Source of the DNA: an uncultured Myxococcales bacterium
GTDB lineage: Bacteria > Myxococcota_A > UBA9042
Direction: 5' to 3'
DNA length: 64,000 bases
NCBI GenBank assembly: GCA_903842345.1
Contig: CAIMLR010000039.1
Location: 1-64,000 of the forward strand
A program made the translations under genes and the position numbers. The notes beneath the pieces are model-generated. The model was not told the DNA's origin. It ran no database searches and worked only from the letters and a program-made list of their open reading frames with translations. Positions 1-64,000 of the stretch are shown in pieces. How positions within the stretch are numbered: the stretch's first letter is position 1; each line of letters opens with the position of its first letter.

Positions 1-45
1 CACGTAATTGTCGTGGCCCGTGATATGTATTGGTTTGCTATCCAG

Positions 46-57
46 TTTTCAAAGAGC
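46..57 (-). promoter_or_regulatory. boxA-like antitermination element
   Basis: The minus strand reads GCTCTTTGAAAA, followed by ACTGGATAGCAAACC. This matches the boxA consensus (TGCTCTTTAACA in E. coli) that recruits Nus factors in rRNA leaders and 16S-23S spacers. It lies about 80 bases downstream of a good sigma70-type promoter on the same strand, which supports an rRNA leader transcribed out of the left edge. The rRNA genes themselves are not in the window. Confidence 0.6.
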
Positions 58-138
58 GAGTCTTGCGCCTTCCAACTTTGCAGTCTTCCAGCTTCCGTTC
101 CCGTCAGGCGCTTGGCCTGTCGTTCGCGGCGGATGAGC

Positions 139-167
139 AGTCTAAGGGCTTTCGCTCTGGGTGTCAA
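139..167 (-). promoter_or_regulatory. Sigma70-type promoter of probable rRNA operon
   Basis: On the minus strand TTGACA (162-167) and TAGACT (139-144) are separated by exactly 17 bases. The same two hexamers with the same spacing occur upstream of rpsP at 20448-20476, which argues that they are the organism's housekeeping promoter. Transcription would start near 132 and run leftward through the boxA at 46-57. Confidence 0.6.
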
Positions 168-355
168 GCCTGTGACGGCAACGGTCCGATCCGGTGCGCC
201 CCGCTCGCGTCGCCCCGTTGCCGTGCCTTTGCCGGCCATCTTGGCGGGCGCGGCGCGTTAAGGTGCTGAACAGACGCGGTTTGTCGCCAAGGACGCGCAG
301 AACGCCGCGGCATGGCGCGTCCCAGGCCGGTTCATGCCCACTTTGCCGCCGGTGG

Positions 356-384
356 TTGACGCTGAGCCGCAGTTTCCTTAGCGT
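356..384 (+). promoter_or_regulatory. Candidate promoter for lipoprotein gene at 450
   Basis: TTGACG (356-361), a 17-base spacer and TAGCGT (379-384) lie about 65 bases before the ATG at 450. The -35 box is good and the -10 box is weak (3 of 6), so this is a candidate only. Confidence 0.35.
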
Positions 385-449
385 TCTCGCAGTGGCTTGC
401 GGCGCATTGCCGTCATGCCTGGCGCTTCCACGCGCACGAGAGGTTCGTC

Positions 450-1997
450 ATGTTGTTTTTCTTCTCCCGCCGGCTGGGCTCCGCGATCGCCGCCCTTGCC
501 CTCGTTGGGGGTTGCAGCGCCAAGTCCTCGACTGATAACGACGTTTCGGCGACGGTTGGCGACGCTGCCGCCGGTTCAGACGTCGCGGGTGGCGAGGATG
601 GCGGCGATGGCGCCAGCCAAACGGACATCGGCGGGCCCGTCACGGTCACGGAGAACTTCTGGATCGTGTACCAGCGCCACCAGCGGGTGGTCGATCCCGG
701 GGCCACCGCCTACAGCGATCTGGTCCTTACCGCGTGGCAGAATGCCAAGTTGACTGATTCCAGCGGCATCTCGGCGTTCGGGATGGGCCTCAGCCCGCTG
801 GACGGCACCAAAGCCGCCTTCGAGTTCACGAAATCGTCATTCAAAGCAAAGGGTTTGACCTGCGACTTCGGCTGCCTCGTCAGCCGCGATCTGGCGTTCG
901 TCGCCGTTGCGACCGGGGCGGCGACCAGCGATGGCTACGAGTACCAGCTCGGCGCGCTGAACAAGCAACTCGCCGTATTTGTGGAGAAGTTCGGCAAGAT
1001 CAACAACGTCGTGGACATCCATTTCGGCGGCGGCGACCTGTTCTACTCCACCCGCGTGGGCTGCCAGACCGGCAATACGGTCTGTCAGTACGCGATCCAC
1101 AAGCGCTTCATGGCCAACACGTCCCCGACCGGCGACGCGGACATCGTCCTGATCCCCAAGATGGCGCCCGACGAGGACACCGATGTGATCAAGGACACGA
1201 CGTACGGTGGCCACTTCCAGGTCAGCGAGGACGGCCAGACCCTCGTCATCCTGACGCCGACGATCCGCTCCGTGAAGGTCTACGCCTGGCGGGACGGCAA
1301 CCTCTCGAAATTGGACTACATTTGCGAGCACCCCAACGGCACGGACTGCAGCGGCACGGGCTCGCAGTACCACGACACCGACAAGGTTGCGATTGGCCCG
1401 GACGGCAAAACCGTTGTTTTGTTTACGATTGTCGACCGCTTCCTCCGCGCCCGGAAGTACGTCATCGGCTCCGAGGTGGCGCCGACGTTCTCCAATCTTG
1501 TCGAGGTCCCCGCCGGCAACTACCTCCAGCAGGCGTGCTCCGTGATCAAGAAGAACGGCTGGGGACACGTGGAAGTGCACGGCGCGCCGTTCTTCTCCGC
1601 GGACGGCAAGTTCGTCTACCACCTCGGCTACAGCCACTGCTCGGATTCGCCGACGGACAAGGACTTCACGGACCTGATGGCGTTGCCCGTGGCCAAGATC
1701 GGCGACGCGATTGGCGAGGGCGATTGGCTGAATCTGACCAAGAATCCGCGCGACAACACGACCAAGAACCGGAAGATATTCAGTTTCAGCATGTCCCCGT
1801 TGCGGCAGGTCTTCTTGATCTCCGCCACCGCGACGCAGGATCAGGCGGGCGACCCGATCAAGGACGGCACGAGCCGCGAACTGAAGGATACCGAGCTGTA
1901 CACGCTGACAGTCGGCGATACCGAGTGGCACGCGGTGACCAATGAACTGGAGTACGACGCCCTGCTCCCCGAGGCCGTGGTTCCCGTTACCCCGTAA
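450..1997 (+). CDS. Lipoprotein with propeller-like repeats, function unknown
   Basis: This 515-residue protein starts with a short hydrophobic signal peptide and a lipobox ending at Cys22 (LVGGC), so it is probably lipidated. An Asp/Ala-rich linker follows (about residues 28-55). The body holds several short strands of the kind SEDGQTLVILT, GPDGKTVVLFT and SADGKFVYHLG, which resemble WD40-like/PD40 (TolB-type) propeller blades. The ATG is preceded by GAGAGG with a 6-base spacer. It converges on rlmH, with only 18 bases between the two stops. I recognise no enzyme motif; a surface-exposed binding or scaffold role is a guess. Confidence 0.8.
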   Translation: MLFFFSRRLGSAIAALALVGGCSAKSSTDNDVSATVGDAAAGSDVAGGEDGGDGASQTDIGGPVTVTENFWIVYQRHQRVVDPGATAYSDLVLTAWQNAKLTDSSGISAFGMGLSPLDGTKAAFEFTKSSFKAKGLTCDFGCLVSRDLAFVAVATGAATSDGYEYQLGALNKQLAVFVEKFGKINNVVDIHFGGGDLFYSTRVGCQTGNTVCQYAIHKRFMANTSPTGDADIVLIPKMAPDEDTDVIKDTTYGGHFQVSEDGQTLVILTPTIRSVKVYAWRDGNLSKLDYICEHPNGTDCSGTGSQYHDTDKVAIGPDGKTVVLFTIVDRFLRARKYVIGSEVAPTFSNLVEVPAGNYLQQACSVIKKNGWGHVEVHGAPFFSADGKFVYHLGYSHCSDSPTDKDFTDLMALPVAKIGDAIGEGDWLNLTKNPRDNTTKNRKIFSFSMSPLRQVFLISATATQDQAGDPIKDGTSRELKDTELYTLTVGDTEWHAVTNELEYDALLPEAVVPVTP

Positions 1998-2015
1998 GTT
2001 CAGCTAGATGCGCCG

Positions 2016-2486
2016 TCAGCGGTGGTACGGCAAGTTCTTCCAGCGGGCCACCGCGCGGTACACCTGCTCAATCAGCACGACTTCCGCCAGCTCATGCGGC
2101 AGGGTCATTGGCGAAAGCGAGAGCTTGCTGCGTGCCTGTTGCAGCAACAGCGGGTCATGGCCGTCCGGTCCGCCGATCGCAAAGACGAGCTCCTTGCAGC
2201 CGGTCTCAGCAAGGCCCTTGAACCATTCGTAGAATGCGTCTGAGTCCAGCTTCTGGCCCGCTGCGTCCATCGCGACGAGATGCGCGCCGGCTGGCAACGC
2301 CGCCAGCATGGCGTCCGCTTCCTGCTTGCGCGCGGGCAGATCCAGACCGCCTTTGTGGCGCTTGGCCTCGCGCACGCCCGTCCGGGTCAGCGGCAGCACG
2401 CGGCTGATGCGCGCGCTCAGGTCCAGCGACCAGGCAATGGCCGCGGGGTGATGCAGCTTGCCGGGCGTGACGATGTGGACCTTCAT
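2016..2486 (-). CDS. rlmH: 23S rRNA (pseudouridine1915-N3)-methyltransferase RlmH
   Basis: RlmH is a SPOUT-fold enzyme that uses S-adenosylmethionine to methylate pseudouridine 1915 in helix 69 of 23S rRNA on 70S ribosomes. The 156-residue length is typical. It shows the SAM-loop motif FAIGGPDGH (102-110) and the C-terminal signature EQVYRA..... PYHR ending the protein. The frame is open far upstream, but the ATG at 2486 was chosen because it starts MKVHIV, the usual first strand of the fold. In many genomes rlmH directly follows rsfS; here rsfS lies at 4605-5183 on the same strand, with a GH5 gene on the other strand in between. Confidence 0.9.
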   Translation of the reverse strand: MKVHIVTPGKLHHPAAIAWSLDLSARISRVLPLTRTGVREAKRHKGGLDLPARKQEADAMLAALPAGAHLVAMDAAGQKLDSDAFYEWFKGLAETGCKELVFAIGGPDGHDPLLLQQARSKLSLSPMTLPHELAEVVLIEQVYRAVARWKNLPYHR

Positions 2487-2645
2487 GGTGTCGCCTGCGT
2501 CCAACGGGACGTGTTGCTGCGGATTGCGCGGCAGATCGGCCGTTGCGTCAACTCCCCGTCGGCAATCGCCATGACAGTCGGGTGACTGCCGCGACTTCCC
2601 GCGGCCAACCAACTGGTTATGCTCCAAGGCCCGACTGGAGGCCCC

Positions 2646-4601
2646 ATGAAACGTTTGCCGATCCTGCTGTTGTTGCCCCTTGCGCTCGCGTGCGCGCCCG
2701 CGGCCAAGACGTTTACCCCGCCCGACGACATGCCGTTCCTGCATGTGGTCCACAACGCGGGGCAGCTGCCGTACATCGCGGATGCGTATGGCCGGCAAGT
2801 GATCCTGCGCGGCGTGAACAGCGAGGGGCTGGAAGATGAGGCGTGGCGCAGCGATGCAAACACCAAGCCGATGTTCTACCCGACCGATCCGGCGGCGTAT
2901 CTGGGCAAGTGTCCGGCCAATTCCAACGAGGTCGCCGCGCCGCTGTGCGAGGTCGATGCCGGCAAGGGCCGCTATGCGCAGTCGTCCGCGGTCACCTCGC
3001 AGAATGATTTCGCGCAGATGCGCCAGCGCGGCCTGAACTTTGTGCGCCTGGCGCTGTCGTGGAGCCAGCTTGAGCCGGAGCCGGGCAACTACAAGACGGC
3101 GTACCTGGAGCAAGTCGCGCAGGTTGTGGCGTGGGCCAAGGAGCAAGGCGTGTATGTGTTGCTGGACATGCACCAGGACCAGTTCTCGCGATCGATCCAG
3201 GCCGATCCGGCCAAGCCGTGTGGTCAAGGGACTGATCCATCAGGCGGTTTTGACGGCGCGCCGGCGTGGGCAGTGCTCGCGGATGGCAAGCCGTCGTGCG
3301 CGGCGCTCGGGCAGTCGGTGCTGAATGCGGCCGTGTCGGCGGCGTTCGACAACTTCTGGAAGAACACGGAGGCGCCGGTGGCCCAGGGCGACGCGCCGGG
3401 CAAGGGCCTGCAGGACCACTGGATCGGCGCGATGGCCGCGCTGGCCAAGCGGTTCAAGGACGAGCCGGCGGTGATTGGCTACGAGATCATCAACGAGCCG
3501 CAGCCGGGCAGCTTCGCCGCGTATGACGTCAGCGACAACTACCTCTACCCGTTCTACAGCCACGTCGTGCAGGCGCTCACCGGCGTGCGCGATGGCTTGC
3601 CGCCCTGCTCTCCACTGCAGCCGACCGCCAACAACTGCGCGTATCCCGACCTCGGCATCCGCGACACGAACCACCTTGTCTTCTTTGAGCCGATCGCGCT
3701 GCGCAACCTCATCGATTTCTCGCCGCAGCACTCCAAGCCCTTCTCCTCGTACCCGAACCTGGTGTTCGCACCGCATACGTACAGCCACGTGTTCACGATT
3801 GACTCGTCCTTCCTCGGCTTCCACCCGGACAACAGCCCGTATCCGCCGAGCTACGACTACGCGTATGCGACCGCAGCGGCGGAAGCGATCGCCATGGACA
3901 CCGCGGTCTTTGTCACGGAATTCGGCGGCGGATCGGGCGACGACGCGCTCGTGCTGGCCGGCGAAGCGCGCGCGCAGGAGCATTGGGCGATCGGCAGCGC
4001 GCTCTGGACGTGGAAGTCCAACTGCGGGCTTGACGCCAATTCGACGTGCGAAGGCGCCTGGTCGTACTTCCTGACGCCGCCGGGCGGTCCAGGCCCGCAG
4101 CCCCAGAACGGCTTGCCGCAGCCGTCCCGCGAGAAGTTCATGGTGCGCGTCTACCCGCGGGCGGTTGCCGGGCGGCTTGTCGACTACGCGTTTGACCCGG
4201 GCACGCACGCATTCGTCCTGCGCGCCACCGAGGCGCAAGCGGCGGAAGTCGGCGACAAGGCCAAGGAGACGCTCGTGTGGATTGCAGCGGACGTGACCGG
4301 CGCAGTTGCAGTGAATGGCGCCGCGGCAATCGATGAAGTGGCGACGATGCCCGATGGCAACCGCTTCGCGTGGATCGCGCCGACGGGATCCTCGGCGTAT
4401 GGCGTGACAGTGGGCGATGCGGCGGCGCTGGATGCCAAGCTGCTGGCCGCCCCGCCGCGCGTGCCGATTGATCAGGCAACGGCGACGGCGGCGTTCAAGG
4501 CGTTCGTCATTGATCTGCAGAGTTCGCCGGACGCCAATCTGGCGTCCAAGGCCGCGCTGGTACAGGGAATTGTCGAGAATATCCTGAAGATCGCCTGGTA
4601 G
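2646..4601 (+). CDS. GH5 endoglycoceramidase-like lipoprotein
   Basis: This 651-residue glycoside hydrolase family 5 protein resembles endoglycoceramidases, which release the intact oligosaccharide from glycosphingolipids. A signal peptide with lipobox LALAC places the mature N-terminus at Cys16. The TIM barrel shows RGVNSEG, FVRLALSWSQLEP, LLDMHQD and FDGAPAWA. Glu284 in EIINEP is the expected acid/base and Glu425 in VTEFGGG the expected nucleophile. The C-terminal 150 residues form the beta-rich domain usual in this subfamily. The ATG follows CTGGAGG with a 4-base spacer; an in-frame upstream start would bury the signal peptide. Substrate is inferred from similarity; a steryl glucosidase or another GH5 specificity is possible. 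Its stop is 3 bases from that of rsfS, convergent. Confidence 0.82.
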   Translation: MKRLPILLLLPLALACAPAAKTFTPPDDMPFLHVVHNAGQLPYIADAYGRQVILRGVNSEGLEDEAWRSDANTKPMFYPTDPAAYLGKCPANSNEVAAPLCEVDAGKGRYAQSSAVTSQNDFAQMRQRGLNFVRLALSWSQLEPEPGNYKTAYLEQVAQVVAWAKEQGVYVLLDMHQDQFSRSIQADPAKPCGQGTDPSGGFDGAPAWAVLADGKPSCAALGQSVLNAAVSAAFDNFWKNTEAPVAQGDAPGKGLQDHWIGAMAALAKRFKDEPAVIGYEIINEPQPGSFAAYDVSDNYLYPFYSHVVQALTGVRDGLPPCSPLQPTANNCAYPDLGIRDTNHLVFFEPIALRNLIDFSPQHSKPFSSYPNLVFAPHTYSHVFTIDSSFLGFHPDNSPYPPSYDYAYATAAAEAIAMDTAVFVTEFGGGSGDDALVLAGEARAQEHWAIGSALWTWKSNCGLDANSTCEGAWSYFLTPPGGPGPQPQNGLPQPSREKFMVRVYPRAVAGRLVDYAFDPGTHAFVLRATEAQAAEVGDKAKETLVWIAADVTGAVAVNGAAAIDEVATMPDGNRFAWIAPTGSSAYGVTVGDAAALDAKLLAAPPRVPIDQATATAAFKAFVIDLQSSPDANLASKAALVQGIVENILKIAW

Positions 4602-4604
4602 CGG

Positions 4605-5183
4605 CTACTCGATTTCGGTCAGCTCTTCCGGCTCGTCGTCGCGCGCCAGCGCCGCCAGTTCCATCTCTTCCTCGTCTTCCATCGCCAGCTCGGGATCGTC
4701 GACCAGCGCCTGCGCGTCGCCCGCCTGCCATTTCACGCCCTGCCAGACCAGGTCGTTGTACGTGGCCTCGTCGTCTTCATCGCCGCCGATCTCGTGAACC
4801 CACTGCGGCTCAACAAGTTCAAGGCGCGGCGCGTCCGCAAACAGCCGCTCGAGCTCGTAGTACGCCCGCACCGGCTTGTGGAAGATGTGCACGACGATGT
4901 CGCCAAAGTCGATCAGCACCCAGCGACCGGTCCGCCGACCTTCCTCGCCAATCGCCTTCTGGCCGAGCTTCTTGCGGACTTCGTCTTCCACGTTGTCGGC
5001 GATCGCCATCGCCTGACGCTCGTTGCGCGCCGAGGCAATCACCATGTAGTCGGTGTACTGGACGATTTCCTTGACGCGTAGCGCCACAACGTCAAAGCCC
5101 TTCTTCTCCCAAATCGCTTCCACCACGGCAAGCGAGAGCTTCTTGGAATACACGGAACTGTCTACCATTACGCTGTCTGTCAT
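4605..5183 (-). CDS. rsfS: Ribosomal silencing factor RsfS with acidic C-terminal tail
   Basis: RsfS binds ribosomal protein L14 (uL14) and blocks 30S/50S joining when nutrients are scarce. The N-terminal 115 residues carry the family pattern: VVALRVKEI, YTDYMVIASARNERQ and the conserved stretch WVLIDFGDIVVHIFH. The protein is 192 residues long, whereas RsfS is usually 105-130; the extra C-terminal part (from about 125) is strongly acidic and ends in a Glu/Asp-rich tail of unknown role. A Shine-Dalgarno GGAG lies 5 bases before the ATG. It lies 12 bases downstream of proA and is almost certainly co-transcribed with it. Confidence 0.92.
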   Translation of the reverse strand: MTDSVMVDSSVYSKKLSLAVVEAIWEKKGFDVVALRVKEIVQYTDYMVIASARNERQAMAIADNVEDEVRKKLGQKAIGEEGRRTGRWVLIDFGDIVVHIFHKPVRAYYELERLFADAPRLELVEPQWVHEIGGDEDDEATYNDLVWQGVKWQAGDAQALVDDPELAMEDEEEMELAALARDDEPEELTEIE

Positions 5184-5195
5184 TTCTGCTCCAGT

Positions 5196-6470
5196 TTACT
5201 GCCGAACGTGGCCGTCGCCGACTACCAGCCAGCGCTCAGTCGTCAGCGAATCGAGGCCCATTGGCCCGTATGCATGCAACTTCGTTGTTGAAATACCGAT
5301 TTCTGCGCCCAAGCCGAGGCAACTGCCGTCGTTGAGCCGGGTCGACGCGTTCACCACCACGCAGGACGCGTCCACGCCCTGCGTAAACCGGTGCGCCGCG
5401 GCGATGTCGCGCGTCAAAATGCCTTCGGTATGGCGCGAGCCAAACTGGCGGATGTGCGCCAGCGCGTCGTCCAGGTCGTCGACGACGTGCATCAGGCAGA
5501 TGAGGTCGAGGAATTCCTGACCATAATCGTCCGGTTGGGCCGCCACTGCGCAGCCGCCCGCGTGCGCAATCGTCCGCTTGCACGCGCGCACCTGCACGTT
5601 GGCCGCCGTCAGCGCCCGCACCAGCATCGGCACGGCTTCATCGGCGATCGCCGCGTCAACCAGCACCGCCTCGAGCGCGTTGCACACGCCCGGCCGCTGC
5701 GCCTTCGCGTTGACGACGACGCGCGTCGCCTGCGCCAGATCGGCCGCGCTGTGCACGTACAGGTGGCACACGCCCTGATAGTGCTGAATCACCGGCACGC
5801 GCGCGACTTGCATAATGAAGTCAATCAGCTGCGTGCCGCCGCGGGGAATGCACAGGTCCAGCCCGTCGCGTTCGGAAACCAGCGCTTCGATCGCCTGGCG
5901 CTCCGCCGTCGCTGGCTGCTGCACCGCGTCCATCGGGAGGCCAACGGCGTGCAGCGACGATCGCAGCATCTCAATCAGCGCTGAATTGCTGTGCAGCGCT
6001 TCTGAACCGCCGCGCAGGACCACCGCGTTGCCCGCCTTGAGGCACAGCGCCGCGGCGTCGATCGTCACATTCGGCCGCGATTCATAGACCATGCCGATGA
6101 CGCCGAGCGGGACGCGCTGTTTGCGCACCTCAAAACCCTGCGGCCGCACTTCGCCCGACGTCACGCGCCCCACCGGATCGGGCATCGCCGCGATCTCATG
6201 CAGCGCCGTCACCAGGTTCTGGATCCCGCGATCGTCCAGCCGCAGCCGGTCGACCATGGCGCCTGAACGCCCGGCATCCACAGCGTTCTTCAGGTCGATC
6301 TGATTGGCGGCGAGGATCGTGTCCTGCCCCGTTTGCAGCGTCTCCGCCAGCCGCACCAGCCAGCGATTCTTCAGCGCGCCAGAGGCCTGCGCCAGCGTCC
6401 ACGAAGCCTCACGCGCGCGTTTCAGCACCGCTCGGGTCTCGATTCGCAAGGCTTCAGGCAAGTGGCTCAC
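5196..6470 (-). CDS. proA: Gamma-glutamyl phosphate reductase ProA
   Basis: ProA reduces gamma-glutamyl phosphate to glutamate 5-semialdehyde with NADPH, the second step of proline synthesis. The 424-residue length fits the family (about 417). Visible motifs are the cofactor-site stretch VPLGVIGMVYESRPNVT, the GNAVVLRGG loop and the catalytic Cys263 in RPGVCNALE. The frame stays open upstream into the cytochrome gene; I chose the GTG at 6470 because GGAG lies 9 bases upstream and the family N-terminus begins just after. Its usual partner proB (glutamate 5-kinase) is not in the window. It is followed by rsfS after 12 bases. Confidence 0.93.
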   Translation of the reverse strand: MSHLPEALRIETRAVLKRAREASWTLAQASGALKNRWLVRLAETLQTGQDTILAANQIDLKNAVDAGRSGAMVDRLRLDDRGIQNLVTALHEIAAMPDPVGRVTSGEVRPQGFEVRKQRVPLGVIGMVYESRPNVTIDAAALCLKAGNAVVLRGGSEALHSNSALIEMLRSSLHAVGLPMDAVQQPATAERQAIEALVSERDGLDLCIPRGGTQLIDFIMQVARVPVIQHYQGVCHLYVHSAADLAQATRVVVNAKAQRPGVCNALEAVLVDAAIADEAVPMLVRALTAANVQVRACKRTIAHAGGCAVAAQPDDYGQEFLDLICLMHVVDDLDDALAHIRQFGSRHTEGILTRDIAAAHRFTQGVDASCVVVNASTRLNDGSCLGLGAEIGISTTKLHAYGPMGLDSLTTERWLVVGDGHVRQ

Positions 6471-6511
6471 AGATGGACGCTCCGGCGGATCAACCGGCAG
6501 CAGGGTAGGAG

Positions 6512-6546
6512 GCGGCGGGGTGAACGTCAACGTCTCACCCCGCCGC
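6512..6546 (-). terminator. 12-bp hairpin downstream of cytochrome gene
   Basis: Arms at 6512-6523 and 6535-6546 are perfect 12-base inverted repeats (GCGGCGGGGTGA and its complement) around an 11-base loop. The hairpin begins 8 bases after the cytochrome stop codon and lies before the proA start. No T-run follows on the minus strand, so it may be a factor-assisted terminator, an mRNA-stabilising stem or an attenuator for proA. Confidence 0.5.
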
Positions 6547-6553
6547 GGACCAT

Positions 6554-9500
6554 TTACCAACTGTAGTTGTGGCTCTGGCCGTGGCACGTGCCGCTGCAGC
6601 TCACGCGGCCGGTCGTGGCGTTGCGGGTGGTCGCCACGCTGCCGGTGTAGGACGCGCTGCTGCAGGTCGCATTGACGTCGCGCAGGCCATTCATGTGCAG
6701 CGCGGAGGTCGCCGCCGGGTGGCAACCGATACAGCCGACGTTGTTGGACGTCTTGGTGTGCGTGCTGTGCGTGCCGGAGGTCGGCGTGGTGGCGTGACAC
6801 ATCGCGCAGCTGCCGACCGTCCAGGCGGTGGTGCCCGTTCCCGCCCAATACGGCGTGACCAAGGGCGCCTGGACCGTCGCCGTGCCCGTGCGCCCGCTGG
6901 AGTGGCAGTTGCCAGTGCAGGTGCCGCGGCCGGTGAACGGCGTCGTACCCGCCGTAGTCGCCACGGCCCAGGTCATCGCGCTCGTCGGAGAACCGAGCGG
7001 GGTCGTGGGCAGCGCCGGGAACGCCACGTCGCCGTGGTGGCCCGCCGTCGTCAGATCCGCCGAGTACACATACTGCGCGATGTGGGCGATGTCGCCCGCG
7101 CCTGGAATCGTGTGACACGCGGTGCACGCAAATGCCACGTGCGTCGTGCTCGCCGCCAGGTGCTGCGCGTGCTTGCCCACGCCCAGCGTCGTCGTCGCCG
7201 TCTCATTGGCCACGCCGTGCGGCGGGTTGTTCTGCGTCGCGCCGCCATGGCAGAAGTTGCACGCCTTCCAGTCGCCACCCGTGCCGTTCGCCGGTGCATT
7301 CTGGCCGTGGCAGTTGATCGTGCTGTTGTTGCAGCTGACGTTCACCGTGCCGCCATCCAGGTTCGCGCCGTGGCACGTCGTGCATGCCACGTTGTGCTCG
7401 TCGCGCATCTGGTTGCGGATGAAGTAGTTGCTGCCGTGGTGGTTGGCGCCGTAGTTCGGCGTCGTCCAGCCCGCGAGGTTGTGGTACTTGTTGGACTCGA
7501 CCACGCCGTTCACGTGCAGGCTGCGGTCCTTCCACGTCGTCACTTTGGTCGCTGCGTCAAACGATGCCACGACCGCCGTGTGGCAGATGCTGCAATCCGT
7601 GTGCGCCACGTGCGTGCCACCGACGGGAATGCTGTGGCAAGCCAGGCCGCAGGCGTCAAAGCTGCCGTTGACCGTCGTCCACACCGGCGTCTGCTTGATC
7701 GTCCCGCTGACGTTGGCGCTGGCGAGCGTCGTGCCGTGGCAGTAGACCGCGTTGCAGGTGACGTTGCTGGCGTTGAACGCCGGCGTTGCGCCATCGCTGG
7801 TGGCGATCGTGCCAAAGTTGATGTCGTCCGTGCCATTGGCGTGCAGCGGCTGCGCGGGAACCGTGTGGCAATCCACGCACTGCCCGTCACGATGCCACGT
7901 GTTGGTGCCCAGATGCTGCTGGTGCGCGCCGACCGCCGGCTGCGACGTCAGCGTTTCACCTTGCGTGCCCTTGGGCGGCGCGGGATCATTGCTGACGGCA
8001 TCGCCATGGCAAGCCGTGCAGCTCAGGGCCGGCGCGTCAATCACGCCGTCGACGTGCCGCGTCGCGTCCTGCCAGACCACGGTCGGCGGCGCTTTGCCGA
8101 CGCCCGGGATGAACGACGCGATCACCGCGCCGTGGCAATCCTGGCAATTGTTGTTCTGGACGTGCGGCAGGCCCGGCGGCGTCGTGTGGCAGCTCTGGCC
8201 GCACGAGTCGTACGTTCCGTCCACTTTCGTCCAGACTGGCGTCATCTTCAGCGTGCCGGTCGCGTTGGCGCCAAACGGCAGCGTGTTGCCGTGGCAGTAG
8301 ACGCCGCTGCAGGTCGCGGTGGCGGTGTCAAAGCTCGGCTTCGCGCCGTTGACCGCGGCCGGGCCACCCCAGGCAAAGTCAAAGACGCCGTTGCTGTGGC
8401 TCGTCGACGACGGCACCACGTGGCAATCCTCGCACTGGACCTGACGGTGCCAATTGCTGGTGCTCACGTGCTGGCTGTGCGCGCCGACCGCCGGCTGCGT
8501 GGTCAGCGTCTCGCCGTTCGTACCCATCGGCGGCGCCGGGTTGTTGGTCGCCACGTCGCCGTGACAGGACGTGCAAGTCAGCGTCTTCACTTCCAGCACG
8601 CCGTCGACGTGCTTGGAACTGTCCGCCCAGACCGCCGTCTTGGTGCCCGGGTCGTAGCTCTGAATGACTTCGCCATGGCACGTCGCGCACGCCGTATTCT
8701 GCGGGTGCGTGCCGCCGGGCGGGTTGGTGTGGCAACTGGCGCCGCAGGAGTCAAACGTGCCGTTGACCGTCGTCCACACCGGCGTCTTGGCCGTGATGCC
8801 GCCCGGATTGGCTGCCGGCAACGTCGTCCCGTGGCAGTAGACCGCGTTGCAGGTCACGGTCGCCACGTCAAAGGCCGGCGTTGCGCCTGCCGCCGTTGCG
8901 ACGGTGCCAAAGCTCATGTTTGCCGTGCCGTCGCTGTGCGACATGCTGACCGGAACCGCGTGGCAGTCCGTGCATTGGCCATCGCGGTGCCACGTGCTCG
9001 GCGTCAGGTGATTCTGGTGCGCGCCCACTGCCGCCTGGCTGGTCTGCGTCTCGCCCTTGGTGCCAAGCGGCGGCGCCGGGTCATTCGTGGCAGCGTTGCC
9101 GTGACAGGACGTGCACGTCATCGCCTTCACTTCCACCTGGCCGTCGATGTGCAGCGCGCGATCCGCCCAGACTGCCGTCTTGGTGGCGACGTCGTAGCTC
9201 TGGATCACGTCCGTGTGGCAAGTCGCACATGCCGTGTTCTGCGGATGCGTGCCGCCGGGCGGATTGGTGTGGCAGCTCGCGCCGCAGGAGTCGAACGTGC
9301 CGTTGACCGTTGTCCACACCGGCGTCTTCTTTGTCGTCCCGCCGGAGTTGGCCGCGGGCAGCGTCGCGCCGTGGCAGTAGACCGCGTTGCAGGTCACCGT
9401 GCTGACGTCCCACGCCGGCGTGGTGCCGCCGGTCGCGGCGATGGTGCCAAAGTCGACGTCATCCACGCCGTTGGAGTGCAGCGACGACGCCGGCACGACG

Positions 9501-12500
9501 TGGCAATCCGTGCACTGGACGTCGCGGTGCCACGTGCTCGTGCTCAAGTGCTGCGCGTGCGCGCCCACCGCGGGTTGCGTCGTCAGCGTCTCGCCCTTGG
9601 TGCCCTTGGGCGGCGCCGGGTTGTTGGTCGCCGTGTCGCCGTGGCAAGCCGTGCAACTGAGCGCCGGCGCGTCGATGATGCCGTCCACGTGCCGCGTCGC
9701 GTCCTTCCAAACCACCGTCGGCGCCGCGCCGTTGAAGCCCGGCGTGAACGAACTGATCACCGCGCCGTGGCAGTCCTGGCAGTTGTTGTTCTGCACGTGG
9801 GGCGCGCCGGGCGGCGTCGTGTGGCAGCTCTGGCCGCAGGAATCGTACGTCCCGTCGACCTTCGTCCACACCGGCGTCATCTTCAGCGTGCCGGTCGCGT
9901 TGGCGCCGAACGGCAGCGTGTTGCCGTGGCAGTAGACGCCGCTGCACGTGACCGTCGCGGTGTCAAAGCTCGGCGTCGCGCCGTTGACCGCTGCTGGGCC
10001 ACCCCAGGCAAAGTCAAAGACGCCGTTGCTGTGGCTCGTCGACGTCGGCACCACGTGACAGTCATCGCATTTCACCTGGCGGTGCCAGTTGCTGCTGTTC
10101 AAGTGCTGGGTGTGCGCGCCGACCGCCGCCTGACTGGTCAGCGTTTCGCCCTTGGTGCCGAGCGGCGGCGCCGGGTTGTTGTTCACCGCGTCGCCGTGGC
10201 ACGTCGTGCACGTCAGGGTCTTGACCTCGAGAATGCCGTCAATGTGCAGCGCCTTGTCCTTCCAGACGGCCAGCTTGCCGATGGGGTCGTAGCTCTGGAT
10301 GACTTCCGGGTGGCACGTGGCGCAATTGGTGTTCTGCGGGTGCGATCCGCCGGGCGGATTCGTGTGGCAGCTGGCACCGCAAGAGTCAAACGAGCCATCC
10401 ACGGTCGTCCATACCGGCGTCTTGGCCGTCGCGCCGCCCGCATTGGCCGCCGCCAGCGTCGTGCCGTGGCAGTACACCGCGTTGCACGTCACCGTATTGG
10501 GCTCAAAAGTCGGATTCGCGCCCGCCGTCTTGGCAACCGTGCCCCACGTGATGTCCGCGGTGCCGTTGCTGTGCGTCGTGCTCTGCGGCACCGTGTGGCA
10601 ATCGACGCATTGGCCGTCGCGGTGCCACGAACTTGCCGTCAGGTGCTGCTGGTGCGCGCCGACCGCCGCCTGATTCGTCGCCGTCTCGCCGTGCGTACCC
10701 AGCGGCGGTGCAGGATCGTTCGTCGCCGCCGTGCCGTGGCAAGTCGTGCAACTGAGCGTGATCACCTCGACCGTACCGTCGATATGCTTGCCCTTGTCGA
10801 CCCACACGGCCGTCTTGGCGTTGGCGTCGTAGCTCTGGATGACGGTCGGGTGGCACATCTGGCAGTTGCTGTTTTGCGGATGCGATCCGCCCGGCGGATT
10901 GGTGTGGCAGCTCGCCCCGCAGGAATCGTACGTGCCGTTGACGGTCGTCCAGATCGGCGCCTTCTGCGTCGTCCCGCCGGGATTGGCCGCCGGCAGCGTC
11001 GCGCCGTGGCAGTACACCGCGTTGCAGGTCACAGTCGCCGGATCAAACTGTGGCAGCGTGCCGCCCGTCGTCGCCAGCAGACCAAAATCGACGTCGTCCA
11101 CGCCATTGGAGTGCAGCGTCTGCGCCGGCACTTTGTGGCAATCCGTGCACTGGACGTCGCGGTGCCACGTGCTCGCGCTCAGGTGCTGCGCGTGCGCGCC
11201 CACGGCCGGCTGGGTCGTCAGCGTCTCGCCCTTGGTGCCCTTGGGCGGCGCGGGATTGTTGCTGGCGGCATCGCCATGGCATGCCGTGCAGGTCAGCGCC
11301 GGCGCGTCGATGATGCCGTTCACGTGACGCGAAGCGTCCTTCCACACCACCGTCGGCAGCCCGCCATTGACGCCCGGCGTAAACGACTGGATCACCTCGC
11401 CGTGGCACTGCTCGCACTTGGTGCTCTGCACGTGCGGCGCACCCGGCGGCGTCGTGTGGCAGCTCGCGCCACAGGAATCAAAGGTGCCATCCACCTGCGT
11501 CCAAATGGGCTCCTGTTTCAGCGTGCCGCCTGGATTGGGACCGAACAGCGTCACGCCGTGGCAGTACACGCTGCTGCAGGTCACCGTGCTTGCGTCAAAT
11601 GTCGGCTGCGCGCCGCCCACCGTGCTCGGACCGCCAAAGCTCATTTCGGTCGTGCCGTTGCTGTGCGAGACGGAAGCCGGGACCGTGTGGCAATCCGTGC
11701 ATTGACCCTGACGGTGCCACGAGCTCGCGCTCAGGTGATTCTGGTGCGCGCCCACCGCCGCCGCAGTCGTGGCGACCTCGCCGTGCGTCCCGGTCGGCGG
11801 CGCCGGATCGTTCTTGACCGCGTCGCCATGGCACGTCGTGCACGTCAGCGTCTTCACTTCCACAATGCCGTCGATGTGCAAGCCCGGGCTGTTCCAGCTC
11901 GCGTTCTTGGTCGCCGGGTCGTAGTTGGCGATGACTTCCGTGTGGCAAATCTGGCACGCGGTGCTCTGCGGGTGACTGCCGCCCGGCGGATTGGTGTGGC
12001 AGCTCGCGCCGCAGGAATCAAACGTCCCGTTGACGGTCGTCCACACCGGCGATTTCTTGGTCGTGCCGCCCTGATTGGCCGCGGGCAGCGTGTTGCCGTG
12101 GCAGTACACGGCGTTGCAGGTCAGCGTGCCGGCGTCAAACGCAGGCGTGCTGTTGGCTGCCGTTGCGACCGCGCCCCACAGGAATTCCACAATGCCGTCC
12201 GTGTGCGTCATCGACGTCGGCACGACGTGGCAGTCCGTGCACTGGCCGTCGCGGTGCCACGAGCTCGCGCCGAGGTGCTGCGCGTGCGCGCCCACGGCCG
12301 CCTGCGAAGTCAGCGTCTCGCCGAGCGTGCCCTTGGGCGGTGCGGGGTTATTGGTCGGCGCATCGCCGTGACACGTCGTGCACGTCAGGCTGGTCAGTTC
12401 CACGCTGCCGTCGATGTGCAGGCCCGGGCTGGCCCACGTCGCGGTCTGCGTCGCTGCGTCAAACGAGGCGATGACCGGCGTGTGGCACAGCGCGCACTTG

Positions 12501-15256
12501 TCGTTCTTGGGGTGCGTGCCGCCCGGCGGGTTGGTGTGGCAACTGGCGCCGCATGAATCAAATGTGCCATCGACCTGCGTCCACTTCGGCTGCGTCTTGA
12601 TGGTGCCACCAGCTTTCGGCCCTGGCAGGGTGTTGCCGTGGCAGTAGACGCCGGAGCACGTCGTGGTCGCGGCGTCAAAAGCCGGCAGGGAGTTGCTGGA
12701 CGTCGCGACATCGCCCCACGTGAAATCGATCTGGTTGTTCGAGTGTCCGACGGAAGCCGGCACCGTATGGCAGTCCGTGCACTGCCCGTCACGGTGCCAC
12801 GCGCTCGCGGTCAGGTGCTGCGCGTGCGCGCCAACTGCCGCCTGCGTCGTCAGCGTCTCGCCCTTGGTGCCCTTGGGCGGCGCGGGGTTGTTGCTGGCCG
12901 CGTCGCCGTGGCAAGTCGTGCAGGTCAGGCCAATCACGTCGACGTTGCCGTTGATGTGCAGCTCTGCCTTGTTCCACGTCGCGACGAGCGTCGTTGCGTC
13001 GTAGCTGGCAATCACGTCCGTGTGGCACTGCTCACACTTGCTATTGTTCGGATGCTTGCCGCCCGGCGGATTGGTGTGGCAGCTCGCGCCGCACGACTCG
13101 AACGAGCCGTCGTTCTGCGTCCATACCGGCGTCTGCTTCAGCGTGCCGCCGACGTTCGGTCCGGCCTTCAGCGTCGTGCCGTGGCAATACGCCGTGGCGC
13201 AGGTCAGCGTCTCGCTGTTGAACACCGGCTGCGCGCCATCGGCGGCCGAAACCGTGCCCCAATTGAACTCCGTCACGCCATTGGTGTGCGTCGTGGACTG
13301 CGGCACCGTGTGGCAATCCGCGCACTGTCCCTGGCGGTGCCAATCGCTGCCCTTCAAGTGCTTCTGGTGCGCGCCCACCGCCGCTTGGGTCGGCAGCATT
13401 TCGCCCTTGGTGCCCTTGGGCGGCGCGGGGTCGTTGGCCAGCGCATCGCCGTGGCAGCTGGTGCAGGTCAGACCGACAACCTCGATCTTGCCGTTGACGT
13501 GCAGCGCCGGATTGTTCCAGCTCGCCGTCGCGCTGAGCGGGTCGTAGGAGGAGATGACGTCCGTGTGGCACTGGCTGCAATTGCTCGCCTGCGGATGCGG
13601 TTCTGCCGGCGGATTGGTGTGGCAGCTCGCGCCGCACGTTTCAAAGCTGCCGTCGACCTGGTTCCAAATCGGCTCATGTTTGACGATGCCGCCGACCTTC
13701 GGGTTGCCCGTGGTCACGCCGTGGCAGTACGTGTTGGAGCAGGTCACCGTGCCCGCGTCGAACGTCGGGTTGGCGCCGCTGGCAGAAGCGACCGCGCTGA
13801 AGGCAAAATCAAACACGCCGTTGGAATGCGCCGTCGAATCCGGAAGCGCATGGCAGTCGGTGCACAGGACCTGACGGTGCCAATTGCCGCCCACCAAGTG
13901 CGCCGTGTGCGCGCCGACCGCCGCTTGGCTTGTCAGCGTCTCGCCCTTGGTGCCCTTGGGCGGCGCCGGGTTGTTGTTGGCCGCGTCGCCGTGGCAGGAC
14001 GTGCAAGTGAGGTTGCCCACTTCCAGCAATCCGTCGATGTGCAGGTTCGGATTGGCCCACGTCGCCTTGTTGGTCACCGGGTCAAACGTCGCGATCACTT
14101 CTCCGTGGCAATTTGCGCAGTTGCTGTCCAGCGGGTGCTTGCCGCCGGGCGGCACCGTGTGGCAAGCCGTGCCGCACGCTTCCTGCGACCCGTCCACGAC
14201 GGTCCACGTCGGCGTTTTATTGGACGTCGCGCCAGGCGCATCGCCGACCGGCAGCGTTCCGCCGTGGCAGTAGGAGCCCGAGCACTGCAGCGTCGTCTGA
14301 TCAAACGTACCCTGCTTGGCCAGCGGTCCCCAGACAAAATCGACCTTCGAGTTGTAGTGCGTCGAGGCATACGGATTCGGCACCGGGTGGCACTCGTTGC
14401 ACGTCACATCATGGCGCCAATCGGCTTTCTTCAAGTGCGACTGGTGCGCGCCCACGCCCGCGTAGCTCGTCTCCGTATGGCCGGCGAGGTCGTACGGCGG
14501 CGCGGGATCGTCCCGCAGCTGATCGCCGTGACACATGAAGCAGGCGGGCAGCCACTGGCTGATTTTCACGTCCGCTGCATCCACGCCCGCGTCGACGTCC
14601 GGCTGCGCGACGTCCGCGCTCGCATCCGTCGCAGCATCTTCCCCGACCGTATCCGTGCCCGCGACGTCCTGAACCGGCACATCATCCACTGCGGCGATGT
14701 CCGCCACGTCATCCACGGGCACGTCCGGCGTCGCCACGTCGTCCATGACCTCGGTCAAGTCGGTCGCGTCCACGATGTCATCCGGGGTGAGGATGACGTC
14801 CGTACCCAGCGCGACGTCCTCGGGCACATCCGGCGGCACATCGACCGTCACATCGACCGTCACGTCCGGCGCCGCGTCGGGGGCGGCGTCCAGCGCTGCA
14901 TCCGGGGCAATGTCCGTCGCAACGTCCGGGGCCACGTCCGGAATCAGGATGATATCAATATCGTCAGCCACATCGGACTGCGCGTCCGCCGTCTCGGCTG
15001 CGTCGACATCCTGGCTGGCATCCGTCGCCGCATCCCCCGCAACATCCGTGGACTGCACGTCGTCGTGGGTATCCGCCTGGGTGTCGAGCTTGGCGTCCGT
15101 CTGCCCGTCGCCGTCCAATTGCGAGACGGGCGCGTCGTCCAGGACGTCGGTGCCGGTCGAACTGGTCGTCGAAGCCTTGTCGCCACAGCCCAGGATCAGG
15201 AGCAATCCACAAAGTATTCCGATCCTTGCGATGGTCGGCGTGGTCAATTCTGGCAT
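6554..15256 (-). CDS. Giant multihaem c-type cytochrome lipoprotein, about 73 haem motifs
   Basis: This 2900-residue protein starts with a signal peptide and lipobox LILGC (Cys24), followed by an Asp-rich linker (about 25-230). From Cys239 to about residue 2600 it consists of 13 tandem modules of about 182 residues. Each module carries five motifs in fixed order: CxxCHGD, CxxCHxVP, a CX4CH written CxxxYCHG, a CX3CH usually CGASCHTNPPGG, and CxxCH before VI.S(F/Y). The C-terminal part (2625-2900) adds CXXCH five times, CX3CH twice and one CX6CH. My count is 44 CX2CH, 13 CX4CH, 15 CX3CH and 1 CX6CH. The module matches the Geobacter CX4CH/CXXCH multihaem family. The ATG follows AGGGGGA. The likely role is extracellular or outer-surface electron conduction; haem loading at CX3CH sites is unproven. 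No porin or other cytochrome gene is adjacent. Confidence 0.93.
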   Translation of the reverse strand: MPELTTPTIARIGILCGLLLILGCGDKASTTSSTGTDVLDDAPVSQLDGDGQTDAKLDTQADTHDDVQSTDVAGDAATDASQDVDAAETADAQSDVADDIDIILIPDVAPDVATDIAPDAALDAAPDAAPDVTVDVTVDVPPDVPEDVALGTDVILTPDDIVDATDLTEVMDDVATPDVPVDDVADIAAVDDVPVQDVAGTDTVGEDAATDASADVAQPDVDAGVDAADVKISQWLPACFMCHGDQLRDDPAPPYDLAGHTETSYAGVGAHQSHLKKADWRHDVTCNECHPVPNPYASTHYNSKVDFVWGPLAKQGTFDQTTLQCSGSYCHGGTLPVGDAPGATSNKTPTWTVVDGSQEACGTACHTVPPGGKHPLDSNCANCHGEVIATFDPVTNKATWANPNLHIDGLLEVGNLTCTSCHGDAANNNPAPPKGTKGETLTSQAAVGAHTAHLVGGNWHRQVLCTDCHALPDSTAHSNGVFDFAFSAVASASGANPTFDAGTVTCSNTYCHGVTTGNPKVGGIVKHEPIWNQVDGSFETCGASCHTNPPAEPHPQASNCSQCHTDVISSYDPLSATASWNNPALHVNGKIEVVGLTCTSCHGDALANDPAPPKGTKGEMLPTQAAVGAHQKHLKGSDWHRQGQCADCHTVPQSTTHTNGVTEFNWGTVSAADGAQPVFNSETLTCATAYCHGTTLKAGPNVGGTLKQTPVWTQNDGSFESCGASCHTNPPGGKHPNNSKCEQCHTDVIASYDATTLVATWNKAELHINGNVDVIGLTCTTCHGDAASNNPAPPKGTKGETLTTQAAVGAHAQHLTASAWHRDGQCTDCHTVPASVGHSNNQIDFTWGDVATSSNSLPAFDAATTTCSGVYCHGNTLPGPKAGGTIKTQPKWTQVDGTFDSCGASCHTNPPGGTHPKNDKCALCHTPVIASFDAATQTATWASPGLHIDGSVELTSLTCTTCHGDAPTNNPAPPKGTLGETLTSQAAVGAHAQHLGASSWHRDGQCTDCHVVPTSMTHTDGIVEFLWGAVATAANSTPAFDAGTLTCNAVYCHGNTLPAANQGGTTKKSPVWTTVNGTFDSCGASCHTNPPGGSHPQSTACQICHTEVIANYDPATKNASWNSPGLHIDGIVEVKTLTCTTCHGDAVKNDPAPPTGTHGEVATTAAAVGAHQNHLSASSWHRQGQCTDCHTVPASVSHSNGTTEMSFGGPSTVGGAQPTFDASTVTCSSVYCHGVTLFGPNPGGTLKQEPIWTQVDGTFDSCGASCHTTPPGAPHVQSTKCEQCHGEVIQSFTPGVNGGLPTVVWKDASRHVNGIIDAPALTCTACHGDAASNNPAPPKGTKGETLTTQPAVGAHAQHLSASTWHRDVQCTDCHKVPAQTLHSNGVDDVDFGLLATTGGTLPQFDPATVTCNAVYCHGATLPAANPGGTTQKAPIWTTVNGTYDSCGASCHTNPPGGSHPQNSNCQMCHPTVIQSYDANAKTAVWVDKGKHIDGTVEVITLSCTTCHGTAATNDPAPPLGTHGETATNQAAVGAHQQHLTASSWHRDGQCVDCHTVPQSTTHSNGTADITWGTVAKTAGANPTFEPNTVTCNAVYCHGTTLAAANAGGATAKTPVWTTVDGSFDSCGASCHTNPPGGSHPQNTNCATCHPEVIQSYDPIGKLAVWKDKALHIDGILEVKTLTCTTCHGDAVNNNPAPPLGTKGETLTSQAAVGAHTQHLNSSNWHRQVKCDDCHVVPTSTSHSNGVFDFAWGGPAAVNGATPSFDTATVTCSGVYCHGNTLPFGANATGTLKMTPVWTKVDGTYDSCGQSCHTTPPGAPHVQNNNCQDCHGAVISSFTPGFNGAAPTVVWKDATRHVDGIIDAPALSCTACHGDTATNNPAPPKGTKGETLTTQPAVGAHAQHLSTSTWHRDVQCTDCHVVPASSLHSNGVDDVDFGTIAATGGTTPAWDVSTVTCNAVYCHGATLPAANSGGTTKKTPVWTTVNGTFDSCGASCHTNPPGGTHPQNTACATCHTDVIQSYDVATKTAVWADRALHIDGQVEVKAMTCTSCHGNAATNDPAPPLGTKGETQTSQAAVGAHQNHLTPSTWHRDGQCTDCHAVPVSMSHSDGTANMSFGTVATAAGATPAFDVATVTCNAVYCHGTTLPAANPGGITAKTPVWTTVNGTFDSCGASCHTNPPGGTHPQNTACATCHGEVIQSYDPGTKTAVWADSSKHVDGVLEVKTLTCTSCHGDVATNNPAPPMGTNGETLTTQPAVGAHSQHVSTSNWHRQVQCEDCHVVPSSTSHSNGVFDFAWGGPAAVNGAKPSFDTATATCSGVYCHGNTLPFGANATGTLKMTPVWTKVDGTYDSCGQSCHTTPPGLPHVQNNNCQDCHGAVIASFIPGVGKAPPTVVWQDATRHVDGVIDAPALSCTACHGDAVSNDPAPPKGTQGETLTSQPAVGAHQQHLGTNTWHRDGQCVDCHTVPAQPLHANGTDDINFGTIATSDGATPAFNASNVTCNAVYCHGTTLASANVSGTIKQTPVWTTVNGSFDACGLACHSIPVGGTHVAHTDCSICHTAVVASFDAATKVTTWKDRSLHVNGVVESNKYHNLAGWTTPNYGANHHGSNYFIRNQMRDEHNVACTTCHGANLDGGTVNVSCNNSTINCHGQNAPANGTGGDWKACNFCHGGATQNNPPHGVANETATTTLGVGKHAQHLAASTTHVAFACTACHTIPGAGDIAHIAQYVYSADLTTAGHHGDVAFPALPTTPLGSPTSAMTWAVATTAGTTPFTGRGTCTGNCHSSGRTGTATVQAPLVTPYWAGTGTTAWTVGSCAMCHATTPTSGTHSTHTKTSNNVGCIGCHPAATSALHMNGLRDVNATCSSASYTGSVATTRNATTGRVSCSGTCHGQSHNYSW
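7500..14542 (-). repeat. 13-copy tandem repeat array within cytochrome gene
   Basis: The repeat unit is about 545 bases (533-555). The DNA encoding the CX4CH motif recurs near 14264, 13720, 13178, 12640, 12091, 11558, 11008, 10466, 9925, 9372, 8830, 8289 and 7735. A higher-order period of three modules is visible: units around 11558, 9925 and 8289 share a TTPPG variant followed by an F.PG insertion and PTVVW, spaced 1633 and 1636 bases apart. The copies at about 8200-8430 and 9840-10060 are close to identical, indicating recent duplication. Confidence 0.9.
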
Positions 15257-15334
15257 AGAGTCCCCCTGATTCTGACTGGCGAAAGCGGCGTAAGCACGGT
15301 GCGCAGCACATTCCACAGGCCACGCAGCGACCGT

Positions 15335-15350
15335 TGTCACGCTGATGACA
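15335..15350. promoter_or_regulatory. Inverted repeat TGTCA-N6-TGACA
   Basis: Five-base perfect arms separated by 6 bases, centred about 87 bases before the cytochrome ATG. The 16-base dyad geometry is that of many dimeric helix-turn-helix regulators. The binding protein cannot be named. Confidence 0.35.
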
Positions 15351-15361
15351 CCCGCGAACAA

Positions 15362-15388
15362 GGGTCGAAACGGGTCGCATTTGGGTCG
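15362..15388. promoter_or_regulatory. Three GGGTCG direct repeats at helical-turn spacing
   Basis: GGGTCG occurs at 15362, 15372 and 15383, i.e. 10 and 11 bases apart, so all three face the same side of the helix. Each is followed by A or C then A/T-rich bases. This arrangement suggests tandem binding of a regulator (response-regulator style) upstream of the cytochrome gene. Confidence 0.35.
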
Positions 15389-15663
15389 CATCAAGGCGAA
15401 TCTTGATCTTCGTCAATTTTTGGCGGCATAAAACCAAAATACCGGCTTGGCAGCGCGATTTTTCGTGATCATCGCAAGGATCGCATTGGATCATCCCGCA
15501 ACACTGCGTTGGCTCAGCTACCGGCGCGACTCGGGCCGACTCGCCGCCCGTTGTCGGGCGATCTGCGTGGCGAATCACCGGGATCGCCATTGTTCCCTTG
15601 CGCGCAAGCCGCCCCGCCCTTACGCTCCGGCCCTTCCATGGCCCACTGCGGCTTGAGGCGAAC

Positions 15664-16428
15664 GTGATTCAACGCAAATCCCCAGATCAAATCCGCAAGA
15701 TGCGCACCTCAGGCGCCATCGTCGGCGACACGCTGCGGATGGTGCGCGGACTGTGCGTCGAAGGCGCGACGCTCAAGGACCTTGACCGCGCGGCTGAAGC
15801 GTTCATCCGCGGCCGCGGCGCGAAACCGACCTTCAAGGGCTACCACGGCTTTCCGGCGACGCTGTGCCTGTCGCTGAACAGTGAAGTCGTGCACGGGATC
15901 CCCAACGGCCGCAAGCTGAAGAACGGCGACATCCTCGCGATCGACTGCGGCGCGACAAAGGACGACTTCGTCGGCGACGCGGCGATCACCGTCATGGTCG
16001 GCACCGTCGCGCCAGAAGTCGCCGAGTTGGTCGAGCACACGCGGCTCAGCCTGATGGCCGGAATCGCGGCGGCGAAGGTCGGCGCGCGGCTGGGCGATCT
16101 CAGCTGGGCGATTGAATCGGTCATCAACAAGAAGGGCTACGGCATCGTGCGCGACTACTGCGGTCACGGCGTCGGCCGCGCGCTGCATGAAGACCCGCAA
16201 GTGCCCAACTACGGCAAGCCCGACAGCGGCCCCCGCATCCAGTCTGGCTGGTGTCTGGCGCTGGAACCGATGGTCAACCTCGGCGGCGATGACGTGCACA
16301 CGCTGGGCGATGGTTGGACCGTCGTGACCGACGACGGCAAGCCGTCTGCGCACTGGGAACACTCGATCGCGATTACCGACGCCGGCGTGGAAATCCTGAC
16401 GCTGACGTCCGACGGCGAGCAGCCGTAG
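15664..16428 (+). CDS. map: Methionine aminopeptidase type I
   Basis: Map removes the initiator methionine from nascent proteins. The 254-residue length fits type Ia enzymes. The five dinuclear-metal ligands are all present: Asp94 (AIDCGA), Asp105 (VGDAA), His168 (CGHGVGR), Glu201 (LEPMV) and Glu232 (WEHSI); His78 (VVHGIP) is the substrate-binding histidine. I chose the GTG at 15664 because GAGG lies just upstream and the protein begins IQRKSPDQI, the usual family start; the longer upstream frame is not supported. In many bacteria map lies in the ribosomal secY region; here it stands alone, followed after 10 bases by a lipoprotein. Confidence 0.93.
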   Translation: MIQRKSPDQIRKMRTSGAIVGDTLRMVRGLCVEGATLKDLDRAAEAFIRGRGAKPTFKGYHGFPATLCLSLNSEVVHGIPNGRKLKNGDILAIDCGATKDDFVGDAAITVMVGTVAPEVAELVEHTRLSLMAGIAAAKVGARLGDLSWAIESVINKKGYGIVRDYCGHGVGRALHEDPQVPNYGKPDSGPRIQSGWCLALEPMVNLGGDDVHTLGDGWTVVTDDGKPSAHWEHSIAITDAGVEILTLTSDGEQP

Positions 16429-16438
16429 AGGCCACGTC

Positions 16439-17029
16439 ATGCGTTCCATTGCCCCCAAGTGCCGCCGCGCGTTCTGCATCCTCGGAATGGGCGCCAGCTT
16501 CGCAGCCTGCAGCACGCCCGCAACCGACGCCCAGACAGACGCCACCGCGCTGGGCGATGCGACGCCACTGAGCGATGGCGATCCCTCGGTCGACGGCTTG
16601 ATCCTGACCGATACGGCGACCGACGTTGCCGCTGCGGACGTGCAGGCTCTGTGCCTGGCCGCATCCCCCACTGGCGTGGTCTTTGACCCGACCCCGGTGG
16701 CCAGCGGTGCGATGGCGAGCGTCAAGCTCAGCAACTGCGGCTTGCAGGGCCTGTGCATCACCAGCATCGACCTGCAGTTGCAGTCCGCCTACGTCGGCGA
16801 GTACGGTGTGACGGCCAAGGGACTGGAAGCCATCTGTCCGGGCATTGACACCAAGAACGGACCGTCGGTGAGCAAGCCTTGCTGCATCGCGCCGAATACG
16901 ACTGCGGGGCTGGAGGTCTACTTCACGCCCAAGTCCGCCAGCAGCAGCCCCAAGACCGCGCAGGTTTGGGTGACGTCCAACCTCGGCAAGACCGTCATCC
17001 TGATGCAGGGCATCGCGACCGGTCCGTAG
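16439..17029 (+). CDS. Small lipoprotein with Ig-like (ASPM/Hydin-type) domain
   Basis: A 196-residue protein with a signal peptide and lipobox ending at Cys24 (FAAC), a short Asp/Thr/Ala linker, then one beta-sandwich-like domain (about 75-196). The phrasing GVVFDPTPVASGAMASVKLSN... VYFTPKSASS... VWVTSN resembles the ASPM/SPD-2/Hydin or choice-of-anchor-D fold that binds partners in surface proteins. Four Cys (in the SNCG, GLCI, AICPG and PCC regions) may form disulfides. It starts 10 bases after map. Function unknown. A run of 7 T follows at 17036-17042 without a convincing stem. Confidence 0.75.
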   Translation: MRSIAPKCRRAFCILGMGASFAACSTPATDAQTDATALGDATPLSDGDPSVDGLILTDTATDVAAADVQALCLAASPTGVVFDPTPVASGAMASVKLSNCGLQGLCITSIDLQLQSAYVGEYGVTAKGLEAICPGIDTKNGPSVSKPCCIAPNTTAGLEVYFTPKSASSSPKTAQVWVTSNLGKTVILMQGIATGP

Positions 17030-17109
17030 CCGCACTTTTTTTCAGTCCCGCGCGCGGCAAAATCCGCCAATCGCCGAATACCTTCTGGGCGCAATGCCCG
17101 GAGGTGACC

Positions 17110-17730
17110 ATGTGGTGGTTTGGCACAACGTGCGCGGGCTGCGGCGCGCGGCTGCAACTTCTGGCCCAGAGCGGCTTCTGCGACGGCTGTTCGCCGGCGC
17201 TGGAGTGCGCCGAATCGTGGCTCGGCGCGCCGACGCTGCCCGTCGCCGCAGGTTGGGCGTACACGGGACCGCTGCAGGCGTGGATCGGCCGGTGCAAACA
17301 GGGCATCTTCAGCGATCCGCAGCTGCTGCTTCCCCCCCTGCAGCGGCTGTTGCAGCAGCTGACCGCGGCGGGACCGGTCGCGCTCGTGGCGATTCCGCCG
17401 GAGCGGACGCGGCTGCGGCAGCGCGGGCTGCATTTGCCCGATTTGCTTGTCGATTGCCTGCGGACGCGCGAGACGCCGCGCGCGTGGCTGCTCGAGCGCG
17501 TCGATCGCGCGCCGGTTCGCCGCGAGCGGGTGCGGTCGCCGCCTGTGCTCCGGGCGCGCGCGCTGCGGGAAACGCTGCCGGTCGTGCTGATCGATGATGT
17601 GGTGACGACTGGCCAGACACTGACGACGGCTTGCGCGGCGCTGCAGTCGGTCGGCCAGCCGGTCAAAGCGGCGATCTGCTTGGCCGATGCGCGGCCGCAG
17701 ATCCTCGCGCAGATTCTGGGTCAGGGCTGA
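17110..17730 (+). CDS. ComF family phosphoribosyltransferase-like protein
   Basis: This 206-residue protein has the two features of ComF/GntX proteins: an N-terminal zinc-type double CxxC (CAGC at about 9-12 and CDGC at about 26-29) and a C-terminal type I phosphoribosyltransferase PRPP loop VVLIDDVVTTGQTL (about 162-175). The middle carries IPPERTRLRQRGLHLPDLL, matching the family's R.RGFN.. region. ComF is needed for DNA uptake in competent bacteria, but many homologues have no known role. GGAGG lies 5 bases before the chosen ATG. Confidence 0.85.
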   Translation: MWWFGTTCAGCGARLQLLAQSGFCDGCSPALECAESWLGAPTLPVAAGWAYTGPLQAWIGRCKQGIFSDPQLLLPPLQRLLQQLTAAGPVALVAIPPERTRLRQRGLHLPDLLVDCLRTRETPRAWLLERVDRAPVRRERVRSPPVLRARALRETLPVVLIDDVVTTGQTLTTACAALQSVGQPVKAAICLADARPQILAQILGQG

Positions 17731-17733
17731 CGG

Positions 17734-18840
17734 TCAAGGGTGCAGCATACTCGCCGTCGCCCAACCGGACCACGCACCACCGGCGAGCGCTGCAGCAGCC
17801 GCGATCTGCACAACGCCAGCGGCGCGGGCTGCCCAACCACCGGGGGCGCGCGTCCGCACCAGCGCGGCGAGGAGCAGGGTCAGCAAGGCGAACGTCAGCG
17901 GATCGACGAACCACGCCGGGCCGAGAAATGCCGGCGCGGTCAGTGTCAGGAGCGCCAACGTGAGGCTCGCGCCGATGCCCGTCCAGGCGTCAAGGCGCGT
18001 GGCAAGCGGCGGCAGATCGGCGGCCAGCAGCAGCCCCAGCGAACCGATCCGGGCAAGCGCGAGCGCGACGCCGGCGAGGTCCCAGCCTTGGGCCTGCCCG
18101 GCAACCCGCGCAAAGCCCGGGGCGTGGGCCGGCAACGCCAGCGCGGCCACGGTCTGGCCAGCCAACAACAGCAGCGCGAGGAGCAGCAGCACCAACGCCG
18201 CGATCTTCAGGCGCGGCCGCGACCGACGGACGGCAATCCACGCGAGCAGCAGCGCGCCAAATTGCAGGCAACGCGCGATGCGATCGGCCAGAAACCACAG
18301 AGCGGCGAGCGGCGCCGCGGCGATCTCCCCCGGACCGGCAAAGCGCCAGTCAGCGGCAACTTGCGGGAGGGGCAACGCGGCCGTCAGGTGCACGGGCTGC
18401 AGCAAACTGTCGCCAAACGGCGCAAACGGCAGCACCGCCAGGACAAGCGCCAGCGGCCAGCGGAGGTCGGACTCGAGCGCCGCGGCAAGGGCGAAGCTCG
18501 CAGTCAGCGCGGCGGGCAGCAGCCAGACGAGATTGGGCCACACAATCAGGGGCGCGGGCGGCTGGAGCACCGCGACCGGCAACCACAGCAGCGCGATGCG
18601 CGCGACGGTCGACAACTGTTGCGGCGACGCGAGGCCGCGGAGCAGGAGCGCGAGGACGACAACGCCGCCAACAAGCCCCGGACCGGGCGCCCCGAGGAGC
18701 AGCGGCACGGCGGTGAGACAGGTGACAAGCGCGATCGCGCGCTGCGGCCGTATCGCCAACCACACAAGGAGAGGCAGTGGCAGGAGCGCGAGCGGCGAGA
18801 TTTCAACCGCGCCAAGCGCGAAGGACGGGAGTTGGAGCAC
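17734..18840 (-). CDS. Polytopic membrane protein of unknown function
   Basis: A 368-residue, very hydrophobic protein with roughly 9-11 predicted membrane segments dominated by Leu and Ala. It starts 2 bases after the stop of the ResB-like gene and so is the last gene of the rpsP operon. I looked for the WGxxWxWD signature of CcsA/ResC, the usual ResB partner, and it is absent. An opposite-strand frame of the same length exists, but its Arg/Gln-rich product looks like a shadow. Confidence 0.65.
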   Translation of the reverse strand: MLQLPSFALGAVEISPLALLPLPLLVWLAIRPQRAIALVTCLTAVPLLLGAPGPGLVGGVVVLALLLRGLASPQQLSTVARIALLWLPVAVLQPPAPLIVWPNLVWLLPAALTASFALAAALESDLRWPLALVLAVLPFAPFGDSLLQPVHLTAALPLPQVAADWRFAGPGEIAAAPLAALWFLADRIARCLQFGALLLAWIAVRRSRPRLKIAALVLLLLALLLLAGQTVAALALPAHAPGFARVAGQAQGWDLAGVALALARIGSLGLLLAADLPPLATRLDAWTGIGASLTLALLTLTAPAFLGPAWFVDPLTFALLTLLLAALVRTRAPGGWAARAAGVVQIAAAAALAGGAWSGWATASMLHP

Positions 18841-18842
18841 GG

Positions 18843-19859
18843 CTAGTTCGCCTCAGGGTGCGACTGGCGCGCGCCCAGATAGAACGCCGCGGCGAGTCCG
18901 AGGAACGCGAGGAGCAGAGGCGCAACAGTGCCAGACGGTGCCACTTGCAGCCGAATGAGCGGCTCGCCAGTCACTTGCGCGGACGGCCGACCTTGGGGAA
19001 GGAGCTCGGGCGAAGCGAGGACGCGAATCGTCGGGTGCTCGGCGCCGTCGCTGACCAGCACAAACGGACCGGTTTCCTTGGCGACGCTCGGCTGCAGGCG
19101 GGCGGCCATCGAGGGCGCTTCAGACAGGACGCCATCGGCGAGCGTCAAGGCAAACACACGGGAATCAGGAAGCTTTGCCTGCCAATTCAAAGTCAGGTTC
19201 GGCGGGAGCGGCGCCGTGGCGGTCGCCAGCCAGGTGAACTGCACACCCTGGTTCACCGCCGGCATCCCCGGCGCGAGGATGACCTCATGGCGGAGACCCG
19301 CGCCCTCCACCTTGCACGCGAGCGAGTCCAGACCCGCGCGCGCACGGCAGGATGCCTGCCAGCGACCCGGCGCCGGTGCTGGCCCGCCGCCATCCGATCG
19401 CCACGCGGGAACGGTCGCCAGATCCGCGCCCACCGTCACGTCGAGCGCAACGGGCAGCTCCGTCGTCGTCCAAAGCCAGTAGCCCGCGACGACGGGCAGC
19501 GCGATCGCCAACAGCACCGCTCCCCGCTGACCGCGCGACCGCCCCATGAGCAACGCCGTCAACGCGGCAAAGACTGTCAGGCCAGCCAACAGGCAAACCA
19601 CCAACGACCAAGCGAGGTTATCGAGACCGAGCGCGTGGAGCGCCAGCAGTTCTGAGCGGGGCAGGCCGTCCGTCGCCATTCCCGCGGCGTGCAATTGCGG
19701 CACCTGCGTGCCAAGCCACGCGACGCAGGACCACAGGAACGCCAGCATGGCGAGCGTTTGCGGTGAACCGGCAATGTCGAGGAGAACGTCAGGCAAAGGC
19801 CGCGATGCAGCAACCGTCAGCGCAGCCGTCAGGTCGCGCGCGCCGGAACGGTCACTCAC
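18843..19859 (-). CDS. ResB/Ccs1-like membrane protein (cytochrome c maturation type)
   Basis: A 338-residue protein with three N-terminal membrane segments (about 35-52, 82-105, 113-130), a periplasmic-type domain of about 175 residues and one C-terminal membrane segment (about 311-329). The topology and the first segment, ending WLGTQVPQ, match ResB/Ccs1 of cytochrome c maturation system II, which together with CcsA handles haem attachment to CXXCH apocytochromes. The match is by layout and short motifs only, so it is tentative. The GTG start overlaps the khpA stop by 4 bases (GTGA), indicating translational coupling. The giant cytochrome gene starts 3.6 kb away. Confidence 0.55.
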   Translation of the reverse strand: MSDRSGARDLTAALTVAASRPLPDVLLDIAGSPQTLAMLAFLWSCVAWLGTQVPQLHAAGMATDGLPRSELLALHALGLDNLAWSLVVCLLAGLTVFAALTALLMGRSRGQRGAVLLAIALPVVAGYWLWTTTELPVALDVTVGADLATVPAWRSDGGGPAPAPGRWQASCRARAGLDSLACKVEGAGLRHEVILAPGMPAVNQGVQFTWLATATAPLPPNLTLNWQAKLPDSRVFALTLADGVLSEAPSMAARLQPSVAKETGPFVLVSDGAEHPTIRVLASPELLPQGRPSAQVTGEPLIRLQVAPSGTVAPLLLAFLGLAAAFYLGARQSHPEAN

Positions 19860-20089
19860 GAGTCAACGAAATGGACCGTCACCCGCTGTTGGCGCAAGGC
19901 CGCCGCGGCGTGAACGAGGTTGCGGATGGCGCGAGCCGTGCGGCCCTGTTTGCCGATCACTTTGCCGATGTCTTCCCGACGCACGAACAGACGGAGAACG
20001 ACCCCTTGGTCGCCATTCTCCTCGTCCACGCGCACGTCTTCCGGGTGATCGACCAGTACGCTGGCGAGATAATGCAGAAATTCGCGCAT
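19856..20089 (-). CDS. khpA: KH-domain RNA-binding protein KhpA
   Basis: A 77-residue single type II KH domain with the loop GKVIGKQGRTARAIR (about 42-56). KhpA-type proteins bind RNA, and in Gram-positives pair with KhpB/EloR to influence cell elongation. The position directly after rpsP is typical. GGAGAG lies 7 bases before the ATG. rimM, trmD and rplS, the usual next genes, are missing; a ResB-like gene overlaps the stop instead. Confidence 0.92.
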   Translation of the reverse strand: MREFLHYLASVLVDHPEDVRVDEENGDQGVVLRLFVRREDIGKVIGKQGRTARAIRNLVHAAAALRQQRVTVHFVDS

Positions 20090-20147
20090 TCAAGCTCTCC
20101 AGACCTGCAACGGGCTCGCCGCCAATCAGCGGACGAGCACGCGCGGT

Positions 20148-20399
20148 TTACGCGCGGTCGAGCTGGCGGACGAGCGAGGCGACGGTGTCCGACGGAGTCG
20201 CGCCAACGCCCACCCAGTGGTCATAGCGGGCGCGTTCAAGCGTCACGCGACCATGGAAGGCGCCCTTGGCGGCGGGATCGTACGTGCCGATCTGCTCCAG
20301 AAAACGGCCGTCGCGGCGCGCTTCATTCGGCGCGGCAACGATGCGGTAGTACGGGTGTTTTTTGCCGCCAAAGCGGGCCAGACGAATGCGAACCGACAT
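20148..20399 (-). CDS. rpsP: 30S ribosomal protein S16
   Basis: An 83-residue S16 (bS16) that begins MSVRIRLARFGGKKHPYYRI, the signature of the family, and includes IGTYDP and the C-terminal PSDTV..L. S16 helps fold the 5' domain of 16S rRNA. GAGG precedes the ATG by 4 bases, and a strong promoter lies at 20448-20476. It is the first gene of the operon rpsP-khpA-ResB-like-membrane protein. Confidence 0.96.
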   Translation of the reverse strand: MSVRIRLARFGGKKHPYYRIVAAPNEARRDGRFLEQIGTYDPAAKGAFHGRVTLERARYDHWVGVGATPSDTVASLVRQLDRA

Positions 20400-20716
20400 G
20401 AGACCTCAACAATTTGACCGGCACCGGGACACGGCGCGGGGGTGAAAAGTCTAATGGGGATCGGAGGTCGTGTCAATCTGATCCGCCACTCGCGGGAAGA
20501 ATGGCCGCCGTTGACCGCCGTCCATGGGCGCGCCGCGGTCGGTTGTGGCGGCGGCAATGGCCAAAACGTGACGACGACCGCGAAGTCCCGCAAGTCCGCC
20601 GTAAACTTCCGGAGTTTGCGCGCTGGTTCACCGCGAGTTTACTTGCCGCTGGGCGCTGCGATCCGGTACGCTGAGGGATTGCGCCGATGGTGACAAACCG
20701 GCGAGGTGAACTGTCC
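20400..20716. other. Divergent intergenic region, rpsP / surface lipoprotein
   Basis: About 315 bases without a gene. It holds the rpsP promoter on the minus strand (20448-20476) and a weak plus-strand candidate, TTGCCG (20643-20648) - 18 bases - TACGCT (20667-20672), for the lipoprotein at 20717. Nothing else stood out. Confidence 0.5.
20448..20476 (-). promoter_or_regulatory. Sigma70-type promoter of rpsP operon
   Basis: On the minus strand TTGACA (20471-20476), 17 bases, TAGACT (20448-20453). The hexamers and spacing are identical to those of the rRNA-type promoter at 139-167. The distance to the rpsP ATG is 48 bases. Confidence 0.65.
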
Positions 20717-22906
20717 ATGCGGATGCGGCCGACCAGCTTTCAAAATAGCCCAATTTTCGCCCTCTTGCCCCGCCTCGCTGCGGCGCTGATCGGCGTCTCA
20801 ACCGCCATCGCATGCAGCACGCCGGCGGCCAACAAGGATGGCGACGCGATCGCGGACGACGCGACAACGGGCGACACCGGTGCTGAACTCGGCGCGGGAC
20901 AGATCTGCCTGCCCGGCAGCGCGACCTCCTGCGCGACGGACGACTACGTGACGCGCTGCAACGACGGCGGCACGGCGATCGAGACCGTGCTCTGCACCAA
21001 CGGCGACGGCGAACCCACCAAGTGCTTTGAGAATGGCCGGTGCAGCGACTGCGTGCCAGGCCTCGGCAAGCGGTGCGCGCCAACCGACTCGACCGTGGTC
21101 GAACATTGCGACGACACCGGCCGCTGGGTCACCGACCAGCAATGCGACGCGGCCAGCGGCCAGCAATGCGCGCCCGGCGGATTGTGCCAAAAAGCCTGCG
21201 ACATCAACGTAAAAGCCAACAGCTACGTCGGATGCGCATTCTGGGCAACGGACCTCGACAACGCGTTCGTCCCCGGCGGCGCGCGGAGCTATTTTGACGC
21301 CGCCAACGCGCAGTACGCCATCGTCGTGTCCAATCCGTCAGACAAGCTGACCGCGGACATCAAGATCGGCTACTTTGAGGACGGCAAGGAACAGGAGCAG
21401 ACGCTCGACTCCCAGAACAATCCGCTGGATTTGTCGCCACTTGGCCCGGGCGATCTGCGGACGTTCCTGCTGCCGCCGCGCAACATCGACGCCACGTCAT
21501 CGACGTTCCAGGCGTGGCGGGTCACGTCGTCGGCACCGATCGCGGCGTATCAGTTCAACCCGCTTGAAAACGTTGGCGTTTACTCCAATGATGCGACGAA
21601 TCTGCTGCCGGAAGAGCTGCTTGGCACCTACTACATCGCCATGACGCGCGAGGAGACGTTCTCCATTTTGCGCAGCTTCATCACGATCGTCGCGACCCAG
21701 GGCGGCCAGACCAGCGTGACCGTGACGTTCCCGTCGCCCGACAATGACGCCAGCGGCGGAACGTGGCCGCTGCTCACGCTCGCCAGCCAGGATGGCGCGA
21801 TCAAGTCCTACAAAAGCGGCGAATCTGCGTCGTTCACGCTGAGCCAGTGGGGCACGCTGAACATCGAGACGAACATGGTCGGCAGCGATCTGACGGGCGC
21901 GGTCATCCTGGCCGACAAGAAGATCGCGGTGTTCGCCGGCAGCGAAGCCGCCAACGTGCCCAACACCAACCACTGCGACGTCGCCAAATGCAAGCCGGGC
22001 GACCTGAGCACCGGCCAAAAGTGCGGCCACTGCGTGTGGGACGGCAAGACGCAATGCGCGAGCAACGACGACTGCGGCGCCTTTGTGATCTGCTGCGCCG
22101 ACCATCTGGAAATGCAGATGTTTCCGGTGCCGGTGTGGGACAACCACTACGTGGCCGTGAAGCTGTTTCCGCGCGGCAAGGAGCGCGATTCGTGGCGCAT
22201 CCTGGCGGCGACCGACGGCACGATCGTCAATCTGGTGCCCGCGCCCAAAGATCCCAAGGGCAAGGCGGTGAGCGTGCCGGTGCTGAACAAGGGCGAGTGG
22301 TACGAGTTCGAAACCGTCGACAACTTTGAGATTCTGTCCCGCCATGAGGACAAGACGCCCGCGCCGGTGTTGATCGGCCACTTCATGGCCAGCCAGGACG
22401 CCCCGGATCCCGGCGCGCAACCGGACGATGCCGGCACAGGCGATCCCGCGTTTCTGTTGGCGATTCCGTCGGCGCAGTGGCGCTCGGAGTACGTGTTCCT
22501 GACGCCGGACAAATACCGCTTCAACTACATCTCCGTCGCGGCGCCGATCCACCGCGTCTGCGGCACGACGACGGCAAACAAGGGCAAGACCTGCACGACG
22601 GACAGCGATTGCGGCGATGGCGCGGCGACCAACGCGTGCGCGGACGACACGGTCGTGACGTTTGACGGCCAGCCGGTGCCGCCCGACCAATTCTTCAACA
22701 TTTCCAAGAGCTACAAAGGCGCGCGCTTTGCCGTGAACGCAGGTCCGCACACCGTGCGTGGCCTGCCGGTGCTCGGCACGGATGGCAAGCCCGCGGAATC
22801 GCGCGTTGCCGTCGACGTCTACGGTTTTGACCAGTACGTGTCCTACGGCTATCCCGCCGGGCTGGACTTGAAGGACCTGAAATACGTCAAGCAACCGGGA
22901 CAGTGA
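20717..22906 (+). CDS. IgGFc-binding-type surface lipoprotein
   Basis: A 729-residue lipoprotein: signal peptide, lipobox IAC with Cys33, Asp/Ala linker, then a Cys-rich stretch (about 55-165) with repeated short Cys spacings, then a large domain resembling the IgGFc-binding protein N-terminal region. Recognisable family phrasing includes AYQFNPLEN, SNDATNLLPEELLGTYY and VFAGSEAANVP. The domain was named from a mucin-like human protein; in bacteria it appears on surface proteins of unknown role. GAGGTGA lies 7 bases before the chosen ATG; an upstream in-frame ATG would add ten residues. It heads a run of five lipoprotein genes on the same strand. Confidence 0.8.
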   Translation: MRMRPTSFQNSPIFALLPRLAAALIGVSTAIACSTPAANKDGDAIADDATTGDTGAELGAGQICLPGSATSCATDDYVTRCNDGGTAIETVLCTNGDGEPTKCFENGRCSDCVPGLGKRCAPTDSTVVEHCDDTGRWVTDQQCDAASGQQCAPGGLCQKACDINVKANSYVGCAFWATDLDNAFVPGGARSYFDAANAQYAIVVSNPSDKLTADIKIGYFEDGKEQEQTLDSQNNPLDLSPLGPGDLRTFLLPPRNIDATSSTFQAWRVTSSAPIAAYQFNPLENVGVYSNDATNLLPEELLGTYYIAMTREETFSILRSFITIVATQGGQTSVTVTFPSPDNDASGGTWPLLTLASQDGAIKSYKSGESASFTLSQWGTLNIETNMVGSDLTGAVILADKKIAVFAGSEAANVPNTNHCDVAKCKPGDLSTGQKCGHCVWDGKTQCASNDDCGAFVICCADHLEMQMFPVPVWDNHYVAVKLFPRGKERDSWRILAATDGTIVNLVPAPKDPKGKAVSVPVLNKGEWYEFETVDNFEILSRHEDKTPAPVLIGHFMASQDAPDPGAQPDDAGTGDPAFLLAIPSAQWRSEYVFLTPDKYRFNYISVAAPIHRVCGTTTANKGKTCTTDSDCGDGAATNACADDTVVTFDGQPVPPDQFFNISKSYKGARFAVNAGPHTVRGLPVLGTDGKPAESRVAVDVYGFDQYVSYGYPAGLDLKDLKYVKQPGQ

Positions 22907-22997
22907 GCCATCGCGGCGCGCCCCGATTGCCCTGCCCCGCTGTTTGCCGAATCACGTTGGCCGTTCCATCGGCACCGTGCGGTTTGAAGGAGTCGCC

Positions 22998-25900
22998 ATG
23001 AATCCGCAACGCCAGTCGTTCCGACCGCTTGCCCACGTGTTGCTGCTGCTGGGCGTCGTCCACGGCCTCGCGCTGACCGCGTGCAGTTCACCGTCTTCCG
23101 GCGGCCAAGCCAATCAGGCCGATCAGGACGTCGCGACCGGCGATGCAACGGCGACCGACGCGATCGCGGGGAAGGACGCGATTGCCGCCTCCGACGCAAG
23201 CACGCAGACACAAGCCGGTTTCTCGCTTGAATCGCTGAGCCCGTCTGAAGGACGCGCAAGCGGCGGCGAATCCATCGTGCTCAATGGCCACGGCTTCACG
23301 GACGGCGTCCAGGTGATCTTCGGCAGCGCGCCGCTCGACGCGGCTGTCGTGTACGTGATCGACGAATCGCAAATCCAGATCACCACGCCGCCGCATGAGA
23401 CGGGGCTTGTGGACGTGACGGTCGTGCTGCCGGGCGACAAGCCCAAGTCGGCGTCGCTGGCCAAGGCGTACCTGTATTTCAACGACGTGCTCGTGACCAA
23501 GGTCGATCCGCCGCAGGGTCCGACGGCGGGCGGGACGGCGATCAGCATCCACGGCACCGGCTTCACGGGCGACTGTCAGGTCCTGGTTGGCGGCAAGCAG
23601 GCGCTGAACGTCCAGGTGGTGTCCGACGACACCGTGACGGCCATCACGCCGCCGGGCGCGTTTGGCGCGGTGCCGGTTCACGTCATCAACACGCGCGGCA
23701 CAGGCCTGCTCAAGAAAGGCTTCTTCTACACCGCGGCGCCGACCATCACGTCCGTTTCGCCTGCTTCCGGTCCCACCGTCGGCGGCACACAGGCGATTGT
23801 CCACGGCACCGGCTTCAGCGCCGACGTTGACCTCCAAATCGGCGCCGGCAAGGCCACCGTCATCAGCGTGAAGGGCAGCACGGAAGCGCACATCACCACG
23901 CCGCCGGGCGCCGCGGGCAAAACGGACGTGACGGCGACAACCGCGTTTGGCGCCAACACCCTGGCGGGCGGTTACGTCTACTCCGACGACACCGGCGCGG
24001 CTGCCACGCAAATCCTGTCGATTGCCCCGCCAAGCGGCCCGTTGGCCGGCGGCAACACCGTCGCCCTCATCGCCACCGGACTCATTGCCAAGAGCGACAC
24101 GACGGTCCTGTTCGGGCAGAAACTCGCGGAAATCCTCAGCGTCGACGCCGTCGCCCACACGGCGCTCGTCTCCGTGCCCGCGGGCAGCGCGGTCGGCGCG
24201 GTCGACGTCACGCTCATGACGTCCAAAGGCACCGACAAGGCGACTGGCGGCTACACCTACAACGATGTCCTCACCGTCACTGGCATCTCGCCCTCGGCGG
24301 GCCCCAGCGAAGGCGGCACCAAGATCGTCATCCACGGCAGCGGCTTCAGCAAAGGCAGCGTCAACGTCAAGATCGGCGCGCTGGCGGCGAGCGCCGTTGC
24401 CATCGTCAGCGACAGCGAAATCCAGGCCATCACGCCACCCGGCCAGCCCGGTTATGCCGACGTCACCGTGCTCAACGACGTCGCGGCGGTCACGCTCACC
24501 GCCGGCTACACGTACACCGGCGGCAAATTGGCGCTCTACGTCGTCTACCCGCCGATGGGCGCGCAGGCGGGCGGCACGCTTGTCCACGTCTACGGCCAGG
24601 GCTTTGACGCGGGCATGGGCGTCACGTTCGGCGGCAATCCGGCGACGCACTTCACGTTCGTCGATCCCGGCCACGTCACGGTCAAGACGCCGCCCGGCAA
24701 GGTCGGCTCGGTCGACGTCGGCGTCACGGTCAAGGACGGCAAGGCGACTTTGACCAATGGCTACGCCTACTTCAACCCCATGTCCGGCAACGGCGGCACG
24801 TGGGGCAGCACCGTCGACGGCTCCGTCAACATCACCGTCCTGGACGCCAGCAACAACGCCGCCATTCCCGACGCGTTCACGATGCTGTGGACCGATCCGA
24901 CGACGCCGTACCAGGGCTACACCAACGCCGATGGCCAGATCACCTTCTCCGGCGACGACTTGAGCGGCAAACAGATGATCTCCGCATCCAAGACTGGCTA
25001 CGACGCCGCCTCCGTGGTGCTGTTTGACGCGCAAAACGTCACGGTGCACCTGCATCCGACCTCGCCGCCCTCGCCCGGCGGCCCGCCGCCTGGGCAGATT
25101 CCGCCGACGATTTCTGGCCACGTGACCGGCGTCGACAAGTACGTCTTTGTGCCCAACGGCGACTGCAACCAGTACACCGGCCAGGGTCCGGGCGCGACGT
25201 GCAACGCGTGCTCCGCGGACAGCCAGTGCGGCGCGGGCTTCGCGTGCTTGGACATCGGCGCCGACGGCAGCGGCAACACCAACGGCAAGCGCTGCGTCGC
25301 CGATTGCGGCCAAGGCCAAGGCTGTCCGGCGCAGTTCAAGTGCGCGGGCGTCGGCACGTCCGGCTTCCGCTGCATCCCCGCCGCGGGCGAGATCGCGTCA
25401 TTCTGCCTGCATTCCAAGCCGGCGCTGTTCAGCCAGGACGACTACCCGGCCGAAGGCCCGGGCTTCACCGCCGATCCGCTGAAAGCCTACGCGTACAAAA
25501 TCGAAGTCGCGCCGGGTGAGCAGGCCGTCATCTGCTTTGGCGGCTACAAGACCTTTGGCGCGGTCCTGCAGGCCGACGACGCGACGTCCATGGCCGCGTT
25601 CACGCCGACCGTCATGGGCATCAAGCGCCACGTGATGGTGCAGCCGGAGGAGCAGGTCACCGGCGTGGACGTCAAGCTGGACACGCCGCTGGGCCAAACC
25701 GCGTCCGTCCGCCTCGACCAGCCGCCGACGTGGGGCGCGCCGGCGTCGACCATCATCAACTACGTCCAGCCGCAGCTGATCCTCGGCTCCGATGGCGCGC
25801 TGCGCTGGCCGACGCGCGCCTACAAGTTCGAGTTCGACGTTGATCCGAGCTTCATGACGTTGACCAACCTGCCCAACAGCTTCTCGGGCGATCTCGCCGA

Positions 25901-27233
25901 CGCGTCCTTGACCCTTGAGACGTTCGTTTTTGACCTGAACGAGGCGACGCAGCTGCCGCGCTCCATCAACATCAAGGACAACGTGCGCACTTTGGCCGAC
26001 GACCGGATGATTCGCCGCGTGGTCGGCGGCGACTTCGAATCCGTGGAAACCGGCGTCAAAAAGAACATCTACGGCATGTGGGGCACCAGCGCGCAGAACG
26101 TCTATGCAGTCGGCGCGCTCGGTTCGCTGTGGCACTGGGACGGCGGCGGCTGGACGCAGCAGGCCACGGTCGCCAAGGCCGATTGGCGCGGCGTCTTCGG
26201 CGTCGACGCACAGAACATCTTCGCCGTCGGCTTGGCCGGCACCGCCGCCGTTTTTGACGGCATGACGTGGAAAGTCGCCGCCGTCGCCGGTAACCAGAAC
26301 CTCACTGGCGTCTTCGCCGCGACAAGCCCCGGCGGCATCGTCGCCTTCGCGTCGAGCCAATCCGGCATCTACAAATACGCCGCCGCGAGCGGTTGGCAAA
26401 AAGACAGCCTCTACAGCAACTTTCTTGCCATCCACGGCAGCGACGCGACGCACATGTGGGCCGTCGGCATGACCGGCGCGCTTGCCGCATGGGACGGCGC
26501 AAGTTGGACCAATCAGGCATCCGGGACGTCCATCGCGTTGCGCGACGTCTGGGCGGCGAGCGCGACGCTCGTCTACGCGGTCGGCGAGAAGGGCATCATC
26601 CTCAAGTACGACGGCAAGTCGTGGAAGCCAATGAACTCCGGCGTGACCACGACGCTATCCTCGGTTTGGGGCAACGCGGGCGACGACGTGTGGGCCGTGG
26701 GCGCGCGCGGCGTGGTGCTGCACTACAACGGCAAGACGTGGCAGAAGGTGCCGGGCCAAGCGCTGGACAAGCTGCTGGACGCGGTGTGGACGTCGCCAGC
26801 GGGCGATCTGTTTGCCCTGGGCGAGCAGGAACTGCTGATCACGCCGCTCATCTATCCGCCGCTGGCCGTGATGCCCAAGCCGGACGCCGTGCTCATCGGC
26901 AACAAGCTGAAGTGGAGCGTGGACACGAGCTATCCGGAGCCGCACTTCAACTGGGTGACAATCGGCGCGCCCAATCCGATGGCGCCGACGGATCCGAGCA
27001 AGGACACGCCGGTGTGGAACATCGTGCAAAAGGGCAGCGTGAGTGAAGTCGACCTGCCCGATTTTCCGTCGATCCAGGGCACGCCCGGGATTCCCAAAGG
27101 CAAGCAGCTGCGGCTGACCATCATCCGCGGCTACAAGGAAGGCTTTGACATCGACGCGTACACGGAGAACGACCTGAACGCGTACTACTGGCACGCGTGG
27201 GCCGAGCACTCCTTCTTCTTTACCGCGCAGTAA
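22998..27233 (+). CDS. IPT/TIG-repeat and propeller surface lipoprotein
   Basis: A 1411-residue lipoprotein with lipobox LTAC (Cys29) and an Asp/Ala linker. About six IPT/TIG Ig-like domains follow (about 70-590); each starts with a P.(S/G)GP..GGT phrase and contains (H/Y)G.GF. Next come a carboxypeptidase-regulatory-like beta domain (about 610-690), a Pro-rich hinge, a Cys-rich segment (about 715-790), a region of unknown fold, and from about 1010 a propeller of repeats of the type VWG...DDVWAVG..G.(I/V)LHY(N/D)GK(T/S)W. GAAGGAG lies 5 bases before the ATG. The architecture suggests a long surface adhesin or binding protein; no catalytic residues are evident. Confidence 0.82.
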   Translation: MNPQRQSFRPLAHVLLLLGVVHGLALTACSSPSSGGQANQADQDVATGDATATDAIAGKDAIAASDASTQTQAGFSLESLSPSEGRASGGESIVLNGHGFTDGVQVIFGSAPLDAAVVYVIDESQIQITTPPHETGLVDVTVVLPGDKPKSASLAKAYLYFNDVLVTKVDPPQGPTAGGTAISIHGTGFTGDCQVLVGGKQALNVQVVSDDTVTAITPPGAFGAVPVHVINTRGTGLLKKGFFYTAAPTITSVSPASGPTVGGTQAIVHGTGFSADVDLQIGAGKATVISVKGSTEAHITTPPGAAGKTDVTATTAFGANTLAGGYVYSDDTGAAATQILSIAPPSGPLAGGNTVALIATGLIAKSDTTVLFGQKLAEILSVDAVAHTALVSVPAGSAVGAVDVTLMTSKGTDKATGGYTYNDVLTVTGISPSAGPSEGGTKIVIHGSGFSKGSVNVKIGALAASAVAIVSDSEIQAITPPGQPGYADVTVLNDVAAVTLTAGYTYTGGKLALYVVYPPMGAQAGGTLVHVYGQGFDAGMGVTFGGNPATHFTFVDPGHVTVKTPPGKVGSVDVGVTVKDGKATLTNGYAYFNPMSGNGGTWGSTVDGSVNITVLDASNNAAIPDAFTMLWTDPTTPYQGYTNADGQITFSGDDLSGKQMISASKTGYDAASVVLFDAQNVTVHLHPTSPPSPGGPPPGQIPPTISGHVTGVDKYVFVPNGDCNQYTGQGPGATCNACSADSQCGAGFACLDIGADGSGNTNGKRCVADCGQGQGCPAQFKCAGVGTSGFRCIPAAGEIASFCLHSKPALFSQDDYPAEGPGFTADPLKAYAYKIEVAPGEQAVICFGGYKTFGAVLQADDATSMAAFTPTVMGIKRHVMVQPEEQVTGVDVKLDTPLGQTASVRLDQPPTWGAPASTIINYVQPQLILGSDGALRWPTRAYKFEFDVDPSFMTLTNLPNSFSGDLADASLTLETFVFDLNEATQLPRSINIKDNVRTLADDRMIRRVVGGDFESVETGVKKNIYGMWGTSAQNVYAVGALGSLWHWDGGGWTQQATVAKADWRGVFGVDAQNIFAVGLAGTAAVFDGMTWKVAAVAGNQNLTGVFAATSPGGIVAFASSQSGIYKYAAASGWQKDSLYSNFLAIHGSDATHMWAVGMTGALAAWDGASWTNQASGTSIALRDVWAASATLVYAVGEKGIILKYDGKSWKPMNSGVTTTLSSVWGNAGDDVWAVGARGVVLHYNGKTWQKVPGQALDKLLDAVWTSPAGDLFALGEQELLITPLIYPPLAVMPKPDAVLIGNKLKWSVDTSYPEPHFNWVTIGAPNPMAPTDPSKDTPVWNIVQKGSVSEVDLPDFPSIQGTPGIPKGKQLRLTIIRGYKEGFDIDAYTENDLNAYYWHAWAEHSFFFTAQ

Positions 27234-27273
27234 GCAAACCGCGCGCGGCCCGTGCCGGCGCTGTGGAATTCCC

Positions 27274-29223
27274 GTGACGAACTCGACTATCCATTGGCGA
27301 TTCTGGACATGCGGCGCGCTGCTCGTGCTCCTCGCGGCGTGCGGCACGCCAGCCAGCAGCGCCAGCAACGACGCAACGGCCAACAGCGACGCGAGCAGCG
27401 ACAGCGCGATCGGCGACGCGAGCAGCGGCGACGCCGACAAGAGCGACGCCGACGTGGGCCCGCCGAGCTTGTTGACCGCGCGCTCCCTCCGTTTTGACGA
27501 AGACCTGACCGCGGCATGGGGCAGCGACGCCGACGACGTGTGGTTTGTCGGCAAGGCCGGCCGCGTTCTGCACTGGAATGGCGCGACGCTGAGCCCGCGC
27601 GACGCCGGCACCCAGAAAGACCTCTTCAGCGTCTGGGGCAAGAGCGCCAACGAGGCGTACATCGTCGGCGACGGCGTGATCCTGCGCTGGGACGGCAAGA
27701 GCTGGAGCAACGAGGCACCCGACGGCACCGGCATCCTCCGCGGCGTCCACGTGCCCGCCGACGGCTCGACCGTGTTGACGTGTGGCGACGGCGGCGTCGT
27801 GCTCCGCCGGAGCAGCGCCGGCAAGTGGCAGAGCGAGGAGACCGCCAGCAAGCTCAACCTCCAGGCCATCTGGGCCAGCAGCGCCAGTCAGGTCTGGGCG
27901 GTCGGCGAACAGGGCCGCGCGCTGCGGCTCTCCGGCGGCGTCTGGGGCGAAACGGACATGCCCGGCGCGGCCAGTCGGACGGTGCGCGCAGTCGTCGGAA
28001 CCCTCGACGGCCGCATGTTTGCCTGCGGCGACGGCGGGTACCTCGCCGCGACGGACGACACCGCGACGTGGCAGCAGACCTTGGCCAACGATGGCGACAC
28101 CCCCCGCGACCTCCGAGGCTTGTGGGCGCGCAGCAGCACGGACGCGTGGGCGATCGGCAGCTCCGGCGCGCTGCTCCACTTCGTCGGCAAGAAATGGCAA
28201 GTGGATAGCATCGCCGGCACGTACATGAAGACCGCCAGCTTTTTCGGCCTGTTTGGCAGCAACGACAGCAACGGCCAACCGTTTGGCTTCGCCGTCGGCA
28301 TCGCGGGCGCTGGCCTGCAGTTCTCCGCCGGTCAGCCCGACAACGCCGACCCGCAGTTGCAGGACGACCGCTGGCTCGATTTTCGCGCGGAGACGGTCGC
28401 TGACCTGAAGACCGTGCAGGCCGACAGCGACGGCCGCCTCATCACGTGCGGAAGCAGCGGCGTCGCGCTCCTCGCCAAGGACAGCCAGGCGCCGTTCTAT
28501 GACCTCGCAGCGCCCGTCACCGGGGCGGACATCGTCGACTGCACGCTGCGCAACGGCGAAGCGTGGTTGGTCGGCCCGAGCGGCGCGATCCTGCACGCCA
28601 ACGTCCAGACGGCCGGCAGCGCCTGGAGCCTCGACAAGCCGGCCAACACCAAGAAGCTCAGCGGCATTGCGCGGCTGGGCAATGACCTGCTCGTGGTCGG
28701 CGATGGCGGCGTCGCGCTGCACAAGGTGGCCGACGGCGCGTGGCAGGCGGAGACGACGGGCGTGCAATTCAAACTGCGCAGCGTCGCGGCGACCGGGGAA
28801 GTCGCGTACGCGGTTGGCGAGTTGGGCACCGTGCTCAGGCGCGACGCGGCGGGCACGTGGACAAAGGAAACGACCGGCAACCTCGGCCAGTTCTCGCGCG
28901 TGACCGCGTGGGGCGACGGCGAAGCGGCGGCGGTGACGGAGGAAGGTACGCTGCTGGTGCGCACTGCCGGCGCGAGCGGCGCGTGGAAGCAGATGTCGGA
29001 GACGCCGGGCCAGCTGCTCTACGGCATCGCGCGGCGGACCGACGGACTGCTGCTCGCGGTTGGCTACGCCGGCACGCTTGTCACCGGCCAGCCTGGCGGA
29101 CCGTTCACCAACCATCCCAAAAACGTCCCGAATCTGCTCAGCAGCATCGCGTGCGGCGCGAACGGCTGTGTCGTCGTGGGTCAAAAAGGCGGCATCTTCC
29201 AGGTCGCGGAGGCGATTCCATGA
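27274..29223 (+). CDS. Beta-propeller surface lipoprotein
   Basis: A 649-residue lipoprotein starting at GTG, with lipobox LLAAC (Cys23) and an Asp/Ser/Ala linker. From about residue 70 the protein is built of repeats such as WGSDADDVWFVG, VWGKSANEAYIVG and LWARSSTDAWAIG, each followed by a G..L.(H/R).(N/D)GK phrase. These are propeller blades of the kind also seen in the gene upstream and in Ycf48/BNR-like proteins. No strong ribosome-binding site precedes the GTG. The last base pairs overlap the next gene (ATGA), so the two are translationally coupled and probably work together at the cell surface. Confidence 0.78.
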   Translation: MTNSTIHWRFWTCGALLVLLAACGTPASSASNDATANSDASSDSAIGDASSGDADKSDADVGPPSLLTARSLRFDEDLTAAWGSDADDVWFVGKAGRVLHWNGATLSPRDAGTQKDLFSVWGKSANEAYIVGDGVILRWDGKSWSNEAPDGTGILRGVHVPADGSTVLTCGDGGVVLRRSSAGKWQSEETASKLNLQAIWASSASQVWAVGEQGRALRLSGGVWGETDMPGAASRTVRAVVGTLDGRMFACGDGGYLAATDDTATWQQTLANDGDTPRDLRGLWARSSTDAWAIGSSGALLHFVGKKWQVDSIAGTYMKTASFFGLFGSNDSNGQPFGFAVGIAGAGLQFSAGQPDNADPQLQDDRWLDFRAETVADLKTVQADSDGRLITCGSSGVALLAKDSQAPFYDLAAPVTGADIVDCTLRNGEAWLVGPSGAILHANVQTAGSAWSLDKPANTKKLSGIARLGNDLLVVGDGGVALHKVADGAWQAETTGVQFKLRSVAATGEVAYAVGELGTVLRRDAAGTWTKETTGNLGQFSRVTAWGDGEAAAVTEEGTLLVRTAGASGAWKQMSETPGQLLYGIARRTDGLLLAVGYAGTLVTGQPGGPFTNHPKNVPNLLSSIACGANGCVVVGQKGGIFQVAEAIP

Positions 29224-31898
29224 ACGGCCGCACCCGCGCCCTCCCTTTGCGCATCTGCGCGCTCGCGCTCGCGGGTCTGAGCGCCTGTGGCCAGACAACC
29301 GCGGCCAAGACCGATGACGCTGCGACCGAAGATGGCGTTGTCGATGACGCCGTCGATGCCGCGGACGACGTCACGGCCGATACCGGCAGCGCCGACGCCA
29401 CGCCGACCAGCGACACCCATTCCAACGGCTTGTGGACGGCCATCGCGCTTCCCGGCGCCGCCAACGTCAGCTTGCACGGCGTCTGGTCAGACGGCAGCAC
29501 GCGCGTCGTCGCGGCCGGCACCAACGGCACCATCGTCACGTGGGATGGCCTTGGCTGGAAAGTCGCCACGTCCGGCAAGTTTGCCACGTTGAACGCCGTC
29601 GCGGGTTCACCCGGCGCTGGCTTGGCCTGCGCGGTCGGCATGGGCGGCACCGTCGTCCAGAGCGCCGGCAGCGACGGCACCCTCGGCGAAGTCTGGGCAC
29701 CGCCTGGCGGCTGCCTCGCCCCCGCGGATTGCGACGACGCCGACGTGTGCACCACCGACGTCTGCGATTCCGGCGTCTGCCAGCACAGCAGCTCCGGCGC
29801 ACCTGGCTGCTGCGGCGGCATCGTGTTCGCCGACAGCTTTGACAGCGGCATCGGCAAATGGACCGTCACCGACAACTACGCGGGCAATCCGGCGTACGGC
29901 GGCATCGTCTGGAAGTCCGCGGGCGTCTACGGCATCGACGGCATCCTGCGCGCGTCCAGCCCGCCTTCCGCCGCATACTTTGGCCGCACGGACGTCCCGT
30001 GCGCCGACGACGCCAGCAAGTCCTGCGCCACGTACGACAACGGCAAGACCGTCGGCTCCGTCATGACAAGCCAGGAATTCAGCATTCCCGCTGGCCAAAG
30101 CGCGACGCTGACATTCCAACTGTTCCTGGACGTGCAATCCGGCTTCTACGACACGCTGCAAATCAGCGTGATCCCCAGCAACGGCGGCAGCAAGAAGACC
30201 CTCGCCGACAAGCAGAGCGTCTGGCCCACCGGCAGCACCAACGGCAAGTTCGCGCCGCAGACGCTCGATATGACCGAGTACGTCGGCCAGAAGGTCAAGC
30301 TGGAAATCCGTTTTGAGACCTACAGCAGCTCCGACAACGGCGGCCAGGGCGTGTTCATCGACGACCTGTTGGTCAGCACGACGTGCCAGAGCGGCGCGGG
30401 GACGGGCAAGGGCCTGACTGACAAGACGCTGTTTGGCGCCTGGGCCTTCGCCGACAACGACGCGTACGCGGTGGGCGACGGCGGCGTCATCGCCCACTGG
30501 GACGGCCACGCGTGGGGCTTGCAGGCCGGCGCGACAACCGGAGAATTGGACGGCATGACCGGCGCTGACGGGATTGGCCTATTGGCAGTCGGCGATCAGG
30601 GCGTCATCGGCTCGGTCACGGCCACGGGCGTCGCGCCCACGACCGTCCCCAGCCCGAGTCATCTGTACGCGATCGCGATCGACGCCACGGGCAACGGCGC
30701 GTACACCGCGTGCGCAGTGGGCACAGGCGGCGCGACGTTGGACGGCAGCAGCGCGACGGGCTGGAAGCTCGGCCCCAGCGCGGGCGTCGACCTGACCGGC
30801 GTGACGGCCAACGGCAGCGGCGGCTGGATCGCCGTCTCGCCCGCGGGCAGCATTTACGAGCGCACCAAGACGGCCAAGACCTGGGCCAACGTCAGCTCCA
30901 ACGGCATCGGCATGCACGCCGTCACGCACACCGCGACGGGCCAGGTCATCGCGGTCGGCGATTACGGCTCGGTTTCCACGCGGGCGTCCGGTGCAAGCGG
31001 CTGGAACATGACGCTCGGAGACTGGACCTCGACCAACCTCTGGGGCGTCTACGCGATCAGCGACACGGACATCTGGGCCGTCGGCGAAGGCGGCACCGCC
31101 GGGCATTTCAAGGACGGCACGTGGACCGCAATGCCGACCGCCACACCCGCCAACCTCCGCGCCGTGTGGGCCGCCAGCCCGACGCTTGTCTACGCCGTCG
31201 GCCTCCAGGGCGCCATCGTCCGCTGGGACGGCAAGGCGTGGAAGAAGATGCTCAGTCCGTCGGTCAAGAACTGGTACGCGGTCTGGGGCAACGGCCCGGA
31301 CGACGTCTACGCCATCGGCGAAGGCGGCCAGGTCGCCCACTGGGATGGCCAGGACACGACCAAATGGACGTGGAAGGCCGTCGGTACGCACATCGACGGC
31401 AGCATGCGCGCGGTGTGGGGCCTCACGCCCGACGACGTGTGGGCCGTCGGCGAGCTTGGCCTCATCTACCACAACGACGGCACGGGCTGGACCCACACGC
31501 CGATCCCCGACTACAAAGCCGACGACACCGCCAAGCCGGTCAAGATCAAGCCCACCTTGTTGGCGATCTGGGGCGCGACCTGGGACAACGTCTGGGCCGT
31601 GGGCGAACCGGACAGCAAGGGCAAGGGCGTCCTCGTCCATTGGGATGGCAGCACGTGGGGCTACGATCCGAGCTTCGCCGACGAAGGCCGCACCGTGCGC
31701 GCGATGTGGGGCTGGAGCCAGGACAAGATCCTGATGGCCGGCACGCAAGGGATGGTGCTGCGCTTCGACGGCCAAGGCACTTTCAAAGAACTGCATCCCG
31801 ACACGATCGCGACGCTCTTTGGCATCACGGGTTACGGGAAAGACGCGCTTTTGGTAGGCGATATTGGTACAGTATTGCGCTGGACGCCTTTGGACTGA
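29220..31898 (+). CDS. Beta-propeller surface lipoprotein with inserted jelly-roll domain
   Basis: An 892-residue lipoprotein with lipobox LSAC (Cys23), an Asp/Ala linker, a short propeller part, a Cys-rich joint (CDDADVCTTDVCDSGVC) and an inserted domain (about 200-395). The inserted domain begins FADSFDSGIGKWT and ends GVFIDDLLVSTTC, typical of MAM/jelly-roll choice-of-anchor domains. The remaining 490 residues are propeller blades such as AVWGNGPDDVYAIGEGG and LTPDDVWAVGELG. The ATG overlaps the previous stop by 4 bases; the open frame continues far upstream, but the signal peptide fixes the start here. Function unknown. Confidence 0.8.
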   Translation: MNGRTRALPLRICALALAGLSACGQTTAAKTDDAATEDGVVDDAVDAADDVTADTGSADATPTSDTHSNGLWTAIALPGAANVSLHGVWSDGSTRVVAAGTNGTIVTWDGLGWKVATSGKFATLNAVAGSPGAGLACAVGMGGTVVQSAGSDGTLGEVWAPPGGCLAPADCDDADVCTTDVCDSGVCQHSSSGAPGCCGGIVFADSFDSGIGKWTVTDNYAGNPAYGGIVWKSAGVYGIDGILRASSPPSAAYFGRTDVPCADDASKSCATYDNGKTVGSVMTSQEFSIPAGQSATLTFQLFLDVQSGFYDTLQISVIPSNGGSKKTLADKQSVWPTGSTNGKFAPQTLDMTEYVGQKVKLEIRFETYSSSDNGGQGVFIDDLLVSTTCQSGAGTGKGLTDKTLFGAWAFADNDAYAVGDGGVIAHWDGHAWGLQAGATTGELDGMTGADGIGLLAVGDQGVIGSVTATGVAPTTVPSPSHLYAIAIDATGNGAYTACAVGTGGATLDGSSATGWKLGPSAGVDLTGVTANGSGGWIAVSPAGSIYERTKTAKTWANVSSNGIGMHAVTHTATGQVIAVGDYGSVSTRASGASGWNMTLGDWTSTNLWGVYAISDTDIWAVGEGGTAGHFKDGTWTAMPTATPANLRAVWAASPTLVYAVGLQGAIVRWDGKAWKKMLSPSVKNWYAVWGNGPDDVYAIGEGGQVAHWDGQDTTKWTWKAVGTHIDGSMRAVWGLTPDDVWAVGELGLIYHNDGTGWTHTPIPDYKADDTAKPVKIKPTLLAIWGATWDNVWAVGEPDSKGKGVLVHWDGSTWGYDPSFADEGRTVRAMWGWSQDKILMAGTQGMVLRFDGQGTFKELHPDTIATLFGITGYGKDALLVGDIGTVLRWTPLD

Positions 31899-31954
31899 CA
31901 AGTTCTGGGGCGCGCGTGGGTGGGAACGCAACGGTTTCAATTGGGTAGGTCACG

Positions 31955-34069
31955 ATGAACACGAAGAAAGCTTCAGTGGCAACGCTGCTGGCCATGCTGG
32001 TCCTCGGGGCGCTGGCTGGCTGCAGCGACAACACGACCAGCGGCTCGATCTACTTTGCGGATGCGAAGGGCGACGGCATCAATTTCAACCTGAAGGATGG
32101 CAAAGGCGACGGCTTGGCCACCGACGCCAGCGACGACGCCACTGCGACGGAAGACGACGCAGCGAGCACCGACGACATCTCCAACCTGCCCGGCTTCCTG
32201 TACTTTGACCTCGGCGTCGCTGCCGGCAAGCCGCCCAAGGGCGATGACGGCCTGCCCTGCTTTGACCAGTGCCAGGTCGCGGTGACGCAGAACAGCTCGC
32301 GGGCCATTGGCGCGCTGCTGCTGGCCGACAAGAAGTTCCCGATGGCCAACGCCATGGTCAAGTTTGAGATCAAGGATCCGACCCTGACCGACGCGACGAT
32401 CCTGAGCGGCACCGTGCCGACCGATCAGGACGGTCGCGCGACGACCTCCGTGAAAGCCGGCATGCAGACGGGCTTCTTCACCGTTGTCGTGTCCGTCGTC
32501 GATCACGCTGAGATCACGCCGATCGAGTACACCGTGTCCGCGCAGAGCAAGGTCAAGGGCCCGCCGACGATCACGTTGCACTACCAAGGCGCGACTTCGC
32601 TCTCGGCGTTTGGCGATCTGAATGTGCGCCTCATCAAGCAGGTGGCGGGCGAGCCCGCGTGCAAGAACCTGGACCTCTTTGACAAGGACAACCTCCCGCC
32701 GGCAGTTTCCACGAGCCCGAACCTCAAGTTCGACAAAGCCTGGTCGGTCTCCAGCGCGTACGTCGGCACGCTGCCCGCGGACGGTTCGTCCGTCGCCTAC
32801 ACGGTCGTCGCGCTCGGCTGGAAGCTCGGCACCGGCTCCTTGAGCGGCAATCCGTCGATCGGCGGCTGCGCGGACACGGGCTTCACCGTCCACCTGAACA
32901 AGTCGACAAAGGGCATTGAAGGCGATGCCGTCCTCGTGAACGTGCGCGACCTGCCGCTGCGCCTCAAGGGCGTCTACGACATGACGACGTTCATCGACCT
33001 GCTGACGCTCCTGCCGCCGACGGTGGAGAAGTTCGTCAAGATCGTGCTGAACATCGTCTCCGATCCGGTGGCGGGCTTGCTCGCGACCATCTGCCAGCTG
33101 ACCAACGGCAGCCTCCAGGACATCTGCGCAGCGATCTTTGCCGATCCGACCAACCCCGATCCCGATCAGGTCACCGGCGTGGGCGGCATCATCGTCACGT
33201 TCCTGAAGAACATCATCTACGCGCTTTTGCCGCCGCAAGTCCTGCAAGTCATCACGACGACCAAGGACCTGAAGTCCATCCTTGAGAACTTCACCGTCAA
33301 CGGCACGATCGAAATCAACGCGGAGCCGGACTCCACGGGCTTCCTCTCCGCGACGTACACCAAGCAGACGTGGGCCTCGATCACCTACAAGTGGTCGCTC
33401 GGCCAGAGCTGCCCGGCGACCGACCCGAATTGCGGCAAGAAGACCATCAACTTTGACCAGTTCCAGCCCGACGCGGTGACCGGCTCGTTTGACCTCTGGC
33501 GCAACTTCCTGCCCAACTCGCAGGTGCCCGACGGGACGATCAAGTTTGGCAAGCACGCGCTGAACGTGAAGTGGGGCGCGCTGATCAACTTCATCATCGA
33601 GAAGCAGTTGCTGCCGCTCGTCACCTACGATCCCAAGGATCCGACGGCGCCGACGATCGACAGCTACGAGAAGCTGCTGAAGTACCTGCTCGGCGGCAGC
33701 AAGAAGTGCCTCATCAAGGACACCTGCTGCGCGGACTTCGTCGCCGGCATCACGTCGCAAACCGGCCTCGCCAGCTCGCTCCTCACCGGCGCGTGCAACG
33801 CCGCCACGACGCTTGGCTCGTCGTTCCTCGAAGGCTACTTGAACAGCCTGGACGGCGTCAGTGGCAATCCGGCGACCGGCCAGGGCCTCGTGCTCGGCAC
33901 GGACAAGTGCCCGATTCTCGACCCGAACGGCGACAACATCGTCGACGACCTCGGCTCGCCGGACACGACCTCGACGCTCAATCAGTGCCAGTGGGACATG
34001 ACGTTGGGCATCGGCGGCGGCACGCCCAAGGCGATCTCCGCGCGCTTCTTCGCGATTCGCCAGCCGTAG
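31955..34069 (+). CDS. Lipoprotein with invasin-like Ig domain
   Basis: A 704-residue lipoprotein with lipobox LAGC (Cys23) and an Asp/Ala-rich linker to about residue 75. Residues about 105-195 have the pattern of a Big_1/invasin-like Ig domain: MANAMVKFEI, then TVPTDQDGRATTSVKAG, then GFFTVVVSV. The larger C-terminal part (about 200-704) is not recognised; it has scattered Cys, including a CCADF stretch, and several hydrophobic stretches such as ILNIVSDPVAGLLATIC. It is the last of the five-lipoprotein run and converges on folE with a 50-base gap. Confidence 0.75.
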   Translation: MNTKKASVATLLAMLVLGALAGCSDNTTSGSIYFADAKGDGINFNLKDGKGDGLATDASDDATATEDDAASTDDISNLPGFLYFDLGVAAGKPPKGDDGLPCFDQCQVAVTQNSSRAIGALLLADKKFPMANAMVKFEIKDPTLTDATILSGTVPTDQDGRATTSVKAGMQTGFFTVVVSVVDHAEITPIEYTVSAQSKVKGPPTITLHYQGATSLSAFGDLNVRLIKQVAGEPACKNLDLFDKDNLPPAVSTSPNLKFDKAWSVSSAYVGTLPADGSSVAYTVVALGWKLGTGSLSGNPSIGGCADTGFTVHLNKSTKGIEGDAVLVNVRDLPLRLKGVYDMTTFIDLLTLLPPTVEKFVKIVLNIVSDPVAGLLATICQLTNGSLQDICAAIFADPTNPDPDQVTGVGGIIVTFLKNIIYALLPPQVLQVITTTKDLKSILENFTVNGTIEINAEPDSTGFLSATYTKQTWASITYKWSLGQSCPATDPNCGKKTINFDQFQPDAVTGSFDLWRNFLPNSQVPDGTIKFGKHALNVKWGALINFIIEKQLLPLVTYDPKDPTAPTIDSYEKLLKYLLGGSKKCLIKDTCCADFVAGITSQTGLASSLLTGACNAATTLGSSFLEGYLNSLDGVSGNPATGQGLVLGTDKCPILDPNGDNIVDDLGSPDTTSTLNQCQWDMTLGIGGGTPKAISARFFAIRQP

Positions 34070-34119
34070 CGGCCCGATGGCCTCAGCCAAGGACGTTCAG
34101 GCAACTGCGGAACGCGGGC

Positions 34120-34674
34120 TCAGAGGTTCGAGCCGTTGCGCAGCAGCTTCAACAGTTCTGACCGCGTCGCGTAGTTGTCGCGGAACTGGCCCTTCATCGC
34201 GCTGGTAATCGTCACTGCGTTGGGCTTGCGCACGCCGCGCATCACCATGCACATGTGCTTGGCCTCGATCACGACGGCCACGCCCAGCGGATCCAGGCCT
34301 TCCTGCAGCGCCTCCGCGATCTGCGTCGTCATGCGCTCCTGCACCTGCAGGCGCCGCGCGAACGTGTCCACGATGCGCGCGAGCTTGGACAAGCCCACGA
34401 CCTTGCCGCGCGGCAGGTAGGCGACGTGCGCCTTGCCCATGAACGGCAGCATGTGGTGCTCGCACAGGCTGGAGAAGTCGATGTCCCGGACCAGCACCAT
34501 CTCGTCGTTGTCGACGTTGAACAGCGCGGAGCGCAGGATCGCCAGCGGATCCTCGGCGTACCCACTCGTCAAGTCGCGCAGGGCCTTGGCCACACGCTGC
34601 GGCGTCTTGACCAGGCCTTCGCGCTCGGGATCTTCGCCCAGATCCACCAGAATTTTGCGTACGAGATCTTCCAC
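34120..34674 (-). CDS. folE: GTP cyclohydrolase I FolE
   Basis: FolE converts GTP to 7,8-dihydroneopterin triphosphate, the first step of folate (and biopterin/queuosine-type) synthesis. The 184-residue length is normal. The zinc ligands are Cys71 and His74 (LCEHHMLPF) and Cys142 (HMCMVMRG). The start region [20 protein letters not shown] is a family signature. It lies 33 bases downstream of moxR and is probably the last gene of the ferredoxin-TPR-MoxR operon. The folate gene folP is 15 kb away. Confidence 0.95.
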
Positions 34675-34707
34675 GATGTCCTCTCGCTCCAGGATTGGCC
34701 GATCACG

Positions 34708-35652
34708 CTAGACCGGAGGCACCACGGATTCGATGATTTGATGCAAAAGCGCTGCGATCGTCTCACGTTCGCTCGCGGACCCGGTCATGCCGGTCGGAAT
34801 CACCCGGTGGCCAGCGACCGGCACGAAGAGTTGCCGCACGTCGTCCGGCGTCACAAACGTCCGCCCAGAGACCAGGGCGCGCGCTTGCACCGCGCGGTAA
34901 AAGCCGATTGCGGCGCGCGTGGACAGGCCCAGCTCGAAAGAACTGTGCGAACGCGTCGCTTGGGTCAACGCGTGCAGGTAGGCCAGCACTTCATCGCTCA
35001 CGTGGACCTGTTCAGCCGCCGCGCACAGCGCCGCGACGTCACCCGGACCGCACACCGCGGGCGGCATCGTCTCCGGCGCGCCGTGCTGCCGAATCAGCGC
35101 CATTTCCTGCGCGCTTTCCAGATAGCCCACCGACGTCCGCACCAGGAAGCGGTCCAACTGCGACTCCGGCAGCGGATAGGTGCCGTGAAACTCGCGGGGA
35201 TTCTGCGTCGCCAGCACGATGAACGGCTGCGGCAGGGCGTGCGTCACGCCGTCGACGGTCACACGGCCCTCGGCCATCGACTCCAGCAGCGCCGATTGTG
35301 TGCGCGGCGTCGTGCGATTGATTTCGTCCGCCAGGAGCACGTTGGCAAAGACCGGCCCGGGCTTGAACTCGAAGCGGCCAGTCTTCTGGTCATAGATCGA
35401 GATGCCGACGATGTCTGCGGGCAAAAGATCGCTGGCGAACTGAATCCGCTGCCAGGAAAGGCCGAGCACGTGCGCGAACGTGCGCGCGAGCGTCGTCTTG
35501 CCCACGCCGGGGACGTCTTCAAACAGCACGTGACCGCGCGCGAGGATCGCCACCATCACAAGCTCGACGATCTCCGTCTTGCCGACGAACGCCTGCTCGA
35601 CTCCGGCGATGATGCGGCGGCAGAGAATTTCCGGCGAAACAGCTTCCGTCAT
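34708..35652 (-). CDS. MoxR family AAA+ ATPase
   Basis: A 314-residue MoxR-type AAA+ protein. Walker A is EDVPGVGKTTLAR, Walker B is VLLADEINRT, sensor 1 lies in VLATQNP, and the stretch GTYPLPESQLDRF is diagnostic of the family. MoxR proteins act as chaperones for metal-centre insertion or complex assembly, usually beside DUF58 and von Willebrand A-domain genes. None of those partners is here; instead the ATG overlaps the stop of a TPR protein by 4 bases. The in-frame extension upstream of 35652 was rejected because of that coupling. Confidence 0.9.
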   Translation of the reverse strand: MTEAVSPEILCRRIIAGVEQAFVGKTEIVELVMVAILARGHVLFEDVPGVGKTTLARTFAHVLGLSWQRIQFASDLLPADIVGISIYDQKTGRFEFKPGPVFANVLLADEINRTTPRTQSALLESMAEGRVTVDGVTHALPQPFIVLATQNPREFHGTYPLPESQLDRFLVRTSVGYLESAQEMALIRQHGAPETMPPAVCGPGDVAALCAAAEQVHVSDEVLAYLHALTQATRSHSSFELGLSTRAAIGFYRAVQARALVSGRTFVTPDDVRQLFVPVAGHRVIPTGMTGSASERETIAALLHQIIESVVPPV

Positions 35653-36908
35653 GGATGTCCTGGGGCCGGAATCGCCGGCGTCGGTGCGGTGCGGCAACGC
35701 GCCACGGCAGCGCGCACGGCATCTTCCACAGTGTTGGCCGCTGCGGTCAATTCCGCCGGCGTCGTCTTGATCGCCGATTTTTCCGCCGCAGTCAGCAGTT
35801 CCCGCTCCAACCCCGCGCTATTGCGGTCATGTCGGCACACGCGCTGGGTCATGACCGCGGCGATGATCGCCCGCAATTGCAGCGCATCCAGCTCCGGCAT
35901 CGCGACGGTGTCCTGCACGCGCGCCTGCACGAGCGCCCGCGCTTGCCCAGCCGCCTGCACGGCGCGATCCGGCCAGCCGGCGTCCAGCGCGACCTCGGCC
36001 AGATTGCGGTACAGCACGGGACGCCGTGGCTGCAGGCTGATCGCCGTATCCAGCGCCGCGATCGCGCCCTCTGAATTGCCGTTCTTGTGCTTGGCCGCCG
36101 CCAGCTGATTCCAGAGCGACGCATCGCCGGGCAGCGTCGCCACCAGCTTCTGCAGGAGCTTGAGCGCTTTGTCCGTCGCGCCCTGCTCCAGCCAAACGCT
36201 GGCCAGCTCACTTTGGCCGTCGCGACTGTCCGGTACGATCTCCAGCGCCACTTTTAGCGACGCTTCAGCTTCTGCGAGATCGCCGCTCATGGCGTGCACT
36301 TGACCGAGCACCAGCCAGGCATCGGCGTTGCGCGGCGCCAACTCCGTCACATGCTTGGCCAAATCGAGCGCGGTGGGCAGTCGACCGCGCGCCAGCATCG
36401 TCCGGGCCGCCATCACCAGCAGCCGCGGCTCGTCCGGGGTCAGTTTGAGTGCAGCATACGCCACGCGCGACGCATGCTCCGGATCGCCGCGGCCCAGCAG
36501 CAGCTCGGCCATCCGCACCGCCGCGAAGACGTCGTCGGGCTTGAGGGTCAACCGCCGCGCATAGGTCGCGATCGCCTCGTCGATCCGACCGAGACCATCG
36601 TAGGCCCGCGCCACAAGCGCGGCCGCCTCCGCATCGTTGACGTTCGCCGCCAGCCGCGGCTTGAGCAGCGCGAGCGCCTCCGCATGGTGGCCGCGCAGGA
36701 TCTGCGTCTCCGCCAGCTCCAGCAGCGCCCGGTCGTCGCCGCGATCCGCCAGGGCCTTGAACTCCAACTCCGCGTCCGCCAGACGGCCTTCCTCGCGCAG
36801 GTGCTGGGCGTGCTCCATCGGCGTCAGCGGCTTGGCCACTTGCGGCGCACTGCATTGGCACAGGCCAAGCGCAGACAGGAGGCAAAGCGCGGCGAAGTGG
36901 CGGTTCAC
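35649..36908 (-). CDS. TPR-repeat protein, probable lipoprotein
   Basis: A 419-residue protein with an N-terminal hydrophobic segment ending LGLCQCS; the Cys residues could be a non-standard lipobox, so lipidation is uncertain. Residues about 35-330 are a chain of tetratricopeptide repeats with phrases such as [29 protein letters not shown] and [17 protein letters not shown] superhelices bind partner proteins. GTG start; it overlaps the ferredoxin stop (GTGA) upstream and the moxR start downstream, so all three are translationally coupled. The TPR protein may be the client or scaffold for the MoxR ATPase. Confidence 0.8.
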
Positions 36909-37282
36909 GGCTTTTCGTCCCAGCGCAGGCGATTGGCCCGCACCTGTTCGGTCGTCGGCCGATGCTTGGGCTGCAGACGGCCTTCGGCGTCGCGATGCGG
37001 CGATGCAACGCGGAACAGCTTGGGCGTGTCCTGCGTCGTCGCGTTCAGCGACAAGTCGCCCGCGAACATGTCCGGCAGCTCGCGATCCTCAAAGATCGCC
37101 TGCCACGGACACTCGGGCTCGCACGCGCCGCAGTTGATGCATTCGGTCGGATGGATGTAGAGCATGTTCGGCCGTTCGGGCGACACGGCGTCCTTGGGCT
37201 CGTAGATGCACTCGACCGGACACACTTCCACGCAGCCCTGATCCAGGCAGTCAACACAGAGGCGCGTAATCACATAGGCCAT
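36905..37282 (-). CDS. Seven-iron-type ferredoxin (FdxA-like)
   Basis: A 125-residue ferredoxin with Cys9-x2-Cys12-x4-Cys17-x3-Cys21 plus Cys25, and Cys48-x2-Cys51-x2-Cys54-x3-Cys58. The spacing and the phrases [11 protein letters not shown] and [17 protein letters not shown] match Azotobacter ferredoxin I/FdxA proteins with one [3Fe-4S] and one [4Fe-4S] cluster. The C-terminal tail (from about 70) has no Cys. Electron partner unknown. First gene of the operon ferredoxin-TPR-MoxR-folE. Confidence 0.88.
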
Positions 37283-37501
37283 GCAGTTCCCTCAAAATCG
37301 TCAGTTGGCGGCTGCACGTCCGCTCACGGTGATGGTACACTCGTTCGCCGACGCCCGCATGCCATCTGCGTGGAAAGATGGTGCGCGAGGCGCATTGAAT
37401 ACGCGTTCTTGTTGTGCGTTGTCCATGGTGTCAGGTGCGAAATTCCTGACCGCCGGCTGCAAGCCGCCTGACTTGCCTGGCACCAATTGGAGGAAGAAGA
37501 C

Positions 37502-39139
37502 ATGAAGACCTCAACTTACAAGCACCTCGCATGGGCCGTCCTCGCCACGAGCGTCGCGTTCATGAGCGGCTGCGGCCCGGTGTACACCGAGGATCGCTGG
37601 TATGCGCGCGACTACTACGCGCATCCTGCCGCGACCACCTACGCCGCGCCACAGCAGCAGGTTGCGGTCCAGGCGGGCATCGCGCCGGATCCGCAGTTCA
37701 CCGACCTCTCGCCGTACGGCCAGTGGGAAATGACGGGCGAATACGGCCGCATTTGGGTGCCGTACGCCAATCGCACGCCAGGCTGGCGTCCGTATTTCTA
37801 CGGCCAGTGGCAATACACGGACTGGGGCTGGAGTTGGGTCAGCGACGAAGCGTGGGGTGCCGGTCCGTACCACTACGGCCGCTGGACCTGGCTGAACGGC
37901 CGCAACTGGGTGTGGATCCCCGACTACACGTGGGGTCCGGCTTGGGTGACGTGGAGCCACGGCGGCGGTTGCGTCGGTTGGGCGCCCATGGGCCCGGGCG
38001 GCGCGACGTGGGGCGATATCCACGCGCATTCCACCTACTGGACCTACGTGCCAACGGGCCAGTTCGGCGGCGGCAAAGTGCAGCACGTAGTGGTGTCGGC
38101 GGCGGATGTGCCGCGCATCCACCAGCAGACGGTCATTGTCGACAACACCTCGCAGATCCGCGGCAACAACGGCAGCGTCGTGACCTACAGCCCAGGACCG
38201 CCGCGTGAGCAGGTGGCCCAGTGGACGGCGCGTCCGGTGGACGTGCGGCCGATCAACCAGGTGCCGCAGGTGCAGCCGCGGCGGATTCCGGACAACACGC
38301 CGCCGCCCGTGGGTGGAACGAATGGCACCGCGACCGCGCCGCCGCCGACGCGCACCGGTCCGGGCTACACGGGGCCTGGCCCGGCGACGCAGCCCGATCC
38401 GCGCAATTCGACGCAAGTGCAGCCGCCGACCCGCCAAGGTGCGGTGCCGCCGACCACGCCGACCACGCCAAATCCGACCGTGCCGAATCCCGGCACGCCG
38501 GATCCGCGCAATCCGAACGTGGGCCTGCCGCCGACGCGGACTGGCCCGGTGCCGCCGACGACGCCCATCCCGCCGACGACTCGCCCGGGCACGGGTACAC
38601 CGCCGGTCACGCCGCCGCCGAGCTACACGCCGCCGACGCGGCCGGGCACCGGCACGCCGATCGTGGAGCCGCCGACGCGGCCGGGCACGGGCTCGACGAC
38701 GGTGGATCCGCCGACGCGGCCGGGTGCGGGCTACACGGGCCCCGGCCCGATCAACCTGCCGCCGCAGCCGACTGTGCCGCGGCCGACCCCGCCGCCCGTG
38801 GATCGCGGCAACTATGCGCCGGCGCCCACGCGCTATGCGCCGCCGGCTTACACGCCGCCGACCAACACGCCGGCGCCCGCGTACAACCCGCAGCCCGCGT
38901 ACCGTCCGGCCACGCCGAGTTACAATCCCGCGCCGACCTACAATCCGCAGCCGGCGTATCGCCCGGCCACGCCGAGCTACAATCCCGCGCCGGCCTACAA
39001 TCCGCAGCCCGCGTATCGTCCGGCGACGCCGAGTTACAACCCGGCTCCTGCGCAGCGTTTCTCGCCGCCGCCGTCGTATTCGCCGCCCGCTTCCCGGCCG
39101 GCCGCGCCTTCCGCGCCCGCGCCGACGCGTCGCAGGTAG
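37502..39139 (+). CDS. Trp/Pro-rich surface lipoprotein (DUF6600-like)
   Basis: A 545-residue protein with signal peptide and lipobox MSGC (Cys24). Residues about 60-190 are rich in Trp, Tyr and Gly with repeats such as YGQWEM, YFYGQWQYTDWGWSW and YHYGRWTW, resembling the YXWGXW/DUF6600 type of periplasmic lipoprotein. The remaining two thirds is low-complexity Pro/Thr/Arg sequence (PPTRPGTG-type units) ending in three 19-residue repeats. GGAGG lies 10 bases before the chosen ATG. The Pro-rich tail may span peptidoglycan or bind polymers; function unknown. Confidence 0.78.
   Translation: MKTSTYKHLAWAVLATSVAFMSGCGPVYTEDRWYARDYYAHPAATTYAAPQQQVAVQAGIAPDPQFTDLSPYGQWEMTGEYGRIWVPYANRTPGWRPYFYGQWQYTDWGWSWVSDEAWGAGPYHYGRWTWLNGRNWVWIPDYTWGPAWVTWSHGGGCVGWAPMGPGGATWGDIHAHSTYWTYVPTGQFGGGKVQHVVVSAADVPRIHQQTVIVDNTSQIRGNNGSVVTYSPGPPREQVAQWTARPVDVRPINQVPQVQPRRIPDNTPPPVGGTNGTATAPPPTRTGPGYTGPGPATQPDPRNSTQVQPPTRQGAVPPTTPTTPNPTVPNPGTPDPRNPNVGLPPTRTGPVPPTTPIPPTTRPGTGTPPVTPPPSYTPPTRPGTGTPIVEPPTRPGTGSTTVDPPTRPGAGYTGPGPINLPPQPTVPRPTPPPVDRGNYAPAPTRYAPPAYTPPTNTPAPAYNPQPAYRPATPSYNPAPTYNPQPAYRPATPSYNPAPAYNPQPAYRPATPSYNPAPAQRFSPPPSYSPPASRPAAPSAPAPTRRR
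38882..39052 (+). repeat. Three 57-bp in-frame tandem repeats
   Basis: Units at 38882-38938, 38939-38995 and 38996-39052 each encode YNPQPAYRPATPSYNPAP plus T or A. The protein repeat is near perfect while codons vary slightly, so the copies have been kept by selection on the protein. Confidence 0.9.
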
Positions 39140-39206
39140 TCGCGCGCGCCTTGACGGATCGCATGGGGTCTTGCACGCTTCGCCCGGCATTCACGCGAGG
39201 CGCCCC

Positions 39207-40208
39207 ATGTCCGAGTTGATGACCCTCTCCCGCACCATCCTGCAGCGCAAGAAGGCCTATGAAGGCGCGACCGGCGACTTCACCTTGTTGCTCAACCACA
39301 TCGCGCTCGCCGCCAAGGTCGTGTCCCGGCAAGTGGCCAAGGCGGGCCTGCTGGACGTGCTCGGCAAGGCCGGTAAAGACAACATCCAGGGCGAGGAAGT
39401 GCAGCGCCTCGACGTCATTGCCAACGACCTGCTGATCGAGCTGTTGAACGATCTGCCGATGGTCGCCGCGATCGCGTCGGAGGAAGAGGAGTTCATTCAG
39501 GTCACGGAGGCGGGCCGCCTCGACGGCAAGTACCTGGTCTGCTTCGATCCGCTCGACGGCTCCTCCAACATCGACGTCAACGTCACGATCGGCACGATCT
39601 TTGGCATCCGCAAGCGCCGCGAAACCGGCCGCGAAGCGACGGTCGAGGATTTCCTCGGCGCCGGCAGCGAGCAGGTCTGCGCGGGCTACGCCGTGTACGG
39701 CTCCTCCACGATGTTCGTCTACACGACCGGCGACGGCGTCGACGGCTTCACGCTCGATCCCAGCATCGGCGAGTTCGTCCTCACGCACCCCGACATCCGG
39801 ATTCCCGATTCGCCGCGGTGCCTGTCCGGCAACGTGCTGAACCGCAAGAACTGGCTGCCCGGCACCGTGGAGTTCTGGGACGGGATCGCCAACGGCAACG
39901 ACGAGCGCTACAAGAAGACCGGTCTGCGCTACGTCGGCACGCTTGTCGCGGACGTGCACCGCAATCTCCTGCAAGGCGGCATCTTCATCTACCCGGATGA
40001 CCGCAAGTCGCCCAACGGCAAGCTGCGCATCCTCTACGAATGCCATCCGCTCGCGTTCGTCGTGGAGCAAGCCGGCGGCGCGGCGACAAATGGCCGCCAG
40101 CGCATGTTGGACATCGAGGCGACGGGGCTGCACATGCGCGTGCCGCTGGTGATCGGCAACAAGCAGGAAGTCGAGCTCTACGGCAGGCTGATCGCGGCAC
40201 ACAGCTAG
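39207..40208 (+). CDS. fbp: Fructose-1,6-bisphosphatase class I
   Basis: Fbp hydrolyses fructose 1,6-bisphosphate to fructose 6-phosphate in gluconeogenesis. The 333-residue length is typical. The metal-binding motif FDPLDGSSNID lies at 113-123, with SEEEE (91-95) supplying another metal ligand, and LYECHPLAFVVEQAGG near the C-terminus is the second signature. The frame is open far upstream inside the Pro-rich gene; I chose the ATG at 39207 because GAGG precedes it and the family N-terminus follows. moaC starts on the next base after the stop. Confidence 0.95.
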   Translation: MSELMTLSRTILQRKKAYEGATGDFTLLLNHIALAAKVVSRQVAKAGLLDVLGKAGKDNIQGEEVQRLDVIANDLLIELLNDLPMVAAIASEEEEFIQVTEAGRLDGKYLVCFDPLDGSSNIDVNVTIGTIFGIRKRRETGREATVEDFLGAGSEQVCAGYAVYGSSTMFVYTTGDGVDGFTLDPSIGEFVLTHPDIRIPDSPRCLSGNVLNRKNWLPGTVEFWDGIANGNDERYKKTGLRYVGTLVADVHRNLLQGGIFIYPDDRKSPNGKLRILYECHPLAFVVEQAGGAATNGRQRMLDIEATGLHMRVPLVIGNKQEVELYGRLIAAHS

Positions 40209-40679
40209 ATGAAGCTGACGCATCTGGACGAGCACGGCCGCGCCCACATGGTCGCGGTCGGCGAAAAGCCCGAAACGGCGCGCCGAGCGGTCGCAGAGGC
40301 CCGGGTGACGATGTCCCCTGAGGCGCTGGCCGCGGTGCGCAACGGCACCAAGAAAGGCGATGCGCTGCAGGTCGCGCGGATCGCGGGCATCCAGGCCGCC
40401 AAGCGCACGCACGAGCTCATTCCGCTCTGCCATCCGCTGCGGCTGACGCAGATCGCGCTGACCGCGGAGTTCCTGGAGAACGGCGTGCAGCTGCAGGCAG
40501 AAGTCGCAGCCATGGATCGCACCGGCGTGGAGATGGAGGCGCTGACGGCGGTGACCGTCGCGGCGCTGACGCTGTATGACATGATCAAGGCGGTCGACAA
40601 GGCGGCGGTGATCCGCGAAATCCGGCTGTTGGAGAAGAGCGGCGGCAAGTCCGGGTACCTGCGGCCGCACGGGCCATGA
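40209..40679 (+). CDS. moaC: Cyclic pyranopterin monophosphate synthase MoaC
   Basis: MoaC, with MoaA, converts GTP to cyclic pyranopterin monophosphate, the first stage of molybdenum cofactor synthesis. The 156-residue length is normal. Motifs seen are KGD (about 49-51), [12 protein letters not shown] (69-80) and [11 protein letters not shown] (102-112). No other moa/moe gene lies in the window. It abuts fbp with no gap and overlaps the RqcH-like gene by 4 bases. Confidence 0.95.
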
Positions 40680-41650
40680 TGGACGAGCTGCCACCGCTGG
40701 CCGAACGCGTGCGCACCGAGACTGCGGATGCCCGCCGCGCGCTTGCCACGGAGCGCAAGAAGCTGACGCGCCTGCTGGACAAGCTGCCCGCGGATGCGGC
40801 GGCGTGTGCGGGCGGGGAAGCGCTGCGACTGGCCGGCGAGGTGCTCAAGGTGTCCCTGGAGCGCGTGCCACGCGGCGCGGATCGCGTGACGCTGCCGGTG
40901 CCCTGGCTGGATGGCGAGACCGTCGACGTGCCGCTCCAGCGCGACCTGTCACCGCAGCAGAACGTGGACAAGCTGTTTCGCCGGGCCAAGGGGCTGACGC
41001 TGGGCCTGAAGATCGTCCGGCAGCGCGAGGCGCAGACCCAGGCGCGGCTTGTGCAGGTCGCGGCGCAAGTGGCGGCACTGGAACCGCTGCTGCAGGCGTC
41101 CCAGGCCTTTGACGACCACGCGCCCAACGCCCAGCGGCCCCGCGATGTGCTGCGGCAGGTCGCGGCTTGGCTGGTGGCGGTGCGGCAACTGGGCGTGCGG
41201 CTGCAGGAGTTGCCCAAGCCGGCGCCGGAGCTGCGCAAGGTCGCCCGCGGCAAGGAGCTGCCGGACGGCGTGCGGCTGTTCCGTTCGCCGCTGAATGCGG
41301 TCGTCCTGGCCGGCAAGACGGCGGAAGGCAACGACGCGCTGGTCACCCGGCTCCTGCGCGGGCGCGACCTTTGGCTGCACCTGCGCGATCGGCCGGGCGC
41401 GCACGTCATGCTGCGCGTGGAAGGCACGGCGTTGGTCAAACAGTCGGAGCTGGAAGCGTGCGCGATGCTGGCCGGGCATCTGTCAGGCGTTGGCAAGGGC
41501 GACGCCTGCGACATCACCGTCTGTGCGGGCAAGGACGTGCGCAAAGTGAAGGGTGCGCCAGCCGGCAGCGTGTACGTGAGCCGCGAACGCGTGGTGCGCG
41601 TGGTCGTGGACGGCGAAGTGATCGACGCGTTCTACGCCCGCAACCGCTGA
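40676..41650 (+). CDS. RqcH-like protein lacking NFACT-N domain
   Basis: A 324-residue protein matching the C-terminal half of RqcH/Rqc2: a helical coiled-coil region (about 10-165) containing [20 protein letters not shown], then an NFACT-R (DUF814) domain with [10 protein letters not shown]...[21 protein letters not shown] and GAHVMLR. RqcH binds stalled 50S subunits and adds Ala tails to nascent chains. The NFACT-N domain of about 200 residues, which engages the tRNA, is absent, and no gene for it is adjacent. The ATG overlaps the moaC stop (a second ATG follows at 40679), so the short form is not caused by a misplaced start. Confidence 0.85.
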
Positions 41651-41653
41651 CGC

Positions 41654-44600
41654 TTACTGTGCCGCGATCGCCGCGTCATGGGCCCATCGCAGGGCGCTGC
41701 CGCATTCTTCCAGCGACGGCCCTTCGTTCTGGATAATCGTCACGGACGTCTTGGAACGCACGACGAGGTCCTGACAGCCGTCGCCATCCATGTCGGAAAT
41801 CTCCAGGCCAGCCGGGTCCGCAGCGACTGAACCGCCGTCATACGCGATGAAACTGCCGTCGCCTGTGCCGAGCATGAACGTAATCTGCGACGACTTGCTC
41901 AGCAGCACCAAATCGAGATTGCCATCTTTGTTGACGTCGCCCATCGCCGCCGACACGGCGCCGGGAAAGGACGCGGTCACGAGGCTCAGCGCCGTCTGCG
42001 TGTCAAACGCGGCGTCCTTTGGATTGTCGTTGTTCAATTTGCCCGTCAGGATCGCCAACTGCGTGCCGCCCTTGGACAGCACGAGCAGATCCGCGATTCC
42101 GTCGCCGTTGATGTCCGCAGCATTGAACGCGTCCGGCGGTCCGCCCATCGGCGCGCTCGTCCGCGCCACGTAGTTGAACTTGTCCAGGTGCGGCAGGATG
42201 CCGATCTGGCCATACGCGTGGCCAAGGCCAAAGATCGTCGCCGGGTCCTTCTTGCCATCTTTGGGATTGGGCCACGGCCCGGTGACGATGGCGGTCAGCT
42301 GATCCGGCATGGTCCGGTAGCTCACGGTGGAGAGCCCGAGCGCGGCCGGATTGGTACACGACGCGATCGACACGATGTCGCGGATGCTCAGCTTGTCGGC
42401 CGAATCGCTGATGAAGGTCGGCTTGAACAGCGCCTTGGTCGGGTCCGACTGCGGCACATTCTGGAACACCCGTACGCGCGCCTGGAGGTACGGCGCGTAA
42501 CCGGGCACGACCTTGAAGCAGGGCGTGCCGTCATTGTCCATCGCCGTGATGATGTCGGGATGCTTGTCGCCATCGACGTCCGTCACTTGCACGTCCACCG
42601 GATTGCGACCGGCGGAGAACGCGTACGCTGGCGCGGTCACGCACACGCCATTGCCGCCGGTTGACGGTGGCAGCGCGTTGCAGGTCGCCTTCATGCCCAG
42701 CGGTCCGGACGCGTTGGAGAGGAACACGTGGCCGGACGCGCGCAGCATCGGGGCGCCACCGCCAAAGCCGACGAGCGGGACCGACTTTGTCGCGTCATCG
42801 CCGTAGTAGTTGTTGCAGCACTTGCTCGGGTCGGGCTTGTCACCCGGCGGAATCTCCTCGCCGTAGCTGTTTGTCACTTCATTTTGCTCGTCAAACAGAC
42901 ACTGGCAGGTCTTGGCCGTCGACGTTTCCTGACCAACCGCGTACGAGCTCGACGTGCGCACGGTCACGAGATCGGGCAGACCGTCGCCATTGACGTCGGC
43001 GAGCACCGCGGCGTTGACGTGGCCAAAGAGCTGCGGCCCGCCCTTGGCGCAATCGGTCACCAAGCCAGCGTTCTTGGTGTTGATCGGATGGTAGGGCGAG
43101 AACTCCGTCTGCCGCGGCTCCGGATTGAGCATGCCGGCGTCATTCATGAACGTTGCGATCGGCCAGACCGGCATGGCCGCCGGGCCGCTTGGCGTCTTGC
43201 ACGCGCCTGCCTCGCCGGGCTGGTCGGACGCCGATTCCTTGCCGACGACGAGCAATTCCTTGAACTTGTCCTTGTTGAAATCGGCGACCTTGGCGGCGAC
43301 GATTTCCTGCACGCCGCGGCTGCTCGCCGGCCAATAGCTCGCACAGAGATGGTGGGCGGTCGGCGCGACGAATCCGCCGGTGAACTTGCCCGCCTTGGTG
43401 TGCCCGGGCGCGATCTGGATGCCGCTGTCGCTGGCATTGACGAGGTCGAGGACGGTGTCGCCATCGACGTCGCGCGCCATGACCTTGACCGAGCCGCCGC
43501 CGATGATCCAGCTGCGGAAACACGCCCGCACGTACTCGGTGTCGGCGGGATCGAGCGGAATGACCTCGACTTCGCGTCCTGCCACGCCGGCGATCACGTA
43601 GGGCTCGCCCTTGGCGCCGACGGTGCCGACATCCATCGCCTGCACGTCGATGTGGAGAATCTGCCGATTGGCGACGTTCTGCTGCTCGACGAACGTGAAC
43701 TGGCCCGCGTGGTTGGTCCTGAGCCAGCGCAGGTAATGTCCCGTTCCGCTGGCGACGAGCAGATCCGGGCCGCTCTTGCCTGACTTGACTGGCAGGTCAA
43801 CCTGCAGGATCAGGTGCGTGTCCGTGCCGTCCTTGAACTGATACGCGTCCTGCGCCTGATTCAACGTCCCGTCCTTGGCCACGTTGCGGTAGCACGACAC
43901 GATGGGCCGGTTGGACGAGCCCACGCAGACGTCCACGCCATCGCCGTCCCAGAATTCGCCGGTCGCGATCGACACAACGCCGGTAACGCCCATGTTTGGC
44001 GCCACTTTGATGCCCGCGCTGAAGACCTTGCCTGCCTTCAGGTACGCATACTCGACGCTCGGATCGCCGCACGGCTTCTCCCCCGGATTGGCATCGCCCG
44101 ACGTGACGCACGTCGGCGACGGCGTGAGCACCAGCGTCATCAAGCCAAAGTCAACGTCCTGCCCCGTTTCGCTCGTCGTCTTCAGCGCGCCGATCAGCAG
44201 GTCGTCAAAATCGTCATCGTTCAGCTTGGCCATCTCCGCGGTCGACGGCGGCGCGGGCAACACGAGCGTGTCGATGACCTTGAAGCCGCGGATCGTTTCC
44301 GTGAATTCCACCGTCTTGCCGTCGGTGCCGATCGTCGACTTCTTGATGTTCACAGGCACGTTCAGGATCGCCCACACTTCGCCGCGCGGCTTGCCGTCGC
44401 CCGTGATGGTGCCCACCGCGATGATGTCGAGATCGCCGTCGGCGTCGAGATCGCGCAGGAACACGCGCGCCATGTTGGCGTTGATCTTCGCGGTCGCCTC
44501 AGCGGGCGAGCCATAGTGCAGGACGCGGTACTTCGCGAGGCTGTCTTCTGGCCTCAGATCCTCGAATTTCAACGAATGCGCGTGGGTATTCGCATCGTTG

Positions 44601-45649
44601 GACAGCTGCTGACCGTCCTTGTCGATCGGCTGGCCAAGGTCGTTGCGCTTGGGCATGCCCGCGCGGATGTACACGCCATCGTTCGCGGCGACCACGACAT
44701 CGGCGAGCTGATCCAGGCCGGACGTCGGCGTCGGATCCGTCGTGAAAGCGACAAACCCATCGGCCGCGTCTGCGACCGTCGGCATGACGAAATCATTGAT
44801 CGTATGGGAAAACTGATCATTGGCCTGACCGAGAAAGCTCGCGGCCTTGACGCTGAACACCTCGGCCGATGTCGTGGTTTCGTCGTTCGTCTTGTCCTTG
44901 GCGGTAACGGCGACGGTCAACTTCTCCGTCGCGGCCAGCCGCGTCGTATCCAGCTTGTAGTCAAACTTCCAGGTCGTCCCCGTCCCGGTCGGCATGACGA
45001 ACTGACCACCCGTCAGGATCGTGTTGCCATCCGGAGCCAGCACGTCCAGATGCGCGGTGTCGAGGTGGCCATCGCTCACGAGCACATGCAGCGTCGTGGT
45101 GCCCACGAAGGTTGGGACGCCGCCGGGCGTGCTGGGCGCATCGGTCGTGATCTTGATTGACGGGACGCAGTTGTCGACTTCAACGTCCGCGCTGGCGCTT
45201 CCGGAAACGTCCGCTCCCGACAGCGTGCCGGTCGCCGTGGCTACCAACGAGAGCGTCTCATTGCAGCCGACAAGCGGCTTGCCATCCTTGCCCATGCCGG
45301 TCGTGTCGACCGCACAGGTGAAATTGGCGCCATTGACGTTGCACGGTGCGGTGATCTTGTCACCGAGCAGGACGACGACGCCGCCGGTCTTCTTGAGGAT
45401 GACGCCTTTGTCGAGCACGAGGCTGCCGGAGACCGCGATGCTTGTGGACACCGGACCAGTGAGGAGTGCCGTCGTCTTTTTGTCGAACGTGACGGTGATA
45501 CCGCCGCTTGCAGCGCCGGAATCGTCCACAGCCGCGGGCGTCGGGCTGCACGCAGCGCAAGCCACGAGCCAAGCGCAAAGCCAAGCGCCGATCAGCCGCG
45601 ATTGCAGCGGTGATTTGGCGTGGTGGCTGGTCGGGACAGAAACGAGCAT
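41654..45649 (-). CDS. FG-GAP/VCBS-repeat surface lipoprotein
   Basis: A 1331-residue lipoprotein with signal peptide and lipobox around ACAAC (Cys34 most likely). The N-terminal 280 residues look Ig-like. From there on many FG-GAP/VCBS repeats follow, with calcium-loop phrases DLDADGDLDIIAVG, DVNGDGLPDLVTV, DINGDGIADLLVLS, DVNKDGNLDLVLLS and DMDGDGCQDLVV. Such repeats fold into integrin-alpha-like propellers that bind calcium and surface ligands. Extra Cys pairs occur (about residues 940-1000, including CKTCQCLF and CCNNY). It is transcribed away from the JAB gene across a region with strong palindromes. Confidence 0.85.
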   Translation of the reverse strand: MLVSVPTSHHAKSPLQSRLIGAWLCAWLVACAACSPTPAAVDDSGAASGGITVTFDKKTTALLTGPVSTSIAVSGSLVLDKGVILKKTGGVVVLLGDKITAPCNVNGANFTCAVDTTGMGKDGKPLVGCNETLSLVATATGTLSGADVSGSASADVEVDNCVPSIKITTDAPSTPGGVPTFVGTTTLHVLVSDGHLDTAHLDVLAPDGNTILTGGQFVMPTGTGTTWKFDYKLDTTRLAATEKLTVAVTAKDKTNDETTTSAEVFSVKAASFLGQANDQFSHTINDFVMPTVADAADGFVAFTTDPTPTSGLDQLADVVVAANDGVYIRAGMPKRNDLGQPIDKDGQQLSNDANTHAHSLKFEDLRPEDSLAKYRVLHYGSPAEATAKINANMARVFLRDLDADGDLDIIAVGTITGDGKPRGEVWAILNVPVNIKKSTIGTDGKTVEFTETIRGFKVIDTLVLPAPPSTAEMAKLNDDDFDDLLIGALKTTSETGQDVDFGLMTLVLTPSPTCVTSGDANPGEKPCGDPSVEYAYLKAGKVFSAGIKVAPNMGVTGVVSIATGEFWDGDGVDVCVGSSNRPIVSCYRNVAKDGTLNQAQDAYQFKDGTDTHLILQVDLPVKSGKSGPDLLVASGTGHYLRWLRTNHAGQFTFVEQQNVANRQILHIDVQAMDVGTVGAKGEPYVIAGVAGREVEVIPLDPADTEYVRACFRSWIIGGGSVKVMARDVDGDTVLDLVNASDSGIQIAPGHTKAGKFTGGFVAPTAHHLCASYWPASSRGVQEIVAAKVADFNKDKFKELLVVGKESASDQPGEAGACKTPSGPAAMPVWPIATFMNDAGMLNPEPRQTEFSPYHPINTKNAGLVTDCAKGGPQLFGHVNAAVLADVNGDGLPDLVTVRTSSSYAVGQETSTAKTCQCLFDEQNEVTNSYGEEIPPGDKPDPSKCCNNYYGDDATKSVPLVGFGGGAPMLRASGHVFLSNASGPLGMKATCNALPPSTGGNGVCVTAPAYAFSAGRNPVDVQVTDVDGDKHPDIITAMDNDGTPCFKVVPGYAPYLQARVRVFQNVPQSDPTKALFKPTFISDSADKLSIRDIVSIASCTNPAALGLSTVSYRTMPDQLTAIVTGPWPNPKDGKKDPATIFGLGHAYGQIGILPHLDKFNYVARTSAPMGGPPDAFNAADINGDGIADLLVLSKGGTQLAILTGKLNNDNPKDAAFDTQTALSLVTASFPGAVSAAMGDVNKDGNLDLVLLSKSSQITFMLGTGDGSFIAYDGGSVAADPAGLEISDMDGDGCQDLVVRSKTSVTIIQNEGPSLEECGSALRWAHDAAIAAQ

Positions 45650-45721
45650 GGAACCCCCGAATTCATTGTGCCAGCCGCGGACGCAAGGTCAAGCTAAGTG
45701 GCGACGGCGGTGGTCACGGAT

Positions 45722-45761
45722 TCGGTCTCAGTACTGGTCTCGGTACCGAAAGTGAGACCGA
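45722..45761. promoter_or_regulatory. Nested inverted repeats, possible operator
   Basis: Outer perfect 9-base arms TCGGTCTCA (45722-45730) and TGAGACCGA (45753-45761) enclose a perfect 10-base palindrome TCGGTACCGA (45740-45749). GGTCTC also repeats directly (45724, 45736). The site lies 73 bases before the FG-GAP gene and 127 before the JAB gene, which diverge. Confidence 0.45.
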
Positions 45762-45785
45762 TGCCGGGACGCGGAACTTCCATGC

Positions 45786-45807
45786 AACCACCTGTTAACA
45801 CGTGGTT
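45786..45807. promoter_or_regulatory. 22-bp near-perfect palindrome, possible operator
   Basis: Arms AACCAC and GTGGTT flank a TGTTAACA core; only one of the 11 base pairs mismatches. It lies about 80 bases before the ATG of the JAB gene and 137 before the divergent FG-GAP gene. The size and symmetry suit a dimeric repressor; no T-run is present, so a terminator is unlikely. Confidence 0.5.
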
Positions 45808-45887
45808 TCAGCGATATTCGCAAGTTGGCACAGACCTTGCTTTGGCCTGATCCGCCCGGCGCGCTGCCGGCTGCGAGGCAACACGCC

Positions 45888-46280
45888 ATGCTGAACCTGC
45901 CTGTCCGACTGCCCGACGCCGTGGCCGTTGCCGCGCATTTTCGCGACCTTGCGCTGCTGGAGCGCGAAGTGTTGGCGATTGCCGGCCTTGACCACCGCGG
46001 CTTCCTCCTGTGCGAGCGTCGGCTCCACGGCCATGGTTTTGGGGTACCCGCGACGCCGCGCGACCTGTTGCCGGCCGTGCTCTCGGCGGGTGCTGTCGCC
46101 GCCGTGCTGGTCCACAACCATCCCAGCGGCCGACTGGCGCCGTCGCATGCCGATCTGCTATTCACGACGCGCTTCCAGGAGGCTGCGGCGCTGTGCGGCC
46201 TGCAGCTGCTCGACCACGTGATTCTGGCGGGCGGCGGTTGGCTGAGCCTGCGTCACGCCGGCTGGATGGAGCTGCCATGA
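45888..46280 (+). CDS. RadC-type JAB/MPN domain protein
   Basis: A 130-residue protein (151 if the TTG at 45825 is used) with the JAMM zinc motif HNHPSGRLAPSHAD, the form seen in RadC. RadC proteins of about 220 residues carry an N-terminal helix-hairpin-helix plus this domain; here only the JAB part is present. Catalytic Glu would be in the LLEREVLAIAG region. I prefer the ATG at 45888 (GAGG 10 bases upstream). RadC's role is unclear; a DNA-repair role was later withdrawn. The stop overlaps the next gene by 4 bases. Confidence 0.75.
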   Translation: MLNLPVRLPDAVAVAAHFRDLALLEREVLAIAGLDHRGFLLCERRLHGHGFGVPATPRDLLPAVLSAGAVAAVLVHNHPSGRLAPSHADLLFTTRFQEAAALCGLQLLDHVILAGGGWLSLRHAGWMELP

Positions 46281-46574
46281 GCCGCCGTGACGCCGTTGCG
46301 GTCTTCCTTGCCGCGTTTGCCGCAGCGCTGCTGTGGGCGAGCGCGCTCACCTGCCTGCGGGCGCGGCCGCCGGCGTTGGCGCGCGCGGTCGGCGGCGCGT
46401 GGGCTGCCGCGGGGTGCATCGATCCGGCGACTGCAACCGCGCGCGATTGGCGCATCATCCCCGGGGTCACGCGGCGGGTCGCCGACGGCCTCGCCACGGC
46501 TTGCCGCCAGACGGACTGCGAACGGCAGATCCCCGTCCTGTCGGGCATCGGCCCGGTGTTGCGGGAACGTCTAA
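46277..46574 (+). CDS. ComEA-like HhH membrane protein, 3' end unresolved
   Basis: The ATG overlaps the JAB gene stop. The product has one N-terminal membrane segment (about 7-25), then two helix-hairpin-helix phrases, WRIIPGVTRRVADGLATAC and PVLSGIGPVLRERL, as in ComEA-type DNA-binding proteins. In this frame there is no stop before 48983, deep inside lysC on the other strand. A TAA at 46572-46574 is reached if one base is skipped at the end of the second HhH, giving about 98 residues. Either a single-base frameshift or sequencing error exists, or the true protein runs antisense into lysC. Confidence 0.5.
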
Positions 46575-46606
46575 CTGCAAGCGTGTGCCGAAAGCGGCGC
46601 GGCGTG

Positions 46607-47905
46607 TCAGGTCTTCTCGAGCTCGAACTTGTCGTGCAGCACGCGCACCGCCGCATCCGCAAACTGATCCTCAACGACGCAGGAGATTTTGATCTCGCTC
46701 GTGGAGACAAGCACGATGTTGATTCCCGCGTCGCCGAGCGCGGCGAACGTCCGCTGCGCGACGCCCGGCTGGGACACCATGCCTGCGCCGACGACGGAGA
46801 CCTTGGCGAGCCGCTTGTCCAGCGAGCAACGCACAAAGCCGAGTTCGTCCTGCAGACCCTCGATGAGCGCCACCGCGCGGTCTGCGGCGTTGCGCGGCAC
46901 GGTGAACGTCACGTCCGTGCGGCCGTTCTCCGGCGGATTTTGGATGATGACGTCGATGTTGATGCCCGCGTCCGCCATCGGCGCAAACAAGCGAGCCGCC
47001 GCGCCGGGCTTGTCCGCCATGCCGACGATGGTCAGTTTGGCGATGTTCTTGTCGCAGCTCACCGCAGTGACGACCGCGCCTTCCAAACCCTTCATTTCCG
47101 CACCCTCCAGACCAGACATCTCCGGCACGACCCAACTGCCCTCGCCATCGCTGAACGACGACCGGCAGTGCAACGTCACCTTGTACTTGAGCGCAAACTC
47201 CACGGAACGCGTCTGCAGCACCTTGGCGCCCAGGCTCGCCAGCTCCAGCATTTCCTCCGAGCCGATGCGCGGGATCTTGCGGGCCTTGGCGTAGACGTTC
47301 GGGTCGGTCGTGTAGATGCCGTCGACGTCGGAGTAGATTTCACAGGCGTCAGCCTTGAGCGCCGCGGCCATGGCGACCGCGGAGAGATCGCTGCCGCCGC
47401 GGCCGAGCGTCGTGATGTTCCCGTGCTGGTCGACGCCCTGGAACCCAGCGATGACGACAATCTCGCCATTTTGGAGGCATTCGTGCACCGGATCCGCCTT
47501 GATCGAGCGAATCCGCGCGCTGCCGTGCATCGAGTCCGTGCGAATTTCCACCTGGTGACCGAGGAAGCTCCGCGCTTGGAAACCCAGTTCACGGATCGCC
47601 AGCGCCAGGAGCGCGATGGACACCTGTTCACCCGTCGCCAGCAGCACATCAATTTCGCGATCCGCCGGCCGGCTCGATACGCCCGCCGCCAATTTCAGCA
47701 GTCGGTCGGTCTCGCCCTGCATCGCGGAGACGACGACGACGACCTGATGGCCCTCGCTGGCCGTCTTGACGGCGCGGCGGGCGACGTTCTGGATGCGTTC
47801 GATGCTGCCCATGGAGCTACCGCCAAACTTCTGGACGATCAGCTTCTGCGACTTGTTGGGTGGCGACTTGTGCATCGTGGAGGACATCGCTCGTGGGGCT
47901 TCCAT
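46607..47905 (-). CDS. lysC: Aspartate kinase LysC
   Basis: LysC phosphorylates aspartate, the entry step to lysine, threonine and methionine. The kinase domain opens with [12 protein letters not shown] and includes [16 protein letters not shown] and the C-terminal [16 protein letters not shown]. Two ACT domains follow (about 280-425), the usual site of feedback inhibition by lysine and/or threonine; [10 protein letters not shown] and [11 protein letters not shown] start them. At 432 residues it is slightly long; ATG codons at 47905, 47887 and 47875 are all possible and none has a good Shine-Dalgarno. It follows cdaR by 21 bases. Confidence 0.94.
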
Positions 47906-47926
47906 GGCCGTGGCCAGCCGACCCGG

Positions 47927-48934
47927 TCAATGGGTCGCGGCTGCCGTTGGCGGCGCGGGACTTTCGCGCAGCATCGACCACTTTGCAACCGAGGGCACGA
48001 GCGTCAGCGTCACGCCGGCCACCGGATGGAGCGAAAGCTTCACCGGGTTCTCAGCGCTGGCCCCGGCCAGATCGGCAAAAACCAGGTTGACGGGCGGTTT
48101 TTCCGCGAGCGCCGTCACCGCGTGCGCCAGGCCTTCGGCGTGAATCGTGACTTCGGCGGGCGTCAGCACGCAGCGCTGTTGCGGCGGACAACCGCGCACG
48201 GCGATGGGCTGATTCTCCAGATTCCGACTGATTTCGCGCTCCTCGAGCGCCACCTCGACCACGACTTCTTCAACGGAAAGTTGCACCCGCCGATCGCCGG
48301 GTGGCACGACGCGCAGGAGCGCGCGGACGTCGTGATCTGCGCCATGGAGATCGAGCGGATTGGTCCGCACCGAGCGCACCTGCCGCACCTGACTGGCCGG
48401 GCCAAAGACTTTCACGCGCGGCGGATCCACGACGACGCCCTTGGGACCCTGCCGGAAACCGGCGGCGGGCTCACCGGAGATGGGCACTTCCACCGGCACG
48501 AACACCTCAGCCGCCTGATCCAAACGCACCAAAAGCGACGGCGGCTCCACGCCGAGCACCTCGATTTGCGCCGATCCGAGCTGCACTTCCACAGTTCGCG
48601 GGTCAAAGACGTAGCGCTCGCCGTCGCGATACGCCGCGAGATCCATCGAGAGCCGACCCGCGTGTTCGCGCAGCAACTGCTGGATCGCGCCACGGCGCCC
48701 GCGCACGCGAACTTTCACCGCTTCTGGCGCTTCCCCGACAAAGACCTTGTTCTTTGCCACGTTGGTGACGGTCAGCGGCACCGCCAGTTCGCTTTCCTTG
48801 ACGCTGTCGCGCTGCACAACCATGTGCAGCAGCGCCGCCAGCGCGATCGAGATCAGCTTCAGACCGAGGTTGGCGGTCACCAGCGTGCGCAGGCGGGCAA
48901 AAAAACCGCTGAGGAGGCGAAACGGCATCATCAT
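47927..48934 (-). CDS. cdaR: YbbR-domain protein CdaR
   Basis: A 335-residue protein with one membrane segment (about 20-42, in LVTANLGLKLISIALAALLH) and three to four YbbR domains facing outward, recognisable by VKVRVRGRRGAIQQL and VKVFGPASQVRQV. CdaR binds and modulates the diadenylate cyclase CdaA. The ATG overlaps the cdaA stop by 4 bases. In Firmicutes glmM follows; here lysC does. Confidence 0.9.
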   Translation of the reverse strand: MMMPFRLLSGFFARLRTLVTANLGLKLISIALAALLHMVVQRDSVKESELAVPLTVTNVAKNKVFVGEAPEAVKVRVRGRRGAIQQLLREHAGRLSMDLAAYRDGERYVFDPRTVEVQLGSAQIEVLGVEPPSLLVRLDQAAEVFVPVEVPISGEPAAGFRQGPKGVVVDPPRVKVFGPASQVRQVRSVRTNPLDLHGADHDVRALLRVVPPGDRRVQLSVEEVVVEVALEEREISRNLENQPIAVRGCPPQQRCVLTPAEVTIHAEGLAHAVTALAEKPPVNLVFADLAGASAENPVKLSLHPVAGVTLTLVPSVAKWSMLRESPAPPTAAATH

Positions 48935-49878
48935 GGGCCGCCCCCGATGTCGATGTCATCCGAGTCAGTGGCCGAGCGAGCGTGAACAGTCATGACGGTG
49001 CTGCCCGGGCGGACCGGCGAGGCCGTCGCACCGTGCACGTGAATGCGCCGTTTCCACGCGCGCCGCCACGGCGCCATGGCTTCCGGCTGGTCGCCAAACA
49101 GCAGACGGAACCGCTCGCGCAAATCGGCGGGCTGGAGATTCAGGTCCAGCTGACCCATGTAGGCAATCCCGCACGTCCCGGTTTCTTCTGAGACGACGAC
49201 GACAACTGCGTCTGTCTCATCGGCCAGGCCAAGCGCCGCGCGGTGCCGGGAGCCGAGCGTTCCCGGGATACCCGCGCCACCCGCGAGCGGCAGGAAACAC
49301 GCCGCGGCCGCGATCTTGCCCTTCTGCAGAATCACCGCGCCGTCGTGGGTCGCATTGGCGTGCTCGGGATTGAAAAGCGCGGCCAACAGCTGCCAGGAGA
49401 CTTCCGCATTCATCCGCACGCCGTCCGCGACGTAGCGGTCCAGGGCGGCTTCCTGCTCAATCACGATCAGCGCGCCCAGATGCTTCTGACTCAGGACGGC
49501 GCAGGCCCGGAGCACTTCCTCCAGCACCTCATTGCTCGCCGAATCGCGGGACGAGAACACCAACGGCGAACGCACCATGGTCGTCAACGCGCGCTTGATG
49601 TCCTCCTGGAACAGGATCACGAAGAGCACGACGATCGACGAGACGAACCGACCGAGAATCCAGTGGATCGTCGGCAGATCGAGCACGTCCTCCTGGCTGG
49701 CGTAGTAGAGCAGAAAGAGCGCGGCGACGGCCGTGAGCATCGCGCCCGACCGCGAGCCGCGCAGCAGCGAGAGGACTTGGTAGATGAGCGCGGCGACGAG
49801 CGCGATGTCCAATATCCAGCGCCACTCGGCGGGGGCCGAACCGGAGATGAACGCGCTGGAGAAGTCGAATTCGGGCAC
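48931..49878 (-). CDS. cdaA: Diadenylate cyclase CdaA
   Basis: CdaA makes cyclic di-AMP from two ATP. The protein (315 residues from the GTG at 49878) has N-terminal membrane segments (about 20-40, 45-60, 75-92) and a DisA_N catalytic domain with DGA (179-181, in HDGAVI) and RHR (211-213, in GSRHRAALG), the two active-site motifs. GAGG lies 4 bases before the GTG; a TTG at 49899 would add seven residues. The C-terminal 70 residues, after LDLNLQPADLRERF, are an extra segment beyond the usual ~270. Overlaps cdaR. Confidence 0.94.
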   Translation of the reverse strand: MPEFDFSSAFISGSAPAEWRWILDIALVAALIYQVLSLLRGSRSGAMLTAVAALFLLYYASQEDVLDLPTIHWILGRFVSSIVVLFVILFQEDIKRALTTMVRSPLVFSSRDSASNEVLEEVLRACAVLSQKHLGALIVIEQEAALDRYVADGVRMNAEVSWQLLAALFNPEHANATHDGAVILQKGKIAAAACFLPLAGGAGIPGTLGSRHRAALGLADETDAVVVVVSEETGTCGIAYMGQLDLNLQPADLRERFRLLFGDQPEAMAPWRRAWKRRIHVHGATASPVRPGSTVMTVHARSATDSDDIDIGGGP

Positions 49879-49947
49879 TGCGCCTCGGTTTCTCGTCAAG
49901 GATTCCCGCCACGGACGGCGAAATGCCGTCCAAGGCCCATTCTCTAT

Positions 49948-50811
49948 TCAACAAGCAGCTTCAGCCGCAGCCTCGCGGATAGCCGCTGCAACGTCAAGTA
50001 CTTGTCGCATCACGCGCACGTCGTGCACGCGGACAAAAGCGGCTCCGGCGAGCACCGCCGCAGTCACTGCAGCCGCCGTCGCCCCCAACCGATCGTCCAC
50101 CGGCGCGCCCGTGATCGCGCCCAGAAAGGACTTTCGCGACGGGCCGACGTAGAGCGGCAGTCCGAGCCTAGCAAGCGCCCCGGACGGGCGCAACAACGCC
50201 AAATTCTGCTGTACGGACTTGCCAAAGCCGATTCCGGGATCGATCGCAAGTTGCGTGCGGGCCACGCCAGCAGCCTCCGCGCGGGCGACCACTCCAGCCA
50301 ACTCTGCGGCGATTTGGCGGATCGCGGCGAGCGGATCGTCGGGCAGCGCGGCAACCTTCTGCGACGCCCCCATCTGCCCCACCGCGTGCGGCATGTGCAT
50401 GAGCACCCACGCCGCGCCCGTGCGCGCGACCACGTCGCCCATCTGCGGATCGCCAAAGCCGCTGACGTCGTTGACCATCGCGGCCCCGAGATCCAGCGCC
50501 GCCGCCGCGATCGCCGCGCGTCGCGTATCCACGGAGAGCGGCACGTCCAGCCGATCGGCCAAGGCTGCCACGGCGGGGAGCACGCGGTCCGCTTCCTCGT
50601 CCGCTGACACCGCCGCCGCGTGCGGACGCGTCGACTCGCCGCCGAGATCGAGGATGTCCGCGCCGTCGCGCACCAGCTGTTCGGCGCGGCGCAGGAGGTG
50701 GTCCAGCGTCGGGATCTGGCCGCCATCGGAGAAACTATCGGGCGTCAGATTGACGATACCGACAAGCAACGGCTTGCGCAGGTCGAAGTGGCGATCGCGC
50801 AAGTGCATCAT
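49948..50811 (-). CDS. folP: Dihydropteroate synthase FolP
   Basis: FolP joins p-aminobenzoate to dihydropterin pyrophosphate, the sulfonamide-sensitive step of folate synthesis. The 287-residue TIM barrel shows VGIVNLTPDSFSDGG, DILDLGGESTRP, MVNDVSGF, LAIDPGIGFGKS and GPSRKSFLG. Two adjacent ATGs (50811, 50808) are possible starts. The order ftsH-folP-cdaA-cdaR is a conserved bacterial arrangement. Confidence 0.95.
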   Translation of the reverse strand: MMHLRDRHFDLRKPLLVGIVNLTPDSFSDGGQIPTLDHLLRRAEQLVRDGADILDLGGESTRPHAAAVSADEEADRVLPAVAALADRLDVPLSVDTRRAAIAAAALDLGAAMVNDVSGFGDPQMGDVVARTGAAWVLMHMPHAVGQMGASQKVAALPDDPLAAIRQIAAELAGVVARAEAAGVARTQLAIDPGIGFGKSVQQNLALLRPSGALARLGLPLYVGPSRKSFLGAITGAPVDDRLGATAAAVTAAVLAGAAFVRVHDVRVMRQVLDVAAAIREAAAEAAC

Positions 50812-50865
50812 GGGCTCGCGAGGTGCGCACAGGCGCCGACCAGCAACGTGTTGCGCCCTGACGCG

Positions 50866-52803
<1,938 letters not shown>

Positions 52804-52918
52804 GATCGACTCCTGATGGGCTGCATTCGCTCGGCAGGCCGCATCCCGTTAGACGCGCAAACCGTCAAAGAAGTGCGCGGTAGATGCGCACGATCTGCGA
52901 ACACCCCACGTAGTCAGG

Positions 52919-53917
52919 TTAGTCCGCAGGTGCGGGTCGCGCAACGTCCTTGGCAAAAAACTGCCACAAGATGCCGTCGCCGGTCGCGGTTAGCCCGTGC
53001 AAATCGCAGGTGCCGCGGGAACCGAGCGCCAGCCATTGCGCCACTGCACGCTGCGAGGGCGCCGGGATCGCCAGCCGCTGACAAACCAGCTGCAGCAGCG
53101 CGGCTTGCGCGGCCGGATGCTCCGGCAGATCGGCGACCGGCACGCGCGCCGCGCCCGCGACCGCGTCAATGTGCAGGCGATCGCCCAGCGCGCGATCGAT
53201 CCACGCTGCCAGCGCGCCTTCCTGCGCCGCCGCCAGCATCGCCGACCGCGCCAGCCCCGCGGTCGCCCCGGGCAGCGCGCGCTCCAGCGCCGGAAGGACA
53301 ACGTGGCGCAGGTGATTGCGACTCATGGCCAGATCGTCGTTGGACGGATCGGCGAGCCAGGGGACCTGAAAGTGCGCGGCGATTGCGGCGAGCTGCCCGC
53401 GCGTCAGCGCCAACAGCGGCCGCACGATCGCATCCACCCGCACGCGCCTGACCCCCGCGTGCGCGTCCATGCCCGCACCGCGCGCGAGCCGCAAGAGCAC
53501 CGTCTCGGCCTGATCGTCCGCGTGATGCGCCGTCGCGATGCAATCCGCCTGCAGAATCACCCGGCACGCCTCGAGCGCCCGATACCGCACGGTCCGCGCC
53601 CGCGCCTCCAGCCCCGCGCCGTGCTTCACCGTCACCGGGCGGAGGACGACCGGCAGCCCGCGACGCTCCGCTTCCGCCCGGACGATCTCGGCGGTCGCGC
53701 TGTGGTTGGCCTGCAGCCCGTGATCGACGTGCGCCACAACCAGCGAATGGCCAAGCGACGGCCGCAGCGCATCGAGCAGGGCGAGCGCCGCCATGGAATC
53801 GCGACCGCCGCTGCATGCCAGCAGCACCCGCTGGCCGGGTCGCCAGAGCTGATGACGCCGCACGTCCCGGCGAACCTGGTCAAGCGCGCGGCGGATTTCG
53901 GTCGGAATCGGAGTCAT
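52919..53917 (-). CDS. tilS: tRNA(Ile)-lysidine synthase TilS
   Basis: TilS uses ATP and lysine to convert C34 of the CAU-anticodon tRNA-Ile into lysidine so that it reads AUA. The N-terminal PP-loop is VLLACSGGRDS (31-41); further family phrases are VAHVDHGL, ATAHHADDQAETVLLRLARG and RPLL...R. At 332 residues it is shorter than E. coli TilS (432). The frame is open for another 990 codons upstream, but the family N-terminus and the opposite-strand mutase gene fix the start at the ATG at 53917. First gene of tilS-ftsH-folP-cdaA-cdaR-lysC. Confidence 0.92.
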   Translation of the reverse strand: MTPIPTEIRRALDQVRRDVRRHQLWRPGQRVLLACSGGRDSMAALALLDALRPSLGHSLVVAHVDHGLQANHSATAEIVRAEAERRGLPVVLRPVTVKHGAGLEARARTVRYRALEACRVILQADCIATAHHADDQAETVLLRLARGAGMDAHAGVRRVRVDAIVRPLLALTRGQLAAIAAHFQVPWLADPSNDDLAMSRNHLRHVVLPALERALPGATAGLARSAMLAAAQEGALAAWIDRALGDRLHIDAVAGAARVPVADLPEHPAAQAALLQLVCQRLAIPAPSQRAVAQWLALGSRGTCDLHGLTATGDGILWQFFAKDVARPAPAD

Positions 53918-53921
53918 GTCG

Positions 53922-53951
53922 TTGCACGCAGTCGGACGGCGAGCGTACCAT
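53922..53951 (+). promoter_or_regulatory. Candidate promoter for acyl-CoA mutase gene
   Basis: TTGCAC (53922-53927), 18 bases, TACCAT (53946-53951), 29 bases before the mutase ATG, in the only 63 bases separating it from tilS. The -35 box is weak. Confidence 0.3.
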
Positions 53952-53980
53952 AACGGCCCGGGAAACTCCGAGAGGACAAC

Positions 53981-55648
<1,668 letters not shown>

Positions 55649-55654
55649 TCGCTG

Positions 55655-56629
55655 ATGGCCGCGCAACTGACCTTCTTCTGCGAGTTGTCGAGCGAACGCC
55701 TGCAAGCGCTTTTCGCGGATCCGGCGTTGATTCCGCTGCTGGCGGAACACGGCTGCGGCGTGGCGATGGCGCTGATCGACCTGTCCCCGGAGCGCGCAGC
55801 GGTGGTCCGCGCGCTGACTGCGGCCGGCGTGCCGGTGACGGCGTGGCTCGTGCTGGACGAAATGGATGGCTACTGGCTGACGCTGGACAATGTGCAACTG
55901 GCGCGCGATCGCTGGCGGCAGATCCGCGCGTGGCTGCGGCGGTACGAACTGGAGTTCGCTTGCGTCGGTCTGGACATTGAGGCGCCGCACGACGATGCGG
56001 TCGCGCTGCTGGATACGCCGCTCCTGACGCTGGCGCGGCTGACGTGGCTGCGGCGGACCCGGCAGGAATGGCGGGCGGCGCTGGCCGACTTGCAGGCGCT
56101 CGTCGCGGAGATCCGCGCGGACGTGCCGGAAATCGAGACCTACCAGTTTCCGTTCATCGCCGACGAGCGTGCGGCGCGGTCCACGCTGCTGCAGCGCGTG
56201 CTGGGCATTGTGGACCTGCGCGCCGATCGGGAAGTGCTGATGCTCTATCGTTCGACGCTGCCCGATCCGTGGGGCGCGTCGCTGATTGACGCCTACGGCC
56301 ATCAGGCGGAAGCGATCGCGATTGGCATCACCGGCGGAGGCGTCGTGGCGCTGGAAGGGACGTTTGCGCCGCGGCAACTCGACCTCGGCGCAACGCTCGA
56401 CGAACTGGCGCGGGCGCGGCGGCACACGCAGCGCCTGTATGTGTTCTCGCTGGAAGGCTGCATCGCCCAAGGCTGGCTGGCCGACCTGTTGCGCGCTGAC
56501 TGGCCAGAACCGCAGCCCGCGCAAGGCGTTGGCCGCACGCGGGCGGGTCGCGTCGTCGTCGGCACGCTGCTCAAGGCCGATCGCGTGATCGGGCACCTCC
56601 GGCGATTCATCCGCGTGCAGTTGCCGTGA
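55655..56629 (+). CDS. Conserved unknown protein, TIM-barrel-like
   Basis: A 324-residue cytoplasmic-type protein (no signal peptide or membrane segment) starting 6 bases after the mutase. Phrases such as VPVTAWLVLDEMDGYWLTLDN, FACVGLDIEAP and EIETYQFPFIADER suggest a TIM barrel of glycosidase-like type with acidic residues at strand ends, but I cannot name a family. Co-transcription with the mutase is likely from spacing. Confidence 0.65.
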   Translation: MAAQLTFFCELSSERLQALFADPALIPLLAEHGCGVAMALIDLSPERAAVVRALTAAGVPVTAWLVLDEMDGYWLTLDNVQLARDRWRQIRAWLRRYELEFACVGLDIEAPHDDAVALLDTPLLTLARLTWLRRTRQEWRAALADLQALVAEIRADVPEIETYQFPFIADERAARSTLLQRVLGIVDLRADREVLMLYRSTLPDPWGASLIDAYGHQAEAIAIGITGGGVVALEGTFAPRQLDLGATLDELARARRHTQRLYVFSLEGCIAQGWLADLLRADWPEPQPAQGVGRTRAGRVVVGTLLKADRVIGHLRRFIRVQLP

Positions 56630-56687
56630 TTGTTGCGACAGTCTAACGTTGCGGCGCGGCCAAGGGCGGACGCACAGCGGAATTTCC

Positions 56688-57752
56688 GTGGCCAAGAAGC
56701 ACGCACTCAGCGCAACCGGTGGTCGCAGCCCATTTGGCCTCGCCGAGTTCATGGCGTTTTGGTGGCGCGACCCGCGCCGCCGCATCATGCTGGCGATCCT
56801 GCTGTGCACGGCGTGGCTGTGTTTCTTCGGCGCGCAGTGGTTTCGCGTGGAAAAGACCGTCGCGGGCGGGCGCCGCGCGCTGGGCGTCACCGCGGAGACG
56901 ACCTACTTGCCGCCCGGGCCCGTGCTGCGCATCCTGGCGCTCGGTCAACAGTCGTTCCTCGCGGACCTCGTGTACGTGCGGGCGGCGCACTATTTTGTCG
57001 AGCATCTGGTCACCGATAGCCAACTGCCGTGGCTGGACCGCTACCTGAACGCGATCTGGGCGCTGGACGCCAACTGCAAGTCGTCGTACCGGTGGGGCAG
57101 CGAGGTCGTGAAATTCGGCCAGCGTATCGACCGCGACGTCTCGATGCGCGCCAATCACTTCGCCCGCCTCGGTCTGGAGGCGCAGCCCGACAACCCGTGG
57201 CTGTACCATGAGATCGCGTTCAACCTGCGCTACGCCATGGATCCGCACACGCCGGCGGAGACCCAGTATTACCGGGAGTTGTCGCTGCGGTATCTGGAGA
57301 TCGCCTACACGTTTCCCAATTTTGTCTATGATCCCAATTATCTCGCCTCACAGTATGCGCGCGCTGGGCAAGTCGATGAAGGCATCAAGTCGGCGCTTGT
57401 GAACTATGGCGGCGCGACGGACGAGCAGCGCCGCGAGCTGCGCAACATGCTGACGGAGCGCAATCGCGGCGAAGAGGCGGGCGAGCTGGCGTGGCTCGAC
57501 GTCGTGCATCAGCGCGACTGGTGGTACGTGGCGCCGGCGCTGGCGACGATGATTGGCCCCAAGCGCGTGCTCGTGCCGCCGCTGAACACGGCCGACGCGA
57601 GCGGTTGGCTGCGCGAGGTCGAGACCCCGCCGCCGCTGCTCAAGCGCCTGAACGTGCGGTTCATGCAGCCGACCGCCAACGAGCGCCCCGATTCTGCGGA
57701 ATGGTTCACGGACCTGCCGCCGCCACTCACGGCGACTGCGCCGCTCAACTAA
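56688..57752 (+). CDS. Single-pass membrane protein, TPR-like, unknown
   Basis: A 354-residue protein starting at GTG (56688), with a short cytoplasmic end, one membrane segment (about 32-50, LAILLCTAWLCFFGAQW) and a helical domain of about 300 residues. Phrases such as NPWLYHEIAFNLRYAMDPHTPAE and NYLASQYARAGQVDEGIKSAL look TPR-like. It lies 9 bases upstream of a sugar-nucleotide SDR. A role in envelope assembly is a guess. Confidence 0.65.
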   Translation: MAKKHALSATGGRSPFGLAEFMAFWWRDPRRRIMLAILLCTAWLCFFGAQWFRVEKTVAGGRRALGVTAETTYLPPGPVLRILALGQQSFLADLVYVRAAHYFVEHLVTDSQLPWLDRYLNAIWALDANCKSSYRWGSEVVKFGQRIDRDVSMRANHFARLGLEAQPDNPWLYHEIAFNLRYAMDPHTPAETQYYRELSLRYLEIAYTFPNFVYDPNYLASQYARAGQVDEGIKSALVNYGGATDEQRRELRNMLTERNRGEEAGELAWLDVVHQRDWWYVAPALATMIGPKRVLVPPLNTADASGWLREVETPPPLLKRLNVRFMQPTANERPDSAEWFTDLPPPLTATAPLN

Positions 57753-57761
57753 AGGAACACC

Positions 57762-58781
57762 ATGGACCTCTCGCTGAAAGCTCTTTCCGGGCAAACGGTC
57801 GCCATCACCGGCGGCGCGGGCTTCATCGGCTCGGCGCTGGCAGAGCGCTTGGCCACGGATCCGACGATCCGCATCGTGCTTTTTGACAACATGCACCACG
57901 ACGCCGTGTCCGCGACGCCGCTGCTGAAGCTCGCCAACGTCAAGCTGTTTCGCGGCGACGTGCGGGACAAGTTCGCCGTGGCGCAGGCGCTGGCGGGCGC
58001 CAATCACATCATCCACATGGCCTCGATCGCCGGCGTGGACACGGTGATGAAAGCACCGGTGCTGACGATGCAGGTCAGCCTGCAGGGCACGATGAACGTG
58101 CTGGAAGTCGCGCAGGCGATGCGCGAGCGCGGCGAGGATGTGCGGCGCGTCGTCGATTTCTCGACGTCGGAAGTGTTCGGGCGGTACGCGTTCAACGTCG
58201 CGGAGACCGATGCGACGTCGCTCGGCGCGGTGGGCGAAGCGCGCTGGACCTACGCCGTGGCCAAGCTGGCGACGGAGCACCTGTGCGCCAACTACCACAA
58301 GCAGTATGGCCTGCCGACCGTGGCGATTCGCCCGTTCAACATCTACGGTCCGCGGCAAATCGGCACGGGCGCGATCCACCATTTTGTCCGCCGGGCGCTG
58401 CGCAACGAGCCGCTGACCATTCACAACGACGGCTCGCAGATCCGGTCGTGGTGCTACATCGACGACATCATCGACGGCATGTTGCTGGTCCTGACGCGCG
58501 ACGAGGCGGTCGGCCAGTCCTTCAACATCGGCAGTCCGCGGTCAACGGTGACGATTCACCAGCTGGCGCGCGACATTGTGCGGCTGGCCGGCTCGACGTC
58601 AGAATTGCAGTGCGTGCCTTGGAATTTCCCCGACGTGGAGCTGCGCGTGCCGGACATCTCCAAAGCCCGGAAGTTGCTCAGCTACGAGCCGCTGATGGAC
58701 CTGGAGGAAGGCCTGGCGCGCACGATCGCGTGGTACAAGGAGCAGGCGATGGACGCGCCGGTGAATACGACGCACGCGTGA
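57762..58781 (+). CDS. NAD-dependent epimerase/dehydratase (extended SDR)
   Basis: A 339-residue extended short-chain dehydrogenase. The nucleotide-binding motif is TGGAGFIGS (16-24) and the catalytic set is Ser/Thr near 134-135 (DFSTSEVFG), Tyr164 and Lys168 (YAVAK). The sugar-nucleotide phrases RPFNIYGPRQ and RSWCYIDDIIDG are typical of UDP-glucose 4-epimerase, dTDP-glucose dehydratase and UDP-glucuronate decarboxylase relatives; the exact substrate cannot be read from sequence. It likely supplies a sugar for surface polysaccharide. Confidence 0.85.
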   Translation: MDLSLKALSGQTVAITGGAGFIGSALAERLATDPTIRIVLFDNMHHDAVSATPLLKLANVKLFRGDVRDKFAVAQALAGANHIIHMASIAGVDTVMKAPVLTMQVSLQGTMNVLEVAQAMRERGEDVRRVVDFSTSEVFGRYAFNVAETDATSLGAVGEARWTYAVAKLATEHLCANYHKQYGLPTVAIRPFNIYGPRQIGTGAIHHFVRRALRNEPLTIHNDGSQIRSWCYIDDIIDGMLLVLTRDEAVGQSFNIGSPRSTVTIHQLARDIVRLAGSTSELQCVPWNFPDVELRVPDISKARKLLSYEPLMDLEEGLARTIAWYKEQAMDAPVNTTHA

Positions 58782-58856
58782 CGTTGCCGCGCAGGGATGC
58801 ATGGTTTAGGGTTGGCGCCGGTGAATCGGCCGGCAAAACGGCGGAAAAGGGATCGC

Positions 58857-59849
58857 GTGGCAGAGCATCAGGACGACATTTTGGCGCTTGAGCACTTGGG
58901 CAAGACGTTTCGCGTCGGCTTTTGGGGCAAGAAAGTGCAGGCCGTGCGGGACGTCTCGCTGACGCTCAAGCGCGGTGAATCGCTGGGCTATCTGGGCCCG
59001 AACGGCAGCGGCAAGACCACGTCCATCAAGTGCATCCTCAGCCTCATCCAGCCAACGGTCGGCAAGATCCGCCTGTTCGGCGAGGATCCCAGCAACGCCA
59101 GCGCCCGCGCCCGCGTGGGCTACCTCCCGGAAGCGCCGTATTTCTACGACTACCTCAAGCCGACGGAAGTGCTCGACTACGTGGGCAAGCTCTACGGCTT
59201 GGACGCCGCGACGCGCAAGAAGCGGATTCCGTACCTGCTCGATCGCCTCGGGCTGTCCAACGCGCTGGATCGCGAGCTGCGCGGCTTCTCCAAAGGCATG
59301 CTGCAGCGCGTGGGCATCGCCCAGAGCCTGCTGTCCGACCCGGATCTGCTGATTTACGATGAGCCGCTCTCGGGCCTGGATCCGATTGGCCGCAAGGAAG
59401 TGCGCGAACTGATGGCGGATCTGCGCCGCGAGGGCAAGTCGCTGTTCTTCAGTTCGCACGTCCTGACTGACATTGAGACGCTTTGCGACGCCGTGTGCAT
59501 CCTCGATCGCGGTGAAGTCGTGGCGCAAGGCCGGCTGAGCGACTTGTTGCGCATGGACAAGCTGGAATCGGAAGCGCTTGTGGAATTGCCGATCGCGGAC
59601 CTGGAGGCGGCCAAGGCGCGGCTGCTGGCGCTGCCGGGCGTCGAAGTCATGGAGGAACTCGCCAACGTGCTGCGGCTGCGGCTGCCGACGGACGTCGTGC
59701 CGGGGCTGACGGCCGCGGTGGTCGAGATCCACGCCACGCTGCGCGAGTTGTCGCAGCGGCGCGAATCGCTCGAAGAGTTGTTTGTGCAAAAAGCCGTGCA
59801 CGTGTCGGCAGATGGCCAGCGCAGTCCAGCGGCGGGAAAATCGGCATGA
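58857..59849 (+). CDS. ABC transporter ATP-binding protein
   Basis: A 330-residue ATPase with Walker A GPNGSGKT (about 47-54), signature GFSKGMLQRVGIAQSLL, Walker B LLIYDEPLSGLDP and switch His in FSSHVLTDIE. The C-terminal 90 residues are the accessory domain common in CcmA/NatA-type exporter ATPases. I chose GTG at 58857 (AAAGGGA upstream) over an ATG at 58797 that gives an unlikely basic leader. The stop overlaps the permease gene by 4 bases. Confidence 0.9.
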   Translation: MAEHQDDILALEHLGKTFRVGFWGKKVQAVRDVSLTLKRGESLGYLGPNGSGKTTSIKCILSLIQPTVGKIRLFGEDPSNASARARVGYLPEAPYFYDYLKPTEVLDYVGKLYGLDAATRKKRIPYLLDRLGLSNALDRELRGFSKGMLQRVGIAQSLLSDPDLLIYDEPLSGLDPIGRKEVRELMADLRREGKSLFFSSHVLTDIETLCDAVCILDRGEVVAQGRLSDLLRMDKLESEALVELPIADLEAAKARLLALPGVEVMEELANVLRLRLPTDVVPGLTAAVVEIHATLRELSQRRESLEELFVQKAVHVSADGQRSPAAGKSA

Positions 59850-60691
59850 ACATCCAAACGACCAACGAGAAGCTGATCCTGCGCATCGACGGCCCCATGG
59901 CCGCGCTGAGCCGCATCTCCGCGGTGGCGGGCAATACGCTGCGCGAGGCGGGGCGCAACAAGCTGTTCTTCGGCCTGCTGGGCGTGACCATCCTGATGCT
60001 GATCTTCTCGATCCTGCTCTCAGACCTCGCGCTGACCGACCAGAAAATCCGCCTCGTGACGGATTTTGGCCTCGCCGTCATTCCGCTTGTCTGCATCGCC
60101 ACGGCCGTGCTGCTTGGCGCCGTGCTGCTCTACAAGGAAATCGACCGCAAGACGCTGTACGCGATCCTGCCCAAGCCGATTCGCCGCAGCGAATTCCTGA
60201 TCGGCAAGTTCGTCGGCCTGTCCGCGCTGCTGCTTGGCCAGCTCATCGCCCTGGCGCTGTGCTGGGCTGGCGTGCTGCACTTGCGCGGCGGCTCGTTCTC
60301 CCTCGCACTGGCGCAGGCGCTGGGTCTGAACTACATCGAGATCCTGCTCGTCACGTCCGCGGCGCTGTTCTTCAGCGCGCTCTCGCGGCCGGTGCTGTCC
60401 GGCGTGCTGACCATGGGCGTGTTCCTCATCGGCCGCATCACGTATGTCATCAACGACCTGATGCAGGCGACCAAGGGCGTCTTCGCGGAAGTGCCGGCGA
60501 TGCGCGCGCTCGGTCGCGTCCTGGTCGCCGTCGTGCCGGACCTCTCGACCTTCAACATCGCCGACGAACTGCAGGCGGGCATCGCCATCCCGCCCGACTA
60601 CTTCGTCCACGCGACGCTGTATGGCCTGTCCTGGGTCGGCTTCTTCATTGCCCTGTCGCTCCTCGTCTTTGAACGCCGTGACCTGGTCTGA
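59846..60691 (+). CDS. ABC-2-type transporter permease
   Basis: A 281-residue membrane protein with about six membrane segments. The phrase YKEIDRKTLYAILPKPIRRSEF is typical of ABC-2/NosY-type permeases. It overlaps the ATPase gene (ATGA), so the two form one exporter. Substrate unknown. A membrane protein at 60709 follows after 17 bases. Confidence 0.88.
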   Translation: MNIQTTNEKLILRIDGPMAALSRISAVAGNTLREAGRNKLFFGLLGVTILMLIFSILLSDLALTDQKIRLVTDFGLAVIPLVCIATAVLLGAVLLYKEIDRKTLYAILPKPIRRSEFLIGKFVGLSALLLGQLIALALCWAGVLHLRGGSFSLALAQALGLNYIEILLVTSAALFFSALSRPVLSGVLTMGVFLIGRITYVINDLMQATKGVFAEVPAMRALGRVLVAVVPDLSTFNIADELQAGIAIPPDYFVHATLYGLSWVGFFIALSLLVFERRDLV

Positions 60692-60708
60692 ACATGCGGA
60701 CGCCATAG

Positions 60709-61356
60709 ATGCAATTCCAGATGCTTTGGCAGCGTTTGCGCCTGCCGCTCCTCGCCGCGCTGATTGTCTTGACCGCGCTCGCGGCGCGCGCGACGTGGGA
60801 GCAAGTGCAGGCGTATGACCGTGCGGTCGCGCTGGAACGCAGCGCCAAGGTCGATGCCGCGATTGACGAATACCGTTGGACGCTGCGTTGGTACACGCCA
60901 TGGGGACCGAAGTGGACGGACGCAGCCGACGCGCTCGTGCGCATCGCCAGGACCGCGGATCAGCCTGAGCCAACGCGGGCAATGCGGGCGCTGGACGCGC
61001 TGCGCTCGGGGCTCATCGCCGGACGGCACCTGTGGCAGCCGCGCGCGGACCTGGTCGCGTGGGTCAACACGACGATTCCGCCGGTGATGGTGCGCGTCGC
61101 GACGCAGTTGGGCGACAAGCGCGACAGCACGCAGCTGCTCGCGCAATTCACCAAGGATTACGCCAGGCCCGTCGGCGTCGCGCCGCTGACCTCAGCCGCC
61201 GTGGTGCTGGGCTTTCTCGCATGGCTGCTTGGGCTGCTGATGCTGGCCCGCCGCGGCCTGGACGCGGACGCGCGCATCACCCGGCTCGGCTGGCGCTGGC
61301 TCGCCGTCGCGGTCAGCGGCTTCGTGATCTGGACGCTCGCGATGTGGCTCGGTTGA
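60709..61356 (+). CDS. Membrane protein of unknown function
   Basis: A 215-residue protein with one N-terminal membrane segment (about 10-27), an extracytoplasmic helical region of about 130 residues and two C-terminal segments (about 165-182 and 195-213). The region VALERSAKVDAAIDEYRWTLRWYTPW resembles a TPR-like helical pair. It lies between an ABC-2 exporter and an ABC fusion gene (2-base gap to the next ATG) and may belong to either. Confidence 0.6.
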   Translation: MQFQMLWQRLRLPLLAALIVLTALAARATWEQVQAYDRAVALERSAKVDAAIDEYRWTLRWYTPWGPKWTDAADALVRIARTADQPEPTRAMRALDALRSGLIAGRHLWQPRADLVAWVNTTIPPVMVRVATQLGDKRDSTQLLAQFTKDYARPVGVAPLTSAAVVLGFLAWLLGLLMLARRGLDADARITRLGWRWLAVAVSGFVIWTLAMWLG

Positions 61357-61358
61357 AG

Positions 61359-63203
61359 ATGGCCGCGCCACCAGCTCCCGCTCGCCTGCCGCGCTCGCTG
61401 CCTGAAGTGAAGGCGCTCGTCGGCGACTTCTTTCAGGCGTTCACCAACGCGCCGCGCGCGCTGCAGCTCGCGTGGCAAACGTCGCCGCGGCTCCTGCTCA
61501 GCCTGCTGGCATGGACGCTCGTCGCTGGCGCGCTGCCGTCCGCGATCGCGTGGGTCGGTCGCAGCCTTGTGGACGCCGTCGTGGCGGCACAGCGCGGCGG
61601 CGATCGCAACGCGGCGGTGCGCTGGGTCGCGGTGGAACTCGCGCTGGTCCTGACGCTTCTCGTGGCGCAGCGGTGGCAATTGCTGTGCCAATCCCTGCTC
61701 CGCGCGCAGCTCGGCCACACGGTGCATGTGCAGATTTTTGAGAAGGCGCTGACGCTCTCCCTGCCGCAGTTTGAGGACAGCAAGACCTACGACCTCCTGA
61801 CCCGCGCGCGCCGCGAGGCGTCCACCCGGCCGCTGGGCCTCATCGTCAAGCTGCTGAACGTGCTGCAAAACGCCGTTTCGCTGATCGGCTTTTCCGCGCT
61901 GCTGATGGCGCTCTCGCCGTGGGCGGTGCTGGCGCTGGCGCTGGCCGGGCTGCCGGCGTTCCTGGCGGAGGCGCGCTTCTCCGGCGAGGCGTTCCGGCTG
62001 TTTCGCTACCGCGCGCCCGAGACGCGGATGCAGATGTACCTGGAGACGCTGATGGCGCGCGAGGACTCGGCCAAGGAGGTCAAAGTCTTCCAGTTTGGCC
62101 CGCGGCTGCTGCAGCGCTACCGCGACATCTACCAGCAGGTCTACGAGGAAGATCGCACGCTGACCTGGCGGCGGCATCGCTGGGGTCTGGCGCTGGCGGT
62201 GCTGGCGACGCTGGTGCTGTACGGCGCATTCGCGTGGCTGGCGCTGGCGACCTCCGCGGGCAAGTTGACGCTGGGCGCGATGACGGCCGGGCTCCTGGCG
62301 TTCAAGCAGGGCCAGCAGGCGTTTGGCGCGCTGCTGCAGGCGATCGGCGGGCTGTACGAGGACAACCTCTACGTTTCGACGCTGTTTGAGCTCCTGGACC
62401 TGCCGCCTGACCCGGATCCGGGGACTGCGACGTCGGGGCCGGATCCGCAAGACGGCCTGCGGTTTGAGGGCGTCGGCTTTCGCTATCCTGGCTCGGACGA
62501 GCCGGCGCTGGCCGACATCACCCTGCACGTGCGCCCGGGCCAGACGCTGGCGTTGGTGGGCGCCAATGGCTCGGGCAAGACCACGCTGATCAAGCTGTTG
62601 GCGCGCCTGTACCAGCCGACCTCAGGGCGCATTGTGCTGGACGGCCGCGATCTGCAGGAGTGGCAGCCCGCGGCGCTGCGGCTGCGGATTGGCGTGATTT
62701 TCCAGGACTTCCTGCGCTACCAGTTCCTCGCCGGCGAGAACGTCGGCGTGGGCGACGACCGGCACTTTGACGACGAAGTGCGCTGGCAGGAGGCCGCCGA
62801 GCACGCCGCGGCGCACGAGACGCTGACGAGCCTGCCGCAAGGCTATCGCACGCAATTGGGCAAATGGTTCGACAATGGCCGCGAGCTGTCCGGCGGCCAA
62901 TGGCAGCGGGTGGCGCTGGCGCGGGCGATGATGCGGACGGACGCGCAGATTCTGGTGCTGGACGAGCCGACGTCGGCGATGGACGCGGCGGCCGAAGTGG
63001 AGATCTTTGACCGGCTGCAGGATCAGGCCAAGGGCCGGATGAGCATCCTGATTTCCCACCGGTTTTCCACCGTGCGGCGCGCGGACTACATCGCGGTGCT
63101 GGACGGCGGGCGGATTACCGAGCAAGGGAGTCACGCCCAGTTGCTGGCGGCGGACGGCACGTACGCGCGCCTGTTTGAGCAGCAAGCGCAGGGCTACCGG
63201 TAG
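61359..63203 (+). CDS. ABC exporter, fused membrane and ATPase domains
   Basis: A 614-residue half-transporter of the MsbA/lipid-and-peptide exporter class: membrane domain with about six segments (about 45-310), then the ATPase domain with Walker A GANGSGKTTL, Q-loop VIFQDFLRYQ, signature LSGGQWQRVALARAM, Walker B ILVLDEPTSAMD and switch His in LISHRFSTVR. Only the extended open frame suggested an upstream start; the ATG at 61359 gives the usual N-terminus. It overlaps the convergent gene at 63194 by 10 bases. Confidence 0.92.
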   Translation: MAAPPAPARLPRSLPEVKALVGDFFQAFTNAPRALQLAWQTSPRLLLSLLAWTLVAGALPSAIAWVGRSLVDAVVAAQRGGDRNAAVRWVAVELALVLTLLVAQRWQLLCQSLLRAQLGHTVHVQIFEKALTLSLPQFEDSKTYDLLTRARREASTRPLGLIVKLLNVLQNAVSLIGFSALLMALSPWAVLALALAGLPAFLAEARFSGEAFRLFRYRAPETRMQMYLETLMAREDSAKEVKVFQFGPRLLQRYRDIYQQVYEEDRTLTWRRHRWGLALAVLATLVLYGAFAWLALATSAGKLTLGAMTAGLLAFKQGQQAFGALLQAIGGLYEDNLYVSTLFELLDLPPDPDPGTATSGPDPQDGLRFEGVGFRYPGSDEPALADITLHVRPGQTLALVGANGSGKTTLIKLLARLYQPTSGRIVLDGRDLQEWQPAALRLRIGVIFQDFLRYQFLAGENVGVGDDRHFDDEVRWQEAAEHAAAHETLTSLPQGYRTQLGKWFDNGRELSGGQWQRVALARAMMRTDAQILVLDEPTSAMDAAAEVEIFDRLQDQAKGRMSILISHRFSTVRRADYIAVLDGGRITEQGSHAQLLAADGTYARLFEQQAQGYR

Positions 63204-64000
63204 CGCGACAACGCCGCGTTGGCCGTCAGGCTCGCCAAACCGATCGCACCGCGCGGAAACTCGACGGTCAGCAGCTCAGTCAGGGCGCTGAGCCGGGGCG
63301 GCAGCGGCGGACCTTGGCGGAGATAGTGGCGCTGCACGGCCGCGCGCTGCAGACGCAGCAGGTGGCGATCAACCGGCGGCAGCTGCGCAACCAGCGCTTC
63401 CAGGGGCGCGGACGGATTCAGCGGCTCCGCGAGCCAAGCGGCGCCGGCCCGCACCGCGCGCATCACGCCGAGCTGTGCGGCCAACGCCGGCACTGAGGCC
63501 AGCGCGTCGCCGTGTTGCGCCAGCCACTGCCGGGCATCGGCCACGTGGCGCAAATCGCCGCCGAGCCCCGCCGCGAGGTGGACGAGCAGGTGCAAGGTCG
63601 CATCGATGGGGTGCAGCACCCGCGTGCCGTCGGCCAGCTGGGTCGCGCGCGCGGCTGCGGCAGCCACGACCTGGGGCGTACCGTAGGCCGGAAAGCGCAC
63701 GGGGCAGCCGAGCAGCAAATGCAGATCCAGCGACGCGCCACCGGCGGCCGCCACGTACTGCTCCGTGCGACCACTCGGCGCGCGATAGACGCAGGCCATG
63801 CCGCTCCGCGTCAGGAACCTCCGCACGTCGGGCAGCGCGTCAGGGGCGACAAGTGCGTCGACGTCGATGGCCGGCCGCAGGATGCCAGGCGGATAGGCGC
63901 GCTCCTCGATCGACGTTCCCTTGAGGAGCACCAGCGCCGCCGACGGACCGGCGAAAAGTAGCCGCAGGCTCTGCCGCAGCGCATCCACTTCCAGCACGCG
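63194..64000 (-). CDS. Nucleotidyltransferase-like protein (NTP_transf_5), 5' end at window edge
   Basis: At least 267 residues are visible, and the gene may extend past position 64000. The opening phrases LVLLKGTSIEERAY and RPAIDVDALVAPDAL match the uncharacterised nucleotidyltransferase family PF14907, where the D.D pair would be the metal site; the family is often found near polysaccharide and asparagine-synthase-like genes. The GTG at 63997 is the first visible start. It overlaps the ABC exporter stop by 10 bases, convergent. Confidence 0.65.
   Translation of the reverse strand, partial: RVLEVDALRQSLRLLFAGPSAALVLLKGTSIEERAYPPGILRPAIDVDALVAPDALPDVRRFLTRSGMACVYRAPSGRTEQYVAAAGGASLDLHLLLGCPVRFPAYGTPQVVAAAAARATQLADGTRVLHPIDATLHLLVHLAAGLGGDLRHVADARQWLAQHGDALASVPALAAQLGVMRAVRAGAAWLAEPLNPSAPLEALVAQLPPVDRHLLRLQRAAVQRHYLRQGPPLPPRLSALTELLTVEFPRGAIGLASLTANAALSRYR

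Follow-up and report, generated by a model that had tools for sequence, protein, structure and literature searches.

A lipid-anchored cytochrome array with 73 probable haem sites in one chain, a candidate surface-tethered haem wire of uncultured Myxococcota

Proposed microbial haem wires have so far been mainly non-covalent polymers, formed by OmcS, OmcE and OmcZ, or short tandem proteins, of which a 12-haem case has been solved. The former build long haem chains outside the cell from smaller multihaem subunits (eight haems in OmcZ), with a His donated between neighbouring subunits in OmcS and OmcE (PMC9473688). The latter are represented by the GSU1996-type cytochromes, in which four or nine triheme c7 domains are fused into proteins of 12 and 27 haems (PMC2996986, PMC10138318), with GSU1996 itself forming a one-chain haem wire, a continuous chain of 12 haems 3-5 Å apart (PMC10138318). 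Larger proteins are on record among the S-layer multihaem cytochromes of ANME (up to 86 motifs, PMC9012536) and in Saprospiraceae and Paludibaculum (more than 100, with 112 reported, PMC11495043), and a 49-haem cytochrome of Burkholderiales displays domain indels (PMC7399161). Single-chain tandem wires, motif counts in this range and whole-domain indels are therefore already known.

We analysed a 64-kb stretch of DNA (the window) from an uncultured Myxococcota bacterium, in which the minus-strand frame 15394..6554 is open for 2946 codons. A Shine-Dalgarno-like AGGGGGA lies at 15261-15267, 5-11 bases upstream of the ATG at 15256. The features of the gene and of its downstream neighbour are as follows.

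6554..15256, minus strand: coding sequence of a 2,900-residue multihaem lipoprotein (ATG at 15256, stop at 6554-6556; purifying selection against four homologues)
15185..15256, minus strand: signal peptide MPELTTPTIARIGILCGLLLILG and lipobox Cys, codon 15185-15187 (sequence; lipobox-like Cys in homologues)
14579..15184, minus strand: Asp-rich spacer of about 200 residues, probably disordered (composition, fast evolution)
7514..14578, minus strand: 13 tandem modules of five predicted haem sites, 65 motifs in all (motif scan, module alignment, 13 TIGR01904 stretches)
9692..11326, minus strand: modules 7-9, copy A of a three-module (15-motif) block (identity of modules 7/10, 8/11 and 9/12)
8057..9691, minus strand: modules 10-12, copy B of the three-module block (duplication common to homologues L009-L012)
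6557..7513, minus strand: C-terminal cap with eight motifs of spacings 2,6,2,2,3,2,2,3 (motif Cys and His invariant in 22 homologous caps)
5196..6440, minus strand: proA, glutamate-5-semialdehyde dehydrogenase, start approximate (NCBIfam NF001221, E=2.4e-162)

The neighbours that could be identified are proA and rsfS downstream and a KH-domain gene and rpsP upstream, in agreement with a sequence-only reading of this DNA, which had noted that no porin-cytochrome partner is adjacent. The function of proA is unrelated, no second haem-motif gene occurs among the predicted genes of the window, and Rfam found no RNA elements in it. Two long antisense frames on the plus strand, 6569-12556 (1995 codons) and 12638-15406 (922 codons), are probably not genes and would owe their length to high GC and biased codon use. 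Upstream, candidate frames at 15709-18840 have no Pfam match, and parts of them are conserved at 57-70% in the same place in L009 and L011. Further along, at 20687-27233, the window encodes a large secreted protein with an IgGFc-binding domain and another with multiple TIG domains.

The open reading frame, motif scan and alignment confirmed the size and coordinates given by the sequence-only reading, as well as its count of 73 motifs arranged as 13 sets of five plus eight. By spacing, the motifs divide into 44 CX2CH, 15 CX3CH, 13 CX4CH and one CX6CH; every one of the 73 CH dipeptides in the protein falls inside such a motif, and the mature chain has only two Cys elsewhere, the lipobox Cys and C2911 (ORF numbering). 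Each of the 13 modules spans about 180 residues and keeps the order CX2CH, CX2CH, CX4CH, CX3CH, CX2CH at 41-85% mutual identity, with the remaining eight motifs packed into the last 318 residues. This amounts to 36 residues per haem, with gaps between motifs of 47 residues or fewer inside modules. Modules 7, 8 and 9 resemble modules 10, 11 and 12 at 81%, 75% and 85% identity, respectively, a block duplication visible in all four 13-module homologues (L009-L012), and judging from these alignments the array was lengthened by duplicating the block 7-9 to give 10-12.

At the N-terminus, the lipobox LILG↓C follows the signal peptide and precedes the spacer, which has 26 Asp in its first 100 residues; both elements were reported before and both are present. 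Most complete homologues have a lipobox-like Cys as well (VAS↓C, LVA↓C, LAS↓C or ANA↓C). The earlier emphasis on Asp is weakened, since spacers of similar length in homologues L017, L024, L028 and L032 are Gly/Ala/Ser-rich and other lipoproteins of the window likewise have Asp-rich linkers; a special metal-binding role for the Asp was dropped on account of those homologues. The spacer evolves fast, with 39-54% identity to homologues and a Ka/Ks of 0.17-0.43 near synonymous saturation.

A search with the Geobacter CX4CH/CXXCH repeat model, which the sequence-only reading had proposed as a check, returned 13 stretches of the protein (TIGR01904, NCBIfam, E = 1.1e-91, 300.7 bits), well above the curated cut-off of 27 bits. 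Like the TIGR01904/PF09698 GSu_C4xC__C2xCH cytochromes of Geobacter and Anaeromyxobacter, the array follows a CX4CH with a second haem motif, but here that motif is CX3CH, and the pair sits inside a five-haem unit of about 180 residues that occurs in 2-15 copies and is closed by an eight-motif cap. With the GSU1996 type it shares a single polypeptide of tandem multihaem domains. It differs in having a five-haem rather than a three-haem unit, CX3CH and CX4CH sites, a lipid anchor and up to 83 motifs in the family, and in having conserved His for all haems where the GSU1996 type has one His-Met haem per domain. The c7 model PF14522 reached 166 bits overall with no single stretch passing. As in MtrC, OmcA and other outer-surface cytochromes of porin-cytochrome systems, the array protein is a probable outer-membrane lipoprotein that would lie beyond the conduit. 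MtrC and OmcA belong to a ten-haem class with additional beta-sheet domains, and a profile search found no MtrC/MtrF match in the array protein. PgcA of Geobacter, an extracellular protein that acts on Fe(III) oxide, is likewise lipid-anchored with long low-complexity spacers, but has three haems, with its repeats between them (PMC5732950). Against the giant cytochromes of ANME, Saprospiraceae/Paludibaculum and Burkholderiales, whose haem numbers are comparable or larger and which set a precedent for whole-domain indels, the array is rightly placed among the larger multihaem cytochromes and holds no record. The literature searched contained no description of the five-haem CX4CH/CX3CH unit, the 5n+8 grammar, the module number fixed per orthologue group or the dedicated cap.

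Canonical haem maturation machineries prefer CXXCH, and on this general ground haem might be bound at the 44 canonical sites only, with the CX3CH and CX4CH sites structural. Four pieces of evidence make this very improbable. Across 202 modules, the non-motif His 45, 48, 72 and 149 are invariant, and each module, the last one too, is followed just past its fifth motif by a boundary His (22 of 22 cap starts); this His precedes 174 of the 179 non-first modules and none of the 23 first modules, the five exceptions probably being modules cut one residue too late. The result is a stoichiometry of five conserved non-motif His for five motifs, enough to offer every haem a distal ligand. A sixth non-motif His (H55) is variable and was lost in 60 of 60 Anaeromyxobacter-type modules, which retain the other five (boundary His in 48 of 60, in a gappy alignment). 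Invariance of the motif Cys and His themselves is partly by construction, as modules were chosen by spacing pattern; what carries the argument is the non-motif His together with the motif strings of whole open reading frames, and complete homologues lose no motif of any spacing. Spacing also changes while the motif stays: a CX3CH of the module aligns with CXXCH in the Anaeromyxobacter-type cousins, and CX4CH aligns with CX3CH at homologous sites. Finally, MmcA carries haem on both CX3CH and CX4CH sites, as detected by mass spectrometry (PMC11024163). The cap behaves in the same way. Among 22 homologous caps no motif Cys or His varies at any of the eight sites, several caps have CX4CH in place of CX6CH, and the eight motifs are accompanied by more than eight invariant non-motif His. 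Because of the His stoichiometry, the spacing changes with the motif kept and the MmcA precedent, we read the odd-spaced sites as haem sites that look real; the multihaem c-type assignment made earlier thus gains support and probably extends to all 73 sites, most likely all bis-histidine ligated. The same genome encodes maturation genes of both types, CcmF, CcmB and CcmC with an ABC ATPase (System I parts) and ResB/CcsA (System II), at C2:240277, C21:35036-38055 and C20:89690-92048.

Used as a query against 84,980 species genomes, the module matched 41 loci, in metagenome-assembled genomes (MAGs) labelled Myxococcales, Deltaproteobacteria or Polyangiaceae that come from lakes and groundwater; more distant matches fell in Anaeromyxobacter, Archangium, Labilithrix and Sandaracinaceae. 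Close relatives of the array protein are MAG-derived without exception, and within the class the module was found at E<1e-50 in 10 of 52 genomes, all from the window's own family. The architecture described by the sequence-only reading recurs in these relatives: written as motif spacings, complete near-group genes read [22432]n followed by 26223223, 24223223 or 24223233, with n = 2, 3, 4, 5, 6, 12, 13 or 15 and hence 18 to 83 motifs (5n+8). No motif is missing from them, and the only deviation is one L024 module that reads 22332. The full 73-motif pattern (44/15/13/1) is present in four assembled genes of three other genomes, and modules compared with four homologues have Ka/Ks of 0.10-0.19; recurrence under purifying selection excludes a chance origin of the pattern. 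Two further array copies exist in the same genome, one with n = 3 (C30:122-124 kb) and one probably split over the C34/C30 contig ends. The latter consists of truncated array cytochromes at C34:52443 (N-terminal part, five motifs) and C30:160348 (C-terminal part, 22 motifs), probably a single paralogue whose assembly broke in the repeats. Among the Anaeromyxobacter-type cousins, L034:7721-17089, L049:3069-11606 and L046:6554-15349 each hold 65-80 motifs in a single frame, with [22422]-like modules and a tail that is different and mostly CXXCH; a 40-motif cousin (L045) belongs to a named strain, Anaeromyxobacter sp. PSR-1.

Module number is conserved between orthologues. Five orthologue-like proteins, the window protein included, have 13 modules each, identically ordered and 75-90% identical, and a given window module nearly always finds its best match in the homologue module of the same position, the exceptions being near-identical pairs such as 9/12. 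Chromosomal neighbourhood is also shared by L009 and L011. Elsewhere in the family, L019 and L020 have 15 collinear modules each and L074 and L029 have three each. Because repeat arrays easily lengthen or shorten, an n that stays constant between proteins 75-90% identical suggests that length is under selection. This constancy bears on the main rival to a wire, an electron store or capacitor that would buffer electrons, on the surface of the cell or in its periplasm, during a shortage of acceptors, so that length would mean capacity rather than reach. Storage has been assigned to GSU1996 and other many-haem periplasmic cytochromes (PMC10138318) and suggested for sludge proteins with more than 100 motifs (PMC11495043), and a range of n from 2 to 15 between paralogues with a constant module fits it. 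However, a store needs no lipid anchor, long spacer or invariant dedicated cap, and the fixed number and order of modules within orthologue groups point to a constrained length or geometry. We regard storage as a serious but unlikely primary role, and storage and wire roles may coexist. A more tentative proposal, which we would put below an even chance, is that the family consists of surface-tethered single-chain haem wires of counted length, built from near-identical five-haem links joined by the boundary His and ending in a fixed eight-haem tip, with the link number (3, 5, 6, 12, 13, 15 and others) held by selection in each orthologue group and several defined lengths present in one cell.

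We also searched for structural relatives. AlphaFold2 gave a mediocre apo model of modules 4-7 (52 sequences, pLDDT 69.8, pTM 0.37) and an unusable one of module 13 with the cap (22 sequences, pLDDT 36.7). Sequence and profile searches for a solved relative in the PDB were empty or returned chance matches, and Foldseek with the medium-confidence four-module apo model had no PDB match at E<=10. Repeating haem modules, and a His past each module that recalls the neighbour-donated His of OmcS and OmcE (PMC9473688), could be taken to mean that many chains assemble end to end through the cap into filaments like those of OmcS, OmcE and OmcZ. We give this little credence: no relation to any of these solved filament subunits was found by sequence, profile or apo-model fold, and covalent concatenation together with a lipid anchor would make polymerisation unnecessary.

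The genome carries a porin-cytochrome-like cluster on another contig (C14:4803-13941, L077), which argues against the earlier suggestion that the array is a stand-alone conduit. One strand of the cluster encodes an NrfD, an FeS protein and a 4-haem cytochrome, and the other a 36-haem lipoprotein, a 468-residue putative porin and a 13-haem protein; a sigma-54 regulator and a kinase adjoin it. While the 36-haem lipoprotein matches the MtrC/MtrF domain II/IV model and TIGR01904, the putative porin has no match in Pfam, NCBIfam or the PDB and owes its name solely to its signal peptide and to a position flanked by the 36-haem and 13-haem genes; the MtrB/PioB model PF11854 had no match in the genome. 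We consider this a putative extracellular electron transfer cluster, possibly of an undescribed porin-cytochrome type. Of the 22 genomes of the order, 14 carry the putative porin gene, which adjoins 13-haem and 36-haem-like genes wherever the flanking sequence covered extends far enough and is present in 9 of 10 array genomes compared to 5 of 12 genomes with no array (one-sided Fisher p about 0.026, calculated by hand with kinship ignored), a modest association between unlinked genes. A raw count of 15 of 22 genomes with modules against 14 of 22 with the porin, implying near-perfect co-occurrence, was discarded as an artefact, five weak module matches being the conduit's own 36-haem cytochrome. 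Given the 9 of 10 versus 5 of 12 distribution, the array probably serves the conduit as an accessory and does not replace it. Another electron-transfer locus of the genome (contig C22, L085) encodes a 12-haem c7-type cytochrome and, next to it, a 7-haem protein that carries a fused cytochrome b561 domain; a response regulator and a probable sensor kinase belong to the same locus.

With moderate confidence, we propose that the array protein is a surface-tethered single-chain haem wire or arm that extends extracellular electron transfer beyond a porin-cytochrome conduit. The protein would be a secreted c-type cytochrome tethered by its N-terminal lipid and disordered spacer, most likely to the outer face of the outer membrane, and would form one covalent chain of 73 haems, made up of 13 links of five haems each plus a terminal domain with eight. 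Electrons received from the conduit encoded elsewhere in the genome would pass from haem to haem along the array to the C-terminal cap, the presumed functional tip, which would touch an acceptor such as an Fe(III) or Mn(IV) mineral, humic matter or another cell. The boundary His may stitch modules together, a guess from its position that likens it to the His donated between OmcS or OmcE subunits. At the spacing of OmcZ, 58 Å per 8 haems (PMC9473688), a straight chain of 73 haems would extend about 50 nm. Since a lipid anchor leaves the side of the membrane unfixed, the lipoprotein may instead face the periplasm, where it could bridge the inner and outer membranes and feed the porin-cytochrome complex, a role compatible with a C14 cluster that has its own 13-haem protein and no long periplasmic carrier beside it. 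We judge such a bridge improbable, as a straight chain of this length would exceed the periplasm and the n = 3 and n = 13 paralogues of one genome would both need to fit.

The wire reading points to extracellular electron transfer in uncultured Myxococcota of freshwater and groundwater. The array family constitutes a covalent series (n = 2 to 15) in which unit, anchor and tip stay the same, and thus offers natural proteins for measuring the length dependence of electron transfer, while the cousin in Anaeromyxobacter sp. PSR-1 is a possible route to testing in a cultured organism.
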